64,000 bases of DNA from Loripinus fragilis. Taxonomy: Eukaryota; Mollusca; Bivalvia; Lucinida; Lucinidae. Both the position numbers and the translations under genes were made by a program. The notes under the pieces were generated by a model. It saw only the letters and a program-made list of their open reading frames with translations. It was not told the origin of the DNA and did not search any database. The stretch covers positions 96,348,368 to 96,412,367 of the forward strand of contig OZ026516.1 of assembly GCA_964019695.1 (NCBI GenBank), written 5' to 3'. Shown one piece after another: positions 1 to 64,000 of this stretch (its first letter is position 1; each line of letters starts with the position of its first letter).

Positions 1-27
1 CAGTGAAGCAGTCTAAATGTGATGGTC

Positions 28-146
28 TTTTGATATCATGTTTACCAGGCAAGGCTTTGAGAACGCTTGTTGAATCGCGAGGCTCGCTGCCTCGCGATTC
101 AACAAGCGTTCTCAAAACCTTGCCTGGTAAATTTGATATCGAAAGA
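28..146. repeat. Near-perfect hairpin (foldback)
   Basis: Two arms of about 55 bases are reverse complements around a loop of a few bases near position 86. The arms begin near TTTGATATC and meet at CCTCGCGATTCAAC. It lies in the intron downstream of the rhamnonate dehydratase exon. No coding role is supported. Confidence 0.8.
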
Positions 147-179
147 CGCGAACATGGTATTCTATTTATTAGTTTACCC

Positions 180-330
180 TTTGGTTCATTCTTCAAACTG
201 TCTACAATCAAGCACCGCACCCGACCCAGGATACTACATGGGAAAGTGACAGGAACACAATTAAACATCACAAACGAGAGCCAAGAGGTCAGTCCTTTCC
301 CATCAGGTGACCACAAGGCAAATTGCAGAT
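180..330. repeat. Fragment of dispersed repeat family R1
   Basis: The segment with AACGAGAGCCAAGAGGTCAG followed by a GGTGACCAC block recurs, with divergence, at 57448-57992, at 60668-61220 (inverted), at about 18020-18200 (inverted) and in part at 25195-25260. It is therefore an interspersed repeat and not an exon. Confidence 0.6.
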
Positions 331-367
331 AACGCAGTTAATATGAGAGGAAACTAATAATGCATAC

Positions 368-851
368 CTAGTAATGCATACACTGGTTCATTTCTGAGCT
401 TCCCGAGCAGGTCCCAAAGAGCCAGATCCACAGCGCTGATTGCCTGTACAGGTAACCCTTTCCTACCATAGTTAATAGTGGCCCTAAACATCTGATCATA
501 CATAAGCTCCACATTCCGCGGATCTTGTCCCTCCACAAAGCGACTTAGATGTTTTTCAACAATATAACATCCTGGCTCTCCTCCGATGGTGACTCCAACA
601 CCGCATGTCCCGTCGTCAGCTTCAATCTCAACTATCAGTGTCCCAATCGCGTTGATTCCCCACGACTTACGGAACGGCTGGTAAAGCTCGTACATTGACA
701 TAGGATTAGCAACAGGTGTTGGGTAGCCATTAATCCAGTGTTCATCCTCCGTGTCATGGCAGTCCGCTCCCTGGTCACCCTTCACTGCTTCAGGAACGTA
801 CGCTCGGACTTCTTTTATTCTCGGAAATTGTCTCACTGCTTCAACAGACAT
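368..851 (-). CDS. L-rhamnonate dehydratase, first coding exon (gene continues off the left edge)
   Basis: This is the 5' coding exon of an enolase-superfamily sugar-acid dehydratase. The 161 residues match the N-terminal capping domain and the start of the barrel of L-rhamnonate dehydratase, which converts L-rhamnonate to 2-keto-3-deoxy-L-rhamnonate. Visible family signatures are GDQGADCH near residue 26, SWGINAIGTL, GVGVTIGGEP, IVEKHLSRFVEGQDPR and NYGRKGL followed by SAVDLALWDLLGK. The ATG is at 851. A donor GTATGC follows CTAG at 368, leaving phase 1. The metal-binding and catalytic residues of the barrel lie in exons outside the window. The family is mainly bacterial and fungal, and the known animal relative ENOSF1 (L-fuconate dehydratase) is clearly different, so horizontal acquisition is plausible but unproven. 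It is head-to-head with a zinc dehydrogenase 1.27 kb away. Confidence 0.85.
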
Positions 852-2122
852 ATTTACTAGTTGTATGTTTACTTTTCTATGAGGAGATTCCTACTGATAG
901 AGGACATGCCTTATCATTCACATTGAAGGGTGAAAGTGACACCAAAAGTTCAAAACTCAGATATTGGATCTTTAAAGATACGAAAGCATGTCCAGGGCAT
1001 GCTTGTGAATTTTAATCAAAATTTGCAACTACATGCAATTCTATGATATTGTACTTATGTAGTAGTGATTGTTAAAATAAAATTCTGTTTAAACCAAAGG
1101 GCCGGTTAAACACACAGCTTTTCTAAAATGGTCTCATTTCATCTTAAAGATATACAGTCAAACCTGTGTAAAAACTTCCACTCAAAAATAGACAAATCAA
1201 AGGTATTAATGACAACTGGTAGCTAAATGAAGGTCGAACGTATTGCAGAATGCTCCTCTTGGAGCATTCTACAATACATTTGACCTGCATTAAGCGATAA
1301 TCCGTCTTGAAAACCAATATTCTGTCTTTTTGAGAGTGGTCGTTTTACACAGGTTTTACTGTACAAGTAAAATATACCCGCAAACGTGTTAGACTCGGGG
1401 TCGGGTGTCGAACTCACGAACCCACTATTGAAGTCCATAGACGTCTATACATGCAAAGATATCGTACAATATTTTTTTTCGAAAACCTTTACCTGTGACT
1501 CCTCAGTATATACAACGGGTCACCCTGACTTAACTGCATCTAACTTTATGCAAAATGCCATTGGTCTTAAAAGAGGGTTAAATGTTTAGTTGAAATGGCA
1601 ATCAGCGTAATCTCAAATCAGTCTGCTCCTAGATCGGACTGATCTAAGTTTACGCTTTTTGAAGAAGGCCTTTAGCTGTCTGCCTGAATATTTAGTAAAT
1701 GCGCCCCTCGGTTGTTATTGTCTTGATGACCGAATATAAATGGGCCTCGACGTGAGAAAACCTGTCTTCGGGGGTTCGCGAACAACTGAGGCGCAGACCA
1801 GCCTGCGCATACGTGCAGTCTGATCAGCGCCTTAGCTATTCGCTTATTGGAAAGCAACATATCTAAACTTGCTACTGGTGAAATTTCAATTTTCTAGCTA
1901 GTCTCTGAAGCTGAGCAGATCGGTTTGAGTATCGCTTTGTCTGAAACCCCGAAGACAGGTTTCCTAGCGACGAGGCCCATTTTCATCAGGACCAGTCTGG
2001 TCCTTGATCTTGGTCTGAAGTTTTTGCACACGGCTCCTGTTTCGGTACGTTCAGATAACAGGGTCAGGGTAGAGATGGTTATCAAATAAAAATGATATAA
2101 TGTTAGATATTACCTTTACAAA
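852..2122. other. Intergenic region between divergent host genes
   Basis: This 1.27-kb spacer separates the dehydratase start (851, minus) from the dehydrogenase start (2123, plus), so it must hold both promoters unless there are upstream non-coding exons. Most recognisable content is repeat: a MITE at 1148-1372, a piece resembling the CTGCGCATAC repeat near 1800, and an inverted echo of CCTGTCTTCGGGG around 1760 and 1950. I see no confident TATA box or gene. Confidence 0.5.
1148..1372. mobile_element. MITE with CAGTAAAACCTGTG-type terminal inverted repeats
   Basis: The ends read ACAGTCAAACCTGTGT and its near reverse complement ACACAGGTTTTACTGT, flanked by TA-like dinucleotides as in Tc1/mariner-type MITEs. 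The centre is a short palindrome (GCAGAATGCTCC/GGAGCATTCT). A second copy with the same ends and centre is at about 11735-11912. Confidence 0.65.
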
Positions 2123-2576
2123 ATGGAGGAGATTTTTAAAATACCAAAATTTATGAAAGCTTTGATAAAGAGGTCTGAGGTTGTATCCTTTGAATACACA
2201 GACATACCCGTGCCGGAGCCGGAAGGGGACGAGGTTCTGATAAAAGTGGAAGCAAACTCAATATGTGGCTCGGACATCGCGCTCTACCGTTGGAATGACG
2301 TCGGACGTGAGATCGCCAAGGTACCGTTCATACCTGGACACGAAACTGCTGGCACGGTGGTTAAATGTGGACCCGATGCAACTCTTAAGGTTGGGACTAG
2401 AGTTGGGGTAGAGAACCATTTCTTCTGTGGGGAATGCTATCACTGTACGCATGACTTGCGTCAGAACTGCACAAACATGGGACAGTATGGACACGGCAGG
2501 AAAACAATGCATGGAGGGTGTGCCGAGTATTCTATCGTATCTTCAAAGTACCTGTATGCCATAACTAAAGGTCTGA
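2123..2576 (+). CDS. Zinc-dependent dehydrogenase (L-threonine 3-dehydrogenase-like), gene A, exon 1
   Basis: This exon gives residues 1-151 of a 358-residue medium-chain zinc dehydrogenase; exons at 2123-2576, 6444-6594, 13112-13208, 14442-14613 and 16882-17084 total 1077 nt including the stop. It holds the catalytic GroES-like domain: Zn ligands C48 (ICGSD), H73 and E74 (GHE), and the structural zinc loop C102, C105, C108 and C116. The GVENH...CGEC block, the MHGGCAEY block and the C-terminal THRF sequence fit the L-threonine 3-dehydrogenase branch better than sorbitol dehydrogenase. The real substrate is unknown. The ATG at 2123 aligns with the gene B start; an internal Met at residue 11 is the alternative. 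The donor is GTAAGT at 2577, phase 1. Confidence 0.85.
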
Positions 2577-4319
2577 GTAAGTACAGGCACTGTCGAAGTC
2601 CACGGGGCCTTACTCTACAACACTAACAAGTAGACATGTTTAATATCCATCACTGGCAAAATGTTGGTCTCAAGTTGTTTTAGTAAGCCTTGCAAGTGTA
2701 CACCAAGGGATGTGGCAGCTCAGCTGCCATCTCTTTTTGGTGTGTACTTACACTTATATACAATGTTTTCTAGTAGTGAATAGTTCATAAATACCTCTAT
2801 TTATCAGAATCTAACGTATCCCAAATCTAATTCGACTTAAACGGGTATTTAGAACTGTCGGTGTTCGAGTTTTCGATATGTTTCTTTCCATAGATCGTGA
2901 TACTTCTTCATATGTAACTGATGCAAGATTTTCAGGTTTCAATATTCATTGCAACAAGTTATGCATTATTCAAATGATGCAAAATGCTCTATAGTTTCAA
3001 AAGAAATAATGTCAAATTTCATTGCAGCAAGTCATGCATATGCAAATGATGCAAGGTTTTCAAGTTCAACGCAAATATGGCAAATTTCATTGTAACAAGT
3101 TATGCATATGTGAATGATGAAAGGGTTCAACGCGAATATGGCGAATTTCATGGCAGCAATTTATTCGTTTTATTTATTTATTGAGGTTTTCAAGTTCAAC
3201 GCAAATATGGCGAATTCCAATGCAGCAAGACAGACTTGTTCACTTGAGCCAGTATGTGACAAAACTAACACACCAACAAAATGAACAGCGCTCTCAACAA
3301 AGATTTAGATCCTCCTGGACATCCACCCAGTCTGATCTGAGCCTTCGTGATGCGTATGAAGAATCCACGAGACCGTAGCAACTTTTTGAGCGCATACTTA
3401 CAAATCATATCTGACCTGGTTGAAGGCCGGGCTGATCTGAGGCTTCGCTGGGCGCACAGTTCATTTTGTTGGTGGTTTATGTACTGGCTCCTCTATCAGC
3501 TTGAGATAACCCATTTGCCTTGCCAAGGCCTTGTAAATGCTGTACGTTATTCGATAAATGAGCAGGTTCATTATATTTTGATACTTAACACAAGCTTAAA
3601 ACATGCATATGCAGCTATCTAGTGAGGATATATGCCTAACATTTGGCCTGAATCCCTTTGTGTGCGCAAACAGGAAAGGCCCAGGCGAGCCTGAGAATCC
3701 GGTGCCTACAGACGCAATAAGTACCACAATCTCATGAACTGACTCAGATATACACCTAAGGAATCTTCTAACGCATACACTTTTATTTTGGCACTTTCTT
3801 AAAAACTAGAATTCCGAATCAAAAAATATTTTGAAATAAATTAGAACAATGTTTTCCAGTAATGCATGGCTAATTTCAGAGAAAACTGACAAAGAGTATT
3901 TGAAATATTCAAGTTTGAGCTGAAAACTTCAAAAAACGAAAGTCGCAAATTTACCATTTTTCAAACAAATCAATACGGAAAACAGAATCGCATTTTGTCA
4001 AATGTATTCCACTCAGTAACACGGATTAATGAGACATGAATCATTTTCAAAGGCAAGTCAGTCTGTATTCTATTATTCATAAATAAGAAAAAAAAATTTA
4101 ACTTTCTATCTTCTGCATCTATAAAAGTGAACGGACAATGCGCACACACAAGTAATTAAAATATTCCTGACAATCGCATCGCATATATGCTCGATTGACT
4201 TTAGATCTGGGGAGCATGATAGCCATGGTTAAACATTATTCTGCTAGCTAGCAGCAGAGTCCTGCTGGTGTTACTCACAGTGTGGACTTTTTATATTTCA
4301 ACTGTTCACAATCGCATGA

Positions 4320-4930
4320 AAAAAGTCAGTAGAATACGGCCAGGAAATACCACAATCATACACTGCAGACCAAACAATTGCACCGCGAGGAAGAGACACA
4401 AAGCACTAACTGTCCCATGACATTAAAATCAATTTTAAGCAACCATCTCTCTCTTCCCCCAACGAGATAGTTGCAAAACTAGAAATGACATTAAGTACTG
4501 CACAACAAAACAAGGACCAAATACAAAAATAAAACACAAACAATAGGAGCAATAGTAAACAATTAACCAACAACAATATACACATCGCCTTAGAACGCTC
4601 AGTCGAGTTACTGAGGCTCGTATATTAATTTCACTGGCCAAATCTTCGCCCTAGATTATGCTGTTGTCAAAACCAAAAAACGTAAAGCTCGCGTGGATGC
4701 TTCCTTTCTTATCCAATTTATCACCATGAGGAAACAATCAAATTATTACTGTGATGAAACAAAGAAAGTGGCTCTGAACTCACATACAGTCAGAGCTAAA
4801 ATAAACCCTCCCCCAGTTGAGCCACAGCGGGCCCGTCCAAAGAAACACCATGCAGTGACCCACCAATGAAAATTTTCTGCCAAGGTCGTCATTGTGTCTG
4901 ACTCATAACCCAACGTGAATTTTATGCATT
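4320..4930. repeat. Dispersed repeat R2, copy 1
   Basis: Blocks such as ACCGCGAGGAAGAGACACA, AATCTTCGCCCTAGATT and CAGTCAGAGCTAAA occur in the same order at about 11600-12540 and 58100-58690. This is a roughly 600-bp interspersed family present in introns of both dehydrogenase genes. No coding capacity is evident. Confidence 0.65.
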
Positions 4931-5814
4931 TCTTATTACAAAAAGACGTATTCCATCGTTAAGCATGACAAATGAAATTGAAATTGCCTCACTGAAATGC
5001 AGACTTGAACCTAAATTCCAATTTTTTTGACTTCCGATTTTGACCCTTTCAAATTAAATAAGCTGTATTTTGCATAATACCCAAGGTATTGTTTTGAAAT
5101 TTTCACACATGATGTGAATAATATTGAATTTTTGTTTAACAACAAAACATTGAATGCTTTTAACAGTATTAAGCGTTTGTAGTCAATTGTTTACGGTATG
5201 CGTTAGAAGATTCCTTAAGTATATAGGGCAAATAAGCATGAACAAACAGTACAGACCTAGATCCTATTCGGTAATCTTTATTTTATGCTTTTTTCCTCTC
5301 AACTATGGCCCAAACGAGTGAACGGACAAGCCGAAAGCAATATTACCCAATCAACGTTTGCAATGATGGGGGCACAATTTCTGAGTAATTTGGCTCTGAC
5401 ACTTAAAAGGCCTAAATATATGTCAAATATATGTCAAAATTTATTGCACGAGCTAAGAATTTCTAGCGAAAAGGCGAGCAATCTCCCTAAACGAGACGTT
5501 CGTTTTATTTTGTTGAAATAACGACTGGAGAAACTAGGCACATTCAACAAATATATATAGACGAGCCGTCGATGCACCTTTGACCCCGAATTTGTATATT
5601 TATAACGGGGTTTCCTTCATACATGTAATAAATCTACTTCTTATTGAATGAGAATTTATTTCGATCATCAACTGTGCTTGTTAATCAGTAACATATATGG
5701 GAACTAGAACCACGCTATGTACAGTAAAACTATTTATACAGTTGATGTACAATAAAAACGACCATCTTGCAAAGTGGTTTATTTTGTAAGATATTTGATG
5801 TCTTCTTTCGCTTA

Positions 5815-5922
5815 TACGACACCTTTCCCCCCTAGACCCAAGACGCCCTTTACATATGTTATATATTTGTATAGCGACATTTAATTGTCCAAAGGGCATC
5901 TTGGGTCTAGGGGGGGAAAGCA
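5815..5922. repeat. Short foldback element
   Basis: CTTTCCCCCCTAGACCCAAG at the left is mirrored by CTTGGGTCTAGGGGGGGAAAG at the right, enclosing about 50 AT-rich bases. It is a small palindromic MITE-like insertion within intron 1. Confidence 0.75.
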
Positions 5923-6443
5923 TCTAGAAACAAACTGAAAGACGCCAGTTTCATCTTTTTAAAGACAAACGTCACAATTGTAAGTATATTTCGTACGCAT
6001 GCGCAGAAGGAATACCGCAAAGTTTTGGAAATGAAGGGTACTTATATCCTTCATATTTTAGCACTTTTACTTTTTGAAAACCTGCAAATAATTTACTAAA
6101 ACTCTCGTCTAAACGGCACTCGGTCTAAAGACGTAAAATGAGGGGTGGGAGTAGAAGGCCCAAGTTTTCACGGCTTTGTAAATGATGAATCGCTTTGAAA
6201 CATATTTTGATGCTTTCTATGCATATTTTACTACAGAAACAGTCCAATTTCAAAAAACATTAGGGCAGTTCGAAAATTTAGGTTTTGTAATCATGTCAAC
6301 TAGGGAAAATATACGCCTTATCGCTAGAGCTCCTTTCCTAGTAAGCATGTTAAAGCTGCGTTACGATGACGGGCCGATAGATAGTGGCCCACGACTGTAT
6401 ACTGGCTGAGTCTTTGCATAATATTTGTTTTAATTTCTTACAG

Positions 6444-6594
6444 CTGCTGAAGAGATAGCGTTACTAGAGCCGCTAGGGGTCGCTCATAATGGAGTTGAGC
6501 AGTTAAAGGTGAAGGACGAAGACGTTCTTGTAATAGGGTGTGGCCCTATGGGACTGTTGGTCCAAATGCTTGCCAAAGTCATGGGAGCAAAACG
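6444..6594 (+). CDS. Gene A exon 2 (Rossmann-fold start)
   Basis: This exon of 151 nt encodes the end of the catalytic domain (LEPLGVAHNG) and the NAD-binding glycine motif GCGPMG of the Rossmann fold. The acceptor is TTTCTTACAG and the donor is GTAAAA after ACG. Length and phases are identical to gene B exon 2 (59329-59479). Confidence 0.88.
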
Positions 6595-7475
6595 GTAAAA
6601 CTAGGAGTGCACATCTAAATATCGTAAACACGTACCAAGCTGGTCACTATCGGCTCGACGATGAAACGCCATTTCGCTGTCGAGCTTATGGTGAGTCGCT
6701 TTTATATGCTTCGGGTCGATGGGCTTGCTCTTTGTCAGCATGTGAGCCAAATCAGTACGAACAGAGACAACATTGTTACCTATGACGTTTGCAATAGGAT
6801 GGATTGTAAAAGTTCTATCATTAATGCAGTGCATGACATCAATCTGATGGTCCGTAGTCCGAGATTTCGGCCACATCGATAGTTGGTCACCATAAGTGCT
6901 GTCGTTGACTTGCTTGAAATCAGCAACTCTATTTTTTTTACAGCTGAATATGTAGTATATTCCGGACCAAGTGGTTTAGCCATGTCATCATGGATGAAGA
7001 TACTTGATAACAGCTCTAATTTCAGTTTTGTCCATTGTACGGATTATCGCTACCGTGTACTATCAAATTTGTATTATCTGCCTATGTGAGCACAGCAGAT
7101 ACATTTGATTCAGTGGATACCGCTTTAAGACATTTAAGAAATGAATTCGAATTTTGGAATATTCATGCAAGAGACCCGAAGTATTCATGATTCGATGAAC
7201 ATTCCAAAATTGAATTTATTGCTTATATTTACTTTTTATTATTAATATCTAAAATATAGAAATTATTTATATTTTAGGAAACAAAACAGTTTTGTATTCA
7301 AAATGTAATTGTATTAACGGTTTTGTTGGAGTGTTAAGCGGAAAAGCGTAACAGCCAGTGTCAACACGGACAGCCAATGGAGCATACAAGAGGCTTGTTT
7401 TGCACGTGCGACTCATGTGTGGCTCGCTGTCAATCACAACACCATAGACCCCCCTCCCCCTGTGTTGCGGCGGTA

Positions 7476-10400
7476 GAAAGTCTCCCAGGGGAATTTTGTA
7501 CACTATAATTTTCTGAAACTACATCATATAAGAAACAAAATAAAAAATGTTAGCCCCCAGAGAGTGGCAGCATTAACGTGTAACATCACGTTATATACGT
7601 TACCCCCCAACATGACATTAAAAGTCCCTGATAATGTCTCTATCATGACATGTTCGTACTTATTTGCAAGCTGACACAGGTTTATGAACTTTTTATAACG
7701 CAGTTACATATTTTTAGCAATACTTTTTTTTATAAATGTCTTGAGTTTTTACCGTTTTATACGTTACTTAGTGTTTCCTGCGTTATTTCCGAGTAACAGT
7801 ATGGTATTTATTGACTATACGTGTTTTACATCTGTCACAGAATATAGTAAATCTATAAGGCTGCTACTTAAATGATTTGAAGTTCTTTTTTATGGTCGCT
7901 TACACTATTTTTCAGGCCCATGTTATGTATGTTACCTTCAAAATAGAATTAAACATTCAAGTTAATGTGTCTAACAAGCCCTGTTTATACTTATTTGCAT
8001 GCTGGCACAGGTTCATGTACTTCATTAAACAAGGTTTACCTATTTTAAGTATTCATTTAATAAAAGCTTTGAGCTTTAACTGATATGTGTGTTACCAAAT
8101 GATACATTAGTGATCCTGAGTATATGTATAGCAGTTGTTGACTATACATGTATAAAATCTGTCAGAGAATTTAGAAAATTTATAAGGCTGAAATAAATTG
8201 AATTTCCTTATTAATTTATGGTGACCTAAACTAATATTATAATGTGATCTATCAACCTTCGCTGTTTGCTCACATAAACAGTATATACCATGCATTCAAA
8301 TCGGAAGTTCTGAAAAACAGTCACAGTGAAACAGCTCAGTTCTGGGCAAGATAAATGGATATAATTCAGATGGTGTTGACACTGATTAGGGCTACGAGGA
8401 AACCAACTTTTAATTGCATGTCAGCTCTTTCTGTATGTCTTGTTCCCATTGTTCATTGCAAGCGATCACAACAACTAGGCACAATATGTACCCGTGTAAC
8501 TGATTACACTCATAAATTTGTCTGATACACATCGCAAATGCAAAGAACTTCTCCAAGAAACTAGCTAGTCTGGCCCCGGAAATATGCACACTCTAGTTTC
8601 AATTCTTTGGTGCGGTCTTTGCTTCCAAGGGATACTCTTTTAAGAACATATTTGACTTCACTACAGCTGGTGACTGGGACTGTGTTGCGGCGGTAGAAAG
8701 TCTCCCTGCCCTTCACTATAGTGTAGATTTTATTTTCTTGTCCTTTGGGATCATGGGTTTCGATGTGGAACTTTGAAACCATTAGAGTGTCACTGATGAC
8801 GCCTAAATGGCAGTAACTAGCTAGTCTGGCCCAGGAAATATGCACACTATAGTTTCAGTTCTTTGGTGCACTCTTTTCTTCCAAGGGATACCCTTTTATA
8901 AGAACATATTAGTATGTCACAACCATTGGTTCTTTGCTTGAGAAATGCCTTTGACATAACTATCAGGCAAACAATGAAGAGGTATTATAGGCTTCAGCAA
9001 CTAGAACTACGCTTTGTACTACAGATGGAATGGTGTTTTACTCATCACATCAGAGCTCAATATATTGAAACAACTCTTCAATGCACTAAAATGAAATATT
9101 CAATATGCTCATATGCAAAGTAGAACGAATACTAGAGGAAGTTTCATGCTTCACCAATCCTATTAGTTCGAGTTTTGAAGACAATGAACTGTACCTTTTG
9201 TCTTTTGGTGTTCCTGCTAAGCCTGGCATAGCTAAGGATCTTATTGAGGCTGATGACATTGGCAGGAAGGCTGTTGCAGACTTCATTGACTCACTTTTAC
9301 TTAAAAATGTGTCTTTCACAACCCCATAAATTGCTACAAGCTAATAAAGTTTTGAGGTTTGCGAGATCAAGCAAGAAGAAATTGTCCAATTTACAACATG
9401 TAAACAGCCAGATGAGAGCTTAAAGGATCGTCTGTGGTCTGCATGACCTTCTTTCTTTTGGGCTTTCCAGATATAGACAAAATGTGTGGAAATAATTGGG
9501 AAGGAAATCGAGTACCTCTGGGTGAAAGAAAACTTGATTGTACCCTAACAAAAGAGCCAAAGAATTATATTTCACATTTGTGTGATATGGGTTTACCATG
9601 TTCAAAACTCAACAACTCAAAAATTATAAAAGATAGAAACATAATACATGTATTTGCAGTTTCCAAAGGGTACATACACATTCTTTAATACAAAAAGAAT
9701 AAGTAAGCACATTCACATTAAAAAAAAATATCAAACTATATTAGTTTCATAAATCATTTATATAGGAATAATGAAAAAAACGTAACATACGTAACACTTT
9801 GGGGTGCATATTTGTTTTCAAAGGTCCATATTTGTGATGCAAAAATAGCTGACTTGGATAATATAGCCAATTTGGAAATCTTGCCTTATGATTTGCACTT
9901 TTCAGAAGTCATGTCATTTACTAAAAATATCAAAGATGTTGTTGAGTAATAAACGTAATTGACTGTTACAAGGTAATGGTGCCATTACCAGAGTGCTAGC
10001 ATATTGCAAAATTCTTGCAAGATGAATCTGATAGAGGATTTACAAGCTGTATTGGAAAATTCTTTAAACCCTTGGATAATATACGAAGAGTCGCTAGCTT
10101 GGCAAGAAATAGCTCTTAAACTTCTACCTGATTGGTTTTCTTTGATCTTTTAAGTTGTTACTCGCACTTTGCATTGTATGTTACAAACTTTCCATGAGTT
10201 TTATGTTTACTATATTTGATGTCTCTAGAGAAGAAAAGAGGGTTAATGGTAGTTTATGTTTTGAGTTACTTCCTCAGCAAATGTGCAAGAGTGAAAAGAA
10301 GTACATGGACCTGTGCCAGCGTGCAAATAAGTACAAGCAGGTCGTGTTGGAGACCATATCTTGAACGTTTAATGGTATTCAGAGAGTAACGTATGTAACC

Positions 10401-10846
10401 TGGGCTGTAAAATAGTGTAAGACACCACAATAAGGAACTTAAATCCATTTGAATTGCAGCCTTATAGATTTGCCATATTCACTGACGGATATAATACACG
10501 TATAGTCAATAAACGCCATACTGATACTTGGGAATAACATATGAAACACTAAGTAACATATACAACGGCAAAAACTCAAGACATTTATAAAATAAATGTT
10601 AAATTATGTAACTGTGCTATAAGAAATTCTTAAACCTGTGCCAAACCTGAAAAAAGAGTGAATATATGTCATGTTGGAGACATTATCAGAACAATTTAAT
10701 GTTATTTGGCGGGTAGCGTATGAAACATGATGTTACCCGCTAACGCTACCACTCTCAGAGGGCTTACGTATTTCATTTTGTGGCTTATATATTGTAGTAT
10801 CTGGAAATCATAGTGTATGGAATTCCCCCTGGGGGAAGGTCGGGTC
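7476..10846. mobile_element. Degraded DNA transposon with inverted terminal repeats
   Basis: The left end (CCCAGGGGAATTTTGTACAC, then GAGAGTGGCAGCATTAACG) is mirrored at the right (CTACCACTCTCAGAGG, then GGAATTCCCCCTGGGGG). The arms are roughly 350 bp, with a second pair of internal repeats around 7800-7870, 8120-8200 and 10450-10530. The interior has broken reading frames. One at 9105-9329 (NPISSSFEDNELY, then AKDLIEADDIGRKA, then VSF) resembles C-terminal pieces of host transposase ORFs I cannot name precisely. Solo pieces of the same terminus occur near 55440 and 56150. Confidence 0.55.
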
Positions 10847-11599
10847 TATAGCCAGTGCAAGGCCTAGAGAATTACATTTTACATTTTTGTGTGATATGGG
10901 ACTACCATGTTCAACATCTAATAACTCAAAACGTATATAAGATAGAAACGTAATGCTTGCAGTTTTGAAAAGGTAAATAAAAATTCTTTAATATAATACC
11001 TAATTAATTAACATAAACTGGTTTCAATAAAATTTAAGACAAACTATATTAGATTCATTTATCATTTAAAAGGGGGCTCAATGAAAAAATGTAACATGCA
11101 CTACATCGGGGGTGACTATATTTGTTTTCAAATGTCAATATCTGTGGCCCAGTAATAGCTTACTTAGAAAATGTAACCAATTTGGAAATCTTACCTTATC
11201 TTTTGCACTTTTTGAAGTCTTAAAAAGAATGTTAATTATCAAATATTGTGTAGGGTAACGTATGTTACAGGCTGTTACAGCTTAACGCTGCCATTGTCAG
11301 AGGGCTAACATGTTGCAAAATCCTTGCAAGACATTGGGTTTTAAGAAAAATATGGTCTACAAAATTCCCCTGCGGGGGAGGTAAACCATATCCAGCCAGT
11401 GGCCTTCATTGTAACTTCTGGCCTGGCGAATGTATTCGATCATTGAAGCGTATTGCACGGGCAAGTGAGATTGATAGCTGTCAATCCAATTTTTGGTATT
11501 CACGAGGCTATGAACGGTTGCAAAAATCTAAAGATTCATTAAAGGCTTGCTATGAAAATGTAAATATTGAACTATAAGATAACATTTAAAAAAAGAGTG

Positions 11600-12540
11600 A
11601 GTATGACCAGAAAATGCCACGACAAACCCACGACCCGACGAGAAAGAGACACAAAACACATACTTTAACACCACAGCAAGAATGCAATTAAAGTAAAGTA
11701 ACCATATCTCTCTTGCCTAACTAGAAAGAAAATACAGTAAACCCTGTGTTTACGGCGAATGGTAGCTTAATGAAGGTCGAAAGTATTGCAGAATGCTCTC
11801 TTGGAGCATTCTGCAATACGTTTGACCTGCATTAAGCGATAATCGGTCTTGAAAGCCATTTTTTTGGTCTTCTTTTTGAGTGACCGCTTAAGACAGGTTT
11901 TACTGTATACAGAATCACACTATAAAGCAAGGACTAAACACAAAACCACATACACGGGGGGCAACAAAAACACCGAACTAACAACAACAGAATCACCGCC
12001 TTTGAACAGATAGCAGCTGAGACCACGGGAAGGAGGGGGGTGGGGGCTTAAAAATTATTATATATCTTCGCCCTAGATTCTACCGTTGTTAAAACACAAA
12101 ACAGTATAGCTAGCATGGATGCTTTCTAATTTATGCAAACCATGATCACATGGAAACAATCATGTCACACTAAACTGCTGTAGTGAAACAAGGAAAAGAG
12201 ATCTTGATTCACGAGCAGTCAGTGCTACAGAATACTCCTAGATGAGCCACTGTAGGCCTAGACTGGCTCCAGTCCTTAAAACAGTTTTTCATCAATGTGT
12301 CATATAATATACGTGTAGCTAGTCTAACTCTGATGGCTCTGTTTTAAGGTCCTTAAAACAGAGCCATCAGAGTTAGACCTGCTACAAGTATATTATATGA
12401 CACATTGATGAAAAATTGTGTTAAGGACTGGAGCCAGTCTACAGTATGCCCAACAAAAGACAAGAATCAGCTAAATTAGCAACCAAACGATGAAAGTTTT
12501 AGGCTAGGTTCGTCATTCAGTCTGAGGCCAGGTCCAATGC
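11600..12540. repeat. Dispersed repeat R2, copy 2, with nested MITE and hairpin
   Basis: It has the same order of conserved blocks as the copies at 4320 and 58100. It is interrupted by the CAGTAAAACCTGTG-type MITE at about 11735-11912 and by the 12260-12440 hairpin. Confidence 0.6.
12260..12440. repeat. 181-bp near-perfect palindrome
   Basis: Arms of about 90 bases run from AGACTGGCTCCAGTCC to GGACTGGAGCCAGTCT, with the centre at AAGGTCCTTAAA. Only a few mismatches are visible, which implies a recent foldback insertion or a gene-conversion product. Confidence 0.85.
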
Positions 12541-13111
12541 CATACAATTAAAGAGGAAACGTCAGTTTTTTTAAGTTATGACCAAGCACATGTTCTGTCG
12601 CATATTATACATAGCATTTTCCATTCTTTTATAACGTAATTTTCTAAAATGACCACTATTTTTTCTTGTTGTTCAGAAGTGAAAAAGCGAGTTTCTCATT
12701 ATAAGTCAAATAAAGCGAGACCTTTCTTTTAAAAGTTTGTTTAATCAATTCGGCATTTTTTCGCTGATTAAACTATGAGGTAAAGTAGAATAGATTATGG
12801 GGTAAAATAGAATAAAGAGTAGACACGCTTGGTGCTTGAAAACTTTTGTATTCTAATGTATTAAGAATCTCAACTGAACTTTTGATAGACCAAAATAGAT
12901 TTTACCATTCCTCTCATTATATTTTACACAATATTTTATGACATTGTTTTTAATCCCAGTGAGCAAAGAATGTTTTTCAAGGCATTTGTGCATATGCGAT
13001 AATTACCCAAATCGTGGGTGTGTTAACTCATATAAATATAGCAGTACAAGAGAAAGTTGCAGTATGGCTGTGTTCAATGACGTATACAAACTCATTGTGT
13101 TTTCTCAACAG

Positions 13112-13208
13112 AGTCATAGCTGCTGATGTTGAACCACGGAAATTAGACTTGGCAAAGGAACTGGGTGCAGATATGGTAGTAAATACCAAAGAGACAGACA
13201 TTAAAGAG
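13112..13208 (+). CDS. Gene A exon 3
   Basis: This 97-nt exon encodes the second strand of the Rossmann fold (VIAADVEPRKLDLAKELGAD), with the acidic residue that selects NAD(H) in this family. The acceptor is TTTCTCAACAG and the donor GTAGGT follows GAG, phase 0. It has the same size and phase as gene B exon 3. Confidence 0.85.
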
Positions 13209-14441
13209 GTAGGTTTGTCAACACAAAATTGGTGTGATAACCCTTTGGAGATTGGAAACCCCTATATAGGGACTTTGATAAACAGTGAAGACCCAGATGA
13301 AATGCCGCAAATTGCGGCATTTCATCAGGGTTTGCACTGTTTACTAAGACAACATCAGAGAAAGAAATATGATTTTCGGAAATTGTAACCTGTAACCCCT
13401 TAGTATAAACAATGGACAATCCTGACTATTGTATGTAGCTTTAGGGAAAATTGTATTGATCTGTAAAGGAAAGGGCTAAATAACAAATATTTCACTAAAA
13501 ACGTAAGTCTCATTGGCTTTACGTTCTTGTGGAAATTTTGTCAAACGTGTTGTGATATCCTTTTTATCACAAGATGTTTTGAATTGAACAAATGAGACGT
13601 CAGATAATCGACCAAATTCATTTGTCATTGATTAAATTGCTAATTCTTGCGAGTGTATCCGTCAAGTGCTGACAACACATGGGCGAATCCAGAGGGGTAA
13701 CAGGGGTCCGGACTCCCTGGAAAATCACAAGACCAGACTCCCTCGAGAAACAATTGTTGGGGCAAATTGCTTCTCTCGGAGGTCTGTACGGTCCTCTATG
13801 AAATATATTGATGAATAAAAACGTTCTCAGGACCCCTGTATTCGCGAATGCAACTTACGTGTTTATTTCTTAAATATTTATTGTACACTGTTCAAAATAT
13901 TAAAGGAACACCTGGTAGTATTCAGTAGATGATAATGTTAACCCACTGTCCAATAGACAATCTACACACTTTACTAGAACATGGGACAGAAATAAAGTTT
14001 TTTTGCTATTTTTTTAGAAAGGACTAAAGTACTGAATCAAACTAAAGTTTGGATAAAACAATCGCTGCCCAAGTCCATTGCTGATAAGTCTGATATGGAC
14101 CCATCTTGCTTGCATTATAGGCTACCAAAGAGAGGAGAAGACGACAAAAGTCGTTACTGGCTAAGGTTTAATTTGAGAGTGTATCCATCAAATGCTGATT
14201 ACATAAATACTCTTGTATTTGGCAAAAAGTATAATTATTGCACTTTTGATTTATATGCCATTGTTTAAAGCCAATTATCTCGCAATGCGAAAAGTGCCAA
14301 TGCATACTGGTGCAACAAGCAAGTTCGTCTGTATGGGTTATAATCCATTCACTAAAGCTCTTGGATTTTCTTCCCATACAGACGCACAAATCATACAATA
14401 AGGTATAAAATCAAATCACATTTATTCTCTTTTCACAACAG
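13209..14441. other. Gene A intron 3
   Basis: This phase-0 intron of 1.2 kb has a short palindromic patch around 13300 (AAATGCCGCAAATTGCGGCATTT). No gene is recognised. Confidence 0.6.
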
Positions 14442-14613
14442 TTTATTCTAGAGCTGACAGCAGGCACTGGTATCGGGAGGATATGTGAGTGTAGCGGTGC
14501 CTCTCAGATGGTGAACACGTGTTTCTCTTATCTCAGGAAGGGTAACGGTCGTACTGTAATGATTGGTCTACCAAAACAACCATTACATGTGGAAAACGTT
14601 CTGCAGGATATAG
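14442..14613 (+). CDS. Gene A exon 4
   Basis: This exon of 172 nt encodes GTGIGRICECSGASQMVNTC and the following glycine-rich IGLPKQPLHVENV segment. The acceptor TTCACAACAG is chosen over a nearby TTCTAG because the latter would put an immediate stop in phase and because the FIL/FIM start matches gene B. One extra codon relative to gene B lies in the RKGNGRT stretch. The donor is GTTTGT, phase 1. Confidence 0.82.
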
Positions 14614-16881
14614 GTTTGTTTGTTTATACATTAGTTGTTGCTGTATTTTAGCCAAAGGCGCAATGCCGAGTTTATTGTAAACCATGCACGAAATAATTTT
14701 GTCCTTAAGCTCATTCTCGACCACCAGGTGGCCATCTAGATAATTTGACCCGGATCACGTGAAGACACGTTAGTTTCCCGACCCATGGAGACTCCACATG
14801 GAATTTGGTTGGTTTTGGAGATGTTTGAAATATTTGACGGAGGGTTTTGCATGTTATCGTACCTTCCATTCCCTTTAATTTAATATGCAACACGACTACT
14901 CTCAGAAAAAACTGTTTAGACCTTTTAACCCACTTATGCCCTTGTAAGGTAATACTTCTCAAATCTTCTTATCTAATTCAATCTAATTATTGAAGCTAGA
15001 TATACAGCTTCAATGACTCAAACCCTACAAATATTCAATGAGCAAATGGTCATTCTTGCATGGGAATTCGTTACGCGAAGCTGTTTGAAGCCGCAAAATC
15101 CATGTTCAAATCATGAGATTCACGTGCTGTTTGAACATGGCTTTTAATTGAAAAAAACATAAACTGGGCCCTGATTTCCATAAATGACGTTAGTCTGAAA
15201 AACGTTGCGGCCCTGACTTATCATTTCGCCGATGTTTTCGTTCGCGAAAACGTTGCACGCGTATTTATGAATTTGTGGCGACGTAATGACGTTCGAAACT
15301 TTGACGCTGACACCATTTTTGTTTTGAGAAATCAAGTGTAAGAAAAGGGATATTTTATGTTTAAGCAACATTTTCAGCGCGGTTTATGCTGAAATCAGGT
15401 AAAATATGCAAGAATAATGACGGCCTCGTTTTCAAACAGCTTCCTCGGGACCCGGCAAATGTTAATGCATGAAAAAACATGTGTGATCCCTATATTCTAA
15501 GTTGACATTGACCTACTTTACATCAAGGTCACATTTGATTCCTAATGCATACACGTGAGAGAAATATTAAAATGTTTATTTTTTAGAACTTATGAAGTCC
15601 ATGTCATTATACTTAATAAGACTATGGATATAAGTAAGTATGTAATAGATAAAGGATACTTTTCCGAGGCTTTCTTGTTTTAACCGCGAGGTGGGCGTAG
15701 CCAATCGAGCGGTTTAAACAGAAAGCTGAGGAAAAATCCTTTATTTAGCTTGTAGTATGGCGCAGGCGCAAATAAACGCGTGTTACTGACGCCTGACGAA
15801 ATTCACATTCGCTCCTCCCAGCATCCGGCCTAAGCTGTCAATTATATTACATTTACCTACGGGTTAATTTGTCGCTATTTAGGAAGTTCCCGCCTACATC
15901 GCTGTTTAACTAAAATTGGAAGTTAGAGTACGGTTTTAAGCTCCCCCTTCGTCGTTATTCTATGGTGTCTGATTTAAACATCAGCAAAGATCAAAGAAAA
16001 AAGCATCGGCCATACTACAACAAAATGTTAAAATTTACATTTGACCTTTCAGTCAAGATCTCTCAGAATGAACAGCCATCAAAATATACAAACAGCTCTC
16101 AATTCTCTCAAATTTACACTGACATCAAAATATACACACATGTCTCAATTCACTCAGATAGCACTGACATCAAAATATACAAACATGTTTCATTTCTCTC
16201 AGATTCCACTGACATCAATATACACAAACATGTCTCAATTCTTTCAGATTCCACTGATATCAAAATATACACACATGTCTCAATTCTTCAGATTCTTCTG
16301 ACATCAAAAGATACAAACATGTCTCAAACGTCAATCATTGGATAAGAAAACATGTCTATATGGTCTATATCACATATCGAGGCTATCTGCAATGTTCTTT
16401 GCTTGGTCGGCTATTTCTTGTTTGTTTACCGATTGACGTCATTTTCACGCATGTCGTCGTGAAAATCGGCACAAACGTAACTGTGCAGGAAAACTTACAA
16501 CATTTCATGCATTATTAGCTTTAGCTTTTGTATTAGAAGCACTCGGCCAAACGATTTCTGTTACGTTTCTACATGCGAAAATCGCGATTTTATACAAAAA
16601 TTGTTAAAAATAACTATTATTTTGTGTCTTAATTGGTTTTTGTTTTCTTAACAATGTTAACATAATTAATAACCTTTGGTTTGTAGAAATGTGTTATGGA
16701 ATAAGTGAAAAAGTGAACTTTCAATAGAAGAGCCCCTGCTTTTAAGACATTATCACCGCGACGTCGTTACTTTTTATACAAGCATAGGGCACGTTTTTAA
16801 AACATTTGGATTTTATAGTTACTGTTCAGGGTTTTGGAAAACCTAAACTTTCACCCATGTATATGTTGTTCTTTATTTCAG
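14614..16881. other. Gene A intron 4
   Basis: This 2.3-kb intron includes a 45-bp tandem repeat at 16076-16330, a palindrome with CCTTTATTT-type sequence around 15650-15745, and a CAAACAGCTTCCTCGG block at about 15435 shared with 59215. No gene is recognised. Confidence 0.6.
16076..16330. repeat. 45-bp tandem repeat, about 5.5 copies
   Basis: The units follow GACATCAAAATATACACAC, then ATGTCTCAATTC, then TCAGATTCCACT. Because the unit length is a multiple of three, one frame stays open and reads as a 15-residue repeat (DIKIYTHVSI...). There is no other evidence of coding. Confidence 0.9.
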
Positions 16882-17084
16882 TGTTTAAATGTCTAACATT
16901 GAAGACTATTCATGGGCGGAGATTTTACCGTACCTGGGTAGAAATAGAACAGCTTGTGGCAGAGAAGAAGGTTGACGTCACAAAGATGATTACTCATCGG
17001 TTCCCCATGTCACAATTTGAAGAGGCTTTCAAGATCTTATTTGATGGCAGTGGTTGTAAAATAGTATTGGATCCAACTAAATAG
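16882..17084 (+). CDS. Gene A exon 5 (C-terminus)
   Basis: This terminal exon encodes LKTIHGRRFYRTW, then MITHRFPMSQFEEAF, then GCKIVLDPTK and a TAG stop at 17082-17084. The THRF helix-capping motif and the IVL ending are typical of the threonine-dehydrogenase branch of medium-chain dehydrogenases. The acceptor is TTTATTTCAG. The corresponding last exon of gene B is not in this window. Confidence 0.88.
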
Positions 17085-19214
17085 ACTTATAGGCTCTATA
17101 TGAACTAGGTCATGAGATTAGGCACTTATCGTGTATGTTTTACTCTTTGCCTGCTTGTGACGTCATTTTTGTATGTAAGCTGAATGCTGATATTCTTTGG
17201 AAACAGCTTTGACCCAGATCAGGTCCGATATAATGTCGGGCCTGACCTTGAAACAAACTGGTAGACACGCTGATGGTATTCATAAGAGAAGTTTTTGGAG
17301 AAAAAAACCCATTCTTTTTTGGTTGTATTCACGTTTTTATATAGCCATCTCGGCTTTATTATACTGAACTGTCGGTCTTTCTTGCAAGTAGTGTTGGTCA
17401 GCGCTTAAGCACTCTCTGTGAGATTGTTATTTTAAAAAATCGGGAATATGTTTTTAAATCAATCCTCTGTATATGAAGAATGGTGGGAGTTTTGTAGTCA
17501 GTCGACATTTTTGCTTCAGAAAAGTTGAAAGTATATTTTGTTCGTCAAATCTTTCAGTGTATCAGAATATTTCTATTTTTTTTAAATTTGGTTGCTAGAT
17601 TCTGATAATTGCAAACAAGAAGATCAGATTTAGTTTATAGATGATCATGGGTTATGACCCAGTTTGTGAGTTTTTTTAAGTTCAAAGTTTTTTCAGGTTG
17701 GAAATGAATTACAGACATGTTCTTCGGACGTTGTGCTTTTTTTCTATAATGAAATTAACAATGTTTAAAATTATTTAAGAGCTAGTATCCATTATACATG
17801 TATATTTGTGTTTCTTAACAACTGTGCAGATGCATTTAACGAAAAACTGTTTCAAATGCATGTGATACGCGTAGTTGCATATGGTGTTAAAGTCTAAGAA
17901 TATGTAAAGCAAGAAACATCTTTAAGAAAGATAATCAGGCTCAGATAAAATGGAATGATTTTACTGACCATTCCATGGCAGTGTCTGTGTTATTTGTTTC
18001 ACGTATGCCTTCGCTATACTGTCTTGATGTTCCTTACTGCTTTGTGGTCACCGACTGGGTAAGGGTTGACCTCTGTGCTCTCTTGTGAGTGATGTTTTCT
18101 TGTGTGTTTAGTATTTTTCATATGGTGTCCCTTGTCAGAAGTAATCTTTAATTGTTTCGATTCCTGATCTTTGCTGTCTGCTGTACAATCGTTAATAATT
18201 ATGTCGTTGGATAAGAAGTTGTTGCTTATTTTACATGTTATAGCCAAAGAAATTGAGCATAACAGTTCACATTTTCATATACATGTATATGTTGTTGTGA
18301 AAATGGTTTGTCTTTGGAAATCTCATAATTTAGACAAGAGGGTCCTGGACACTTATATGAGGGTGACTGCTTATAAGGGTACATGTATAGACAAATGTAC
18401 TTTTACCCTAAGCCAAGCTATGGATTTTGATTGATAGGCAGTTGGGGATGTCAAAGTGATTACAAAGACACAAAGGTGCGAAATTGGCTGTGAAGTGAGG
18501 CTACCAGCTTAAAAAGCATTCATATAGTAGCGAAAGACAATAGCATACGATTTTCACAGAATTCTTAACTGTCAATTCGATTTTTTTGCCATCTGCTGAC
18601 TTTATTTCTGGCAATACGGCTTTCCTGTAGCAGTGCGATTCTAAAGATTCTGATAAAATAATGTTTCATAGTACCTTCAGGTGCATACCCGATGCATTTT
18701 CTAGAATACAAACTCTAAGAGGCGTCTGTGGGTACTCCCTTATATGGGGTCAGGGAGTGAAGCCCTCGGGTGTTAATATGGTTTCAGAGCATTTCACAGG
18801 GCTAAAATGAGCAGTCAAGACACACAAGTATACACTGTTGGCTGCATTTTTCTTCCATACCTAAGACCCTATACTTGCGTAGAGCTGCACGCAGATGCAT
18901 ATTTGCCGTACAGGTAGGTACAACGCTTATTGTGCTCATACGAAGTCTACGCACAAAAGCGCATGTTATTGCTACCTCGTATTACAAAACTGGGAAGATT
19001 TATTGATCCAACACAACGTAGATATTGTAAGTATTGAATATACCAGACCCCAAAACAGTAATTGGCTTGAAAAGGTGAAGAGGATATTTGAAATAGTGAA
19101 AAATATAGCGTATGCACTTTTCAAATATTTGACATATCAGACCTGATCCTGGCCTTCGAGGTCGCTAAAAATAAACAGTGTCGTGGATGTCGTCAAAATT
19201 ATTAAACATATGCA
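17085..19214. other. Intergenic, 3' of gene A
   Basis: AT-rich sequence follows gene A, with an inverted R1 repeat fragment at about 18020-18200 (GGTCACC, then CTCTTGTGAG, then CGATTCCTGATCTTTGC). No reading frame looks like a gene and I see no RNA gene. Confidence 0.55.
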
Positions 19215-22200
19215 TATATATGCAAATTCACACCGTACAACCGGCTGCTTTGATGACAGGTTACTAACAATGATGACAGATACGGGTTTTTATGTCCCAC
19301 GAAGGGTAGGTCATAATTTTCGGTCGCCAAAATTGTTAGAGAAGCCCTCTGGTACTCTGTGGTGGATGAGTACACTTGTTAGTGATAAGAGATCCTACAG
19401 AAACAAGCTGACATTATATCTTTCACAAATAAAGCCACACTCGATCATCATTTCAGAGGTTTCCAAAGAAAAGTCGCAAAAAACGGTTATCTGATAAGGT
19501 TGTGCGTCTCCCGTCAAAGTCTGCTGTCTGCACTTATATACAATAAAATAACTATCATTCAGCTACATTTCTGCCAAATTTGAAGCCGCAGTTTGATTTC
19601 ATAAAGTTACTGGAGCCCATCAAAGATGACAGGTAGATGAAAAATGGCTGCCTTTGTCAACAGGTCAATTTTGAAGTGGCTGTCTTTGATGACAGGTCAT
19701 GAATTTTAGTGGCTAACATTGATGACAGGTCATAATTGTAGAAAGTTACTTTAAATCAACATATTTCTTCAGCCTTTGGTCTCAACTTAGAGCATAAATC
19801 ATCTTCAATATTGCATTGAGGTCAACTATCATTTAGATGACAAAAGGGCGTATCCACCTTATAGTTAAATCTTGAGTTTTGTTATTAAGTTATTACATAA
19901 TATGTGCTTTAAGGACATGGGTTTGGTTTGGGTTGTGCCACTTTCTTGTCATTGCTTATGTTATTTTTTTCCATGCAGTAACAGTACCTGGGAACAATAA
20001 TACACCTCCCCTATACAAATCAACGAAGAGTTGTGAATCACTGTTACAGGCTGAATGGCAACAGATAATGTCCTGATCTTACCACACAGCAAATATTTTC
20101 AGCCTTGATATGGTATAAGTTGACATCATGTGATGTTGAAAGCTAAACAAGCATGGTGTCTACTGGCGTCTTGACTGTTATCTATTGTGTTGTGCTTAGG
20201 TAACCAAAGTATTTGTTAAACAGATTTTGACAGTGGATCGCAATTTGGAATATGAGGGTCATTCAATAAGTACCCAGCCTACCCTGTTTCACATCAAGAT
20301 ATATCGCTTTTTCTTTTAAAAAATCAATCTCTATCAAAATACTCTTCAACCCTATGTTTGAAAAATATATAATCTAATGATTTATCAAAATTATAACTGC
20401 ATTTGAAAGTGTGCTAAAATAACTTAGAAATATGCAACACTACAATGTTCAAGAGCCATTTTTCAAAAGACAAATTGTGAGATGCTCACTTGAAACAAAG
20501 CTATAATTGAGGCCAATAGAATATATTTTCTCTTTAAAAATTATAATAAAATTTGTTGTTCTTTAAAAAATATCGCATTGTTCAAAATTAATAGTGATCT
20601 TATTCCTTAGTAAAAATAGAACTTTAATTTTGGAAAATTTGATAATTCAGACAGTTTTTTCCTTGCTATTTTGACAAAAATGTATTTATAATTATATTAG
20701 CACATTAATTGATTAGATAAAAATCTGTTAAAAGTTTTACTAACTGAGAGCTTTCAGCATGTCTGAAAATTGCTATGCTCCACTGTCCTTAACCATGGGT
20801 CACTTAAGTATCAAATTACGTAATCTTCATATTTTTATACTATCATGTAGGTGACAAATTTCCCGATCCATCGATATATTATATACTCACACTTGATTTA
20901 CAAACTAAAGATATTTATCAAATAGTAAAATTTACGTTACAACCTAATTCGATGAAAGAAAATTATTTGGCTCACTGACCATGCTTGAAGTCGTGATAAA
21001 TTATCAACTAACCAACACATAATGCTTTAACTTTGTAAAAGAGTCTTAATATGGTGACAAAACAAACTGTGAAAATCTTGGCTGTATCGGTTAGTTAGAA
21101 ATAGGTCAGGCTGGTAACTTGTGTGAGGACCCCTTAGATTGACTCCCATTGATGGATGTCTATTGTCAAAATCTGTAAAACAAATACTTAGCTCACCAAG
21201 GCACAACGCAAAAGATACCAACAAAGACGCAAGAAGACACCATGCCTGTTTAGCTTTCAACATCACATGATGTCAACTTGCATACCATAATCAAGGCTGA
21301 AAATATTTTGCTGTGAGGAAAGATCAGGTTGCCATTCAACCTGTAACAATGATTCACAACTTTCTGTTGATTCATATCGGGGAAGTGAAATATTACCCCC
21401 AGGTACTGGTACTGCTTTGGACAAAGATCACATGAGCAGTGACCAGGAAGTGGCGCAACCCAAACCAAACCCTGTCCTTAAAACCTAAACCTGCAATAAC
21501 TGATACAACAAAACTCAAGATTTCACTGAAAAGTGGATATGTCCATTTGTCATCTAACTGATATCTGATCTAGACGTACATTTTGAGCTTATTTTTTGTA
21601 CCTATATCCTCCAAGAAACAGTATGGACCCTGTTTCTAAAGTGTCAGGTCTTGATATAGACTGTTTATCTATGCTCAATATCAGTTAATCAACTGACAGA
21701 TAAAATTATTTTGACCTCAATGCAATATTAAAGATGATTTATGCTCTAAGTTGAGACCAAAGGCTGAAGAAATATGTTGATTTAAAGTAACTTTCTACAA
21801 GTATGACCTGTCATCAATGTTAGCCACTAAAATTCATGACCTGTCATCAAAGACAGCCACTTCAAAATTAACCTGTTGACAAAGGCAGCCATTTTTTATT
21901 TACCTGTCGTCTTTGATGGGATCCAGTAACTTTATAAAATCAAACTGCGGCTTCAAATTTGGGAGAAATGTAGCTGAATGATAGTAGTTTTATTGTATAT
22001 AAGTGCAGACAGCAGACTTTGATGGAGAGACGCACAACCGGAACAGATAACCGTTTTTTGCGACTTTTCTTGGGAAACCTCTGAAATGATGATCAAGTGT
22101 GGCTGTATTTGTGAGTGATATACCGTCAGCTTGTTTCTGTAGGATCTCTCATCACTAACAAGTGTACTCATCCACCACAGAGTATCAGAGGGCTTCTCTT

Positions 22201-22312
22201 ACAATTTTGCCAACCGAAAATTATAACCTACCCTTCATGGGACATAAAATCTCGTATCTGTCATCATTGTTAGTAACCTGTCATCAAAGCAGCCGGTTGT
22301 ACGGTGTGAAAT
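19215..22312. mobile_element. 3.1-kb foldback element with about 1-kb arms
   Basis: The left arm (from TTCACACCGTACAACCGGCT at 19220 to the TGGTGTCT block near 20160) is the reverse complement of the right arm (about 21180 to AGCCGGTTGTACGGTGTGAA at 22312). Between them lies about 1 kb of AT-rich DNA. Small frames in the arms are mirror images and are not treated as genes. It contains no recognisable transposase. Confidence 0.8.
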
Positions 22313-22649
22313 TACTCATCCAATGAAATAGCAAGATTTTTATATTAACCAATATAATTTTTACATAAATAGGTTGCTATAAGTGAGGCTTCGCCCCCCC
22401 CCCCCCCCCCCAAAAAAAAATGTAACTGTGCGCAATTGCAATGGATTTATATCATGTGCAATTCACGCACTTGTACAAAGATGACTGCTGGCCATTTCGA
22501 GAATTGGAGCTTGCAAGCAACTGCGATAAATCTTCATCCAAGATGCAAGCCAGTATTACTTACTACATGTATATGTAGATACTCGACGTCAGGCCCACTC
22601 CAAGGTACTTTGAATGGGATTCAGCTTGCAGGATCTGTTTCTTCAGTCA

Positions 22650-22862
22650 ATAACCATGCAGCACTGGTGATCTAGATCTTGTGACCCTTATCATACTGCA
22701 CTTTTTCGGATGGAAGCGCATTTCCCACTTTTCCTCCCAATCGACCAGTCTGTTAAGATCATCCTGTAACTGAAGGCAAACATTTGGGTCTCGTATGTCT
22801 TGGTATATGATGAAATTGTCCGCAAACAATCGTGGGTTTGGCTTTGACCAATCTGGAGTTCG
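22650..22862 (-). pseudogene. Non-LTR retrotransposon reverse transcriptase fragment
   Basis: About 70 residues match the palm of a non-LTR reverse transcriptase: RLFADNFIIYQDI at the catalytic box, followed by CLQLQDDLNRLVDWEEKWEMRFHPKKC and a VTRSRSP stretch. The catalytic box has lost its second aspartate (FADN), so the fragment is inactive. It is cut off on one side and continues on the other into a tandem array derived from the same gene. Confidence 0.8.
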
Positions 22863-22911
22863 TTTATGAACAGCAAGAAGAGGAGATCGTTTATGAACAG
22901 CAAGAAGAGGA

Positions 22912-23390
22912 GTCCTCTTCTTGCTGTTCATAAACGAACCACAGATTGGTTAAAGTCCTCTTCTTGCTGCTCATACACGAACCCCAGATTGGTCAAAGTC
23001 CTCTTCTAGCTGTTCATAAACGAACCCTAGATTGGTCAAAGTGCTCTTCTAGCTGTTCATAAACGAATCCCAGATTGGTCAAAGTCCTCTTCTAGCTGTT
23101 CATAAACAAACCCCAGTTTTGGCCAAAGTCCTCTTCTTGCTGTTTATAACGAACCCTAGATTGGTCAAAGCCCTCTTCTAGCTGTTCAAAAACGAACCCT
23201 GGAATGGTCAAAGCCCTCTTCTTGCTGTTCATAAACGATCCCGGATTGGTCAAAGCCATCTTCTTGCTGTTCACAAACGAATCCCGGATTAGTCAAAGTC
23301 CTTTTCTTGCTGTTCATAAACGAACCCCAGATTGGTCAAATCCCTCTTCTTGTTGTTCATAAACGAATCCCGGATTGGTCAAAGCCAAAC
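22912..23390 (+). repeat. 43-bp tandem array, 11 copies, derived from reverse transcriptase sequence
   Basis: Eleven units of about 43 bp follow TCCTCTTCTTGCTG, then TTCATAAACGAACC, then CCAGATTGGTCAAAG. Read on the plus strand a unit gives LFLLFINEPQIGQ, the segment that precedes the FADD box in the adjacent retrotransposon fragment. The array is inverted relative to that fragment, with the junction near 22912, and it ends in a second copy of the CCAAACATACGATTGT sequence that follows the motif. Confidence 0.85.
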
Positions 23391-23799
23391 ATACGATTGT
23401 TGTCCACTTGCTCCCAATATGCCTGTCATTCACCTCTCTGCACCTTGATTCTCATCTGTCTGAATCGGGAGATGTACTTGGCGATGCGGCAGGTTGCAAG
23501 CTGTACTTTTACATGTTTTTCACAGTGGCGGATATCCATAACACGTGTTTTGAAACAAAAGATACCTGAAGCGTGTGTCAGCAAGTAACTCCGTATAAAT
23601 GACGACACATCAGGTCGATGCTATATGCAATATCTTATACAGCTGTTGCGGACTTGTCAAGACATTGTGAAGTTTAACAGCAATATAATCACACCATTTC
23701 TAACGTCTGTGACACCTCCACATCATACGCTTTTCCGCAAGTTCACGAAAAAAGCTTTTAACTGGAAATGATGTTTATTAAACACTATGCTCCAACCCT

Positions 23800-24645
23800 T
23801 TGCTTGTTTAGAAGGGTTTATAACACAAGGGTCATCTTAAGTTTAAGCTAGAAGGGTTCATAATACAGGGGTCATATTAAGTTTTAAGCTTCTAGCTATA
23901 CTACTCATCGTCCTCTATCAGCTGACCTAATTTGAACTAAAATAAAAATAATTGCACCCAGTAATCAGCTGACAAAATTTGAAGCTACTAGCTATAAAAT
24001 GTTTCGAGATACACGTATCTTTATTAAAGTTGTCAATGCCCAAATTTACAAAGGGCAATAACTTAAAGAAAAAAGATAACTTTTTTTAATTTTCACCAGG
24101 TAATCTACTCCTCATGATCTACCAACTGACCATTTTTGAAGCTGCTAGCTGTAATAATTTTTTAGACAAGTTTCCAATGCCCAAATTTGCAATGGGCAAT
24201 AACTCAAAAAAGTAAAATATCTTTTTTAAAATTTTGACAGGGTAATCTACTCATTATCCTCTATTACCTGCTGACAAAGCTTTAGCTACTAGCTGTAATA
24301 GTTTTTGAGATATCTTGACTAAAAGTTTTCAATGCCAAAATTTGCAAAAGGCAATAACTCAAAAATTTTCATCAGGTAATCTACTCATCATCGTCTGTCA
24401 ACTGACCACGTTTGAAGCTGCTAGCTATAATAATTATCGAGAGATCTTGACAAGTTTTCAATGCCCAAATTTGCAAAGGGCAATAACTTTTTTTTTAAAA
24501 ATTTTCACCAGGTTATCTATTTATTATCTTCTATCAGCTGACCAAGTTTGAAGTTACTTGCTGTAATATTTTTTAGATATCTTGATTACAAGTTTTCAAT
24601 GCTAAAAATATATGCAAAGGGCGATAACTTTTTTTTAATTTTCAC
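23800..24645. repeat. Tandem array with AAGGGCAATAACT units, left part
   Basis: Units of about 115-130 bp contain TTTTCACCAGGTAATCTACT, then TGACCAAGTTTGAAGC, then GCTGTAATAGTTTTTGAGAT, then AATTTGCAAAGGGCAATAAC. The array resumes in the same phase at 47418, showing that everything between 24646 and 47417 was inserted into it. Confidence 0.85.
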
Positions 24646-24830
24646 CTGGGCCCGGAATTACAATGCCTCCTTAAAGTTAAGGTAGACTTAAATTGACGAA
24701 CTAACTTAAATTGCACGAAAAGTGCATTAAAATCATTTTCCCTATCTTAAATGTCTCCTTATCTCGACAAAATACTTAAATATTTAAGGTAGCAGCGAGG
24801 CTACCTTAAAGTTAAGATTTAACTTTTTGA

Positions 24831-24879
24831 CATGGTACTGTGACGGGGTTGCGAGTTTGAATCCCGTCACAGTACCATG
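24831..24879. repeat. Perfect 17-bp stem hairpin with tRNA T-loop-like loop
   Basis: CATGGTACTGTGACGGG and CCCGTCACAGTACCATG flank a 15-base loop containing GAGTTTGAATCCC, which resembles a B-box. A T-rich tract follows. There is no complete tRNA. Confidence 0.75.
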
Positions 24880-26987
24880 TTATTTTTTTTTAATTTTATT
24901 TTTTATCAATTATTTATTGAGCCGTGGCATGTGATTTCCAACAATGTGGCATTTTGACATGTGCAGACTTAGACGAGCCCGTGCTGCCGCCTTTTAAGCT
25001 TAGACAGTCAAATAGGCTGTTTGGGCAGTAGCTAAATATTCATAGAATATTCAAACGACTAGCAAAGGCTCTGATCAAACTGCGCGTATGCGCAGGCTGA
25101 TCTGAGGCTCTGCTCGTCGCACATACCACATTGTTAGAAATCTCATGTAGCGGATTTAAAGATATAATTCATAAGCATTTCCAAACCATTTGGGTTGCTT
25201 GATATCGCTTTACATGATTGTATCGATTCCTGATCTTTGCACCCTTACTTACTTTAATGACATCAAACAATGCGTACCCTATTGATTTGATGCATTCAGT
25301 GGCATCTCGCATATGCGTTTTCGTGTTTGATAATGTCCCACTTGATGGACACTTTGTATAAATGTTAAAACTGTTTTCCAATAATGCTTAAAGGACACAT
25401 GTGAAAATATGGTACAATAAGAATTAAGAAAAAGAAATGAAAGCATTGATGGGATTCGAACCTGCGCATAATGGAAAAATAAATGAATGTTCTGCTGCCA
25501 GCGACACTATCTTCTGAGCTATACAAGATGATATCAAACAGTTTTCAAAACTACACCTGACTGATGAATATGCCAGCCTACTGTTTTGATTTCAATGTTT
25601 ACAAACAAGCAAATGTAAACATGGTCATTAGATCTTGGCAGCACTATAGAAGGTTTTAAGGAGCGATATCGTTTCTATACCACCACGATAACGTATATCC
25701 ACGCACGGATCAATGAAATTTTCGTCTGGTTTGGCGGTGGGAGAGGGGGGGGGGGTCCAAGCCCGACTGACTGAAAAAAGTCTGAGGGTTTTTTTTGTAA
25801 GTCCTCAGCTTATTTTGCAGAGGGAGTCAAGTGATCATGGCTTTTTCAAAGAAAACTATCATTAAATTATAACTTTCCGATATTCCATGGAGAAGGGCGC
25901 TCTAACATTTCCAGGGGGTCCAACTTTTCCCAGGTGGAGGGGGTCCAATTGCATATTTCTATATAAACATATAGTATTTGTGATTTTCCAGGAGGCTGGG
26001 GTCCAGACCCCTGCCACCTCTTCTGGATCCGCGCATGGCATCGTTAACTGGGTTCGTCCACTCATCGTCTTGGCCAAAAGACTTAGCATGACACTAACTA
26101 CATTGATGCAAGTTCTGTGCGGCTGTGGTAAGCAACGACAGGGTCCTACTGTTTAATGATTGGAGATACGCTTGGGGTATCAAAAATGCCATGAGTAGGG
26201 TAGTGCACCGTGTATCAAAGGCGTTTTATGCAATGGGATCTTGTATTATTACTAACGTCGTATGCGAAAGGAGTCTCTACAATGTTGCTACCTGTAGCAC
26301 ATATAAAATACCGAATTACCCACATGCTTTATCCCATACTGTATGCGGCGATCACAAATGAACTGAATTGCTAGAAACGCTGTTTTGTATTAAAAAAGGC
26401 GTATCGGATTGCTGCCTATCAGGTATGATTTTATAGTAATTAGGTTGAATGGTTCACCGCATCAAGAAGTCTGCGAGTATTATATAAATACCCCCCCCCC
26501 CCCCCCCCCCCCCCCCCCGTTAAACATATGAACAAACTAGAGGATCTGAAGGTCCTGTAGCGCTTACCCGATCTCATTGATTAAATATAAATAGGTCAAG
26601 GTCAACATAGGCTTATTATTGAAACATATTTTGTTTTACTATATATGGGAGTGTTGTTTTTTTTTCATTTGGAATTATCACATATGCATTGTAGCACGTT
26701 GTGGCTCAATTTGCGCCTTTAAATTAAAAAAACTAGCTAAATATCTGATAACCAGCCAATTTCTGGCTTGCCATTGGGAATTTATGTGTCCAAAATGAGT
26801 ACACGTACGCTATGTAAGTCATTAGTTATGACTCGACAGGGCTCGCGAAATAGATGGGTAACCGGGTGCCACTTTGGCAGAGATATTTGTAGCTTATAGC
26901 ATGGCATCAGTGTTGTACAGCTCAAGTCGGATGAAAATCCCGAATTTACGTAGACCTCGAAGTCTCACAAATTACTGATATTGCTTT
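24880..26987. other. Interior of the outer element, left of the SINE
   Basis: This interval holds repeat fragments: a CTGCGCGTATGCGCAGGCTG patch near 25080, an R1 end near 25200, a tRNA-like A/B-box remnant on the minus strand at about 25440-25510, and a G-rich repeat at 25740-26040 that is related to 32630-32940. A poly(C) run is at about 26488-26518. No gene is seen. Confidence 0.55.
25740..26040. repeat. G-rich dispersed repeat
   Basis: It contains GGGGGTCCAAGCCCGACTG and ends near CTGGATCCGCGCATG. The inverted relative at about 32625-32940 starts TGCGCGGATCCAGGAATTT and contains GGGTCCATGCCCGACGG. The two are members of one interspersed family. Confidence 0.6.
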
Positions 26988-27068
26988 GGAGCGCAGTGCC
27001 TCAGTGGTAGAGTGCTTGACTCGAGACCGAGGGGCCGCGGATTCGATCATCACCGGCGTAACTGCGTT
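26988..27068 (+). mobile_element. tRNA-derived SINE, 5' part (split by the Polinton)
   Basis: The A-box-like AGTGCCTCAGTGGTAGAGTG (26995-27014) and the B-box-like GGATTCGATC (27039-27048) mark a tRNA-derived SINE head. The SINE body continues at 46498 on the far side of the Polinton; the last six bases here, TGCGTT, are duplicated there. Other copies are at 31412-31602 (minus) and 63090-63238. Confidence 0.8.
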
Positions 27069-27678
27069 AGTAGTAATGGGGGGCACTATGGGGTCATTTT
27101 TTTAAGCCTGAAAAGAACTTAGAATTTTTTCAGGCTAAAAAATGACCCCATAGATGCCGCCCCTGGTAGGCTTGAGTGACTAGCTGTGAATAACTTAGTT
27201 TATTTTAGGGGTATTTTGGTTGGGTCTATGATTGTGATTATGATAAGCTCCTGATCATATCCACTGGTTGGTTTGTGATTATGATAGTTTCCTGGGCTAC
27301 TGGGGAATAACTTAGTTTATTTTTGAGGACTATTCTGGTTTGGCCTGTGATTGTGATAGTTTCCTGGGCTATTGGGGAAATAACTTAGTCATTTTAAGGG
27401 GGATAAAGATTCTGCTGTGGTGATATATAAAATAACTTAGTTAATTTCAGCTTTGAAAATAACTTAGTAATTTTAAGGGTGATGAAGGCTCTTTTGTGGT
27501 GATATATAAAATAACTTAGTTAATTTCAGCTTTGAAGATAACTTAGTCATTTTAGGGGGTATAGTACGTGGTGATATATGGTGTGTGTGTCAAGGCTACT
27601 AAGTACCATGCGTCTTAAGAGTCTCTTGGTCAATCAAGACCTCAACTCCTAGAGGCATCACTCTGTAGCGTTAACTAG
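27069..27678 (+). repeat. Polinton left terminal inverted repeat (610 bp)
   Basis: It matches the right repeat from the tip to TGTAGCGTTAACTAG. It carries a 64-bp hairpin at 27088-27151 and seven copies of ATAACTTAG starting at 27190, 27307, 27380, 27432, 27459, 27511 and 27538. The extra length relative to the right repeat comes from internal duplication, including a 79-bp step between 27432 and 27511. Confidence 0.92.
27088..27151. repeat. Subterminal hairpin in left TIR
   Basis: ATGGGGTCATTTTTT and AAAAAATGACCCCAT bracket a second pairing of AGCCTGAAAA with TTTTTTCAGGCT. The same structure is at 46415-46478 in the right repeat, 19 bases from each tip. Confidence 0.85.
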
Positions 27679-27706
27679 GATATATTATTTAGCAAGTTTA
27701 GTGGTA

Positions 27707-27741
27707 TTCTTTCTAGGGAAGTGGTAGCCCTGAAAAGGGCT
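27707..27741 (-). terminator. Histone-type 3' end signal for the 27766-28161 gene
   Basis: On the minus strand AGCCCT-TTTC-AGGGCT (27741-27726) forms a six-bp stem with a four-base loop. It is followed by ACCAC, and eleven bases further by AGAAAGAA (27714-27707), which resembles a histone downstream element that pairs with U7 snRNA. The site lies 24 bases past the stop codon. There is no AATAAA in between. Confidence 0.8.
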
Positions 27742-27765
27742 GTTTGTTGATTGTCTAGGTGATTT

Positions 27766-28161
27766 TTAGCATTTCCTCTTAGTAATTCTAATTTTCTTAG
27801 TTGCTTTTCCAACTCCTATGTTTTGACTGGTGTCTTGATCATTTGTCGTAATGTCAAGTCTAATGGGAATCTGGATGGACGGCATGTCTAAAGGTTGCTG
27901 CTGTGCACGTTGCTGAGACAATTCATCTAAGTTCTTCACTCTAGATCTTAACTCATTTAGTTCTTTGAGTAAGACTTCAATGACTTGAGTCTTTGACTAT
28001 TGTTTTTGCAGCATCTGTTGAACAGGTTGAGGCATATACGCTGAGGGTGTTTGCGGCGTATAATACTGTTGTGTCGTATCGCTAGCAAATGTCTCATTCA
28101 CTGCTGATAGCAAAAGGTCAGGATTGTTGATCATATCATCTATTGTCAGTGATGGCTCCAT
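27766..28161 (-). pseudogene. Coiled-coil, Gln-rich Polinton left-arm protein, interrupted by an in-frame stop
   Basis: The frame is 131 codons with an in-frame TAG at codon 55 (27999-27997). The first part is acidic and Gln/Pro/Tyr-rich; after the stop, a predicted coiled coil (EVLLKELNELRSRVKNLDEL) is followed by a Gln-rich patch and a basic tail (KKIRITKRK). I do not recognise the family. Frame continuity across the stop, its own promoter and its own histone-like 3' end argue that this was a real gene. The ATG at 28161 lies downstream of a TATA box at 28203-28196. It is transcribed divergently from the 28417 gene. Confidence 0.7.
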
Positions 28162-28416
28162 GATTATGAATGGTGAAAGTGTAGTGTGCTCAAGCCTTTT
28201 ATACTTATCAAGCGGATTGACCTAGTTTAAAGTTCCCGCGTTTCAAGAAATCAAGTCAACTCTGATTGGGTGAAAATAAATGAACTGACCAATCAGTGTA
28301 TTGTTGCTCTCTCTAGCGTAGGAGTTCAATGTCGGTCAATCCCTTTGAAAACTATAAAAGCTCGTTTCAAATCTCAAATTCTTCATTCTGTTCTTGTGTT
28401 ACACAACAACAACAAA
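28162..28416. promoter_or_regulatory. Divergent promoter region for the two left-arm genes
   Basis: Plus strand: CCAAT at 28289, GTTGCTCTCTCTAGCGTAGG from 28303, GGTCAATCC at 28334-28342 and TATAAAAG at 28353-28360. Minus strand: CCAAT at 28269-28265, GGTCAATCC at 28222-28214 and TATAAAAG at 28203-28196. Spacing CCAAT to GGTCAATCC is 45 and 47 bases, and GGTCAATCC to TATA is 19 in both. The two promoters lie back to back. Confidence 0.8.
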
Positions 28417-28818
28417 ATGGCTTGCAATTTGGATTCGCGTTTGGAGGATTTGGAGGAGCAGGGCAAGGCTATGGTTGATGCTACTAGGAGGTTACTGGAG
28501 ACAGTGAATGCTGTGAAGGATACGGGTGAATTTCTATTACAAATGATTGAGAATCATCAAAAGATGTTGGAGATGAGTCGAAGGGTCGAAAATTTGATTA
28601 ATGATGCGAAAATGGAAGTGAAGGTGGAAACTATCAGTGACGAGGAGGAAGATTGGGGGGATAATTCTTCCCCCACACCTCAACCTTCTGAGGATTGGGA
28701 TGCGGAGGCAGACCATCCACCCTTCTACATCCCAGTGAAAAGAACTATAACTGTAGAGCAGTGGGCTGTGCGATGCCCTGCCTGTGGTGGCCGCCCCAGT
28801 AGATGCCCCTGCTCCTAA
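28417..28818 (+). CDS. Coiled-coil protein with acidic linker and Cys-rich tail (Polinton left arm)
   Basis: This intact frame encodes 133 residues. Residues 5-70 form a heptad-rich coiled coil (LEDLEEQGKAMVDATRRLLE, then RRVENLINDA). An acidic Ser/Pro linker follows (about 74-105), and the end is a compact Cys cluster CPACGGRPSRCPC that could bind zinc. I do not recognise the family. The ATG at 28417 follows a TATA box at 28353 by 57 bases, and the upstream frame lies in the promoter. The 3' end carries a canonical histone-type stem-loop at 28853. The layout recalls small multimeric DNA-binding or regulatory proteins, but that is inference. Confidence 0.8.
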   Translation: MACNLDSRLEDLEEQGKAMVDATRRLLETVNAVKDTGEFLLQMIENHQKMLEMSRRVENLINDAKMEVKVETISDEEEDWGDNSSPTPQPSEDWDAEADHPPFYIPVKRTITVEQWAVRCPACGGRPSRCPCS

Positions 28819-28852
28819 ATTTTTGCCTTTGTGGTAATATAACCACCAAACC

Positions 28853-28888
28853 GGCCCTTTTCAGGGCCACCCATTTCTTCAAGAAAGA
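28853..28888 (+). terminator. Histone mRNA-type 3' stem-loop plus downstream element
   Basis: GGCCCTTTTCAGGGCC (28853-28868) is a six-bp stem with TTTC loop, preceded by CAAACC and followed by ACCCA, matching the metazoan replication-dependent histone signal. Eleven bases on is CAAGAAAGA (28880-28888), identical to the classical sea-urchin histone downstream element. It lies 34 bases after the stop codon, and no AATAAA lies between. Confidence 0.9.
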
Positions 28889-29008
28889 ATAACTTAATAT
28901 GTTGCACTTAGTTTTGTATGTAAGGCTATGCCTAAGATATGTGTGATTGTAGTATTTCCTAACCATGTTCACAGTAATGGGGTGATTATGGCGTGATCTT
29001 TAAATGGA

Positions 29009-29080
29009 CCAATCAGATTAAAGTTGCTCTCTCTAGCGTAGGAGTAGAATATAGGTCAATCCACTTATCCAACTATATAA
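29009..29080 (+). promoter_or_regulatory. Promoter of the 29110 gene, paralogous to that of 28417
   Basis: CCAAT at 29009-29013, the block GTTGCTCTCTCTAGCGTAGG at 29023, GGTCAATCC at 29054-29062 and TATATAA at 29074-29080 occur at the same spacing as in the 28417 promoter (14, 45 and 65 bases from CCAAT, within one base). Sequence between the boxes differs, so the boxes look constrained. Confidence 0.85.
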
Positions 29081-29109
29081 CCCAACGTACTTTGTGCCTC
29101 TCTAAAAAA

Positions 29110-29289
29110 ATGAAGTTCTTTGAAAAATTCAGCTTGACTAAGTTGTGTGCTGCTTTGCAGCGAAAAGATTGGAAAGAGGTGGAGAGACAGCAAAATAAGT
29201 TGGGATTAGAGCAATTTCTTGCTCGTAGAGGGATTGGTTCCAGAAAACCTGTAGCCATTGTGCGACCTATTTTAAAATCTTCTAAGTAA
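29110..29289 (+). CDS. Small basic protein, 59 residues (Polinton left arm)
   Basis: This short intact frame encodes a Lys/Arg-rich protein with a likely helical start (MKFFEKFSLTKLCAALQRKD) and a basic C-terminal half ending IVRPILKSSK. I recognise no family. Support that it is real comes from its dedicated promoter (29009-29080), an ATG 30 bases past the TATA box, and a histone-type stem-loop 38 bases after the stop. The small basic character recalls a DNA-condensing or nucleic-acid-binding accessory protein; that is inference. Confidence 0.7.
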   Translation: MKFFEKFSLTKLCAALQRKDWKEVERQQNKLGLEQFLARRGIGSRKPVAIVRPILKSSK

Positions 29290-29327
29290 GAAATATTTTG
29301 TTACTTAGGAGACTTTAAAAAACAAAC

Positions 29328-29366
29328 AGTCCTTTTCAGGGCTACTCAATTAGTTTCGTTAAAGAA
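29328..29366 (+). terminator. Histone-type 3' stem-loop of the 29110 gene
   Basis: AGTCCTTTTCAGGGCT (29328-29343) folds as a six-bp stem with one G-U pair and a TTTC loop. It is preceded by ACAAAC and followed by ACTCA. A purine-rich AAAGAATAAC starts at 29361, matching the motif after the 28853 stem-loop. It is slightly less canonical than that one. Confidence 0.8.
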
Positions 29367-29477
29367 TAACCTCAAAATAAAAAACAAGCACAATTTCAAC
29401 ACCGTAATTTTATTTACAACTTACACTATCTTAAAAAACAGAACCGATCGTCACTATAAATCCTTAAAGTCCAGTCT

Positions 29478-30113
29478 TTATTGAATATGCACTATAGAGT
29501 CACTGTCTGGTTCATCACTAGAAATTGGTTTATCCCAGTTCTCCGCCACCATCTCTGTACAGGATCGAGGTGAGTGAGAGTCTGATTTACAAATGAAACA
29601 ATATGGCTTCTTCCCTGTCTTTGTACGGATGGCTGTCGAATGATTATCCAAACGTCTTCTCTTAGGACTGATATCAGATATATCTATTTCAGGAGCTTTT
29701 CGTTTCCTTGAAGGCTTCGCTGTAGATACTGAAGACTGTTGCTTCTCTGTAGATATAGAAGACTGTTGAGATGTAAAATCCTCTTCTCTCTTAGGACAAT
29801 TTGGAGCCCAATGATCTGCATGTCCACAGATAAAACATTGTCCATATGCAGGCTTCTTCTTATCGGTAGAGATCTGTTGTTCTCTTAATTTCTTAGCCTC
29901 TGGACAATCTCCAATCCAATGCCCCGTATCATGACAATGGTGACATTCTCCATAAGGTGGCCTCAACTTGTCTTGTTGTCTCAAACTATCTTCTAATGGT
30001 TGCATCAAAGCTTGTTCCTCTTGAGATAAAAGTTTCTTCAATGATACACAATGATAGTAGATGCTCTTCTTATCATAGACTTTAGCCATCCTTGGATCTC
30101 TACTGTTTGCCAT
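29478..30113 (-). CDS. Zinc-knuckle (three CCHC) nuclear-type protein
   Basis: This intact 211-residue frame has three CX2CX4HX4C knuckles: residues 57-70 (CHHCHDTGHWIGDC), 93-106 (CFICGHADHWAPNC) and 172-185 (CFICKSDSHSPRSC). Two basic clusters (SRKRK near 135, PKRRR near 150) look like nuclear localisation signals. The N-terminus is helical and basic. CCHC knuckles bind single-stranded nucleic acid, so a role in replication or RNA handling is reasonable but unproven. The start is the ATG at 30113, 53 bases after a TATA box (30174-30167). An AATAAA overlaps the stop and another lies at 29414-29409, so unlike its three left neighbours it uses ordinary polyadenylation. The Harbinger insertion begins just upstream of its TATA box. 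Confidence 0.85.
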   Translation of the reverse strand: MANSRDPRMAKVYDKKSIYYHCVSLKKLLSQEEQALMQPLEDSLRQQDKLRPPYGECHHCHDTGHWIGDCPEAKKLREQQISTDKKKPAYGQCFICGHADHWAPNCPKREEDFTSQQSSISTEKQQSSVSTAKPSRKRKAPEIDISDISPKRRRLDNHSTAIRTKTGKKPYCFICKSDSHSPRSCTEMVAENWDKPISSDEPDSDSIVHIQ

Positions 30114-30166
30114 CTTTACTCTTTGAAAGTCAGAAGTGAAATGATCCTCTCTCACTGGTGTCCAAC

Positions 30167-30174
30167 TATTTATA
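30167..30174 (-). promoter_or_regulatory. TATA box of the zinc-knuckle gene
   Basis: TATAAATA on the minus strand, 53 bases before the ATG at 30113. Six bases further upstream the sequence becomes Harbinger DNA, so any distal elements are now 3.9 kb away. Confidence 0.75.
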
Positions 30175-31411
30175 GTCCAGGACCCGGTTGTACGAAGCTC
30201 TATTAAATTTAATCATGGATTAAGCGTTAATCAATCATTTAAATCTTAACGATGGATTAACTAATTGATGTATTTTTAAATGTGTTGTACGAAGCCTCAT
30301 TAAACGGTTGATTAGTTAATTGACCTCTAATCGAGGGTTCGTAATTAATTTCAATAGAAAATCATAGAACCAGTCTCCCATAATTCAGCCATGTAAACAA
30401 AACGCCGCCATATTAGAAAAGAGAAATTCTCGAGTCAAAACTTACAAATCAACTTTAGGACGTAAAGAAAGAGGAGGAATCAAGCTGATCGGGATGGTCG
30501 ATTGTTACCCGGGGATCGTTACTCCTGTAACGTTCATTTCGCAATAAAAGGTTTATTTTCTATGAAACACAGTGAGAGTGTAAAGATATACAGATATCAC
30601 GGAAATGTAAGGCTACAACGCTCTATGATTGTTTTATTGACAGAGTCTGTCGAAATATCTGGTAAGCGTCGCCAATGACAATGTAAACAATGACGTCATT
30701 GTCTATGTCGCGCTCTTTTGTTGCTATTTTCATCACGCCAGTTTTATCTGACTCACTGGGGCACCTAGAACACTCCCCGGGGGGCGGGGGGGGGGGGGGG
30801 GGGTATCTGATATTTTCATATATACGTAGGCTCGGGTAAAATATTTTTTGGGTGCTTAAATTCGTGATATTTTTGGGGGTGAAAGTTAGATGCTGGGCGC
30901 GAGCCTACGCATGCAGAAAAAAATAGAGACCCCCCCCCCCCCCCCCCGGGAACACTGAGGCTTCGCAGAAATCAGGATTTGAAAAAGGCGAACCTGGCGA
31001 GATTAAAATCAAGAACATGAGCCCTTGGAGGCCCTGAACACCCAAAATAACGACACACTCCGGTCGAAAACGAAGACGACCAAATGACAGTTACCACCGA
31101 ATTCCGCATCCCTAACCAACCCCATGCCTCTCCTCAAAACTAGCTCTATGATATGAAAACGAAAAAAGAACGCAACCGTAACATCGGGGTTTCATTCGAA
31201 ATAGTTAAACAATAAGCCTAGAACAAAACGAACGTCAGATGCTACCCTTCAGTAAACAGTATTGGATCTATTCAGACGCAGCAAAAGTTGGAACTGAAAC
31301 GGCCCAAATCAGTTTTAAACTATAAAACAAAACGGAATACAAAACAAACACCCTGGAACATGATCAAACATGATCAGACTGACAAAATTCGGGACTGCGC
31401 CTGATTCACGG

Positions 31412-31602
31412 TGTTTGTTTTGTTTGTTTGATTTGATTCTTTACGTCCCAGTCAACAATCTTTCAGTTACATAGGGACGGGACTTCCTGGGCCGAACCAG
31501 TACTATGCTAGGATTAATGTGTCTTGCTCAATGACACGACGCAGTGACGCCGGTGAGGCTCGAAACCGTGGCCCTTTGGTCTCGAGTTTGCAGTGTTTGA
31601 AT
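31412..31602 (-). mobile_element. tRNA-derived SINE, near full length
   Basis: On the minus strand it reads from a degenerate tRNA head (CTCGAGACCAAAGGGCC, then TTTCGAGCC) through CACCGGCGTCACTGCG to a tail GGACGTAAAGAATCAAATCA followed by CAAA repeats. It is the same family as the copy split by the Polinton. Confidence 0.8.
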
Positions 31603-31881
31603 ACAAAATGCGGTCAAAGCAAATGCTTTGGAACCGGGCCTGGCAGGGTACGGGTCCAGACTTTTTGGCCAAACACACAGCTGCCACCCATTGGTATCCG
31701 AGCGAAAATAAGGGCATATACATGGGTGTCAGAAAAGTTTGGCCATTCAAATGCCAAAACTCAGAAAACGGGCCATTCATATACTTTCTTTATTAAAAAA
31801 GGGGGTTTATACCTGGTGGCGCTGAAAAGGGGGGGGGGGGGAATTGGGCGCATATCCGCACTATGTCTTACATAGGGAGTT

Positions 31882-31915
<34 letters not shown>

Positions 31916-31958
31916 AGAATGTCGTAAGGGGCGATCAAAAATTGTGCAAACAGTCGCC

Positions 31959-32187
31959 TTACAATGCCTCCTTAAAGTTAAGCAAGACTTATGTTAAGTA
32001 TTGATATTTCAACATGATATATTAAATGCTAAAAAATGCCTGGATCGATGTGGGTTATCATTGTGATCTTCAGAAAAAAAAAACTGTTTTGATTTTGATC
32101 AGTTTTAAACGTTACTTTTCGCATCCAGAAAAATCAATCTTAACGTAAGTCATCCTTAACTCTAAGGAGGCATTGTAATTCCGGGCC
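31959..32187. mobile_element. MITE related to the outer TIR element, left end truncated
   Basis: It starts at TTACAATGCCTCCTTAAAG and ends CTAAGGAGGCATTGTAATTC then CGGGCC, followed by CAG. It is a 230-bp internally deleted relative of the 24646-47417 element. Confidence 0.75.
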
Positions 32188-32624
32188 CAGATCTTGTAAT
32201 ATTGGCGCATAGAAGATCAAAGTAGGCGTAAGTGACTATACCGACGTGATATTTCTACAGATGTTAACTCAAAAATATCAGCATTTGATACATGTATATG
32301 GCAATCTTTTAATGTTTAGTCGGTATGTGAAATTACAGGACTTGTCACAGAAGTAAAGATGTCTCTTCCTGACATACAGCTGCATCTGAGCCGATCTTTC
32401 TGTTGGCATGCTGGTCTGAGTTACGGTACAAGAAACTCACCACAGATGAAGACAAGTAACATGAATTTAACATTGCTAACAACCGTTACAAACAGTAAGG
32501 CGACGAAGTGATGGGATGCGGAGGAGGGGACTAATTATTACTCCCTGCGCTTCTCGCATACCTGCAAACCCTCCCACGCGTTACTAACACATGTAACTTA
32601 ATCGACACCAAACTTGTTGGTTAC

Positions 32625-32940
32625 AAAATCATGCGCGGATCCAGGAATTTTTTTAGGGGGGGGGGGGGGTCCATGCCCGACGGCCAGAAATGGACAACGT
32701 ATTTTTTTTATTACTATTATTTTGTCCTCAACTTATTTTGTAGTTTATAGAGGGGGTCCAATGGTTTTATTACAGAGAAAACTATACTTTTCCAAGGATC
32801 CAGAAGGGGTCTAACATTTTCCAAGGGGGGGGGTGGTCCAACTTTTTCTTGGGGGGTCCTAATCGTAATATCTAAAGAAACCCATATAAAGTGATTTTCC
32901 AAGGGGGGGGGGTCCAGATCCCCTTTCCATGCAAAATTGC
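32625..32940. repeat. G-rich dispersed repeat, inverted relative of 25740-26040
   Basis: It shares CGCGGATCCAGGAAT, GGGTCCATGCCCGACGG and repeated GGGGGTCC blocks with the copy at 25740. Reading frames here are low-complexity and are not treated as genes. Confidence 0.6.
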
Positions 32941-33548
32941 AATTTAGGTCTGTTTTGAGCGGCGCCCATCCCCTTAGTTCAACACACAGAGCTTGGGGTA
33001 TTATACAAGATCAGGACGGAGATGCGGATTGCACTTTTATACAGAGGAGGCAGGTGCCCACATTCAAAGGGGCAAATGTCCATCCCCTCATATAAGTTAG
33101 ATGCGATTTTTTTTATTTAGGGGACAAACAAACCTTGCCATGAGGCATATGTTCGCATATTCGATGAAAAAAGTATTTTAGTTAGGGATTAAAGCAATGG
33201 GAAGGGTTTTAATCTGACATACATGTACATGGGCATTATGATTCACATATCAGAGTTATTGCTACTGGCTGCTTAACAGGAAATGACTCGTATAAGCTTT
33301 TAAACCAATGACATTATGAAGCACCCTCTCCTCCCCCCCCCCCCCCCCCCCTCTACACCGTCACTCATGACAGAATATTTCCGCCGGCGTAAAATGTGGC
33401 ATCTTCCAAAATATTGTCCAAATGGGAATAACATTTTTCATGAAAATTTTAAACGATATGTGTATACGTAGGATATGTGTATAAAGAAGTAACATAGCAG
33501 TAAAACAATGCTCTACTTTAAACTGATGTGCCACCCGCACTTTGCAAC

Positions 33549-33818
33549 TTAGCTGGGTAGTTCCATGACGTCACTGCGGTCACTAAGTAGAACGACTTTC
33601 GTTTTGGCAGAAGAAAGATGACATTTCACAATGAATGTTTGATGAAAAACAATGTTTTGGGGATTCACTCGGAGTTCCGCACTGATGGGATTTGATCTCT
33701 GTGTACTATGGCAGGTAGTTTCTTTGATCAATCTTAAGATGAAAAGTATGTTGGCCTTTGATAAGCGGTATCTCCGGCGCAATTCCACGTCGGTCATCTC
33801 TACATGTCTACATGCCAT
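33549..33818 (-). pseudogene. Harbinger (HARBI1-like) transposase N-terminal remnant
   Basis: About 60 residues match the start of HARBI1-type nucleases/transposases: DVELRRRYRLSKANILFI, then a helix, then RSNPISAELRV. The DDE catalytic part is missing and the frame drifts into unrelated residues after VNPQNIVF. Its presence supports classing the surrounding 3.9-kb element as Harbinger. Confidence 0.65.
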
Positions 33819-34097
33819 GGTTTGCTCTTTCTCTCACGTTTGTTTTCATTTCTTTGCCTTCCTGAATGGACAAACGCTATGTTTGCCGCCATTTTGTTTA
33901 TGGCTAATGACTGATTAAATCGTTTAATTCACCTCCTAGACGTCGATTAAATTTGATTGAGGAATCGGGGTTAAATCAAGGGTTTAATCCATGATTAAAA
34001 GATAATTGAGCTTCGTACAACGCGATTTAATAAGGCGCTAATTAATCGAGGTTTTAATCCATGATTAAAAGATAATTGAGCTTCGTACAACCGGGTC

Positions 34098-34409
34098 CAG
34101 AAATAGTTTTTCTCTTCTATGATTGTAGAGAAATTCGATCACACTAGGATTGTCAGCGACACATCTCCTCCAATTCTCAAATGTAATCAGTGTCTCTTTT
34201 TCCATCAAATAACTGATACTGATCCACCAAAGTTTCTTGAAATCTTCAAAAGTTTCAGGACTATTGAGTTTCTGTTGAATCTCTTCCAAAGTGATCTCAT
34301 CATGAGAAAACAAGATGTAAATGCAGAACAATAATCTTCTATAAGGTCTGAACTTCAATATCTTGGAAAGTGGAATTTCCAAATATTTCTTTTCTCTTGC
34401 TTCTTCCAT
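34098..34409 (-). pseudogene. Unrecognised Polinton gene, 3' end truncated by Harbinger
   Basis: The frame starts at ATG 34409, 44 bases past a TATA box (34460-34453), and runs in native sequence to 34098; beyond that the current frame reads Harbinger terminal sequence to a stop at 34065. The helical, acidic/aromatic protein contains TFEDFKKLWW and ENWRRCVADNPSVIEFL. The same spacing (TF--F---W, W---VA---SVI) occurs in the adjacent 34456-34842 gene, so the two are tandem paralogues. Removing the insert and one CAG copy in thought places the original stop only a few codons beyond the breakpoint, inside the zinc-knuckle TATA box. The function is unknown. Confidence 0.65.
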
Positions 34410-34452
34410 GATGTTGAACTCAGATATGATGATCAAAATGACTTGATCATTC

Positions 34453-34460
34453 TTTTTATA
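34453..34460 (-). promoter_or_regulatory. TATA box overlapping the upstream gene's stop codon
   Basis: TATAAAAA on the minus strand drives the 34409 gene. The TAA within it (34458-34456) is the stop codon of the preceding minus-strand gene. Confidence 0.75.
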
Positions 34461-34842
34461 TCGTGATCAAGCTATCTATGTTTGAAATGAGATCTTCATA
34501 ATCCATATCTTCTTCTTCTGAGACTTGTTGAATTTCTTTCAATACTGCTTCGATGTGAGAAATCACACTTTCGCTGTTTGCCACATAAGTTAACCAATCC
34601 ATATAGGTGACAGGAGTGTCATCAATGATTCTCAACATCTCTCGAGCATTACGTTTAGTCCAAAATCTGAATGTATCAAATGTCTCAAATCGGTTTAACC
34701 AGTTCTTGATTCCTGCTCTCGTTTTCAAAAACTCGGCACTGGATGGTTCTAATGATAAGATGTGGTCTAAAGTTATTTTGTAGACATCAAAATGTAAAAT
34801 TTGATCTAAGCACACGGGTAGACTTTTGGTGATCATATACAT
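34456..34842 (-). CDS. Unrecognised Polinton gene, paralogue of its 3' neighbour
   Basis: This intact frame encodes 128 residues and is predicted mostly helical. It contains TFDTFRFWTKRNAREML and MDWLTYVANSESVISHIEAV, paralogous to the truncated 34098-34409 protein, and an acidic C-terminal segment (EEEDMDYEDL). No family is recognised, and there are no Cys or catalytic motifs. The ATG at 34842 is two bases after the stop of the 34845-35489 gene, and the next Met (residue 3) is possible. No clear TATA box lies immediately upstream, so it may depend on the upstream gene's transcript. Confidence 0.7.
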   Translation of the reverse strand: MYMITKSLPVCLDQILHFDVYKITLDHILSLEPSSAEFLKTRAGIKNWLNRFETFDTFRFWTKRNAREMLRIIDDTPVTYMDWLTYVANSESVISHIEAVLKEIQQVSEEEDMDYEDLISNIDSLITI

Positions 34843-34844
34843 AT

Positions 34845-35489
34845 TCAGTTATTCAGCAGATAATCAGATTCACGACTTGGAAACTTCAAAATAATTTGTG
34901 GTTCTATCTGTCTTGGAGTATAATGTCCAATGGCAACGTTATATGAATCTGGTCTGTTTATATACCTAATCAGTTCACTGGTTATAAAGTGGTTAATCCC
35001 TGCAGCTGTTAAAGATGCCACAGATAAAGATACATCTTGAGTATTCCATGCAGACAATAACCATTGGACCTGATGCTTAGGAGTTTCTTCCTTTAGGTAA
35101 AAACATCCATAAAACTTATTACTGTCATAGATAATTCCATTCAAAAAATACTTGATATCTGTGTCACGAGTACGAATAGAGTAAAGTTTATCCACTGTCA
35201 AATTCTTCAGTCTTACAACCCAAACACGAGCTTTATCAATAATGTGAAATTTGGAGTAATGTATCTTGAGCATCTCCGTATGAAATCTTAAGCGCATCTC
35301 GCCAGGAAGATTTAGTAATTCGTCCATGCTTAGAAGTAGTTGGCCTAGTTCTTGGTGATAGATATCCTGAGATTTAGTCTCTAAAGCATTTGACAAGCGT
35401 CTCAACCTAACTTTAAACCATCCTTCTTGAATTTGCTTCCTGAATCCTAACCCTTTAGCTGAATTGTACATCGAATAAGTCCATATCAT
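34845..35489 (-). CDS. Unrecognised 214-residue Polinton protein
   Basis: This intact frame has a TATA box at 35604-35597, 107 bases before the ATG at 35489 (a second Met is at codon 7). The N-terminal third is helical and basic. From residue 82 the sequence ARVWVVRLKNLTVDKLY, then FYGCFYLKEE with KHQVQWLLSAW, has the strand-turn-strand rhythm of a rolling-circle Rep endonuclease N-domain, but the HUH histidines and the tyrosine motif are not there. That resemblance is weak and may be coincidental. The C-terminal part (INHFITSELIRYINRPDSYN, then PRQIEPQIIL) is not recognised. Confidence 0.6.
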   Translation of the reverse strand: MIWTYSMYNSAKGLGFRKQIQEGWFKVRLRRLSNALETKSQDIYHQELGQLLLSMDELLNLPGEMRLRFHTEMLKIHYSKFHIIDKARVWVVRLKNLTVDKLYSIRTRDTDIKYFLNGIIYDSNKFYGCFYLKEETPKHQVQWLLSAWNTQDVSLSVASLTAAGINHFITSELIRYINRPDSYNVAIGHYTPRQIEPQIILKFPSRESDYLLNN

Positions 35490-35604
35490 ATGTTGTATTT
35501 CTGTCGGTAGTTGAAATGCCGTAACTGATTTGCTCTCTTTATGTGTTACCTGCAGAGGAATTATTTCTAATGTGATAAGATAGCAATTGCTCTCAGCTTT
35601 TATA

Positions 35605-36443
35605 GGGTGAAAAATTTTTGAAAATCGGTCTAGGCAAACTCAAGTTATTGCGAAAATATGATTTTTACTTTTTAGAAATCCGGTTCTTGCTTTTTCATTA
35701 AATTATCTCCCTTGAATAAGAAAATTTTAACGGTAAAAAATATGTGAAATTTGTAATATCTCGGGTATCTTTTATCCGATTGACTTCAAATTTTTACCAT
35801 AAGATAGCTCTTATATTCAAGTTATCGATTTTACATACTTTAAAGGCATGATAACTATTATGAGATGGTGTATGCAAATTTGAGACACCATTTCAAACTT
35901 ATTCTGTGATAGGATAACTATATATATGAATCGCAAATAATTGCTTATTAAGTCAGTAGAGATATAGTTTGAACAAAAAATAACTGACCACTGGTACTCT
36001 ATACGTCCGCCTAGGCCCGTAGAGAAGCTTTGTGCTTCAGAAACTGTTGAATATGCATTTAAAAAGGTAGAGCAGCTTCGGCTGTTTAAGGGCGCCAGCC
36101 TTCGGGTTGGAGTGGCTCCGCCTCAAATTCTCTGGTCCATAGAGACATGCAGGAATTTGACTTGTATTTGAGACAGTTTCAATCGCCAGGGATTCCGAGG
36201 TTAGGATAGTACTGGGGGAGTAATGGTGCTGTTTATACAGTGCCTGATACTTCTTGCAAATTTTCAAAAATTGTAGTCTCGCCTGCACTTTAGACCTAGC
36301 TAAAAATATGTAGTCTCGCCTGCACTTTAGACCTAGTAAAAATAATATGTAGTCTCGCCTGACACAATGTGAAAAAAATCAGGTACTGAGTCTCTACTGT
36401 GAAATTTCAACTGATGATTGCAGAAAAATCTGGGTTTTTCCAG
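35605..36443. other. Non-coding spacer between divergent Polinton gene blocks
   Basis: This is 840 bases of AT-rich DNA with a short GC-rich patch (36062-36140) and a tandem repeat at 36274-36362. It separates the minus-strand gene block from the plus-strand polymerase gene and so holds upstream elements of both. No reading frame in it is convincing. An origin or regulatory function is possible but not shown. Confidence 0.5.
36274..36362. repeat. 37-39 bp tandem repeat, 2.3 copies
   Basis: The units start TAGTCTCGCCTGCACTTTAG then ACCTAG and end AAAATATG, at 36274, 36311 and 36350 (partial). They lie about 80 bases upstream of the polymerase TATA box. Confidence 0.85.
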
Positions 36444-36450
36444 TATAAAT
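36444..36450 (+). promoter_or_regulatory. TATA box of the polymerase gene
   Basis: TATAAAT lies 56 bases before the ATG at 36506. Confidence 0.7.
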
Positions 36451-36505
36451 TGAGCTCGCATTCCCATTGCAGCCTCATTTCACTACAGAACTTCGAACAG
36501 TCAAG

Positions 36506-39500
36506 ATGGTTAAACGACAGAGAGATAATACCCCACCCACTTCTGATGATGAAGAGCCTAAACCGAAATTGGTGGATTATTCAGACACAGAGAGCTCAGA
36601 TGATGAAGATAATATTAGACCACCACCAAGGAAAAGAAGAGCTAGGACTATGTAATCAGACGATGAAGATGATGAAGATTTGACTTCTTACTATACTATC
36701 AAGGCAGTCAATGAGAAGAAATCGAGATTATTTCGAGCTCAAGGGAAAGAATTTCAACTCAACATCAAGACTTTCCCTGACAATGTTTCGCCATATCAGT
36801 TCATATCAAGATTGTTTGATCGGCTGGTTGAAGACATCAAAGAAAGATGCCAGATGGAGTCCAATGACAAGATGCGGATGACTATTCTTCATCCTGGATT
36901 GAAACTGGGTGTCTTTGTGACATGGAGAGATGTCTCAGCTATGACTGGAGAAGCTGTGTTAGAAGAGATTATGAAAGTGCTCCAGTCCAATGAGAATTTT
37001 CGCATCAATGATGGACAGATGACTATTCAAGTCACAGTGGTGAGACTTCCAGTAGGCAGCGGACGTAAACCATTACATGCTGGTCTCTACTTTGAGTCAG
37101 AAAATATGAGTATTAACAAAAGAAGTATTGTACAGATCAACAACACCAAAGATGTGATGTGCATGGCGAGAGCTGTGGTGGTGGGGAAATGCAATGCAGA
37201 TAAGGAAGAATCAGAAACTTGGAAAAAGAATTGGGGATACATGAGACAATCAGATCGACCCATGCAGACCAGAGAAGCCATGAAGTTATTGGATCAAGCG
37301 AAGATTCCTCATACTAAGCCTTGTGGTATTGAGGAATACAAGAAGATCCAATCTGTACTTGCTCCCAAGTACTTGATTAAAGTCCATTCTCAGTATCCTA
37401 AAGATGGACTAATATTCCCACTTCAGTTCAAGAAGAAGCCTGAGACGAAGGTGATCCATATTTACTTTAATGGAGTAGATCACTATGATGCGATTACGAA
37501 GGTGACAGGATTTCTGGGCGCTAGCTATTACTGCAGATTGTGATGTTGGGTATAAACAAAGAGGAGACCATAGATGTGCTGATGGATGTGAAGATTGTTA
37601 TAGTGACATTCCTTGTATTCCTGGACAAAAGATACGTTGTATGGACTGTAAAAGAACTTTTCGTAGTAGGGACTGTTTTGCTAAGCATAAGGCAATGAAA
37701 TCTAAGCAACATAAATCTATTTGTCAACTTGTGTATAATTGTGGTAAATGTAATTTTAGGATTGTGGGTGCAAAGAAAAATCATGTATGTCCAGGACAGA
37801 GAAAATGTAGGAATTGTAAAGAAATTGTTGGACCCAATCATCAATGCTATATTCAAAGTTATGAATGTAAATCTGAGATGACTGAAAATGAAGGAGAAGA
37901 AGAGGTTTCTCAACCTAAGAAATCTCGTTTCATCTTCTTTGATTTCGAGTCAAATCAAGAAACTGGTACACATCAGGTGAATTTCTGTGTTGCTCATAAA
38001 GCTTGTGATGATTGCATGGATTTGCCCATAGATACATTTTGTCAAACTTGTTCAACACAAACAGGTCTGAGAGAATTTATCTTTGAAGGCATCGACACTT
38101 TACCACAATTTTGCAATTGGATTTTAGGAGATGAGAATAAAGGAGTGACATGTATTGCACATAATTTTGGAGGATATGATGGTCAGTTCATCTTACACTA
38201 TATCTTAGAATATGGTACAGTGAAACCTGAAGTGATCAGGAATGGAAATACTATACTTAGAATGAAAGTAGGACGTGTCACATTCCTTGATTCTTATCAG
38301 TTTTTGCATATGAGACTGGCTAATTTCCCAGATACATTTGGCTTGACAGAGATGAAGAAAGGTTACTTTCCTCATCTTGCAAATAGACTGGCAAACCAAA
38401 AGTATGTGGGACCTTACTTTCCTGTGGACATGTACAATCCTGGTCAGATGTCTGTCAAGGATCGTGAGGTATTTTTAGCTTGGCATAAAGGGAAAATTGA
38501 GAGTGGTGCTATATTTGACTTCAGACAGGAGATGGAAGAATACTGTCGTAGTGATGTTGATATTCTAAGACGAGGATGTGCTTGTTTCAGACGAGAATTG
38601 ATCAACATTAGTGGACTCGATCCTTTGTCTGAAGCTTGCACTATCGCTCAAGCTTGTTCAAAAGTTTGGAGAAAGAATCATATGCCTGAAAACAGTATTG
38701 CCATTATCCCACCTGAAGGCTATCCTAATCAAAAGAACTACTCTATCAAAGCTGTAAGATGGATTCAAAGTGAAGCTAAGACACGTGGTATTGAGATCAA
38801 ACATGCATTGAATGGTGGTGAACAAAGAATCAATGGACATTATGTGGATGGCTACCATGAAGACTCTCGAACTGTATTTGAATTCTATGGATGTTATTGG
38901 CATGGATGTCCTACTCATTTTCCAGACAGAAACAGAGTTCAACATCATCAGTGTTTGAGCATGCATCAGTTGTATATTTTGACTATTGGCAAGAGTGAAG
39001 AATTACGACGAGCTGGATATCAGGTGGTGGAACTTTGGGAATGTGATTATGACAAGAGATACAAGGAAGATCCAGACTTTAGATCTTTGGTGGACTCAGA
39101 ATTTACAAACTTAGACCCTTTGAGACCAAGAGATGCTTTATTTGGTGGAAGAACTAACTCGACCAAACTCTATCAGGAAATTAATGAATCCTCTAGAGAA
39201 GAAATCAAGTACATCGATGTGTGTTCACTCTACCCTTATATTTGCAAGTACGGAATGTTTCCACTTGGACATCCTACCATCTATTCTCAAGAGAATATTG
39301 ATAAAGACAACATCAGACAGTACTGTGGATTGATCAAGTGTAAAGTGTTACCACCCACCAATTTGTACCATCCTGTACTTCCTCAGAAATGCAGTCAGAA
39401 ATTGATGTTTCCATTGTGTAGAAGTTGTGCTGAAAAGACAGATCCTCATATGAGATGTACTCATTTACGAGAAGAAGATAGAAGTTTTACAGGGACCTGG

Positions 39501-40502
39501 GTCACTATCGAATTGTTTGCTGCATTGGACAGAGGGTACAAGTTATTGGATGTGTATGAAGTCTGGCATTTCTCAGAGACTACTCAGTATGACAGAGAAT
39601 CTGGAGAAGAAGGGATCTTTGCTGGCTATATCAATACATTTCTGAGAATCAAGCAAGAATCAAGTGGCTATCCTGATTGGTGCAAGACTGAGCAAGATAA
39701 GATCAAGTTCAAGCAAGATTACTTTGAAGCTGAAGGAATCAGATTGGAGAATGTTGAGAAGAATAAAGGAATGAGAGCTATTGCCAAGATCATGTTAAAC
39801 AGTCTCTGGGGAAAATTGGCACAGCGAGATAATATGACCAAGACAGAATATTTTTCAGAACCTGCCAAGTTCTTTGATCTGGTGACGAATCCAAACAAGA
39901 TTGTCAAGAATGTGGACATTTGCAGAGAAAATCTTCTACTGGTCAACTGGGAGGATACAGAACCCAGTGTGGAGCCACATGCTTGCAGTAATGTGATTGT
40001 TGCAGCATTTGTCACTGCTCAAGCCAGATTGAAGTTGTATGAACCCTTGGAAAAGCTGAATGAACGTGTACTCTACTTTGATACAGACTCTATCATTTAT
40101 CATCACAAACCCCATTTATGGAATCCTACTATTGTCAACAACAGACTTGGAGAATGGACAGATGAAGTGCCCAATGCTAGAATTGTGAAATTTGTAGGCA
40201 TGGGACCAAAGAACTATGGCTATGAATTTGTGGACAAGGATGGAAAGAGGAAATCAACTTGCAAAGTGAAAGGACTCACTTTAGATTACAATACATCTCA
40301 AGTCATTCACTTTAATCGAATGCTAAACTTGGTGAAGGAAGATACAAAAGACTTCAGAGAAACTGTCAACTACCATAGGATCAGAAAACACAAAGACAAG
40401 ACTGTGGCCACTGAATTGCAATCCAAGACGTATCGGTTCACTTATACTAAGCGTGTCATTGTTGGAGATGGATATACTGTTCCTTATGGGTATTTGGCAT
40501 AG
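36506..40502 (+). pseudogene. Protein-primed family B DNA polymerase (Polinton/adintovirus type), broken by one stop and one frameshift
   Basis: Replicative polymerase of the element. An acidic/basic N-terminal stretch from ATG 36506 meets an in-frame TAA at 36653; the same frame then continues to a TGA at 37541. A shift of reading frame near 37530-37545, inside a Cys-rich segment, leads into the main 953-codon frame (ATG 37641, open from about 37542). In that frame: zinc-like CxxC clusters (residues 34-69), Exo I FFDFES (D101/E103), Exo II HNFGGYD (174-180), Exo III YCRSDVD (301-307), an inserted nuclease-like YGCYWHGCP block (416-424), Pol A DVCSLYP (526-532), Pol B KIMLNSLWG (716-724) and Pol C YFDTDS (812-817). 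All catalytic residues are kept, so the damage looks recent. A sequencing or assembly error at the shift is an alternative. Confidence 0.92.
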
Positions 40503-40681
40503 AGTAGTTCTGATGATCATGTATTATTTCTGATAAACATGTATTGAACTGTGTCTGATAAACATGTACAGTTTCTTTGATGTATTAAACTGTTTTTTAA
40601 TTATGTATTAAACTGTTGGTTCATGTTTATTAAAATTTGAGTATAAATAAAGTTGTCTTTGTTATTTTTTCACAGTTAGAC
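40503..40681 (+). promoter_or_regulatory. Spacer with TATA box of the ATPase gene
   Basis: It holds three AACATGTA/TATTAAACTG iterations after the polymerase stop and TATAAATA at 40642-40649, 40 bases before the ATPase ATG. The same bases include an AATAAA that could serve polymerase mRNA 3' processing. Confidence 0.7.
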
Positions 40682-41380
40682 ATGGCCCTTTCTACACACC
40701 AGTTGGACTCAAATCAAGATATTGGAAGTTTGTTTTTTAAACACCCTTCTAATATTTTTATTTCTGATCCAAGTGGATCGGGTAAAACTGAATTTGTTAA
40801 AAAGATGATTGAGTTTAAAGAATATTTATTTGATATTTTACCCCAACGTATTGTTTGGTGTTACAAGGAATGGCAAAAATCTTATAATATCTTACAAGAA
40901 CGTGAAGGGTCAAATATCAAATTTATTCAAGGAATTCCCGATGATGAAGATGAGATTGTCACCGATCCCAGTGCAACGCACTTGGTGATTTTTGGTGACA
41001 TGTTAGGAGATAAAGATGAAGAAAAAATTAAGTTATGGTTTACAAGAAAAGGACTTCATAGAAACGCAAGTGTGGTGTACATCACACAAAATTTATTTCA
41101 ACAAAGTAAATCTTCTCGCACCATCAGTTTGAATGCTCATTATTTAGTTTTATTTCAAAGTCCAAGAGATAAGATGCAAATTAAAGTATTGGCCAATCAA
41201 CTTCAAGCTCCCCATATGATTCATGCGTTTAACGATGCCACATCTATACCTCACGGATACTTATTGGTCGATTTGAAACCAAATACACCTGATTATCTCA
41301 GATTCAGAACACAAATTTTTCAAAACTGGTTTACAAAATCAGATCAACAAGGACCTGTTGTCTATTTTCCAGGAGTATAA
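40682..41380 (+). CDS. FtsK/HerA-type genome-packaging ATPase
   Basis: This intact frame of 232 residues would pump element DNA into a procapsid. The Walker A region is DPSGSGKT at residues 29-36, with K35 and T36 present but Asp replacing the usual first Gly. The Walker B strand is LVIFGDML (101-108) with D106 and a Gly where a second acidic residue is usual. The VVYITQNLF block (132-139) is the sensor-like strand typical of Polinton ATPases. The start is ATG 40682, 40 bases after TATA; the longer frame upstream lacks an ATG. Its stop codon (41378-41380) is embedded in the TATA box of the next gene. The Walker substitutions may lower activity, or be lineage-specific. Confidence 0.88.
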   Translation: MALSTHQLDSNQDIGSLFFKHPSNIFISDPSGSGKTEFVKKMIEFKEYLFDILPQRIVWCYKEWQKSYNILQEREGSNIKFIQGIPDDEDEIVTDPSATHLVIFGDMLGDKDEEKIKLWFTRKGLHRNASVVYITQNLFQQSKSSRTISLNAHYLVLFQSPRDKMQIKVLANQLQAPHMIHAFNDATSIPHGYLLVDLKPNTPDYLRFRTQIFQNWFTKSDQQGPVVYFPGV

Positions 41381-41383
41381 AAA
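41376..41383 (+). promoter_or_regulatory. TATA box overlapping the ATPase stop codon
   Basis: TATAAAAA at 41376-41383 contains the ATPase TAA. It lies 44 bases before the next ATG (41420). Confidence 0.78.
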
Positions 41384-41419
41384 GGTGTGTTTGAATTTAA
41401 ATCCATCATTTGTGTCAAA

Positions 41420-42073
41420 ATGGCTCAACGAACATCAGCTAATCTGATACGTGCTCTGTATAATTTAAGCAGAGAACATGATAGTCATAAAAGAAAATCA
41501 CTCTTAAATGCTGGTTTTATTGAAATGATCAAATGGTTTTCTTTGGCAGCTCGAAAAATTGTTCAGGGTAAGATGAAATTACCTAAACAAACTCAAAAAT
41601 TTATGGATAGACATCAGGATGATGTTCGAAAATTAGCAAGTGCAATTGTTGACCCTGAAGTCAAACGCAGTATCATTTTAAAACCTGGAGGTGGTGGATT
41701 CTTTGGTGGTGTGATCATTCGAAGTCTGATTCGATGGGATGGAAATAAGTTGATGAGAAAATTTAACAAGAAAACTAAACCTAAACAACCTAAGAAAAAA
41801 TCAGTGAAAAAACCTAGAAAACAGAAAAAAAGAAAGGTTGATGATCGTTTTGTAACAAAACGTAAAAGTAAAAGTCCTGCTTCATGGCAAAATTTAGGTC
41901 TTGATTCTCCAAACACAAATGCAAGACGATCGTCCATAAATTTAGCAAGATTTACTCCTTTGAGAGCACAAGATTTGTTAAAAAGACATGGATTTGGTGC
42001 TACCATGCACATGTTAAATCCAAACAAATATCCATCGCCACCTCATTCTGAACGTCGAAGACTTCATTTTTAA
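41420..42073 (+). CDS. Lys-rich core-like protein with Gly-rich hydrophobic segment
   Basis: This intact frame encodes 217 residues. The N-terminal 85 residues are helical. A PGGGGFFGGVIIRSLIRW segment follows, then a long Lys/Arg tract (KKTKPKQPKKKSVKKPRKQK), and a Ser/Pro-rich tail. The pattern of a Gly-rich hydrophobic patch and strongly basic tract fits virion core or minor capsid proteins of adenovirus-like viruses. In Polintons such proteins sit between ATPase and integrase as here. DNA condensation is an inference. The ATG is 44 bases after its TATA box. The next gene's TATA box follows its stop by 6 bases. Confidence 0.75.
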   Translation: MAQRTSANLIRALYNLSREHDSHKRKSLLNAGFIEMIKWFSLAARKIVQGKMKLPKQTQKFMDRHQDDVRKLASAIVDPEVKRSIILKPGGGGFFGGVIIRSLIRWDGNKLMRKFNKKTKPKQPKKKSVKKPRKQKKRKVDDRFVTKRKSKSPASWQNLGLDSPNTNARRSSINLARFTPLRAQDLLKRHGFGATMHMLNPNKYPSPPHSERRRLHF

Positions 42074-42079
42074 AAAAAC

Positions 42080-42087
42080 TATAAAAG
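42080..42087 (+). promoter_or_regulatory. TATA box of the pX-like gene
   Basis: TATAAAAG lies 43 bases before ATG 42123, close to the TATA-ATG distance of the two preceding genes (40 and 44). Confidence 0.75.
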
Positions 42088-42122
42088 GACTGTACATCAA
42101 AGTGTTGAACACACTCATAATC

Positions 42123-42527
42123 ATGGCTGTAACAACAACACGTCGTAGAAAATTGCAAAATAAAATGAGAAAAAAGTCTCTGGTTAAAACTTATGGTACA
42201 TTTTTAGAAGGATTGACTCATTTATCCAATAAATGTCGTAAGAAAATGATTCAAGAATCTCCAAAAGAAGTCATTGATTGTGTAGGGGAATGTTGCATCA
42301 ATCTTATAAAAGGCAATGTACGTCTGACAAATGCTCAAAGGAATCAGTTACGAGCTAGAAAGCAACATATACGTTTACTGAGTTCTAAGCAAGTTCCACT
42401 TGACACAAAAAAGAAAATTATTAATCAGAAAGGTGGAGCTTTGTTAGGATTATTGTTAAAACCATTAATTGCTCCTATCATAGGTTCTGTCTTGGGTTCT
42501 GTCTTGGGTGAAATTATCAAAAAATAA
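42123..42527 (+). CDS. pX-like small basic protein with C-terminal hydrophobic helix
   Basis: This intact frame encodes 134 residues. It has a basic N-terminus (TTTRRRKLQNKMRKK), a conserved central block CCINLIKGNVRLTNAQRNQL with LRARKQHIRLL, and a GG-led hydrophobic C-terminus (GGALLGLLLKPLIAPIIGSV) rich in small residues. The end resembles the GG-cleaved hydrophobic segment of adenovirus pX (mu) core proteins, which the adenain protease processes. The central block is a familiar uncharacterised Polinton signature. A membrane-active or core role is inferred. Its stop is followed five bases later by the start of the integrase-encoding gene. Confidence 0.75.
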   Translation: MAVTTTRRRKLQNKMRKKSLVKTYGTFLEGLTHLSNKCRKKMIQESPKEVIDCVGECCINLIKGNVRLTNAQRNQLRARKQHIRLLSSKQVPLDTKKKIINQKGGALLGLLLKPLIAPIIGSVLGSVLGEIIKK

Positions 42528-42532
42528 AAAAT

Positions 42533-44209
42533 ATGGATGGTCGTAAAATGGCTATTGTGCCATTTAAACTTTGGGAAGACATGAAGCGCTGGAAAGAGGA
42601 ACAAATTCAAAAACCTAGACTGCCTCCTGATCCTAATGTATCTGCCACAGCTAGTCTTTAAAGAGACTTATCTTCTGTCATGGCCAATGAAGATTTGTCT
42701 GAAGCTGAAAAATCTCAATTGTATGGCCAGACCTTGCACAAATTTAAAACGGCTCATCAAAAAGCTTTAAAAGAAACATCTCTTTTTCCCCAATCTGACC
42801 CTAGTTCTTCCAAAATGAATCAATTGGTTATAGATAGTGTACCCTCCACCATGAAACGTAAAGCTCAGCTTTTAGTTTCACTTCTAAAAAATAACCCAAA
42901 TATGTCCTGGGAAGATGATGGTACAGTCAAACTTTATGGCAAATCTATTCCAGGGTCTAATATTATTGATTTGGTCAATGATGTCATTAGACATCGAAAA
43001 GGCAGTGAACCTACAGGTTGGCAAGCTTTTGCAGAAGGTTTAAGAGACATGAATATTCCCCAAGATGTGATTGGAAATAGGGAAAGGTGGGACTGGATGC
43101 ATCGTGCTCCAGAAACTCCTGAAACGGATTATATTACTCCCAAACAAAAACGCACTATCAGAAAAACAGCAAGTCGTATTCCCGTTTCTGTCAGGTCTGC
43201 AAAGAGTTTGGGTGTTAGGAAACGTATCAAAGACCATTTTTCATCCCCTGCGCTTTTATCTGCCACCAAAAAGAAGAATTTTCTTCTCCATGGGTCAGTT
43301 ACAATGAAGCTTGAACAGTTGTATTACAATCCTAAAAGTCCTGTTGCGTATGCAGGTGAACAAGCTTTGTACAAACTTGCTAAACAATCATCCAAAAAAG
43401 TTAAACTTCAAGATGTTAGAGACTGGTTAAGAAAACAACAAACTTATACTTTACATAAACCTATTCATAAAAAGTTTTTGCGGCGCAAAACGGTAGTGGC
43501 TGGAATTGATACTCAGTGGCAAGCAGATTTGGCAGACTTATCAAAATTATCAAAGTCCAATGACAAGCATAGATATTTACTTTGCATCATAGATGTCTTT
43601 TCAAAATATGCATAGGTGATACCTATTAAAGATAAAACTGGAAAAACTTTAGTAATTGCTTTCAAATCTGTGTTAAAAAGTGGACGAAGTCCAAAAAGTT
43701 TGCAAACAGATAAAGGAACTGAATTCAAAAATAAAGAATTTCAAAATTTCTTGAAAACTAAGAAGATTCATTTCTTCACTACTGAAAATCCTGAAACCAA
43801 AGCCAGTATTGTCGAGCGTTTTCAAAGAACTTTGAAAACTCGCATGTGGAAATATTTTACTCATCATCGCACTTTGCGATATGTAGACATTCTTCCCAAA
43901 TTAGTACATGGTTACAATCATGCTTATCATCGAAGTATTAAATGTGCACCTGTGTCTGTGACTCTTAAAAATGAGCCTCAGGTGTCAGAAAACTTATATG
44001 GCAAATCGAATTCTAAAAAAGTCAAACCAAAATTCAAAGTGGGTGATTTTGTGCGTATCAATAAAACAAAACGCACATTTGATAAAGGTTATTTACCAAA
44101 CTGGACACAAGAATTATTTCAAATTTTAGCAGTGGTCAAAACTCAGACTCCTATCACCTATAAAATAAAAGATCTTGAGGGTGAAGTGGTCAAAGGTACA
44201 ATTTCGTAA
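42533..44209 (+). pseudogene. Integrase gene: conserved Polinton N-terminal domain plus retrovirus-like DDE integrase, two in-frame stops
   Basis: One continuous frame starts at ATG 42533 and is interrupted by TAA at 42659-42661 and TAG at 43613-43615. The first part (to about 43260) is an uncharacterised domain seen in Polintons, with SWEDDGTVKLYGKSIPGSNI. From about 43275 it is an integrase: helical HHCC-like region, first Asp in TQWQADLADL, second in LQTDKGTEF (D32 of the 43616 segment) and Glu in SIVERFQRTLK (E67), 34 residues apart, then a basic SH3/chromo-like fold (KVGDFVRI, then KGYLPNWTQELF). It would catalyse insertion with 6-bp duplications. The second stop falls between the first and second catalytic Asp, so no intact core is made without readthrough. 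The C-terminus also looks clipped. Confidence 0.88.
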
Positions 44210-44235
44210 ATTTGCTCTTTCTCTACACGTTGTAA

Positions 44236-44694
44236 CTTCCAAAACGAGTTTTTATTGGCTTAGTATTAAATGAGGCATTTAATGGGACTTTGGAAACTAA
44301 TCCTTTCTTTTTCCAACATTTCAACCTAAGTAAAATGGATGTCACTTGTGATGGACATAGTGTCTATGGAAAACCATTTGAACCTAGATTTGGAAATGAT
44401 CAGTATCTCAGGTCTTTCCTATCTGTTTACCAAGCATTGGCAAGTCAGAATCAGGTCCAAAATTGCAACATTGATTATGAAGATTACAAAGGAGGTTACT
44501 GCTTTTGGGGATATGATTTGACACCAGATCAAGCAGCCGATCAGTCTCATTTGCACCCTATAAAAACTGGGAACCTCAGATTGGAGCTTCAGTTTGCAAC
44601 ATCACTTGACAAGACGATCAATGTGCTTGTGTATGCAGAGTTTGACAACCTGATAGAAATCAACGGACTTAGAGAAGTTACCACAGATTACTAA
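44236..44694 (+). pseudogene. C-terminal remnant of a jelly-roll capsid protein
   Basis: The frame is open from 44236 (after a TAA at 44233) to 44694, about 152 codons. It contains PKRVFIGLV, then AFNGT, then NPFFFQHFNL and a late block GNLRLELQFATSL followed by VLVYAEFDNLIEI. These match the C-terminal part of a family common in animal genomes (annotated F54H12.2-like) that belongs to Polinton/adintovirus capsids. The complete family member is several hundred residues; the N-terminal jelly roll is missing. It abuts the integrase end within about 25 bases, so an internal deletion probably removed the rest. Whether it is the major or the minor capsid protein I cannot decide. Confidence 0.7.
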
Positions 44695-44696
44695 AG

Positions 44697-45284
44697 ATGA
44701 ATGCAGGATACTTCATTGAACAGGACTTGATGTACCAAACAGATGCATACAGTGCAACAGTCCAGCCATCAGATGAGAAGAGTACCTTACAGAAAGAAGT
44801 AGAAGACAATGAGGATATTGATTGTCTTATGAAAACTCTTCTAAAACAAGCCATATTGACTTGTCTAAAGATGGCAGTTGGAGACTGTGCGAAGCATGAA
44901 TGTCATGGATGCAAAATGAACCACCCAAGTCAGAAATACCACGATATTTGTCTATGGACTTCTCCAAGAGAATGGATTGAAGATTATGGATGTCATGATC
45001 CAGCCTTAGAGGGCCTAAACATCTACGATGTGATGAAAGACTTTGACGATAGAATCTGGAACTATCTGTATGGCGACAGTTTGCGACACCCTATGGACTT
45101 TACAACAGGGATCAATCACCTGACGCCAGAAGAAAATCAAGAAGCCTATAAAAACTGGCAGTACTTCAAGAAAAATCAAAGTGACTTAACAGAACAGTGG
45201 AAGACGTACTGGGCCAAGAAACTCATAGAATCCTATGAAGAAAAGGAAACTGAGGAAAACGAGAAGAGCCCAGAAACAGAATAA
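44697..45284 (+). CDS. Polinton Cys/His-cluster protein of unknown function
   Basis: This intact frame encodes 195 residues. The centre has a metal-binding-like cluster HECHGCKMNHPSQKYHDICL (about residues 67-86), a motif I associate with Polinton-type proteins. Both ends are acidic, and the C-terminus is helical and Glu-rich. The ATG at 44697 is two bases past the capsid stop, and its own stop is two bases before the protease ATG. It has no TATA box, so it probably shares a transcript with its neighbours. Its function is unknown. Confidence 0.75.
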   Translation: MNAGYFIEQDLMYQTDAYSATVQPSDEKSTLQKEVEDNEDIDCLMKTLLKQAILTCLKMAVGDCAKHECHGCKMNHPSQKYHDICLWTSPREWIEDYGCHDPALEGLNIYDVMKDFDDRIWNYLYGDSLRHPMDFTTGINHLTPEENQEAYKNWQYFKKNQSDLTEQWKTYWAKKLIESYEEKETEENEKSPETE

Positions 45285-45286
45285 AA

Positions 45287-45871
45287 ATGAACACTGTTGA
45301 ACTTATCAAAGTCATAAACAATATACCTGTGAAAGGAGAAGTATGTGCCAAGGATTTACTACCAGAGATGAAACCACTGGATATGAAGGCTTACGTTGTA
45401 AATACAGATATATCCACAGATCCAGGAGAACATTGGGTGGCTATCTACTTCAGAAGAGATCAAGTTATCTACTTCGATTCATATGGAAGACCACCAGAAG
45501 AACAATATGTTCTACCATTTATTGAAAGAAACTCTACAAGATGGATCCATAACACAGAATGTTTACAGAGTCCATGGAGCAAAACATGTGGAATTTGGTG
45601 TATCTACATCATTCACCAGCTCAACAAAGGACTAGATCTAAACACAGCCATTCATCAAGAACTATATGGAACTGGAGAAGATTTATACCAGAATGACAGA
45701 GATATCGAGATGTGGTTCATCTATAACTATGCCAGAGTCATCCTATCCAAGAATGGAATGAGACGCATGGCTCCTCCTGACTTTTTATTCAAACACAGAA
45801 TACAGACTTGTAAATGTCATAATTATTCACATCACCTTTCAAAGAAGTATCCTAAGTATAATATGTTGTAA
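45287..45871 (+). CDS. Adenain-like (C5/C48 clan) cysteine protease
   Basis: This intact frame of 194 residues is the likely maturation protease of the element. The catalytic set is visible in order: H49 (GEHWVAIYF), D64 (YFDSYG), Q94 (LQSPW) and C101 (KTCGIWC), as in adenovirus and Polinton proteases. After the catalytic core a basic Cys/His-containing tail (CKCHNYSHH) may bind DNA or a cofactor peptide. It would cleave at Gly-Gly-type sites such as those in the two small basic proteins of the element; that is inference. The ATG is two bases after the preceding stop. An AATAAA at about 45957 follows it. Confidence 0.92.
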   Translation: MNTVELIKVINNIPVKGEVCAKDLLPEMKPLDMKAYVVNTDISTDPGEHWVAIYFRRDQVIYFDSYGRPPEEQYVLPFIERNSTRWIHNTECLQSPWSKTCGIWCIYIIHQLNKGLDLNTAIHQELYGTGEDLYQNDRDIEMWFIYNYARVILSKNGMRRMAPPDFLFKHRIQTCKCHNYSHHLSKKYPKYNML

Positions 45872-46045
45872 ATATGTTAAGGGAAATTATTGTAAACAAT
45901 GAACAGAGGGACGGCCCTAATCCTCTGTCATTGTAATCAGTTATAGTTAGCGGGGCAATAAAGTTATAGAAATGTTCACCAGTCTTTGTTGTTCTTTTTC
46001 ATTAAGAAAATCAGTAGTAGTAAGCTTGAGACGGCTAGCTAAACA
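45872..46045 (+). terminator. Right-end untranslated region with poly(A) signal
   Basis: A short hairpin (ACAGAGG, then CCTCTGT) at about 45902-45931 and an AATAAA at about 45957 lie between the protease stop and the right TIR. This is an ordinary polyadenylation arrangement; no histone-type stem-loop is present here. Confidence 0.6.
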
Positions 46046-46497
46046 CTAGTTAACGCTACAGAGTGATGCCTCTAGGAGTTGAGGTCTTAATTGACCAAGA
46101 GACTCTAAGACGCATGGTACTTAGTAGCCTTGACTATTACACACACCATATAGCACCACATACTATATCCCCTAAAATGACTAAGTTATCTTCAAAGTTG
46201 AATTTAACTAAGTTATTTTATATATCACCACAGCAGGACCTTTATTCCCCTCAAAAATAACTAAGTTATTTCCCAACAGCCCAGGAATCATAATCACAAC
46301 CCAACCAGTAAATATGACCAGGAAACTATCACAATCATAGACCCAACCAAAATACCCCTAAAATAAACTAAGTTATTCACAGCTAGTCACTCAAGCCTAC
46401 CAGGGGCGGCATCTATGGGGTCATTTTTTAGCCTGAAAAAATTCTAAGTTCTTTTCAGGCTTAAAAAAATGACCCCATAGTGCCCCCCATTACTACT
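46046..46497 (-). repeat. Polinton right terminal inverted repeat (452 bp)
   Basis: It is the reverse complement of the left repeat, with four CTAAGTTAT boxes (46191, 46209, 46261, 46368) against seven in the left repeat. The subterminal hairpin is at 46415-46478 and the tip ends CCATTACTACT. The flank is TGCGTT. Confidence 0.92.
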
Positions 46498-46622
46498 TGC
46501 GTTGTGTCATTGAGCAAGAACATTAATCCTAGCTTAGTACTAGTTCAACCCAGGAAGCCCCGTCCCTTTATAACTGAAATATTGTTGATGGGACGTAAAT
46601 AATCAAATCAAACAAACAAACA
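46498..46622 (+). mobile_element. tRNA-derived SINE, 3' part
   Basis: It continues the SINE interrupted at 27068: TGCGTTGTGTCATTGAGCAA through CCTAGCTTAGTACTAG to a tail ATCAAATCAAACAAACAAAC. It aligns with the intact middle of the 31412-31602 copy. Confidence 0.85.
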
Positions 46623-47414
46623 AACAAAACTGATATTGTACTGTTTACCTTAACTTTAAACATTCGTATGAGCAAACTGCAACCGAGCCAGCACGATATT
46701 ATGGTACTTATCGCATAGGCGAGCAACCATGGATTGCTCAAAGATCCACATAACTTGCCAAATCCACCTCAACTTAAAATATGCACGCGTGTGATGGTTC
46801 AGAAAAAAGGATAAAAAACTTAACCCCCACTGGTTAGCTGATTTTGCATCATTTATGTTAGGTTATATGGATGGGATAAGCAACACAGTATCATTGGTTA
46901 GCCCATAAATAGTCTACAACGAGCTAGATGCTTGTTTAACTGCTCCGACAAACACACAAAAACATGATCATCGCGAACGAGTTCGTGTGTACTGCCCCCT
47001 AACCCCCGCCGCAGATCACCCCCACCTGCTCTCCCTCCCCGTCTCCTCTAAAATGACGCCTACACTCTTTTATGAAATGGAAAATATCAACTCAAGTAAT
47101 TCTGCATCGTGGGGAGGGTTTTAATGAGCAGGAATTACTCTTTTTTTGTAGTATTTTTCGAGTCCGTTGATTAATTTACAGGTCGCGCGAAACATTTGGG
47201 TCGCTTACAGTCATTAAAACTCTATATTTTTCGTATGTCTTCGGAAGCCTTTCCGTCAAATTAACGATTTTAGCCGACGATTTATACTTAAGTTAGGTTC
47301 ACAAAAACGGTGCATTATAAATGCACATTTAAGATAGAATCTTAACTTTAAGAAATATTGGAGTTAAGTTCGTAAAAGTCTACTTAACTTAAGGAGGCAT
47401 TGTAATTCCGGGCC
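46623..47414. other. Interior of the outer element, right side
   Basis: Unremarkable sequence ends in the right terminal repeat of the outer Harbinger-like element (about 47310-47414). No gene is recognised. Confidence 0.55.
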
Positions 47415-47417
47415 CAG

Positions 47418-48470
47418 GTTATCTATTCATTATCTTCTATCAGCTGACCAAATTTGAAGTCACTTGCTGTAATAGTTTTTTAGATATCTTGATTACAGGT
47501 TTTCAATACTAAAAATATATGCAAAGGGCAATAACTAAAAAACTTTTTTTTTAACTTTCATCGGATTATCTACTCATTATCCTCTATTACGTGACCAAGT
47601 TTGAGCTCATAGTTGTTATACTTTTCGAGATATCTTGATTACAAAATATCATTATGGCCAAAAATTTGCAAATGGCAATAACTCGAAAAACATAAAATAA
47701 TTTTCTTTTAAATTTTCACCAGATTATCTTCTCATTATCTTCTATTACCTGACCAAGTTTGAAGCTACTTGCTGTAATAGTTTTTGAGATATCTTGACTA
47801 TAAGTTTTCAATGCCAAAATTTACAAAGGTCAGTAACTCGAAAAAGTAAAATAAAATTTTCTTTAATTTTCACCAGGTTATCTATTCATTATTTTCTATC
47901 AGCTGACCAAGTTTGAAGCTACTTGCTGTAATAGTTTTTGAGAAATCTTGATTTCAAGTTTTTATAGCCAAAAATTTGCAAAGGGCAATAACGAAAAAAA
48001 ACAAAAACCTTTTTTTTATATTTTCACCAGATTATCTACTCATTATCCTCTATTACCTCAACAAGTTTGAAGCTAATACCTGTTATAGTTTTCGAGATAT
48101 CTTGATTCCAAAATATCATTATGGCCAAAAACTTGCAAAGGGCAATACCTAAAAAAAAACTTTTTTAAAAATTTCACCAGATTATCTACTCATTATCCTC
48201 TATTACCTGACCAAGTTTGAAACTCATAGCTGTTATAGTTTTCGAGATATCTTGATTACAAAATATCATGACGACCATTTTAAAGAGGAATAACTCTACA
48301 AAGGGAGATAATCCAGACTTAAAAATATATGTCAATTATTTTTTGATGGGGAATACATATACGAAATTTCAAAACTGTATCTAAATAAATTTTGAATGGA
48401 CGCGCGGACGGACGGACAAGCCCAAAGCGATATGCCCCTTCAACTTTTCCAAAGTTGGGGGCATAAAACA
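47418..48470. repeat. AAGGGCAATAACT tandem array, right part, and its terminal block
   Basis: It has the same units as 23800-24645. The array ends with GACGGACGGACAAGCCCAAA and GATATGCCCC near 48408-48440, a terminal block also echoed at 5315. A CA/CG-rich microsatellite follows at 48465-48530. Confidence 0.8.
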
Positions 48471-48530
48471 CACAAACACACACGCGCACACGCACGCACG
48501 TACGGTCACACGCACACACGCACACACAAA

Positions 48531-51500
48531 ACACTGCAATCATTAAAATTCCATTTGTCGAACTCGACATGCATCTTTTGTTTCGATATGCAAACTGCAC
48601 ATGAATTATGAAGCTTTATTAATTATCTCGTAAATCCGAAGTCGTTGGAACCAGAGGTTTTATTTCAAATTATCAGTAGTTCAAATTATACGGAGGTAGA
48701 TATAAAATATATATATTTCCTCCCCCCCCCCCCCCAATAAGAATAAAAAAGAAGCAATATCAGTTTTTTCCCTCTATCAAACATGCGCAGTTAGAAACGT
48801 CTCATGGATACGTTTCTTTTACGCACCCAAAACATATATTAACGAACAGTTATTAAGATAGATCATGAATATGTCATACTCTCTTAATCCAGTATGTCCC
48901 AAATTCATCTCGATTTATCGAATATTTCGAAGAATCGAAGATCGAATTTTCGAGATTTTAGTGTACTCATCCGCGCAGTTTCGCCACATTTGCAAATCGC
49001 TGTATCCATATATGGTCAGATGACGCTTCAAGCTGTGTTGCTGACGCTGAATGTTTGAAAATCCTCCGAGTAAAAATCACATCCCCTCAGGTCACTTTTC
49101 TCATGTGCTGGCTCAAAAATACAATTATGACCACAGAATGATCTGAGCTTGCGCTGTCTGGGCAGAGCCCTGAGCTGAACATGAACAGCATTTAGAGTTT
49201 CTACGCTTAAAAGGAGGCTGCACAGGGTCGTCTGAGTCTACACTTGTCAAAATGCCACATTGTTGGAAATCACATGTCGTGGCTCAACTATGTGGCGGAT
49301 CAGCCGGATCAGCTTTCAGTTCCAGTTTTAGGTGTGAAAGCGCAGGCTCTGGCGCGGCTGTGTGATTGCACAGGCTTTTCTCAGCAATACCTGCTCCCAT
49401 GTATGCATGGGTGAAAGTTTTCAGGATCATTCCTCGATTCAGGATTTTGAGGCTGACTTTCCAAAGAAGGTCAGCCTCAAAATTCTGAATTAGGCAGATT
49501 ATATTTGCTTCCCTGATATATTTTCGTTTAATCTATGACAATTGATCATTTGAACATGATAATTTTTAATATTGTAGGCAAATTGCAAGTTTTAAGATTT
49601 GAATTTCTTATGTTCAGGAATTTGTGAATTTTAAACTTTCACTTATTTGTATGTGATAAGTACCGTAATCTCGTGAACCGGGTTGTAACATACTGTTGCA
49701 ATTTTCTTTGTCTCGATATCCATTTGTTGCATTCATTGCAGCCATTGTCATTATCTTATTTATTATCCACTGATTATATTCTTGGTAAGTCGATCTGGCC
49801 CTGAGGTTATAAAACTTATTTCATGTTCAACTCAACTGAGTATGATTTTTCAACTGCTCATTAAAACTAAAATGTTGAAAAATAAAGATTTTTCTTGTTT
49901 CAATTCTCTGTGTATCCTGCTAATAAATGTAAAAATTCCAACAATTGTTAACATTTATGAGCAGGATAACTTTCAATCTCAGTTGAGTTGAGCATGAGAA
50001 AAGTTTTCTAACCTCAGGGTCTGACTGCTCAACAATCAAATGAATACAAAGAAATACTCTCTAAGGGCTTCTACAAATGTTGATTGAGCAAAATCCATAT
50101 GGAATTTTCAAGACAAAATGTGGCATACAAGTTTGGTATATCAGTTTTAGAATGACACTTATCAGGCTATGGAGATGGTGCACATGAAAGCCGGGGAATC
50201 TACGGAGGTTAACTGTAGAAATGTGTAACGACGGGGAGATGTCAGGACATCATCAGATTTTATAAGGGTTACACCACGGTACAAATCTTTCCTTTATATT
50301 ATTCTGATATGGCTAATTTTGGAAATGAGAATTCTACTTATTGCAGGAGCTGTAGAAATCAATTTTGTCTTTCCAGAAATCCTGGATCCTCCCCTGGCAT
50401 CGTAAATCCTCTCTTCCGCTGATTTATTCAAGAAGGGTTGTTGTCAGTTACAAGCGAAAGTATGTGCACAAATTACTGGTTAACCGCTTGCTCAAGCCTG
50501 CCCAGGAAAAAGTGTGGTTAAGTGGACTGACCGTCCCGCAATGACTATAGCTGTTGACATGGGACGTAAAGCAACAAAAACAAACAAACAAACAGCATCC
50601 AGTACCTTTCTGTACAGTTAAACGAAGCATTTTGATTACTTTTATGTTTAAACTGTGGCGTGCCATAATACCATATCACTAAAAGAGTTAATAGACTTTT
50701 TCTAGTTAAAAGTAATTGATAACTTCAATATTTCGAAAATAAACGTCAAATTATAGCTCCTTTTTAGAAACATCTCCATCAGTTACATTTATGCACGCTT
50801 TCATTATTGATATTGACTACATACACTGGCGGTTATGTGGGCAAGACGTTTTAATGTAAATGTAAATCATGGCAGGAGATCATGGGATCGAGAACGTCTT
50901 AAAATTACGTTAACGTCACTTGCACAATACAAAAGACACGTGATACAAGCGTAATTTATGCTCAATCTGTCATTTGTGTATGCCCTTAGCCTCTTCCAAT
51001 AAACCGGACGTAAAAAATCGAAACTTTGAAAGGCCCAAGACGTTTAATTTTATTACTAGACTATAGTAATCAGGGTGGGTGGGGTATGTCGGTATTTTTA
51101 AAGGGACGTAATTTTGAGCATACCGAACTGTCAATTCATTTCTAATTGTTCAATGATGAATGTGCAATCGTGAAAGAAGCAAAGGACGCAAATATGTTGA
51201 GTCAGGAATCAAAACTAACGTGTGTTAACTTGTAGCTGAATTTGTATCCTTCAAAATCGACCACCCCAGTCTTAAAACGGACACCTTTTAATTACCTTAA
51301 AGTAAACTTACAACCATGACTTTTCTAGGACACACTACAAGCTGGACAGACTATGATATGCAACAAAATTATCTCGCTGACATTCTCAGGGTTTGTGAAA
51401 TAAAAAATTTAATTTGGGTGATGCGTTTTCAAAGTCCTTAAGTATATAATTATCCCTTATACCTTCCACAAAATGGAATACTGGATGTGTATAAAACTTT

Positions 51501-53863
51501 TGTTTACTGTCCACGTATACTAATTGATATCCGGAATTTTAAGTCGCCAATAATAACGGCGCTCTTACATGAGGTTTCCAACAATGTGGTATGTGCGACC
51601 AGCAAAGCCTCAGATCAGCCTGCGCATACACGCAGTCTGATCAGAGCCTTTGCTAGTCACTTTGATACTCTATGAGTGTTAAGCTTCTGACTGAACATCA
51701 TTTGGAGTTTCTTAGCTTAAAAGGGATGCTACACTTGTTAAGAAGCCATATTTTGGAAGTCACGTGTCACGGTTCATTTCATATCTGCGGCTTTTGTGAT
51801 TTACCGATTCAACCTATTGCTCCGTCTGAACATCGCGTTGACGTTTTAGTGACACTCTGGGCGTGGTTCGGAAACGTCTATTAAGGGGTCGCTCATTATT
51901 TAAGTGTAAGGGGAGGATGGGTGGGGGCGGCTGAGATTTCGATCTATTATCAAAATTTTGGATGACCTCCCCCCCTCCTTGCGAAATGCAAATACAATGA
52001 CACCCCTGCAGGCCACAAGAAATATAGCCTGACCCCCATCCCCAATTTACACAATGTTTTCTACTTAATGTCTTTCTAACAATTTCTTGTAATGATAATC
52101 CATTCTATCGCTCCTTTTCACACGAGCGAAACAGAGAGACTTTTATTCAAGGGTAACAACCTACGTCATAGCATTGATGTTGTAAACACGTAGTACGGCG
52201 CCATCTTTGATTTACAAGGTCAGTATCCCCTTCGTAAAATTAAACAAATGAGTGTCCGTGCAAACAAAGCAGTGCAGGCGGTGCCTAACATCACACTTGA
52301 ACAGAATATATAACGGTCACGCCCCGATATGCCGTTGCCTTTGTAATCATTCACCCACAAGAATCGAAGCGGGAGACACGAGGATAATTTTAGCAGTCAC
52401 CCACTTCGATTTTTGTGGGTGAATGTTTACAAAGGCAACGGCATTTCTGGACGTGACCATTGTACTCTGTTCAAGTGTGATGTTAGGCACCGCCTGCACT
52501 GCTTAGTTTTGACAGACACTAATTTGTACGACATTTACGAAGGGAAAAACTAACCTTGCAAATCAAAGATGGCGTCATACTACGTGTTTACAACACCCAC
52601 GCTATGACGTAGGTTGTTACCCCTGTTTATTGGTTAAAATGTTTTAGTTGTTTGCTCCCTGATACAAAAATAAATAGCCTATTTTTAAAATTCGAGAGAG
52701 CGAAGCGAGCGAGGAAAAAATTCTGTATTGTTTTCGCGTAAACGATATTTTAGTGAAAAAGTAGGAAAAGTAAAACACTTACAAGAAAAAGGAGGGAAAA
52801 GTAAGAACACAACTGGGAACAAAATGTAGGAAATAGTAGGAAAAGTAGGACACATTTGAAAGCCTGATTAATCAATCAATCAATTTTCTGTCAAAACCAG
52901 CATGATAAAAGTTGTCACGATAATACCACCACAATAGAAAAACTCATGCACTTGCAAAAATAAAAGCTTCGAAATTTAGTTGCCTGACCAACTAAATATA
53001 ACAGTTTAAATTGATAATAATCGAGCGGGCGAAGCGGGCGTAGAAAATTTTTAATGATTTTATTGGAACAATTTGAACATGACCACCCCCCCCTCCCTGC
53101 TGGGAAGCCAAGGTTAAAGGCGAAAATCTACTAGCCACGTGGAAATTCATATGACCCTTACTTTTTAGCCGAACCCTCTCTCCTGGCACTTAAATAATAA
53201 GCGGTCCCTAAACTGATTGGTTTTGGCTTTTGTAGGGATGAATGACCTCTCATAATTATTGCAAGATATTCCATTAAGCATTAGAATGGCACAGTGAATG
53301 TACTGCATATGGTAAATTGCGTTGGGCCTCACTGCGCCGTCTATATAACTATTAAAATCAAGTTTAAGCATTTGACCTTGGGATATATCCTTACCAGTAC
53401 CTTCACAGTACTTAGCAAAACTACTCCTGACTGGTGACATAGGATTTCAAATCTGTAAATTATATTTTAATGGTTAAACTTTGTGGTGGAAATTTACAGT
53501 GACCTTGAACTTTACAGTTTACCACCATAACTTTTTTCGTATGAGACCTGAGGTCAAGGTCACAGTCTGACACACTTTTTATAAACGAGCGGACGGGTTC
53601 TCCAGTCGATCTATATGTTTCACCAATACACACAGAATAATCGAACACTTCTGAAAGGTCAATAACAGCGTTCTATGTACACATCTACATGTGATATTAT
53701 TGAGTAATTGTGCATATTTGAAGTGGATAAGAGACTAATAATTTGTTATCGTGTTATGTTATTCAGTCACATACACTTTGGACATTATCTTTCTCACCGA
53801 TTTTACTAGGCGTTATCAACAGATGCTGTGTGGATAGATTCGTGTGCAGAAAAACCAAACAAG
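48531..53863. other. Intergenic region upstream of gene B
   Basis: It contains repeat pieces: GCCTGCGCATACACGCAGTC blocks at about 51615, a SINE-tail-like patch at about 50490-50600, an inverted pair around 49795-50020, and the foldback at 52151-52624. Reading frames are short and unrelated to known families. The gene B promoter should lie near its end. Confidence 0.55.
52151..52624. mobile_element. 474-bp foldback MITE
   Basis: GGGTAACAACCTACGTCATA at the left is mirrored by TATGACGTAGGTTGTTACCC at the right, and the arms pair over most of their length (for example TTCACCCACAA near the centre). It carries no coding sequence. Confidence 0.85.
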
Positions 53864-54311
53864 ATGGCGCAGGATATTCCTAAATCGATGAAGGCGCTGA
53901 TTAAACGTACAGAGACGGAATCTTACGAGTACACGGATATTCCTGTACCAGAACCCGAGGGAGACGAGGTTCTTATTAAGGTCGACGCTGTCTCTATTTG
54001 TGGATCCGACATAGCTCTGTATCAATGGAACCATGTTGCACGTGTCATCGCTACGGTACCATTTATACCTGGTCACGAGAGCGCCGGAACTGTGGTAAAG
54101 TGCGGCCCTGAGGCGACAGTACCGGTGGGAACGAAAGTGGGTGTGGAAAACCATTTCTACTGTGGAAATTGTTATCAGTGTAATCATGACCTCAGAGAGA
54201 TTTGCACCAATATGGGGCAGTATGGACATGGTAGGAAAACTATGCACGGAGGATGCTCGGAATACTCTATCGTTTCGTCAAAGTTCTTATACACAATAAC
54301 CAAAGGACTCA
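53864..54311 (+). CDS. Zinc-dependent dehydrogenase (L-threonine 3-dehydrogenase-like), gene B, exon 1
   Basis: Tandem paralogue of gene A. The exon encodes 149 residues plus one base; Zn ligands are C46 (ICGSD), H71 and E72, and the structural zinc loop CGNCYQCNHDLREIC is intact. The start MAQDIPKSMKALIKR aligns with gene A. The donor is GTAAGT at 54312, the same phase as in gene A. About 36.8 kb separates the end of gene A from this start, roughly 23 kb of it nested mobile DNA. Exons 2-4 follow at 59329, 59961 and 62422; exon 5 is not in the window. Confidence 0.87.
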
Positions 54312-54565
54312 GTAAGTATAAAAGACACTCATATCGCAGAATATTATCCCTGCTTATACTGGATAGGGTAAAGTCGGGTAAATTCGGACAGACAGCTAAA
54401 TTCGGACAGCGACCTTGTTTGTTTCATATTTCAAATATTGGAATAAAAATAAATTAACTAAGCAAACAGTGAAAATCCTGAGGAGACGGCTCATAAGGAG
54501 CCGTCTCATCTGGATTTACACTGTTTACAAATGTGTGTCCGAATTTATCTTATGTCCGAATTTGA

Positions 54566-54695
54566 ATTTGCACCAATATGGGGCAGTATGGACATGGTAG
54601 GAAAACTATGCACGGAGGATGCTCGGAATACTCTATTGTCTCTTCTAAGTTCTTATACACAATAACCAAAGGACTCAGTAAGTATAAAAAGGCAC
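54566..54695 (+). pseudogene. Partial duplicate of gene B exon 1 (3' part with donor)
   Basis: This segment repeats 54200-54330 almost exactly: TTTGCACCAATATGGGGCAG through GGACTCAGTAAGTATAAA, including the splice donor but no acceptor-bearing 5' part. It differs at a few positions. It is a local duplication inside intron 1; it could be used as an alternative donor exon only if an acceptor upstream were recruited. Confidence 0.85.
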
Positions 54696-54719
54696 TGATT
54701 TCGGTGAATACTATCCATA

Positions 54720-55110
54720 CTGATACTGGAGAATACTGTACCTTGTTGGAACAATATTGTCCCCTACTGATTTCGGGGATTCTGTACCTAGTTCACGCTA
54801 GGGAGCCACTGTACTCGAACAGCGCAGTCATCGCGTGGTGGTTGCAGTCGACAAGTGCACAAAATAGAGTACCTTACAATTTGTAAAAAAGGTAATATTT
54901 TGGTCATTTTTTTTACTTCTGAAAATATTCATCGCGAATTTCGCGATGAATATTTTCAGAAGGAAAATATTGACCAAAATATTACCCTTTTAAACGGCTA
55001 GGTACCCTATTTTGTGCTCTCGTCGACTGCAACCACCACGCAATGACTGCACCTTTCGAGTACAGGGGTTCTCTAGCTTGTAGTTGGGACAATATCATTA
55101 TCTGATATAT
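54720..55110. mobile_element. Foldback element in gene B intron 1
   Basis: Arms from about 54765 and 55095 pair through GGTGGTTGCAGTCGAC/GTCGACTGCAACCACC and AAAATATTCATCGCGAA/TTCGCGATGAATATTTT, meeting near 54936. No gene is present. Confidence 0.8.
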
Positions 55111-57447
55111 ATATTGTCGGCTTCCATGCTGTTTTCGAACCAAAAAATGAAGTTTTTTTTATGATATATTACTAGTAGTCTCATTTTGCACACACGCATG
55201 AGGACCTTTTTGTGCATATGTCATCATTATTAGCAACATCATGAATCGTGTAATGTTCACTAAACGTATAGTTTGGTAGGACATTGGAACATGATTCAGA
55301 AATCCCACCACTTCTGTGAATCCAATGCGTCCCGAATTTGATTCGATGCGGTACATACCCGGGGTACATACACAGATACATATACATATTAATGTTTAAA
55401 CAGTGCTTGGCGCATATGCGATAGGAGGCACAACTTTTGTACACTATGGTTTTCTGAAACTTTATAATATGAAATGAAATATGATACATATTGGCACGGC
55501 TTTTTCCAGCAATTTTGGGAAAAGGCTCCTGGCCAAATTGGGAAAGATTGATCGACTTAACATCAAAATTGGGAGAAATTAACCACATAGAACATAACAA
55601 GGGTAGCAAAATATATCTTCAAAATTTAGTTATTTTAGATTGTATTAGGCCAACCAAGCATACTACTTAAGCCAAGTGTTTAAGTATCATTCTGATAATG
55701 GGTCATTGTTTCTCAAAAGTATTTGTGTTCTCTAAATTTTTTTTTTTTTTTACTTTTCTTAATTTGGGAAAAACAGATATGGAATTGGAAAAAGGTGGCT
55801 ATATTTTCGATTGGGCCCCTAGAGAAGAGCAGAAAATGCTCAGATTGGCCCTATTGCAGTTTGGGTACTACCGTGTAACAGCCATGGTAACTACGTTACC
55901 CTGTAGTTACCCTATATATCATCTTCAAATCATATGGTAAAGAAACAAATTTGGACCTACTTATTATTCATCGACGCGCTGATTGCTTTAAAAGTTCTTA
56001 ATTGAATGCAGAATATAGCCACTGCGAGTTAAAATAATTTACTACTACTATATTACAGCTATATACGTTACTTACTTTCAGATATATTACTATTTAGTGC
56101 AGTGCTATCACTAGATCATGGGCAGGCTTCGAAACTACCTCTGCGAGTGAGTGTTGTACACTATGATTTTCTAAAACCACAGTGTATAAGTCACAATATA
56201 ATGCATGCTAGCTCTTTAGGAGTTGGGGTATTACCCTGAATTAGCATTACCCTAAGATAATATGTACTCATAAAGTGTTTATATCAAAGTATTCCTTACT
56301 CTGACATCTCAATGCTATCTTTTAATTGAAAGCAAATAATTAGCATTAAAGCTTCAACTAATTTAAGAACCTGTTATTTCTGTTACACACGTCAATTTCT
56401 TTTAAATACATTAGTTAGTGCAATATTATTCTATATGAGTTTAAAGTGTTAGTGGGTTTAAACTACTGTTTTTGAAGGCTCAATAATGAAAGAAATTGTT
56501 AATACTGTCTTTTTAACATAACATTAAATTGCGATAAACTCTGACAAAAGTATGGGTGATGAAAAGGGCGAAAATTGAATTCAAAGCACATACAATTTCA
56601 GTTCAATTTAGAATGTTTTATCAAATATGTAAACAGCATATTTAAAAACATAATTACCAAATTATGTTTCTTTATGCTTGAACGATATCAGTTATCTCTC
56701 TAACACTTATATGTGTTTGCTTATCTTTATACATGAAATGATATGCAAGATATTTTTCCACATCGTCTACAGCTCAGTTTAAACATAATGTTAAGCATGC
56801 GTTAGCTTAGTAGGATCTGTTGATCGTTGTGTAAGGCTACAAAACACATATACAGCTTATCATATATTGATTACACCAACTATATTGATAACAATCAAGG
56901 ACGAAAGTTAACTCACAGTTTCTAAAATTGTAAGTCATTTCAAGCGTGGTCAAAATTGAGAAATGAAAAACAAGAGGGCCCATGGGCCCTGGATTGTTCA
57001 CTTGAATCCTTATAATTTTTGGCCCCAGTGGCATAATTTTAACAAACTCAAAAGAGGTCCACAATGTGATGCTACATACCAAATATCAAGGCTCTAGGCC
57101 TTGTGGTTTTAGAAAAAAAATCATGTGTTCCTCATATAAGCCTATGTTAAGCATGTGATCCCAGGGACGGGCCCAATTTAGACAAGTTTCAGACAAGAAT
57201 ATTTTTTTTAATTTTTAGCCTCTGTGACCTAGATATGCAACGGAACAGAACTGACTGATGCAACGGACCAGAACCATTTGAACAATTTTGGTAGAGGGCT
57301 ACTGAAGGATTATTTGTGTGAAATTATTTCAAAACTGGACTAGGGGGTATAGGAGTTGTCATTTAAGTCAATTGTTAACGGACGGACGAAGGACAAAGAC
57401 CGGTCACAGAAGTTTACCTTGTCACTATGTGACACGTGAGCTTATAA
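55111..57447. other. Gene B intron 1, middle
   Basis: It contains copies of the terminal sequence of the 7476-10846 transposon family (TTTTGTACACTATGGTTTTC near 55435; TTGTACACTATGATTTTC near 56153). Otherwise it is AT-rich with no gene. Confidence 0.5.
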
Positions 57448-57992
57448 AGTAAGTAAGGTTGCAAAGATCAGGAATCGATACAATCAAGTACCACACCTGA
57501 CCCAGGATACCAATGGGAAAGTGACAAACTCACAGAAGACACCACAAACGAGAGCCAAGAGGTCAGCCCTTTCCCAGCAGGTGACCACGAAGCACATATA
57601 AACAGACGCGCACAAAACATAGCAAACACAAGACAGAACAAAAACATAAAGATCCACAAAAGAAGTACCGCCTTGGAACGGTCAGTAAAATATTTTACTG
57701 GAGGGCTTAAACCGGTTTAACGGCGCCAACCTCACCCTTAATTCAGATGTGGATCAAGACACATAGATATTTGGTTTGCATGAAAGACCCCTAACTTATC
57801 AATGCATCATCTCCTAAAACATATAAATCAAGATATAACAAGGAGATAAAGCAAGGATAAGGACTCAACAGTAAATTAAACTGAATACCGGAGCAAAGGA
57901 AATCCAACAGGTAAACCCCGGTGGGCCCGACAAACAGCCAAAGCATCAGGCCCCTACCATCTCATCAATAGATAAGTCTTTAAGTCGGAACA
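57448..57992 (+). repeat. R1 repeat, forward arm
   Basis: About 545 bp from GCAAAGATCAGGAATCGATA to ATAGATAAGTCTTTAAGTCG. Its reverse complement occurs at 60668-61220, so the two form inverted arms around gene B exons 2 and 3. Confidence 0.8.
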
Positions 57993-58099
57993 GGCGTTTG
58001 TCCTTGACCTTTGAATTCTAAAAATATATATAATGAGTTTGGCCCCACACAAGCACACATCTTGCCTATCCATATGGTAAAAGTGTATTTATATCTAAA

Positions 58100-58690
58100 A
58101 TAGTGAGTATGACCAGGAAATATCACAATCATAAACTGTAGACAACCCCATGGCACCGCGAGGAAGAGACACACAACAATCACCAGACACCAGGAAACAA
58201 ACTAAGCAAATCAACCAGCTCTTTCTACCCCATCAAGATGATTGCAAAACTAGAATGGACATAAAGTAATGCATAACAAAACATAGAACAATTACAGAAT
58301 CCCACAATGGGAGTAACAATCAACAATGAATCAACAACAGAACCATCGCCTTTAAACGGACAGCCGCCCAAGCCAATGGGGGGCTTAAATGCATTTTACT
58401 GGTACCAAATCTTCGCCCTAGATTCTGCTGTTGTTGAAGCACAAAAAATATTAACCTCGCATGGAGACTTCCTAACTATTGCAATGTATCATCATGAAGA
58501 AACAATCAAATTTACACACTATGATGAAACAAAGAAAAGGGCTCACGACTCACAGATAGTCAGAGCTAAAGAAAACCTCAAGTTGAGCCAAAGTGGGCCC
58601 ATCTACAGATAAGTATCAGGCACCATCCCATCGATTAAAGCTTTACGTCAGAGCGGTCATTGAGTTTGAGGTCTGACCCACCGCCATGCA
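58100..58690 (+). repeat. Dispersed repeat R2, copy 3
   Basis: It has the same blocks as 4320-4930 (ACCGCGAGGAAGAGACACA, AATCTTCGCCCTAGATTC, CAGTCAGAGCTAAAG). The 101-codon frame inside is a by-product of the repeat. Confidence 0.65.
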
Positions 58691-59328
58691 ATGAAAGAGT
58701 AAACCATCATTATAAACCATGAATTTGTTTTAAACCAGGTATGCGGACTGTCACATAACATCTAAGTTATATCCAACCTTTTTATAACGCTTTATAATTT
58801 TTTTGAATTGATCACTAAAATTAAGCCTTCCAACAGTGTCCAGTTTGGTGAAGAAAGAAAATATAATTTATCGTGGTAACATGCATAACAAAATATTTAA
58901 GGACAATATTAAACTTTTCATTTGTGATGCCTGGTTCTACAATTTTGTGAAAAACTGAAACAGGATAGTATTAGTTTCAAAGGTTTATAAGTCATATATT
59001 TGAAAGAGATAGGTAAAAAATTAGAAAATAAACACGAGAGTAACGTGATTAATGTGCTGTAACACTCAAACTCCTCAATCGCCAGAATGCTAATTTGTTT
59101 GAAAAAGCTTGTTAGATGATAGGCTTGAGAAACAAGTTCTCAACAAATTGGTAGTGGGACTGGACTATTAGTACTAGTGTCTCAGTGACACTATATTTAG
59201 CAGCATCATGTTCAAACAGCTTCCTCGGAACCCTGGACGTTATAATGCACATACAATACATGTAGCATGTATGGTCCCTATATTATCTGATGGACTGGCT
59301 TATAAGTTGTATTGATGGTTTATTACAG

Positions 59329-59479
59329 ATGCTGAAGAAATTACGTTACTGGAGCCGCTTGGTGTCGCTCATAATGGTGTTGAGAGGCTTGAGGTGAGCG
59401 GTGAAGATGTGTTGGTCATCGGATGTGGGCCTGTAGGACTGCTGGCGCAGTGTTTGGCTAAGGCTTTGGGTGCAAAACG
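59329..59479 (+). CDS. Gene B exon 2
   Basis: This 151-nt exon (acceptor TTTATTACAG, donor GTAAAC) encodes LLEPLGVAHNG and the NAD-binding GCGPVG. It corresponds exactly to gene A exon 2 in length and phase. Confidence 0.87.
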
Positions 59480-59960
59480 GTAAACGATTAATCACTTTAC
59501 AGGGTGGTGCAAAGTTATTGTTTTTTTGTAGTCACTATTCTAAACGGTTTGGCAAATGAAATCTGTTAAAAGTCATATGTGACCCAGATGTAGGCAATAG
59601 TGTGCATTTGAACATTTTTTGTGAGGGTACAATATAGCATTGTATGTTTAAGGGATATGTGTATCTAAAAAATAAATGGGAAGCTATATCGTCAGATATA
59701 CATGTACGGTCAGAAAATTAGTTTTACAGCGGCGCTATTTACCATTGCAAAAGTTGTATGGCTTGCTAGTTTGTTGGATGTCATATCTTTGGCTTATACA
59801 ACCCTGTTTCCCCCTAGGCCTGAGATTCCATTTACATGTGTTTGGGAACAATATAATTTGTACTAGGGCAACAAAGGAACCAAAAACCCACGGGAGGGCT
59901 AAATATATTTGAAAAGTAGCCTGGATTTCCTTAAAATGTCACTTTTTCTAATTCCTCTAG

Positions 59961-60057
59961 GGTGATAGGGGCTGATGTGGAGCAGTGGAAATTAGATTTA
60001 GCCAAAAAACTAGGCACAGACATGGTTGTCAATGTCAAAGAAACAGATTTAAAGCAG
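59961..60057 (+). CDS. Gene B exon 3
   Basis: This 97-nt exon (acceptor ATTCCTCTAG, donor GTACTT) encodes VIGADVEQWKLDLAKKLGTD. It matches gene A exon 3. The Trp in place of Arg in EQWK is a difference from gene A. Confidence 0.85.
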
Positions 60058-60667
60058 GTACTTTCTTTTCTTAACTCTTTCTTAACTGGAAACCAATAGA
60101 CAGATACATTCACTAACAGTGTAGACTAAGATGATTTGCCACAAAGTGGCGCTGTTTTCTAAGATAAAAACGATAGTGAAATACAATGTTGGTCTAAAAT
60201 GAAATAAACTTAATTTAAAACTCTCCTGTAATAGGTATCTCAGAGCCAGTAGTTTATGTTAATTTAGTTTATAAATTAAAAAAAAATTTCCTGATCAATT
60301 TAGAAAAATAACCAATTAGTATGGGACAGTCTGAATGCTTAGTTATAAACCACATTGGTTTCCTATTTAATTGCACGATGGGGAGTCTTGCTCTTCAGTT
60401 CCTCACGTAGCCAATCCGTGGCTTGGCCATACACAATACAAAACCAATCAGTGTTAAGAGATGTGACTTGGTGTATAAATTGAAGAAGATTGTTGGCTCT
60501 AGTAATTTTTCAGCGCAGTTCATTAAAATAATTTCCCATTATAAAAAGATTGGCTATAACGTTAATGTATTGCAACAGACTGCATGCTTGGTAGTCAACC
60601 CAATCACGGTTGGCAACTTTGCTTCCCTCTTTAATTGCACGCCGGTGGGTCGGACTTCAGACTCTAT

Positions 60668-61220
60668 GATGGTTCCGACTTTAAGACTTATCTATTGATG
60701 AGATGGTAGGGGCCTGATGCTTTGGCTGTTTGTCGGGCCAACTGGGGTTTACCTGTTGGATTTCTTTTGCTCTGGTATTCAGTTTAATTTACTGTTGAGT
60801 CCTTATCCTTGCTTTAGCTCCTTGTTATATCTTGATTTATATGTTTTAGGAGATGATGCATTGATAAGTTAGGGGTCTTTCATGCAAACCAAATATCTAT
60901 GTGTCTTGATCCACATCTGAATTAAGGGTGAGGTTGGCGCCGTTAAACCGGTTTAAGCCCTCCAGTAAAATATTTTAATGACCGTTCCAAGGCGGTACTT
61001 CTTTTGTGGATCTTTTATGTTTTTGTTCTGTCTTGTGTTCGCTATGTCTTTGTGCACGTCTGTTTACGTGTGCTTTATGGTCACCTGCTGGGAAAGGGCT
61101 GACCTCTTGGCTCTCGTTTGTGGTGTCTACTGTGAGTTTGTCACTTTCCCATTGGTATACTGGGTCAGGTGTGGTACTTGATTGTATCGATTCCTGATCT
61201 TTGCACCCTTACTTACCTTT
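60668..61220 (-). repeat. R1 repeat, inverted arm
   Basis: It is the reverse complement of 57448-57992, ending GATTCCTGATCTTTGCACCC. It lies in gene B intron 3. Confidence 0.8.
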
Positions 61221-61739
61221 CTTATGTTTTATATTTATTTGAAAGGTCAATGTGTTGGGGCTGTTTATATAAGAATTAAACCATAATATAAAAACGCTTT
61301 AAATCACACTTTGACGTTCAAAAATGGATTGTTGACTTTCGTGGCTCTATTCAACATAAATGAGCACGCAAATTGTGAAGAGCTGTGGGTCATACGATGA
61401 GCAATTCATTCTGGGGGATCCAAAATGCACAAAAACAATAACGTTTAATATTGCTAACTACAATTAATGCAATTATTTCTGATGTCAAAATAAATGGTAA
61501 AATGCTCAATGTTACCTGCTGGCATCACAAGTTGTCTTGGTGGTTGCCATTTTGGGCCTACATGACCAATCTGAGAACATACAGGGCGGTAATGCAACAG
61601 TGGTATTAATTGCTAACGAACATTGTGATTTGGGCCAGCACACGGAATTTTTGGTATTCATTGCATCGGCGAGCAGCGAATGTTCAGTTGTACCTGCGCA
61701 CACGCACAGTCTTTCCAGAACCATCGCATCTAGCATACA

Positions 61740-62265
61740 CACTGGGTGGAAACGTACACCGGATATTGCTCCAAAATGAGCCAATATTTACAAAATTTCA
61801 AGAAAATACACACAGCGAAGGTAAGCAAATCTGGATTTTCTCCTTTTTAATTATTTTTTCGGTACTTGGCAGGTGGTATTTGAGTGCCACAATACCCATA
61901 TTAAGCACATTATATAAATTGATTGGTATCAAACACTGTAAATGATGGTGAAAATCACAAAATGAGGGCCTTGCTCACTCGAAAATTCATTTTTTGGGAG
62001 AGGAGTATATATTTTCCAGTGAGCACGGCGCGTATTTTGTGAATTTCACTATCATTTACAGTGTTTGAAACCATTTCGTGTATTGAATGTGCTTAATATG
62101 GGTATAAGGGCTGATAAATGACACCTGCCAAGTACCGGAAAAATAATTAAATATTAGAAATTCCAGATTTGCTTACTTTCGTTGTGTGTATTTTCTTGAA
62201 ATTTTGTAAATATTGGCTCATTTTGGAGCAATATCCTGTGTACGTTTCCACCCAGTGATACACAG
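61740..62265. mobile_element. Foldback element in gene B intron 3
   Basis: GGTGGAAACGTACACCGGAT at the left pairs with ATCCTGTGTACGTTTCCACC at the right. The arms of about 230 bp continue through TTACTTTCGTTGTGTG/CACACAGCGAAGGTAA. No gene is present. Confidence 0.8.
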
Positions 62266-62421
62266 AGTATGAAAATAGAGAAAGGTTCAGACCAAAATTT
62301 AGACTTCGAGTTCCGCTGGAGACGTCAGCATGGGTTTATAGGAGGATTTTTTGCATATGCGATAAGCACCAAAATTCCATACGCTGGCACCTTTATATTT
62401 TGTTCTTCTCAACATGTTTAG

Positions 62422-62590
62422 TTCATCATGGATCTGACTGAAGGTACTGGTATTGGTCGTATATGTGAGTGTAGTGGAGTGTCTCAGATGGTGAACACGT
62501 GCTTCTCCTACCTTAGGAAGGGTGGACAAACTGTAATGATAGGGCTTCCGAAACAACCTCTGCACGTGGAAAATGTGTTACAAGATATTG
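62422..62590 (+). CDS. Gene B exon 4
   Basis: This 169-nt exon (acceptor ACATGTTTAG, donor GTAACT) encodes DLTEGTGIGRICECSGVSQM and IGLPKQPLHVENV. It is one codon shorter than gene A exon 4. The last exon, which would encode the THRF/KIVLDP end, is not found in the remaining 1.4 kb. Confidence 0.87.
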
Positions 62591-64000
62591 GTAACTATAA
62601 TCAGAAGAAAAAGTTTAGTCAGTATTTATGTTTTCTCATAAAATCAACAATACTGCATATATCATTTCCAAATTTTTTACATGAGTTGTATTATCGTAAC
62701 TTAACATGTACCTGTTTACTGCGTGACAAATAATGCCTCTATTAGACTGTATCAACCAAATCTCTAAATGCACGATGTGCACGTGCTGCGGTAAACCGGT
62801 AGGGTTAGTTTCTCATATACAGTTAGATATTGAAAGAGAGTTGTTTCTATTGCAATAATCCGGAGAAAATTCAGTGCTAGCAAGCTTAATTCACCGTCCA
62901 TGCTATCAACAAATTACAGAAATACCGCGTTTTGACGTCTTGAAACAGGTACACGTGTTGCTGACGTATCACGCAGTTTTGGGTGCAGTGAACAAACAAT
63001 TTATCGTCTGCAAACACGTTTTCAACGGCCTGGCAGTAAAAATGACAAGCCTCCGTTGGGGAGACCACGGATAACGACGCCATTTTAAGTAAGGGTCAAC
63101 CGGCGTCACTGCGTTGTGGTCCTTGAGCAAGACACATTTATCCTAGCTTAGTACTGGTTCAACCCAGGAAGACCGCCCCGCATAACTGAAAGATTGTTGA
63201 GTGGACGTAAAGAATCAAATCAAACAAACAAAAAAGTAAGGGTCATAGTGACGTTAACATGACGTAATCGCTTCATGGCCGTTTGGAGACTTCTTAAATT
63301 CCTTAGTCATGCAACAGATTCGAGAATTTCCGTCTGTACTGCCAGAAATCGTCTGAGGGGCGTTAGGCTGATTTTTGAGTTACGAAATTTGAATTTTAAA
63401 ATTGACCATTTTGTGTAGTTTTGATGAAGAAAATGGGTATATTTTCAGAATGTTTTGTTGAAAATGTTCACATTTGTAAGACATTACATGAATTTTATTT
63501 TTAGTAAGATTTTTGTCAACATTAAGACTGTCTTACAAAATTATTGCACACAGTGTCTGTACTGACTAAACTTTTTTCTTCTGAGTATATTTAAATACCA
63601 AATTAAATTAATAGTTGATGCTATAGTGCAATGATACTTCAATATCTTAATATTTGATGCAATGATTATAATTGACTGCTGATAACATCTTTTAAATTCA
63701 GTTCTGTACTAAAGATATAATGCATTTGATAAAGAAATGCGCTTTGTATTTTTACCAATCTTCATCTTCAGGATAAAAAATAGCATATGTCAAGGCACTT
63801 TCTGCTTTTCTCTAGTGGCCGAATTTCGGCCTCATTCCCAATCGAAAATAGCCACCTTTTTCCCAATACCATGTCTGTTTTCCCAAATTAAGAAAAGTAA
63901 AAAAAAAGTTTTTTTTTTTGCTTACTTTTTTGCTTTTTTTAGAGACCACTACTACTCATGAGAAACAATGACTCATATCAGAATAATACTTAAACACTTG
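62591..64000. other. Gene B intron 4 (to window end)
   Basis: It contains a SINE 3' part at 63090-63238 and AT-rich sequence with a homopolymer-rich stretch at 63890-63945. No exon resembling gene A exon 5 is seen. Confidence 0.55.
63090..63238 (+). mobile_element. tRNA-derived SINE, 5'-truncated
   Basis: ACCGGCGTCACTGCGTTGTG through CCTAGCTTAGTACTGGTTC to a GACGTAAAGAATCAAATCAA tail. It provides an uninterrupted comparison across the Polinton target site TGCGTT. Confidence 0.8.

Follow-up and report, generated by a model that had tools for sequence, protein, structure and literature searches.

Histone-type promoters and 3′ ends at three non-histone genes of a Polinton

A decayed Polinton and the genes at its left end

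The window, by which we mean the whole 64-kb stretch of DNA that was analysed, contains a decayed Polinton at positions 27069-46497 (Table 1). In common with Polinton/Maverick elements and adintoviruses, it has long terminal inverted repeats starting with AG, a 6-bp target duplication and a protein-primed type B DNA polymerase (PolB; Pfam DNA_pol_B_2). For the packaging (A32-like) ATPase and the adenovirus-type protease of these groups there are weak Pfam matches in the element (Pox_A32, 18.9 bits, under the cut-off of 22.8; Peptidase_C5, 17.5 bits, under the cut-off of 21.3). PolB has 1581 relatives; among the 120 matches listed, many of the named ones come from animals, and the closest is a protein of 1216 aa with 96% identity. 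The PolB frame is broken in this copy, and the stretch 36854-37543 is likely its other piece. The frames at 42680-43615 and 43844-44209, which may resemble a retroviral-type integrase, are broken as well, and Pfam gave no integrase match. Searches of IMG/VR with PolB, the PolB and gene 2 alignments and the ATPase revealed only one distant PolB match (L001), while PolB gave 6 weak matches in phages, gene 2 had none in PHROGs, and no match to the gene 2 alignment was confirmed in prokaryotic genome contigs.

Table 1. Features of the Polinton and of genes 1-3, in window coordinates
Feature	Position	Strand	Basis
Target site duplication TGCGTT	left 27063..27068, right 46498-46503	.	6 bp at both ends, read from sequence
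Left terminal inverted repeat region, begins AG	27069..27678	+	inverted repeat arms I1, I3, I5, I8, I16
Gene 1 downstream element GAAAGAATA	27705..27713	-	motif search in window
Gene 1 histone-type stem-loop AGCCCTTTTCAGGGCT	27726..27741	-	RF00032 25.2 bits, under gathering
Gene 1, small protein, basic C-terminus	27766..28161	-	translation; relatives in 65/68 fetched loci
Gene 1 promoter, H2A-like: CCAATCAG, GCGGGAA (E2F-like), GGTCAATCC, TATAAAAG	28196..28269	-	30/37 identical to host H2A promoter
Gene 2 promoter, H2B-like: CCAATCAG, TTGCTCTCTCTAGCG-AGGAG block, GGTCAATCC, TATAAAAG	28289..28360	+	48/54 identical to host H2B promoter
Gene 2, 133 aa, not a histone	28417..28818	+	open frame, Pfam search, histone comparison
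Gene 2 histone stem-loop GGCCCTTTTCAGGGCC, then ACCCA	28853..28868	+	RF00032 38.8 bits, gathering 34
Gene 2 downstream element CAAGAAAGAATA	28880..28891	+	motif search; host H2B downstream region is best match
Gene 3 promoter, H2B-like: CCAATCAG, TTGCTCTCTCTAGCG-AGGAG block, GGTCAATCC, TATATA	29009..29079	+	47/54 identical to host H2B promoter
Gene 3, basic protein (59 aa), non-histone	29110..29289	+	open frame, Pfam search, histone comparison
Gene 3 stem-loop of histone type AGTCCTTTTCAGGGCT, with one U-G pair	29328..29343	+	RF00032 17.3 bits, under gathering
Gene 3 downstream element AAAGAATA	29361..29368	+	motif search in window
Zinc-knuckle-like gene (contrast gene), without stem-loop	29478..30113	-	zinc knuckle under Pfam cut-off
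PolB	37641..40502	+	Pfam DNA_pol_B_2, E=1.9e-44; frame broken upstream in window copy
Right terminal inverted repeat region, ends CT	46046..46497	-	inverted repeat arms and sequence

Genes 2 and 3 each consist of one uninterrupted frame and so lack introns; gene 1, whose stop codon lies at 27768-27766, is broken in the window copy by an extra in-frame TAG at 27997-27999. The gene 2 protein has a predicted long helix, an acidic stretch and a C-terminal CPACGG..CPC motif. In 20 comparisons with host H1, H2A, H2B, H3 and H4 the products of genes 1-3 showed no histone similarity, the lowest shuffle p being 0.062 (gene 2 with H3), and we therefore dismissed a histone ancestry of these genes. The neighbouring zinc-knuckle-like gene has an AATAAA 63 nt past its stop.

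Histone-type signals at both ends of genes 1-3

An earlier note, made from the letters of this DNA, had described three perfect 6-bp stems with TTTC loops, each 24-38 nt past a stop codon and each followed by a downstream motif. Their places and strands were borne out, but the stems are not all perfect, since the third contains a U-G pair. The hairpins begin 24 nt past the stop in gene 1, 34 nt past it in gene 2 (whose stop ends at 28818) and 38 nt past it in gene 3 (whose stop ends at 29289), and AAAGAATA follows them at 13, 15 and 17 nt, respectively. The 28853 copy, which the note had matched to the metazoan histone consensus, exceeds the gathering cut-off of 34 bits for RF00032, the Rfam histone 3′ stem-loop; the stem-loops of genes 1 and 3, in which the first pair is A-U, fall below it. 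No RF00032 match beyond these three was found at E<=10 in 26000-48000, and none in the 42 kb of flanks (1-26000 and 48001-64000).

The folding z-scores of the three hairpins were -2.42, -2.76 and -0.20. Bare 6-bp hairpins with a TTTC loop are not rare, with 7 in the window compared to a mean of 3.05 and a maximum of 9 in shuffles, so hairpins alone were dismissed as proof of histone-type ends, and the signal rests on the sequence-specific core, the position and the downstream motif. Three of the 6 occurrences of AAAGAATA in the window (both strands) lie at these hairpins, as do all 3 occurrences of CTTTTCAGGGC, while the shorter CTTTTCAGG occurs 5 times, twice in the terminal repeats (100 shuffles: mean 0.68, maximum 3). 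The string CAAGAAAGA is presumably the sea-urchin histone downstream element. For the region downstream of gene 2, that of host H2B, which carries AAAGAATAAC after its stem-loop, was the best match, and 0/500 shuffles were equally good; the region downstream of gene 1 is not H2A-like (p=0.676), its best match being H1 (p=0.030, uncorrected). There is no poly(A) signal within 250 nt for gene 1, and for gene 2 an ATTAAA lies at 198 nt. Gene 3 has an AATAAA 86 nt past its stop and may thus be polyadenylated as well.

The promoters match those of host histone genes. When aligned to the host H2B promoter, genes 2 and 3 scored 69 and 61, against maxima of 28 and 26 in 300 shuffles, and both have in common with it CCAATCAG, the TTGCTCTCTCTAGCG-AGGAG block, GGTCAATCC and TATA. 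The distances from these motifs to the ATG are nearly the same in gene 2 and host H2B (128/131, 111/111, 83/83 and 64/63), and the promoter block is also present at an H2B gene of a second host cluster. The gene 1 promoter scored 39 against host H2A (shuffle maximum 28). Upstream of 7 other genes of the element, histone promoter likeness was within the shuffle range, and within the element the match at both gene ends is limited to genes 1-3.

The clustered histone genes of the host end in a stem-loop of like kind, mostly with a purine-rich element after it. These stem-loops start 25-31 nt past the stop, much like those of genes 1-3 at 24-38 nt; in one cluster, the loop of the core histones is TTTT or a shortened form and that of H1 is TTTC. 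Genes 1-3 resemble replication-dependent histone genes in having a histone-class stem-loop (over the gathering cut-off in gene 2, under it in genes 1 and 3), a purine-rich downstream element 13-17 nt further on and a histone-type promoter, and they differ from host H2A and H2B in their non-histone products, their TTTC loop and their location in a mobile element. As judged from its sequence, the Polinton is thus furnished, at these genes, with the two ends of an expression unit of the histone kind, the promoter and the 3′ signals.

Conservation among copies in the host genome

In the host genome (1.99 Gb), 75 RF00032 matches were scored; 70 of them were placed, all 70 were Polinton copies, and their stem-loops outscored those of the one host histone cluster examined. 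The earlier note had held that absence of the motif after homologous genes in related elements would refute its reading; in these copies the exact 16-mer stem-loop is kept at 57 of the 63 readable gene 1 sites and at 59 of 67 for gene 3. It is present at 68/68 gene 2 sites, but this figure is circular since these copies were selected by that same signal. AAAGAA lies at offset 13 in 61/63 gene 1 copies and at offset 17 in 64/67 gene 3 copies. The match at both gene ends is thus maintained in dozens of copies, as well as between two subfamilies.

It is unlikely that the signals are no more than inert relics, left from flanks of histone genes that were captured in a single copying event along with the promoters and have been carried unused. 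Such a history would be in keeping with the decay of the window copy and with the resemblance of gene 2 to H2B at both ends, which capture predicts. However, when the two subfamilies are compared, the signals of genes 1 and 3 have majority differences at 0/78 sites, compared to 50/611 other non-coding sites (p=0.0019) and 69/323 third codon positions (p=6.5e-8), and the coding frames are under constraint too, with codon positions 1 and 2 changing less than position 3. The gene 3 stem is conserved no more than its own spacer. Across the three stems there is one compensatory pair change, which was equalled in 169/500 shuffles, and covariation was dismissed as proof.

Some other large DNA viruses have transcripts with palindromic 3′ ends, and the hairpins might be functional but generic ends, acting in RNA stability, termination or coupled to poly(A) addition without SLBP and U7. 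We regard this as more doubtful still: the AATAAA after gene 3 is compatible with it, but almost every readable copy keeps the sequence of the stem, its TTTC loop, the AC flank and AAAGAA at constant spacing, which is more than a generic hairpin requires, bare TTTC hairpins occur at chance level, and the histone promoter match would be left unexplained. That the palindromes act as DNA, serving the element as sites of binding or replication, is very improbable, since, despite the short inverted repeats near the element end and the related CTTTTCAGG strings in the terminal repeats, the loop and downstream motif always lie in mRNA sense past a stop, including in gene 1 on the opposite strand, and host histone genes end in a like composite.

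The protein relatives of gene 2 that were followed numbered 121 (120 listed of 161, and P0241, found by its tail). Five of these read through the stem-loop site with few changes (P0019, P0065, P0110, P0113 and P0241), at least four others diverge before it by rearrangement, as judged by eye (P0013, P0022, P0107 and P0116), and the remainder stop short of it; conservation of the tails did not significantly exceed that of the coding part (p 0.07 to 0.87). To provide a decoy control, 257 Gb of prokaryotic contigs were searched for the core of the stem-loop, which had 29 matches there; none of these loci had the histone motifs searched for, and 0 of the 19 that were scanned reached the Rfam gathering cut-off. 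Stem-loop patterns had 0 matches in IMG/VR.

A probable replication-dependent expression of genes 1-3

PMC7026596 describes replication-dependent histone mRNAs as the only eukaryotic mRNAs known to lack a poly(A) tail, and the facts on their pathway used here are taken from that paper and from PMC5011920. The host encodes SLBP, since two segments of the RNA-binding domain of this protein, likely exons, were found in its genome. An Rfam search yielded no U7 among the 65 of 602,440 candidates scored; a pattern search gave 210 matches against 137 in a reversed control, the first 100 being listed, and no convincing U7 was present at the six places fetched from the host genome.

From the host-like H2B and H2A promoter blocks, together with the histone-type 3′ stem-loops and their downstream elements, it is likely that host SLBP and U7 snRNP act on the transcripts of genes 1-3 and that these genes give rise to replication-dependent mRNAs without poly(A). 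The coupling to host replication by way of the histone pathway that the earlier note proposed thus gains support from host SLBP and the host histone stem-loops, and the matching promoters, which that note had not noticed, support it independently. During S phase, the promoters would be recognized by the factors that transcribe the host histone genes, U7 snRNP would pair with the AAAGAAUA element and cut a few nt past the stem-loop, and SLBP would take the message to translation, with the message being lost once DNA synthesis ends. The left-end proteins would then be made when the host replication machinery and nucleotides are at hand.

These units likely arose when an ancestral element picked up the regulatory ends of histone genes, namely of H2B and H2A. 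With less assurance, we favour the broader view that an animal mobile element took over complete histone-gene expression units, H2A-like for gene 1 and with H2B promoters for genes 2 and 3, genes 1 and 2 being divergent and all ending in histone stem-loops. They would be the first non-histone set known to be expressed as tail-less, replication-coupled mRNA via host histone factors, and, at many dozens of copies or more, could tax host SLBP and U7. Non-histone genes with both ends of the histone system in a mobile element would widen the rule on mRNAs without poly(A), and a DNA element could, if this is true, time its expression to host replication through borrowed signals alone. As an experiment done by nature, the element would also help to tell which signals, in the promoter and at the 3′ end, are enough to couple expression to S phase in an invertebrate.

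The earlier note knew of no such description in Polintons, and this holds apart from one count: in the literature consulted, neither 3′ ends of histone type nor histone promoters were found to be described for Polintons or adintoviruses, and the count is that of a 2025 survey (PMC12220804). The section concerned gives counts only, without discussion, gene-relative position, downstream element or promoter, and lists none in cryptophyte Polinton-like viruses; its six histone 3′UTR stem-loop matches in Polinton-like virus and virophage genomes are a feature that these viruses of protists share with the Polinton described here.

Histone-type 3′ signals of three non-histone genes

The three left-end genes of the Polinton, none of which encodes a histone, were shown at the level of sequence to bear both a histone-type promoter and a histone-type 3′ signal, maintained in many copies. 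Each stem-loop is followed on its 3′ side by AAAGAATA, at an offset of 13 nt in gene 1, 15 nt in gene 2 and 17 nt in gene 3. Against the Rfam histone 3′ stem-loop model (RF00032, gathering threshold 34 bits), the gene 2 stem-loop scored 38.8 bits (E=2.7e-8), that of gene 1 25.2 bits (E=0.0032) and that of gene 3 17.3 bits (E=2.9), with E-values computed across 4227 families together. At E<=10, RF00032 matched nothing else between 26000 and 48000 and gave no match in 1-26000 or 48001-64000. Prokaryotic contigs (257 Gb) served as a decoy: they contained 29 matches to the core pattern, and none of the 19 scanned with Rfam reached gathering.

Features of the Polinton, its 3′ signals and the host histone cluster
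Feature	Position	Strand	Remarks
Polinton	27069-46497		one in window; inverted repeats at both ends
Target duplication TGCGTT	27063-27068 and 46498-46503		read from the sequence
Gene 1 stem-loop AGCCCTTTTCAGGGCT	24 nt after gene end (gene 27766..28161)	-
Gene 2 stem-loop GGCCCTTTTCAGGGCC	34 nt after gene end (gene 28417..28818)	+
Gene 3 stem-loop AGTCCTTTTCAGGGCT	38 nt after gene end (gene 29110..29289)	+
Host tandem histone cluster (L101)	C14:100-6300		H2A, H1, H3, H4, H2B, H2A, one direction

It is established that SLBP binds the stem-loop, that the downstream element, which in mouse has an AAAGAG core, base-pairs with U7 snRNP, and that CPSF73 cuts between the two (PMC7026596). Stem-loop and downstream element are likewise given, in work on Hydractinia, as hallmarks of replication-dependent histones, which in that animal are expressed in S phase only (PMC5011920). 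The host genome contains two stretches of SLBP RNA-binding domain, and the messages of genes 1-3 would take this SLBP/U7 snRNP/CPSF73 route. Gene 3 may be polyadenylated as well, judging from an AATAAA 86 nt beyond its stop; both kinds of ending are described as possible for a human H2A gene (PMC9756948).

Searches of the openly accessible literature turned up no account of Polintons that deals with histone promoters or with SLBP. Six histone 3′UTR stem-loop matches are tallied, without discussion, in Polinton-like virus and virophage genomes (PMC12220804), and passages of a paper covering adintoviruses name histone-like proteins of other viruses but not these RNA signals (PMC11071296).

Promoters and the histone genes of the host

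The promoters of genes 1-3 have CCAATCAG, GGTCAATCC and a TATA box in common, and GGTCAATCC occurs in the window only three times, always in these promoters. The gene 2 and gene 3 promoters align with that of host H2B at 48/54 and 47/54 bases (scores 69 and 61; best of 300 shuffles 28 and 26), and the gene 1 promoter with that of H2A at 30/37 bases (score 39; best of 300 shuffles 28). Cross-matches of gene 2 with H2A (30, shuffles 24) and of gene 1 with H2B (27, shuffles 26) also exceeded the shuffles because the GGTCAATCC part is common to them, and the upstream regions of seven other genes of the element scored 13 to 22 against host histone promoters, inside the shuffle range. Distances from motif to ATG are nearly equal in gene 2 and H2B (128/131, 111/111, 83/83 and 64/63). 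The likeness to H2B extends to the region 3′ of the gene 2 stem-loop, for which H2B was the best match (0/500 shuffles as good), and weakly to that of gene 3 (p=0.024, uncorrected); the corresponding region of gene 1 showed no match to H2A. An E2F-like site at 28233, in the spacer between genes 1 and 2, is found in 61/68 loci carrying copies of the element and would be consistent with replication timing, though it is only a lead since the promoters of the host cluster lack it.

In that cluster, the stem-loops score 35.9 (H2B), 34.0 (H3), 32.4 (H1), 22.7 (H4), and 30.5 and 17.4 bits (the two H2A genes), all under the gene 2 stem-loop of the element. Core histone stem-loops there either carry a TTTT loop or are shortened, and the element's stem-loop is therefore nearer to the Rfam model than those of the host cluster. 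In the five cluster genes measured, the stem-loop lies 25-31 nt beyond the stop, with neither AATAAA nor ATTAAA in the 250 nt that follow. A second cluster (L102) includes an H2B gene in which the H2B promoter block is retained. Four dispersed H2B genes (L103 and L104 on C16, L105 on C352, L107 on C34) share a nearly identical upstream flank, which differs from the clustered H2B promoter; no stem-loop was found by pattern within 110 nt of them, and they are possibly an amplified unit carrying H2B. A further, diverged H2B copy (L106, C13:9940250-9941250), perhaps a pseudogene, keeps the promoter block with an altered TATA region, and a pattern search gave no stem-loop.

Maintenance among copies and between subfamilies

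An RF00032 search of the whole host genome (1.99 Gb) started from 457,952 first-look candidates and scored 75, every one of them above gathering; 70 were placed, namely the window copy and 69 in 68 loci, and five were left unplaced. Gene 2 was present in all 68 loci, gene 3 in 67 and gene 1 in 65, and histone motifs were found in none of the 28 Polinton-copy loci examined for them. The window's exact stem-loop recurs at 57/63 readable sites for gene 1 and 59/67 for gene 3; for gene 2 it recurs in 68/68, but the loci were selected by it. AAAGAA stands at an unchanged downstream offset in 61/63, 67/68 and 64/67 cases for genes 1, 2 and 3, respectively. The H2B block occurs exactly twice in 55/68 loci, and GGTCAATCC exactly three times in 55/68.

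We aligned the window with 27 loci (28 rows; one of 28 loci was left out for length), and the rows fell into groups of 13 and 15, divided at 94% identity to the window. Between these groups, the segments from stem-loop to downstream element showed no majority differences (0/37, 0/39 and 0/41). For genes 1 and 3 pooled, this amounts to 0/78, compared with 50/611 other non-coding sites (p=0.0019) and 69/323 third codon positions (p=6.5e-8). Pairwise between-group divergence in gene 1 was 1.0% in the stem-loop compared with 12.3% in the adjoining spacer; the same comparison in gene 3 (1.3% vs 1.4%) gives no contrast by itself, since its spacer is equally conserved. The conservation of the gene 1 and gene 3 stems was matched by 17% and 24%, respectively, of 670 non-coding windows of 16 nt.

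The proteins, the element and its surroundings

The proteins of genes 1-3 showed no resemblance to host histones (20 comparisons, lowest p 0.062). The predicted structure of the gene 2 protein comprises one 73-residue helix, an acidic part of low confidence that is probably disordered, and a Cys-rich end; at E<=1 its family numbers 161 proteins, counted as 90% clusters, one of which represents 776 sequences.

Pfam identified PolB in the element, and matches to an A32-type ATPase and an adenovirus-type protease fell under the Pfam cut-offs. The window copy is decayed, with an in-frame TAG in gene 1 and with PolB and an integrase-like gene both split. Among the matches listed, the closest named PolB relatives are one (72%) whose contig is catalogued under a symbiont of lucinid clams, and proteins of bivalves, namely oysters (43-46%) and Mercenaria (48%, with two thirds of the query covered); a bivalve is accordingly the probable host.

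The terminal repeats contain repeated AATAACTTAGT-type units (27378-27535 and 46139-46287), and the gene 2 downstream element runs on into AATAACTTA, which is similar to them. Nested within the element, at 30187-34091, lies a decayed insert whose ends, GTTGTACGAAGC, are inverted; its short frame at 33549-33818 (-) presumably resembles a Harbinger-type transposase, and Pfam gave no transposase match for the insert. By eye, the Polinton itself apparently inserted into a tRNA-derived, SINE-like repeat (26990-27068 and 46498-46620), and a stretch from the right half of this repeat recurs inverted at 31452-31520. On either side of the element, about 51 kb apart, frames at 2123-2626 and 53864-54457 encode alcohol-dehydrogenase N-terminal domains, perhaps a host tandem duplication.
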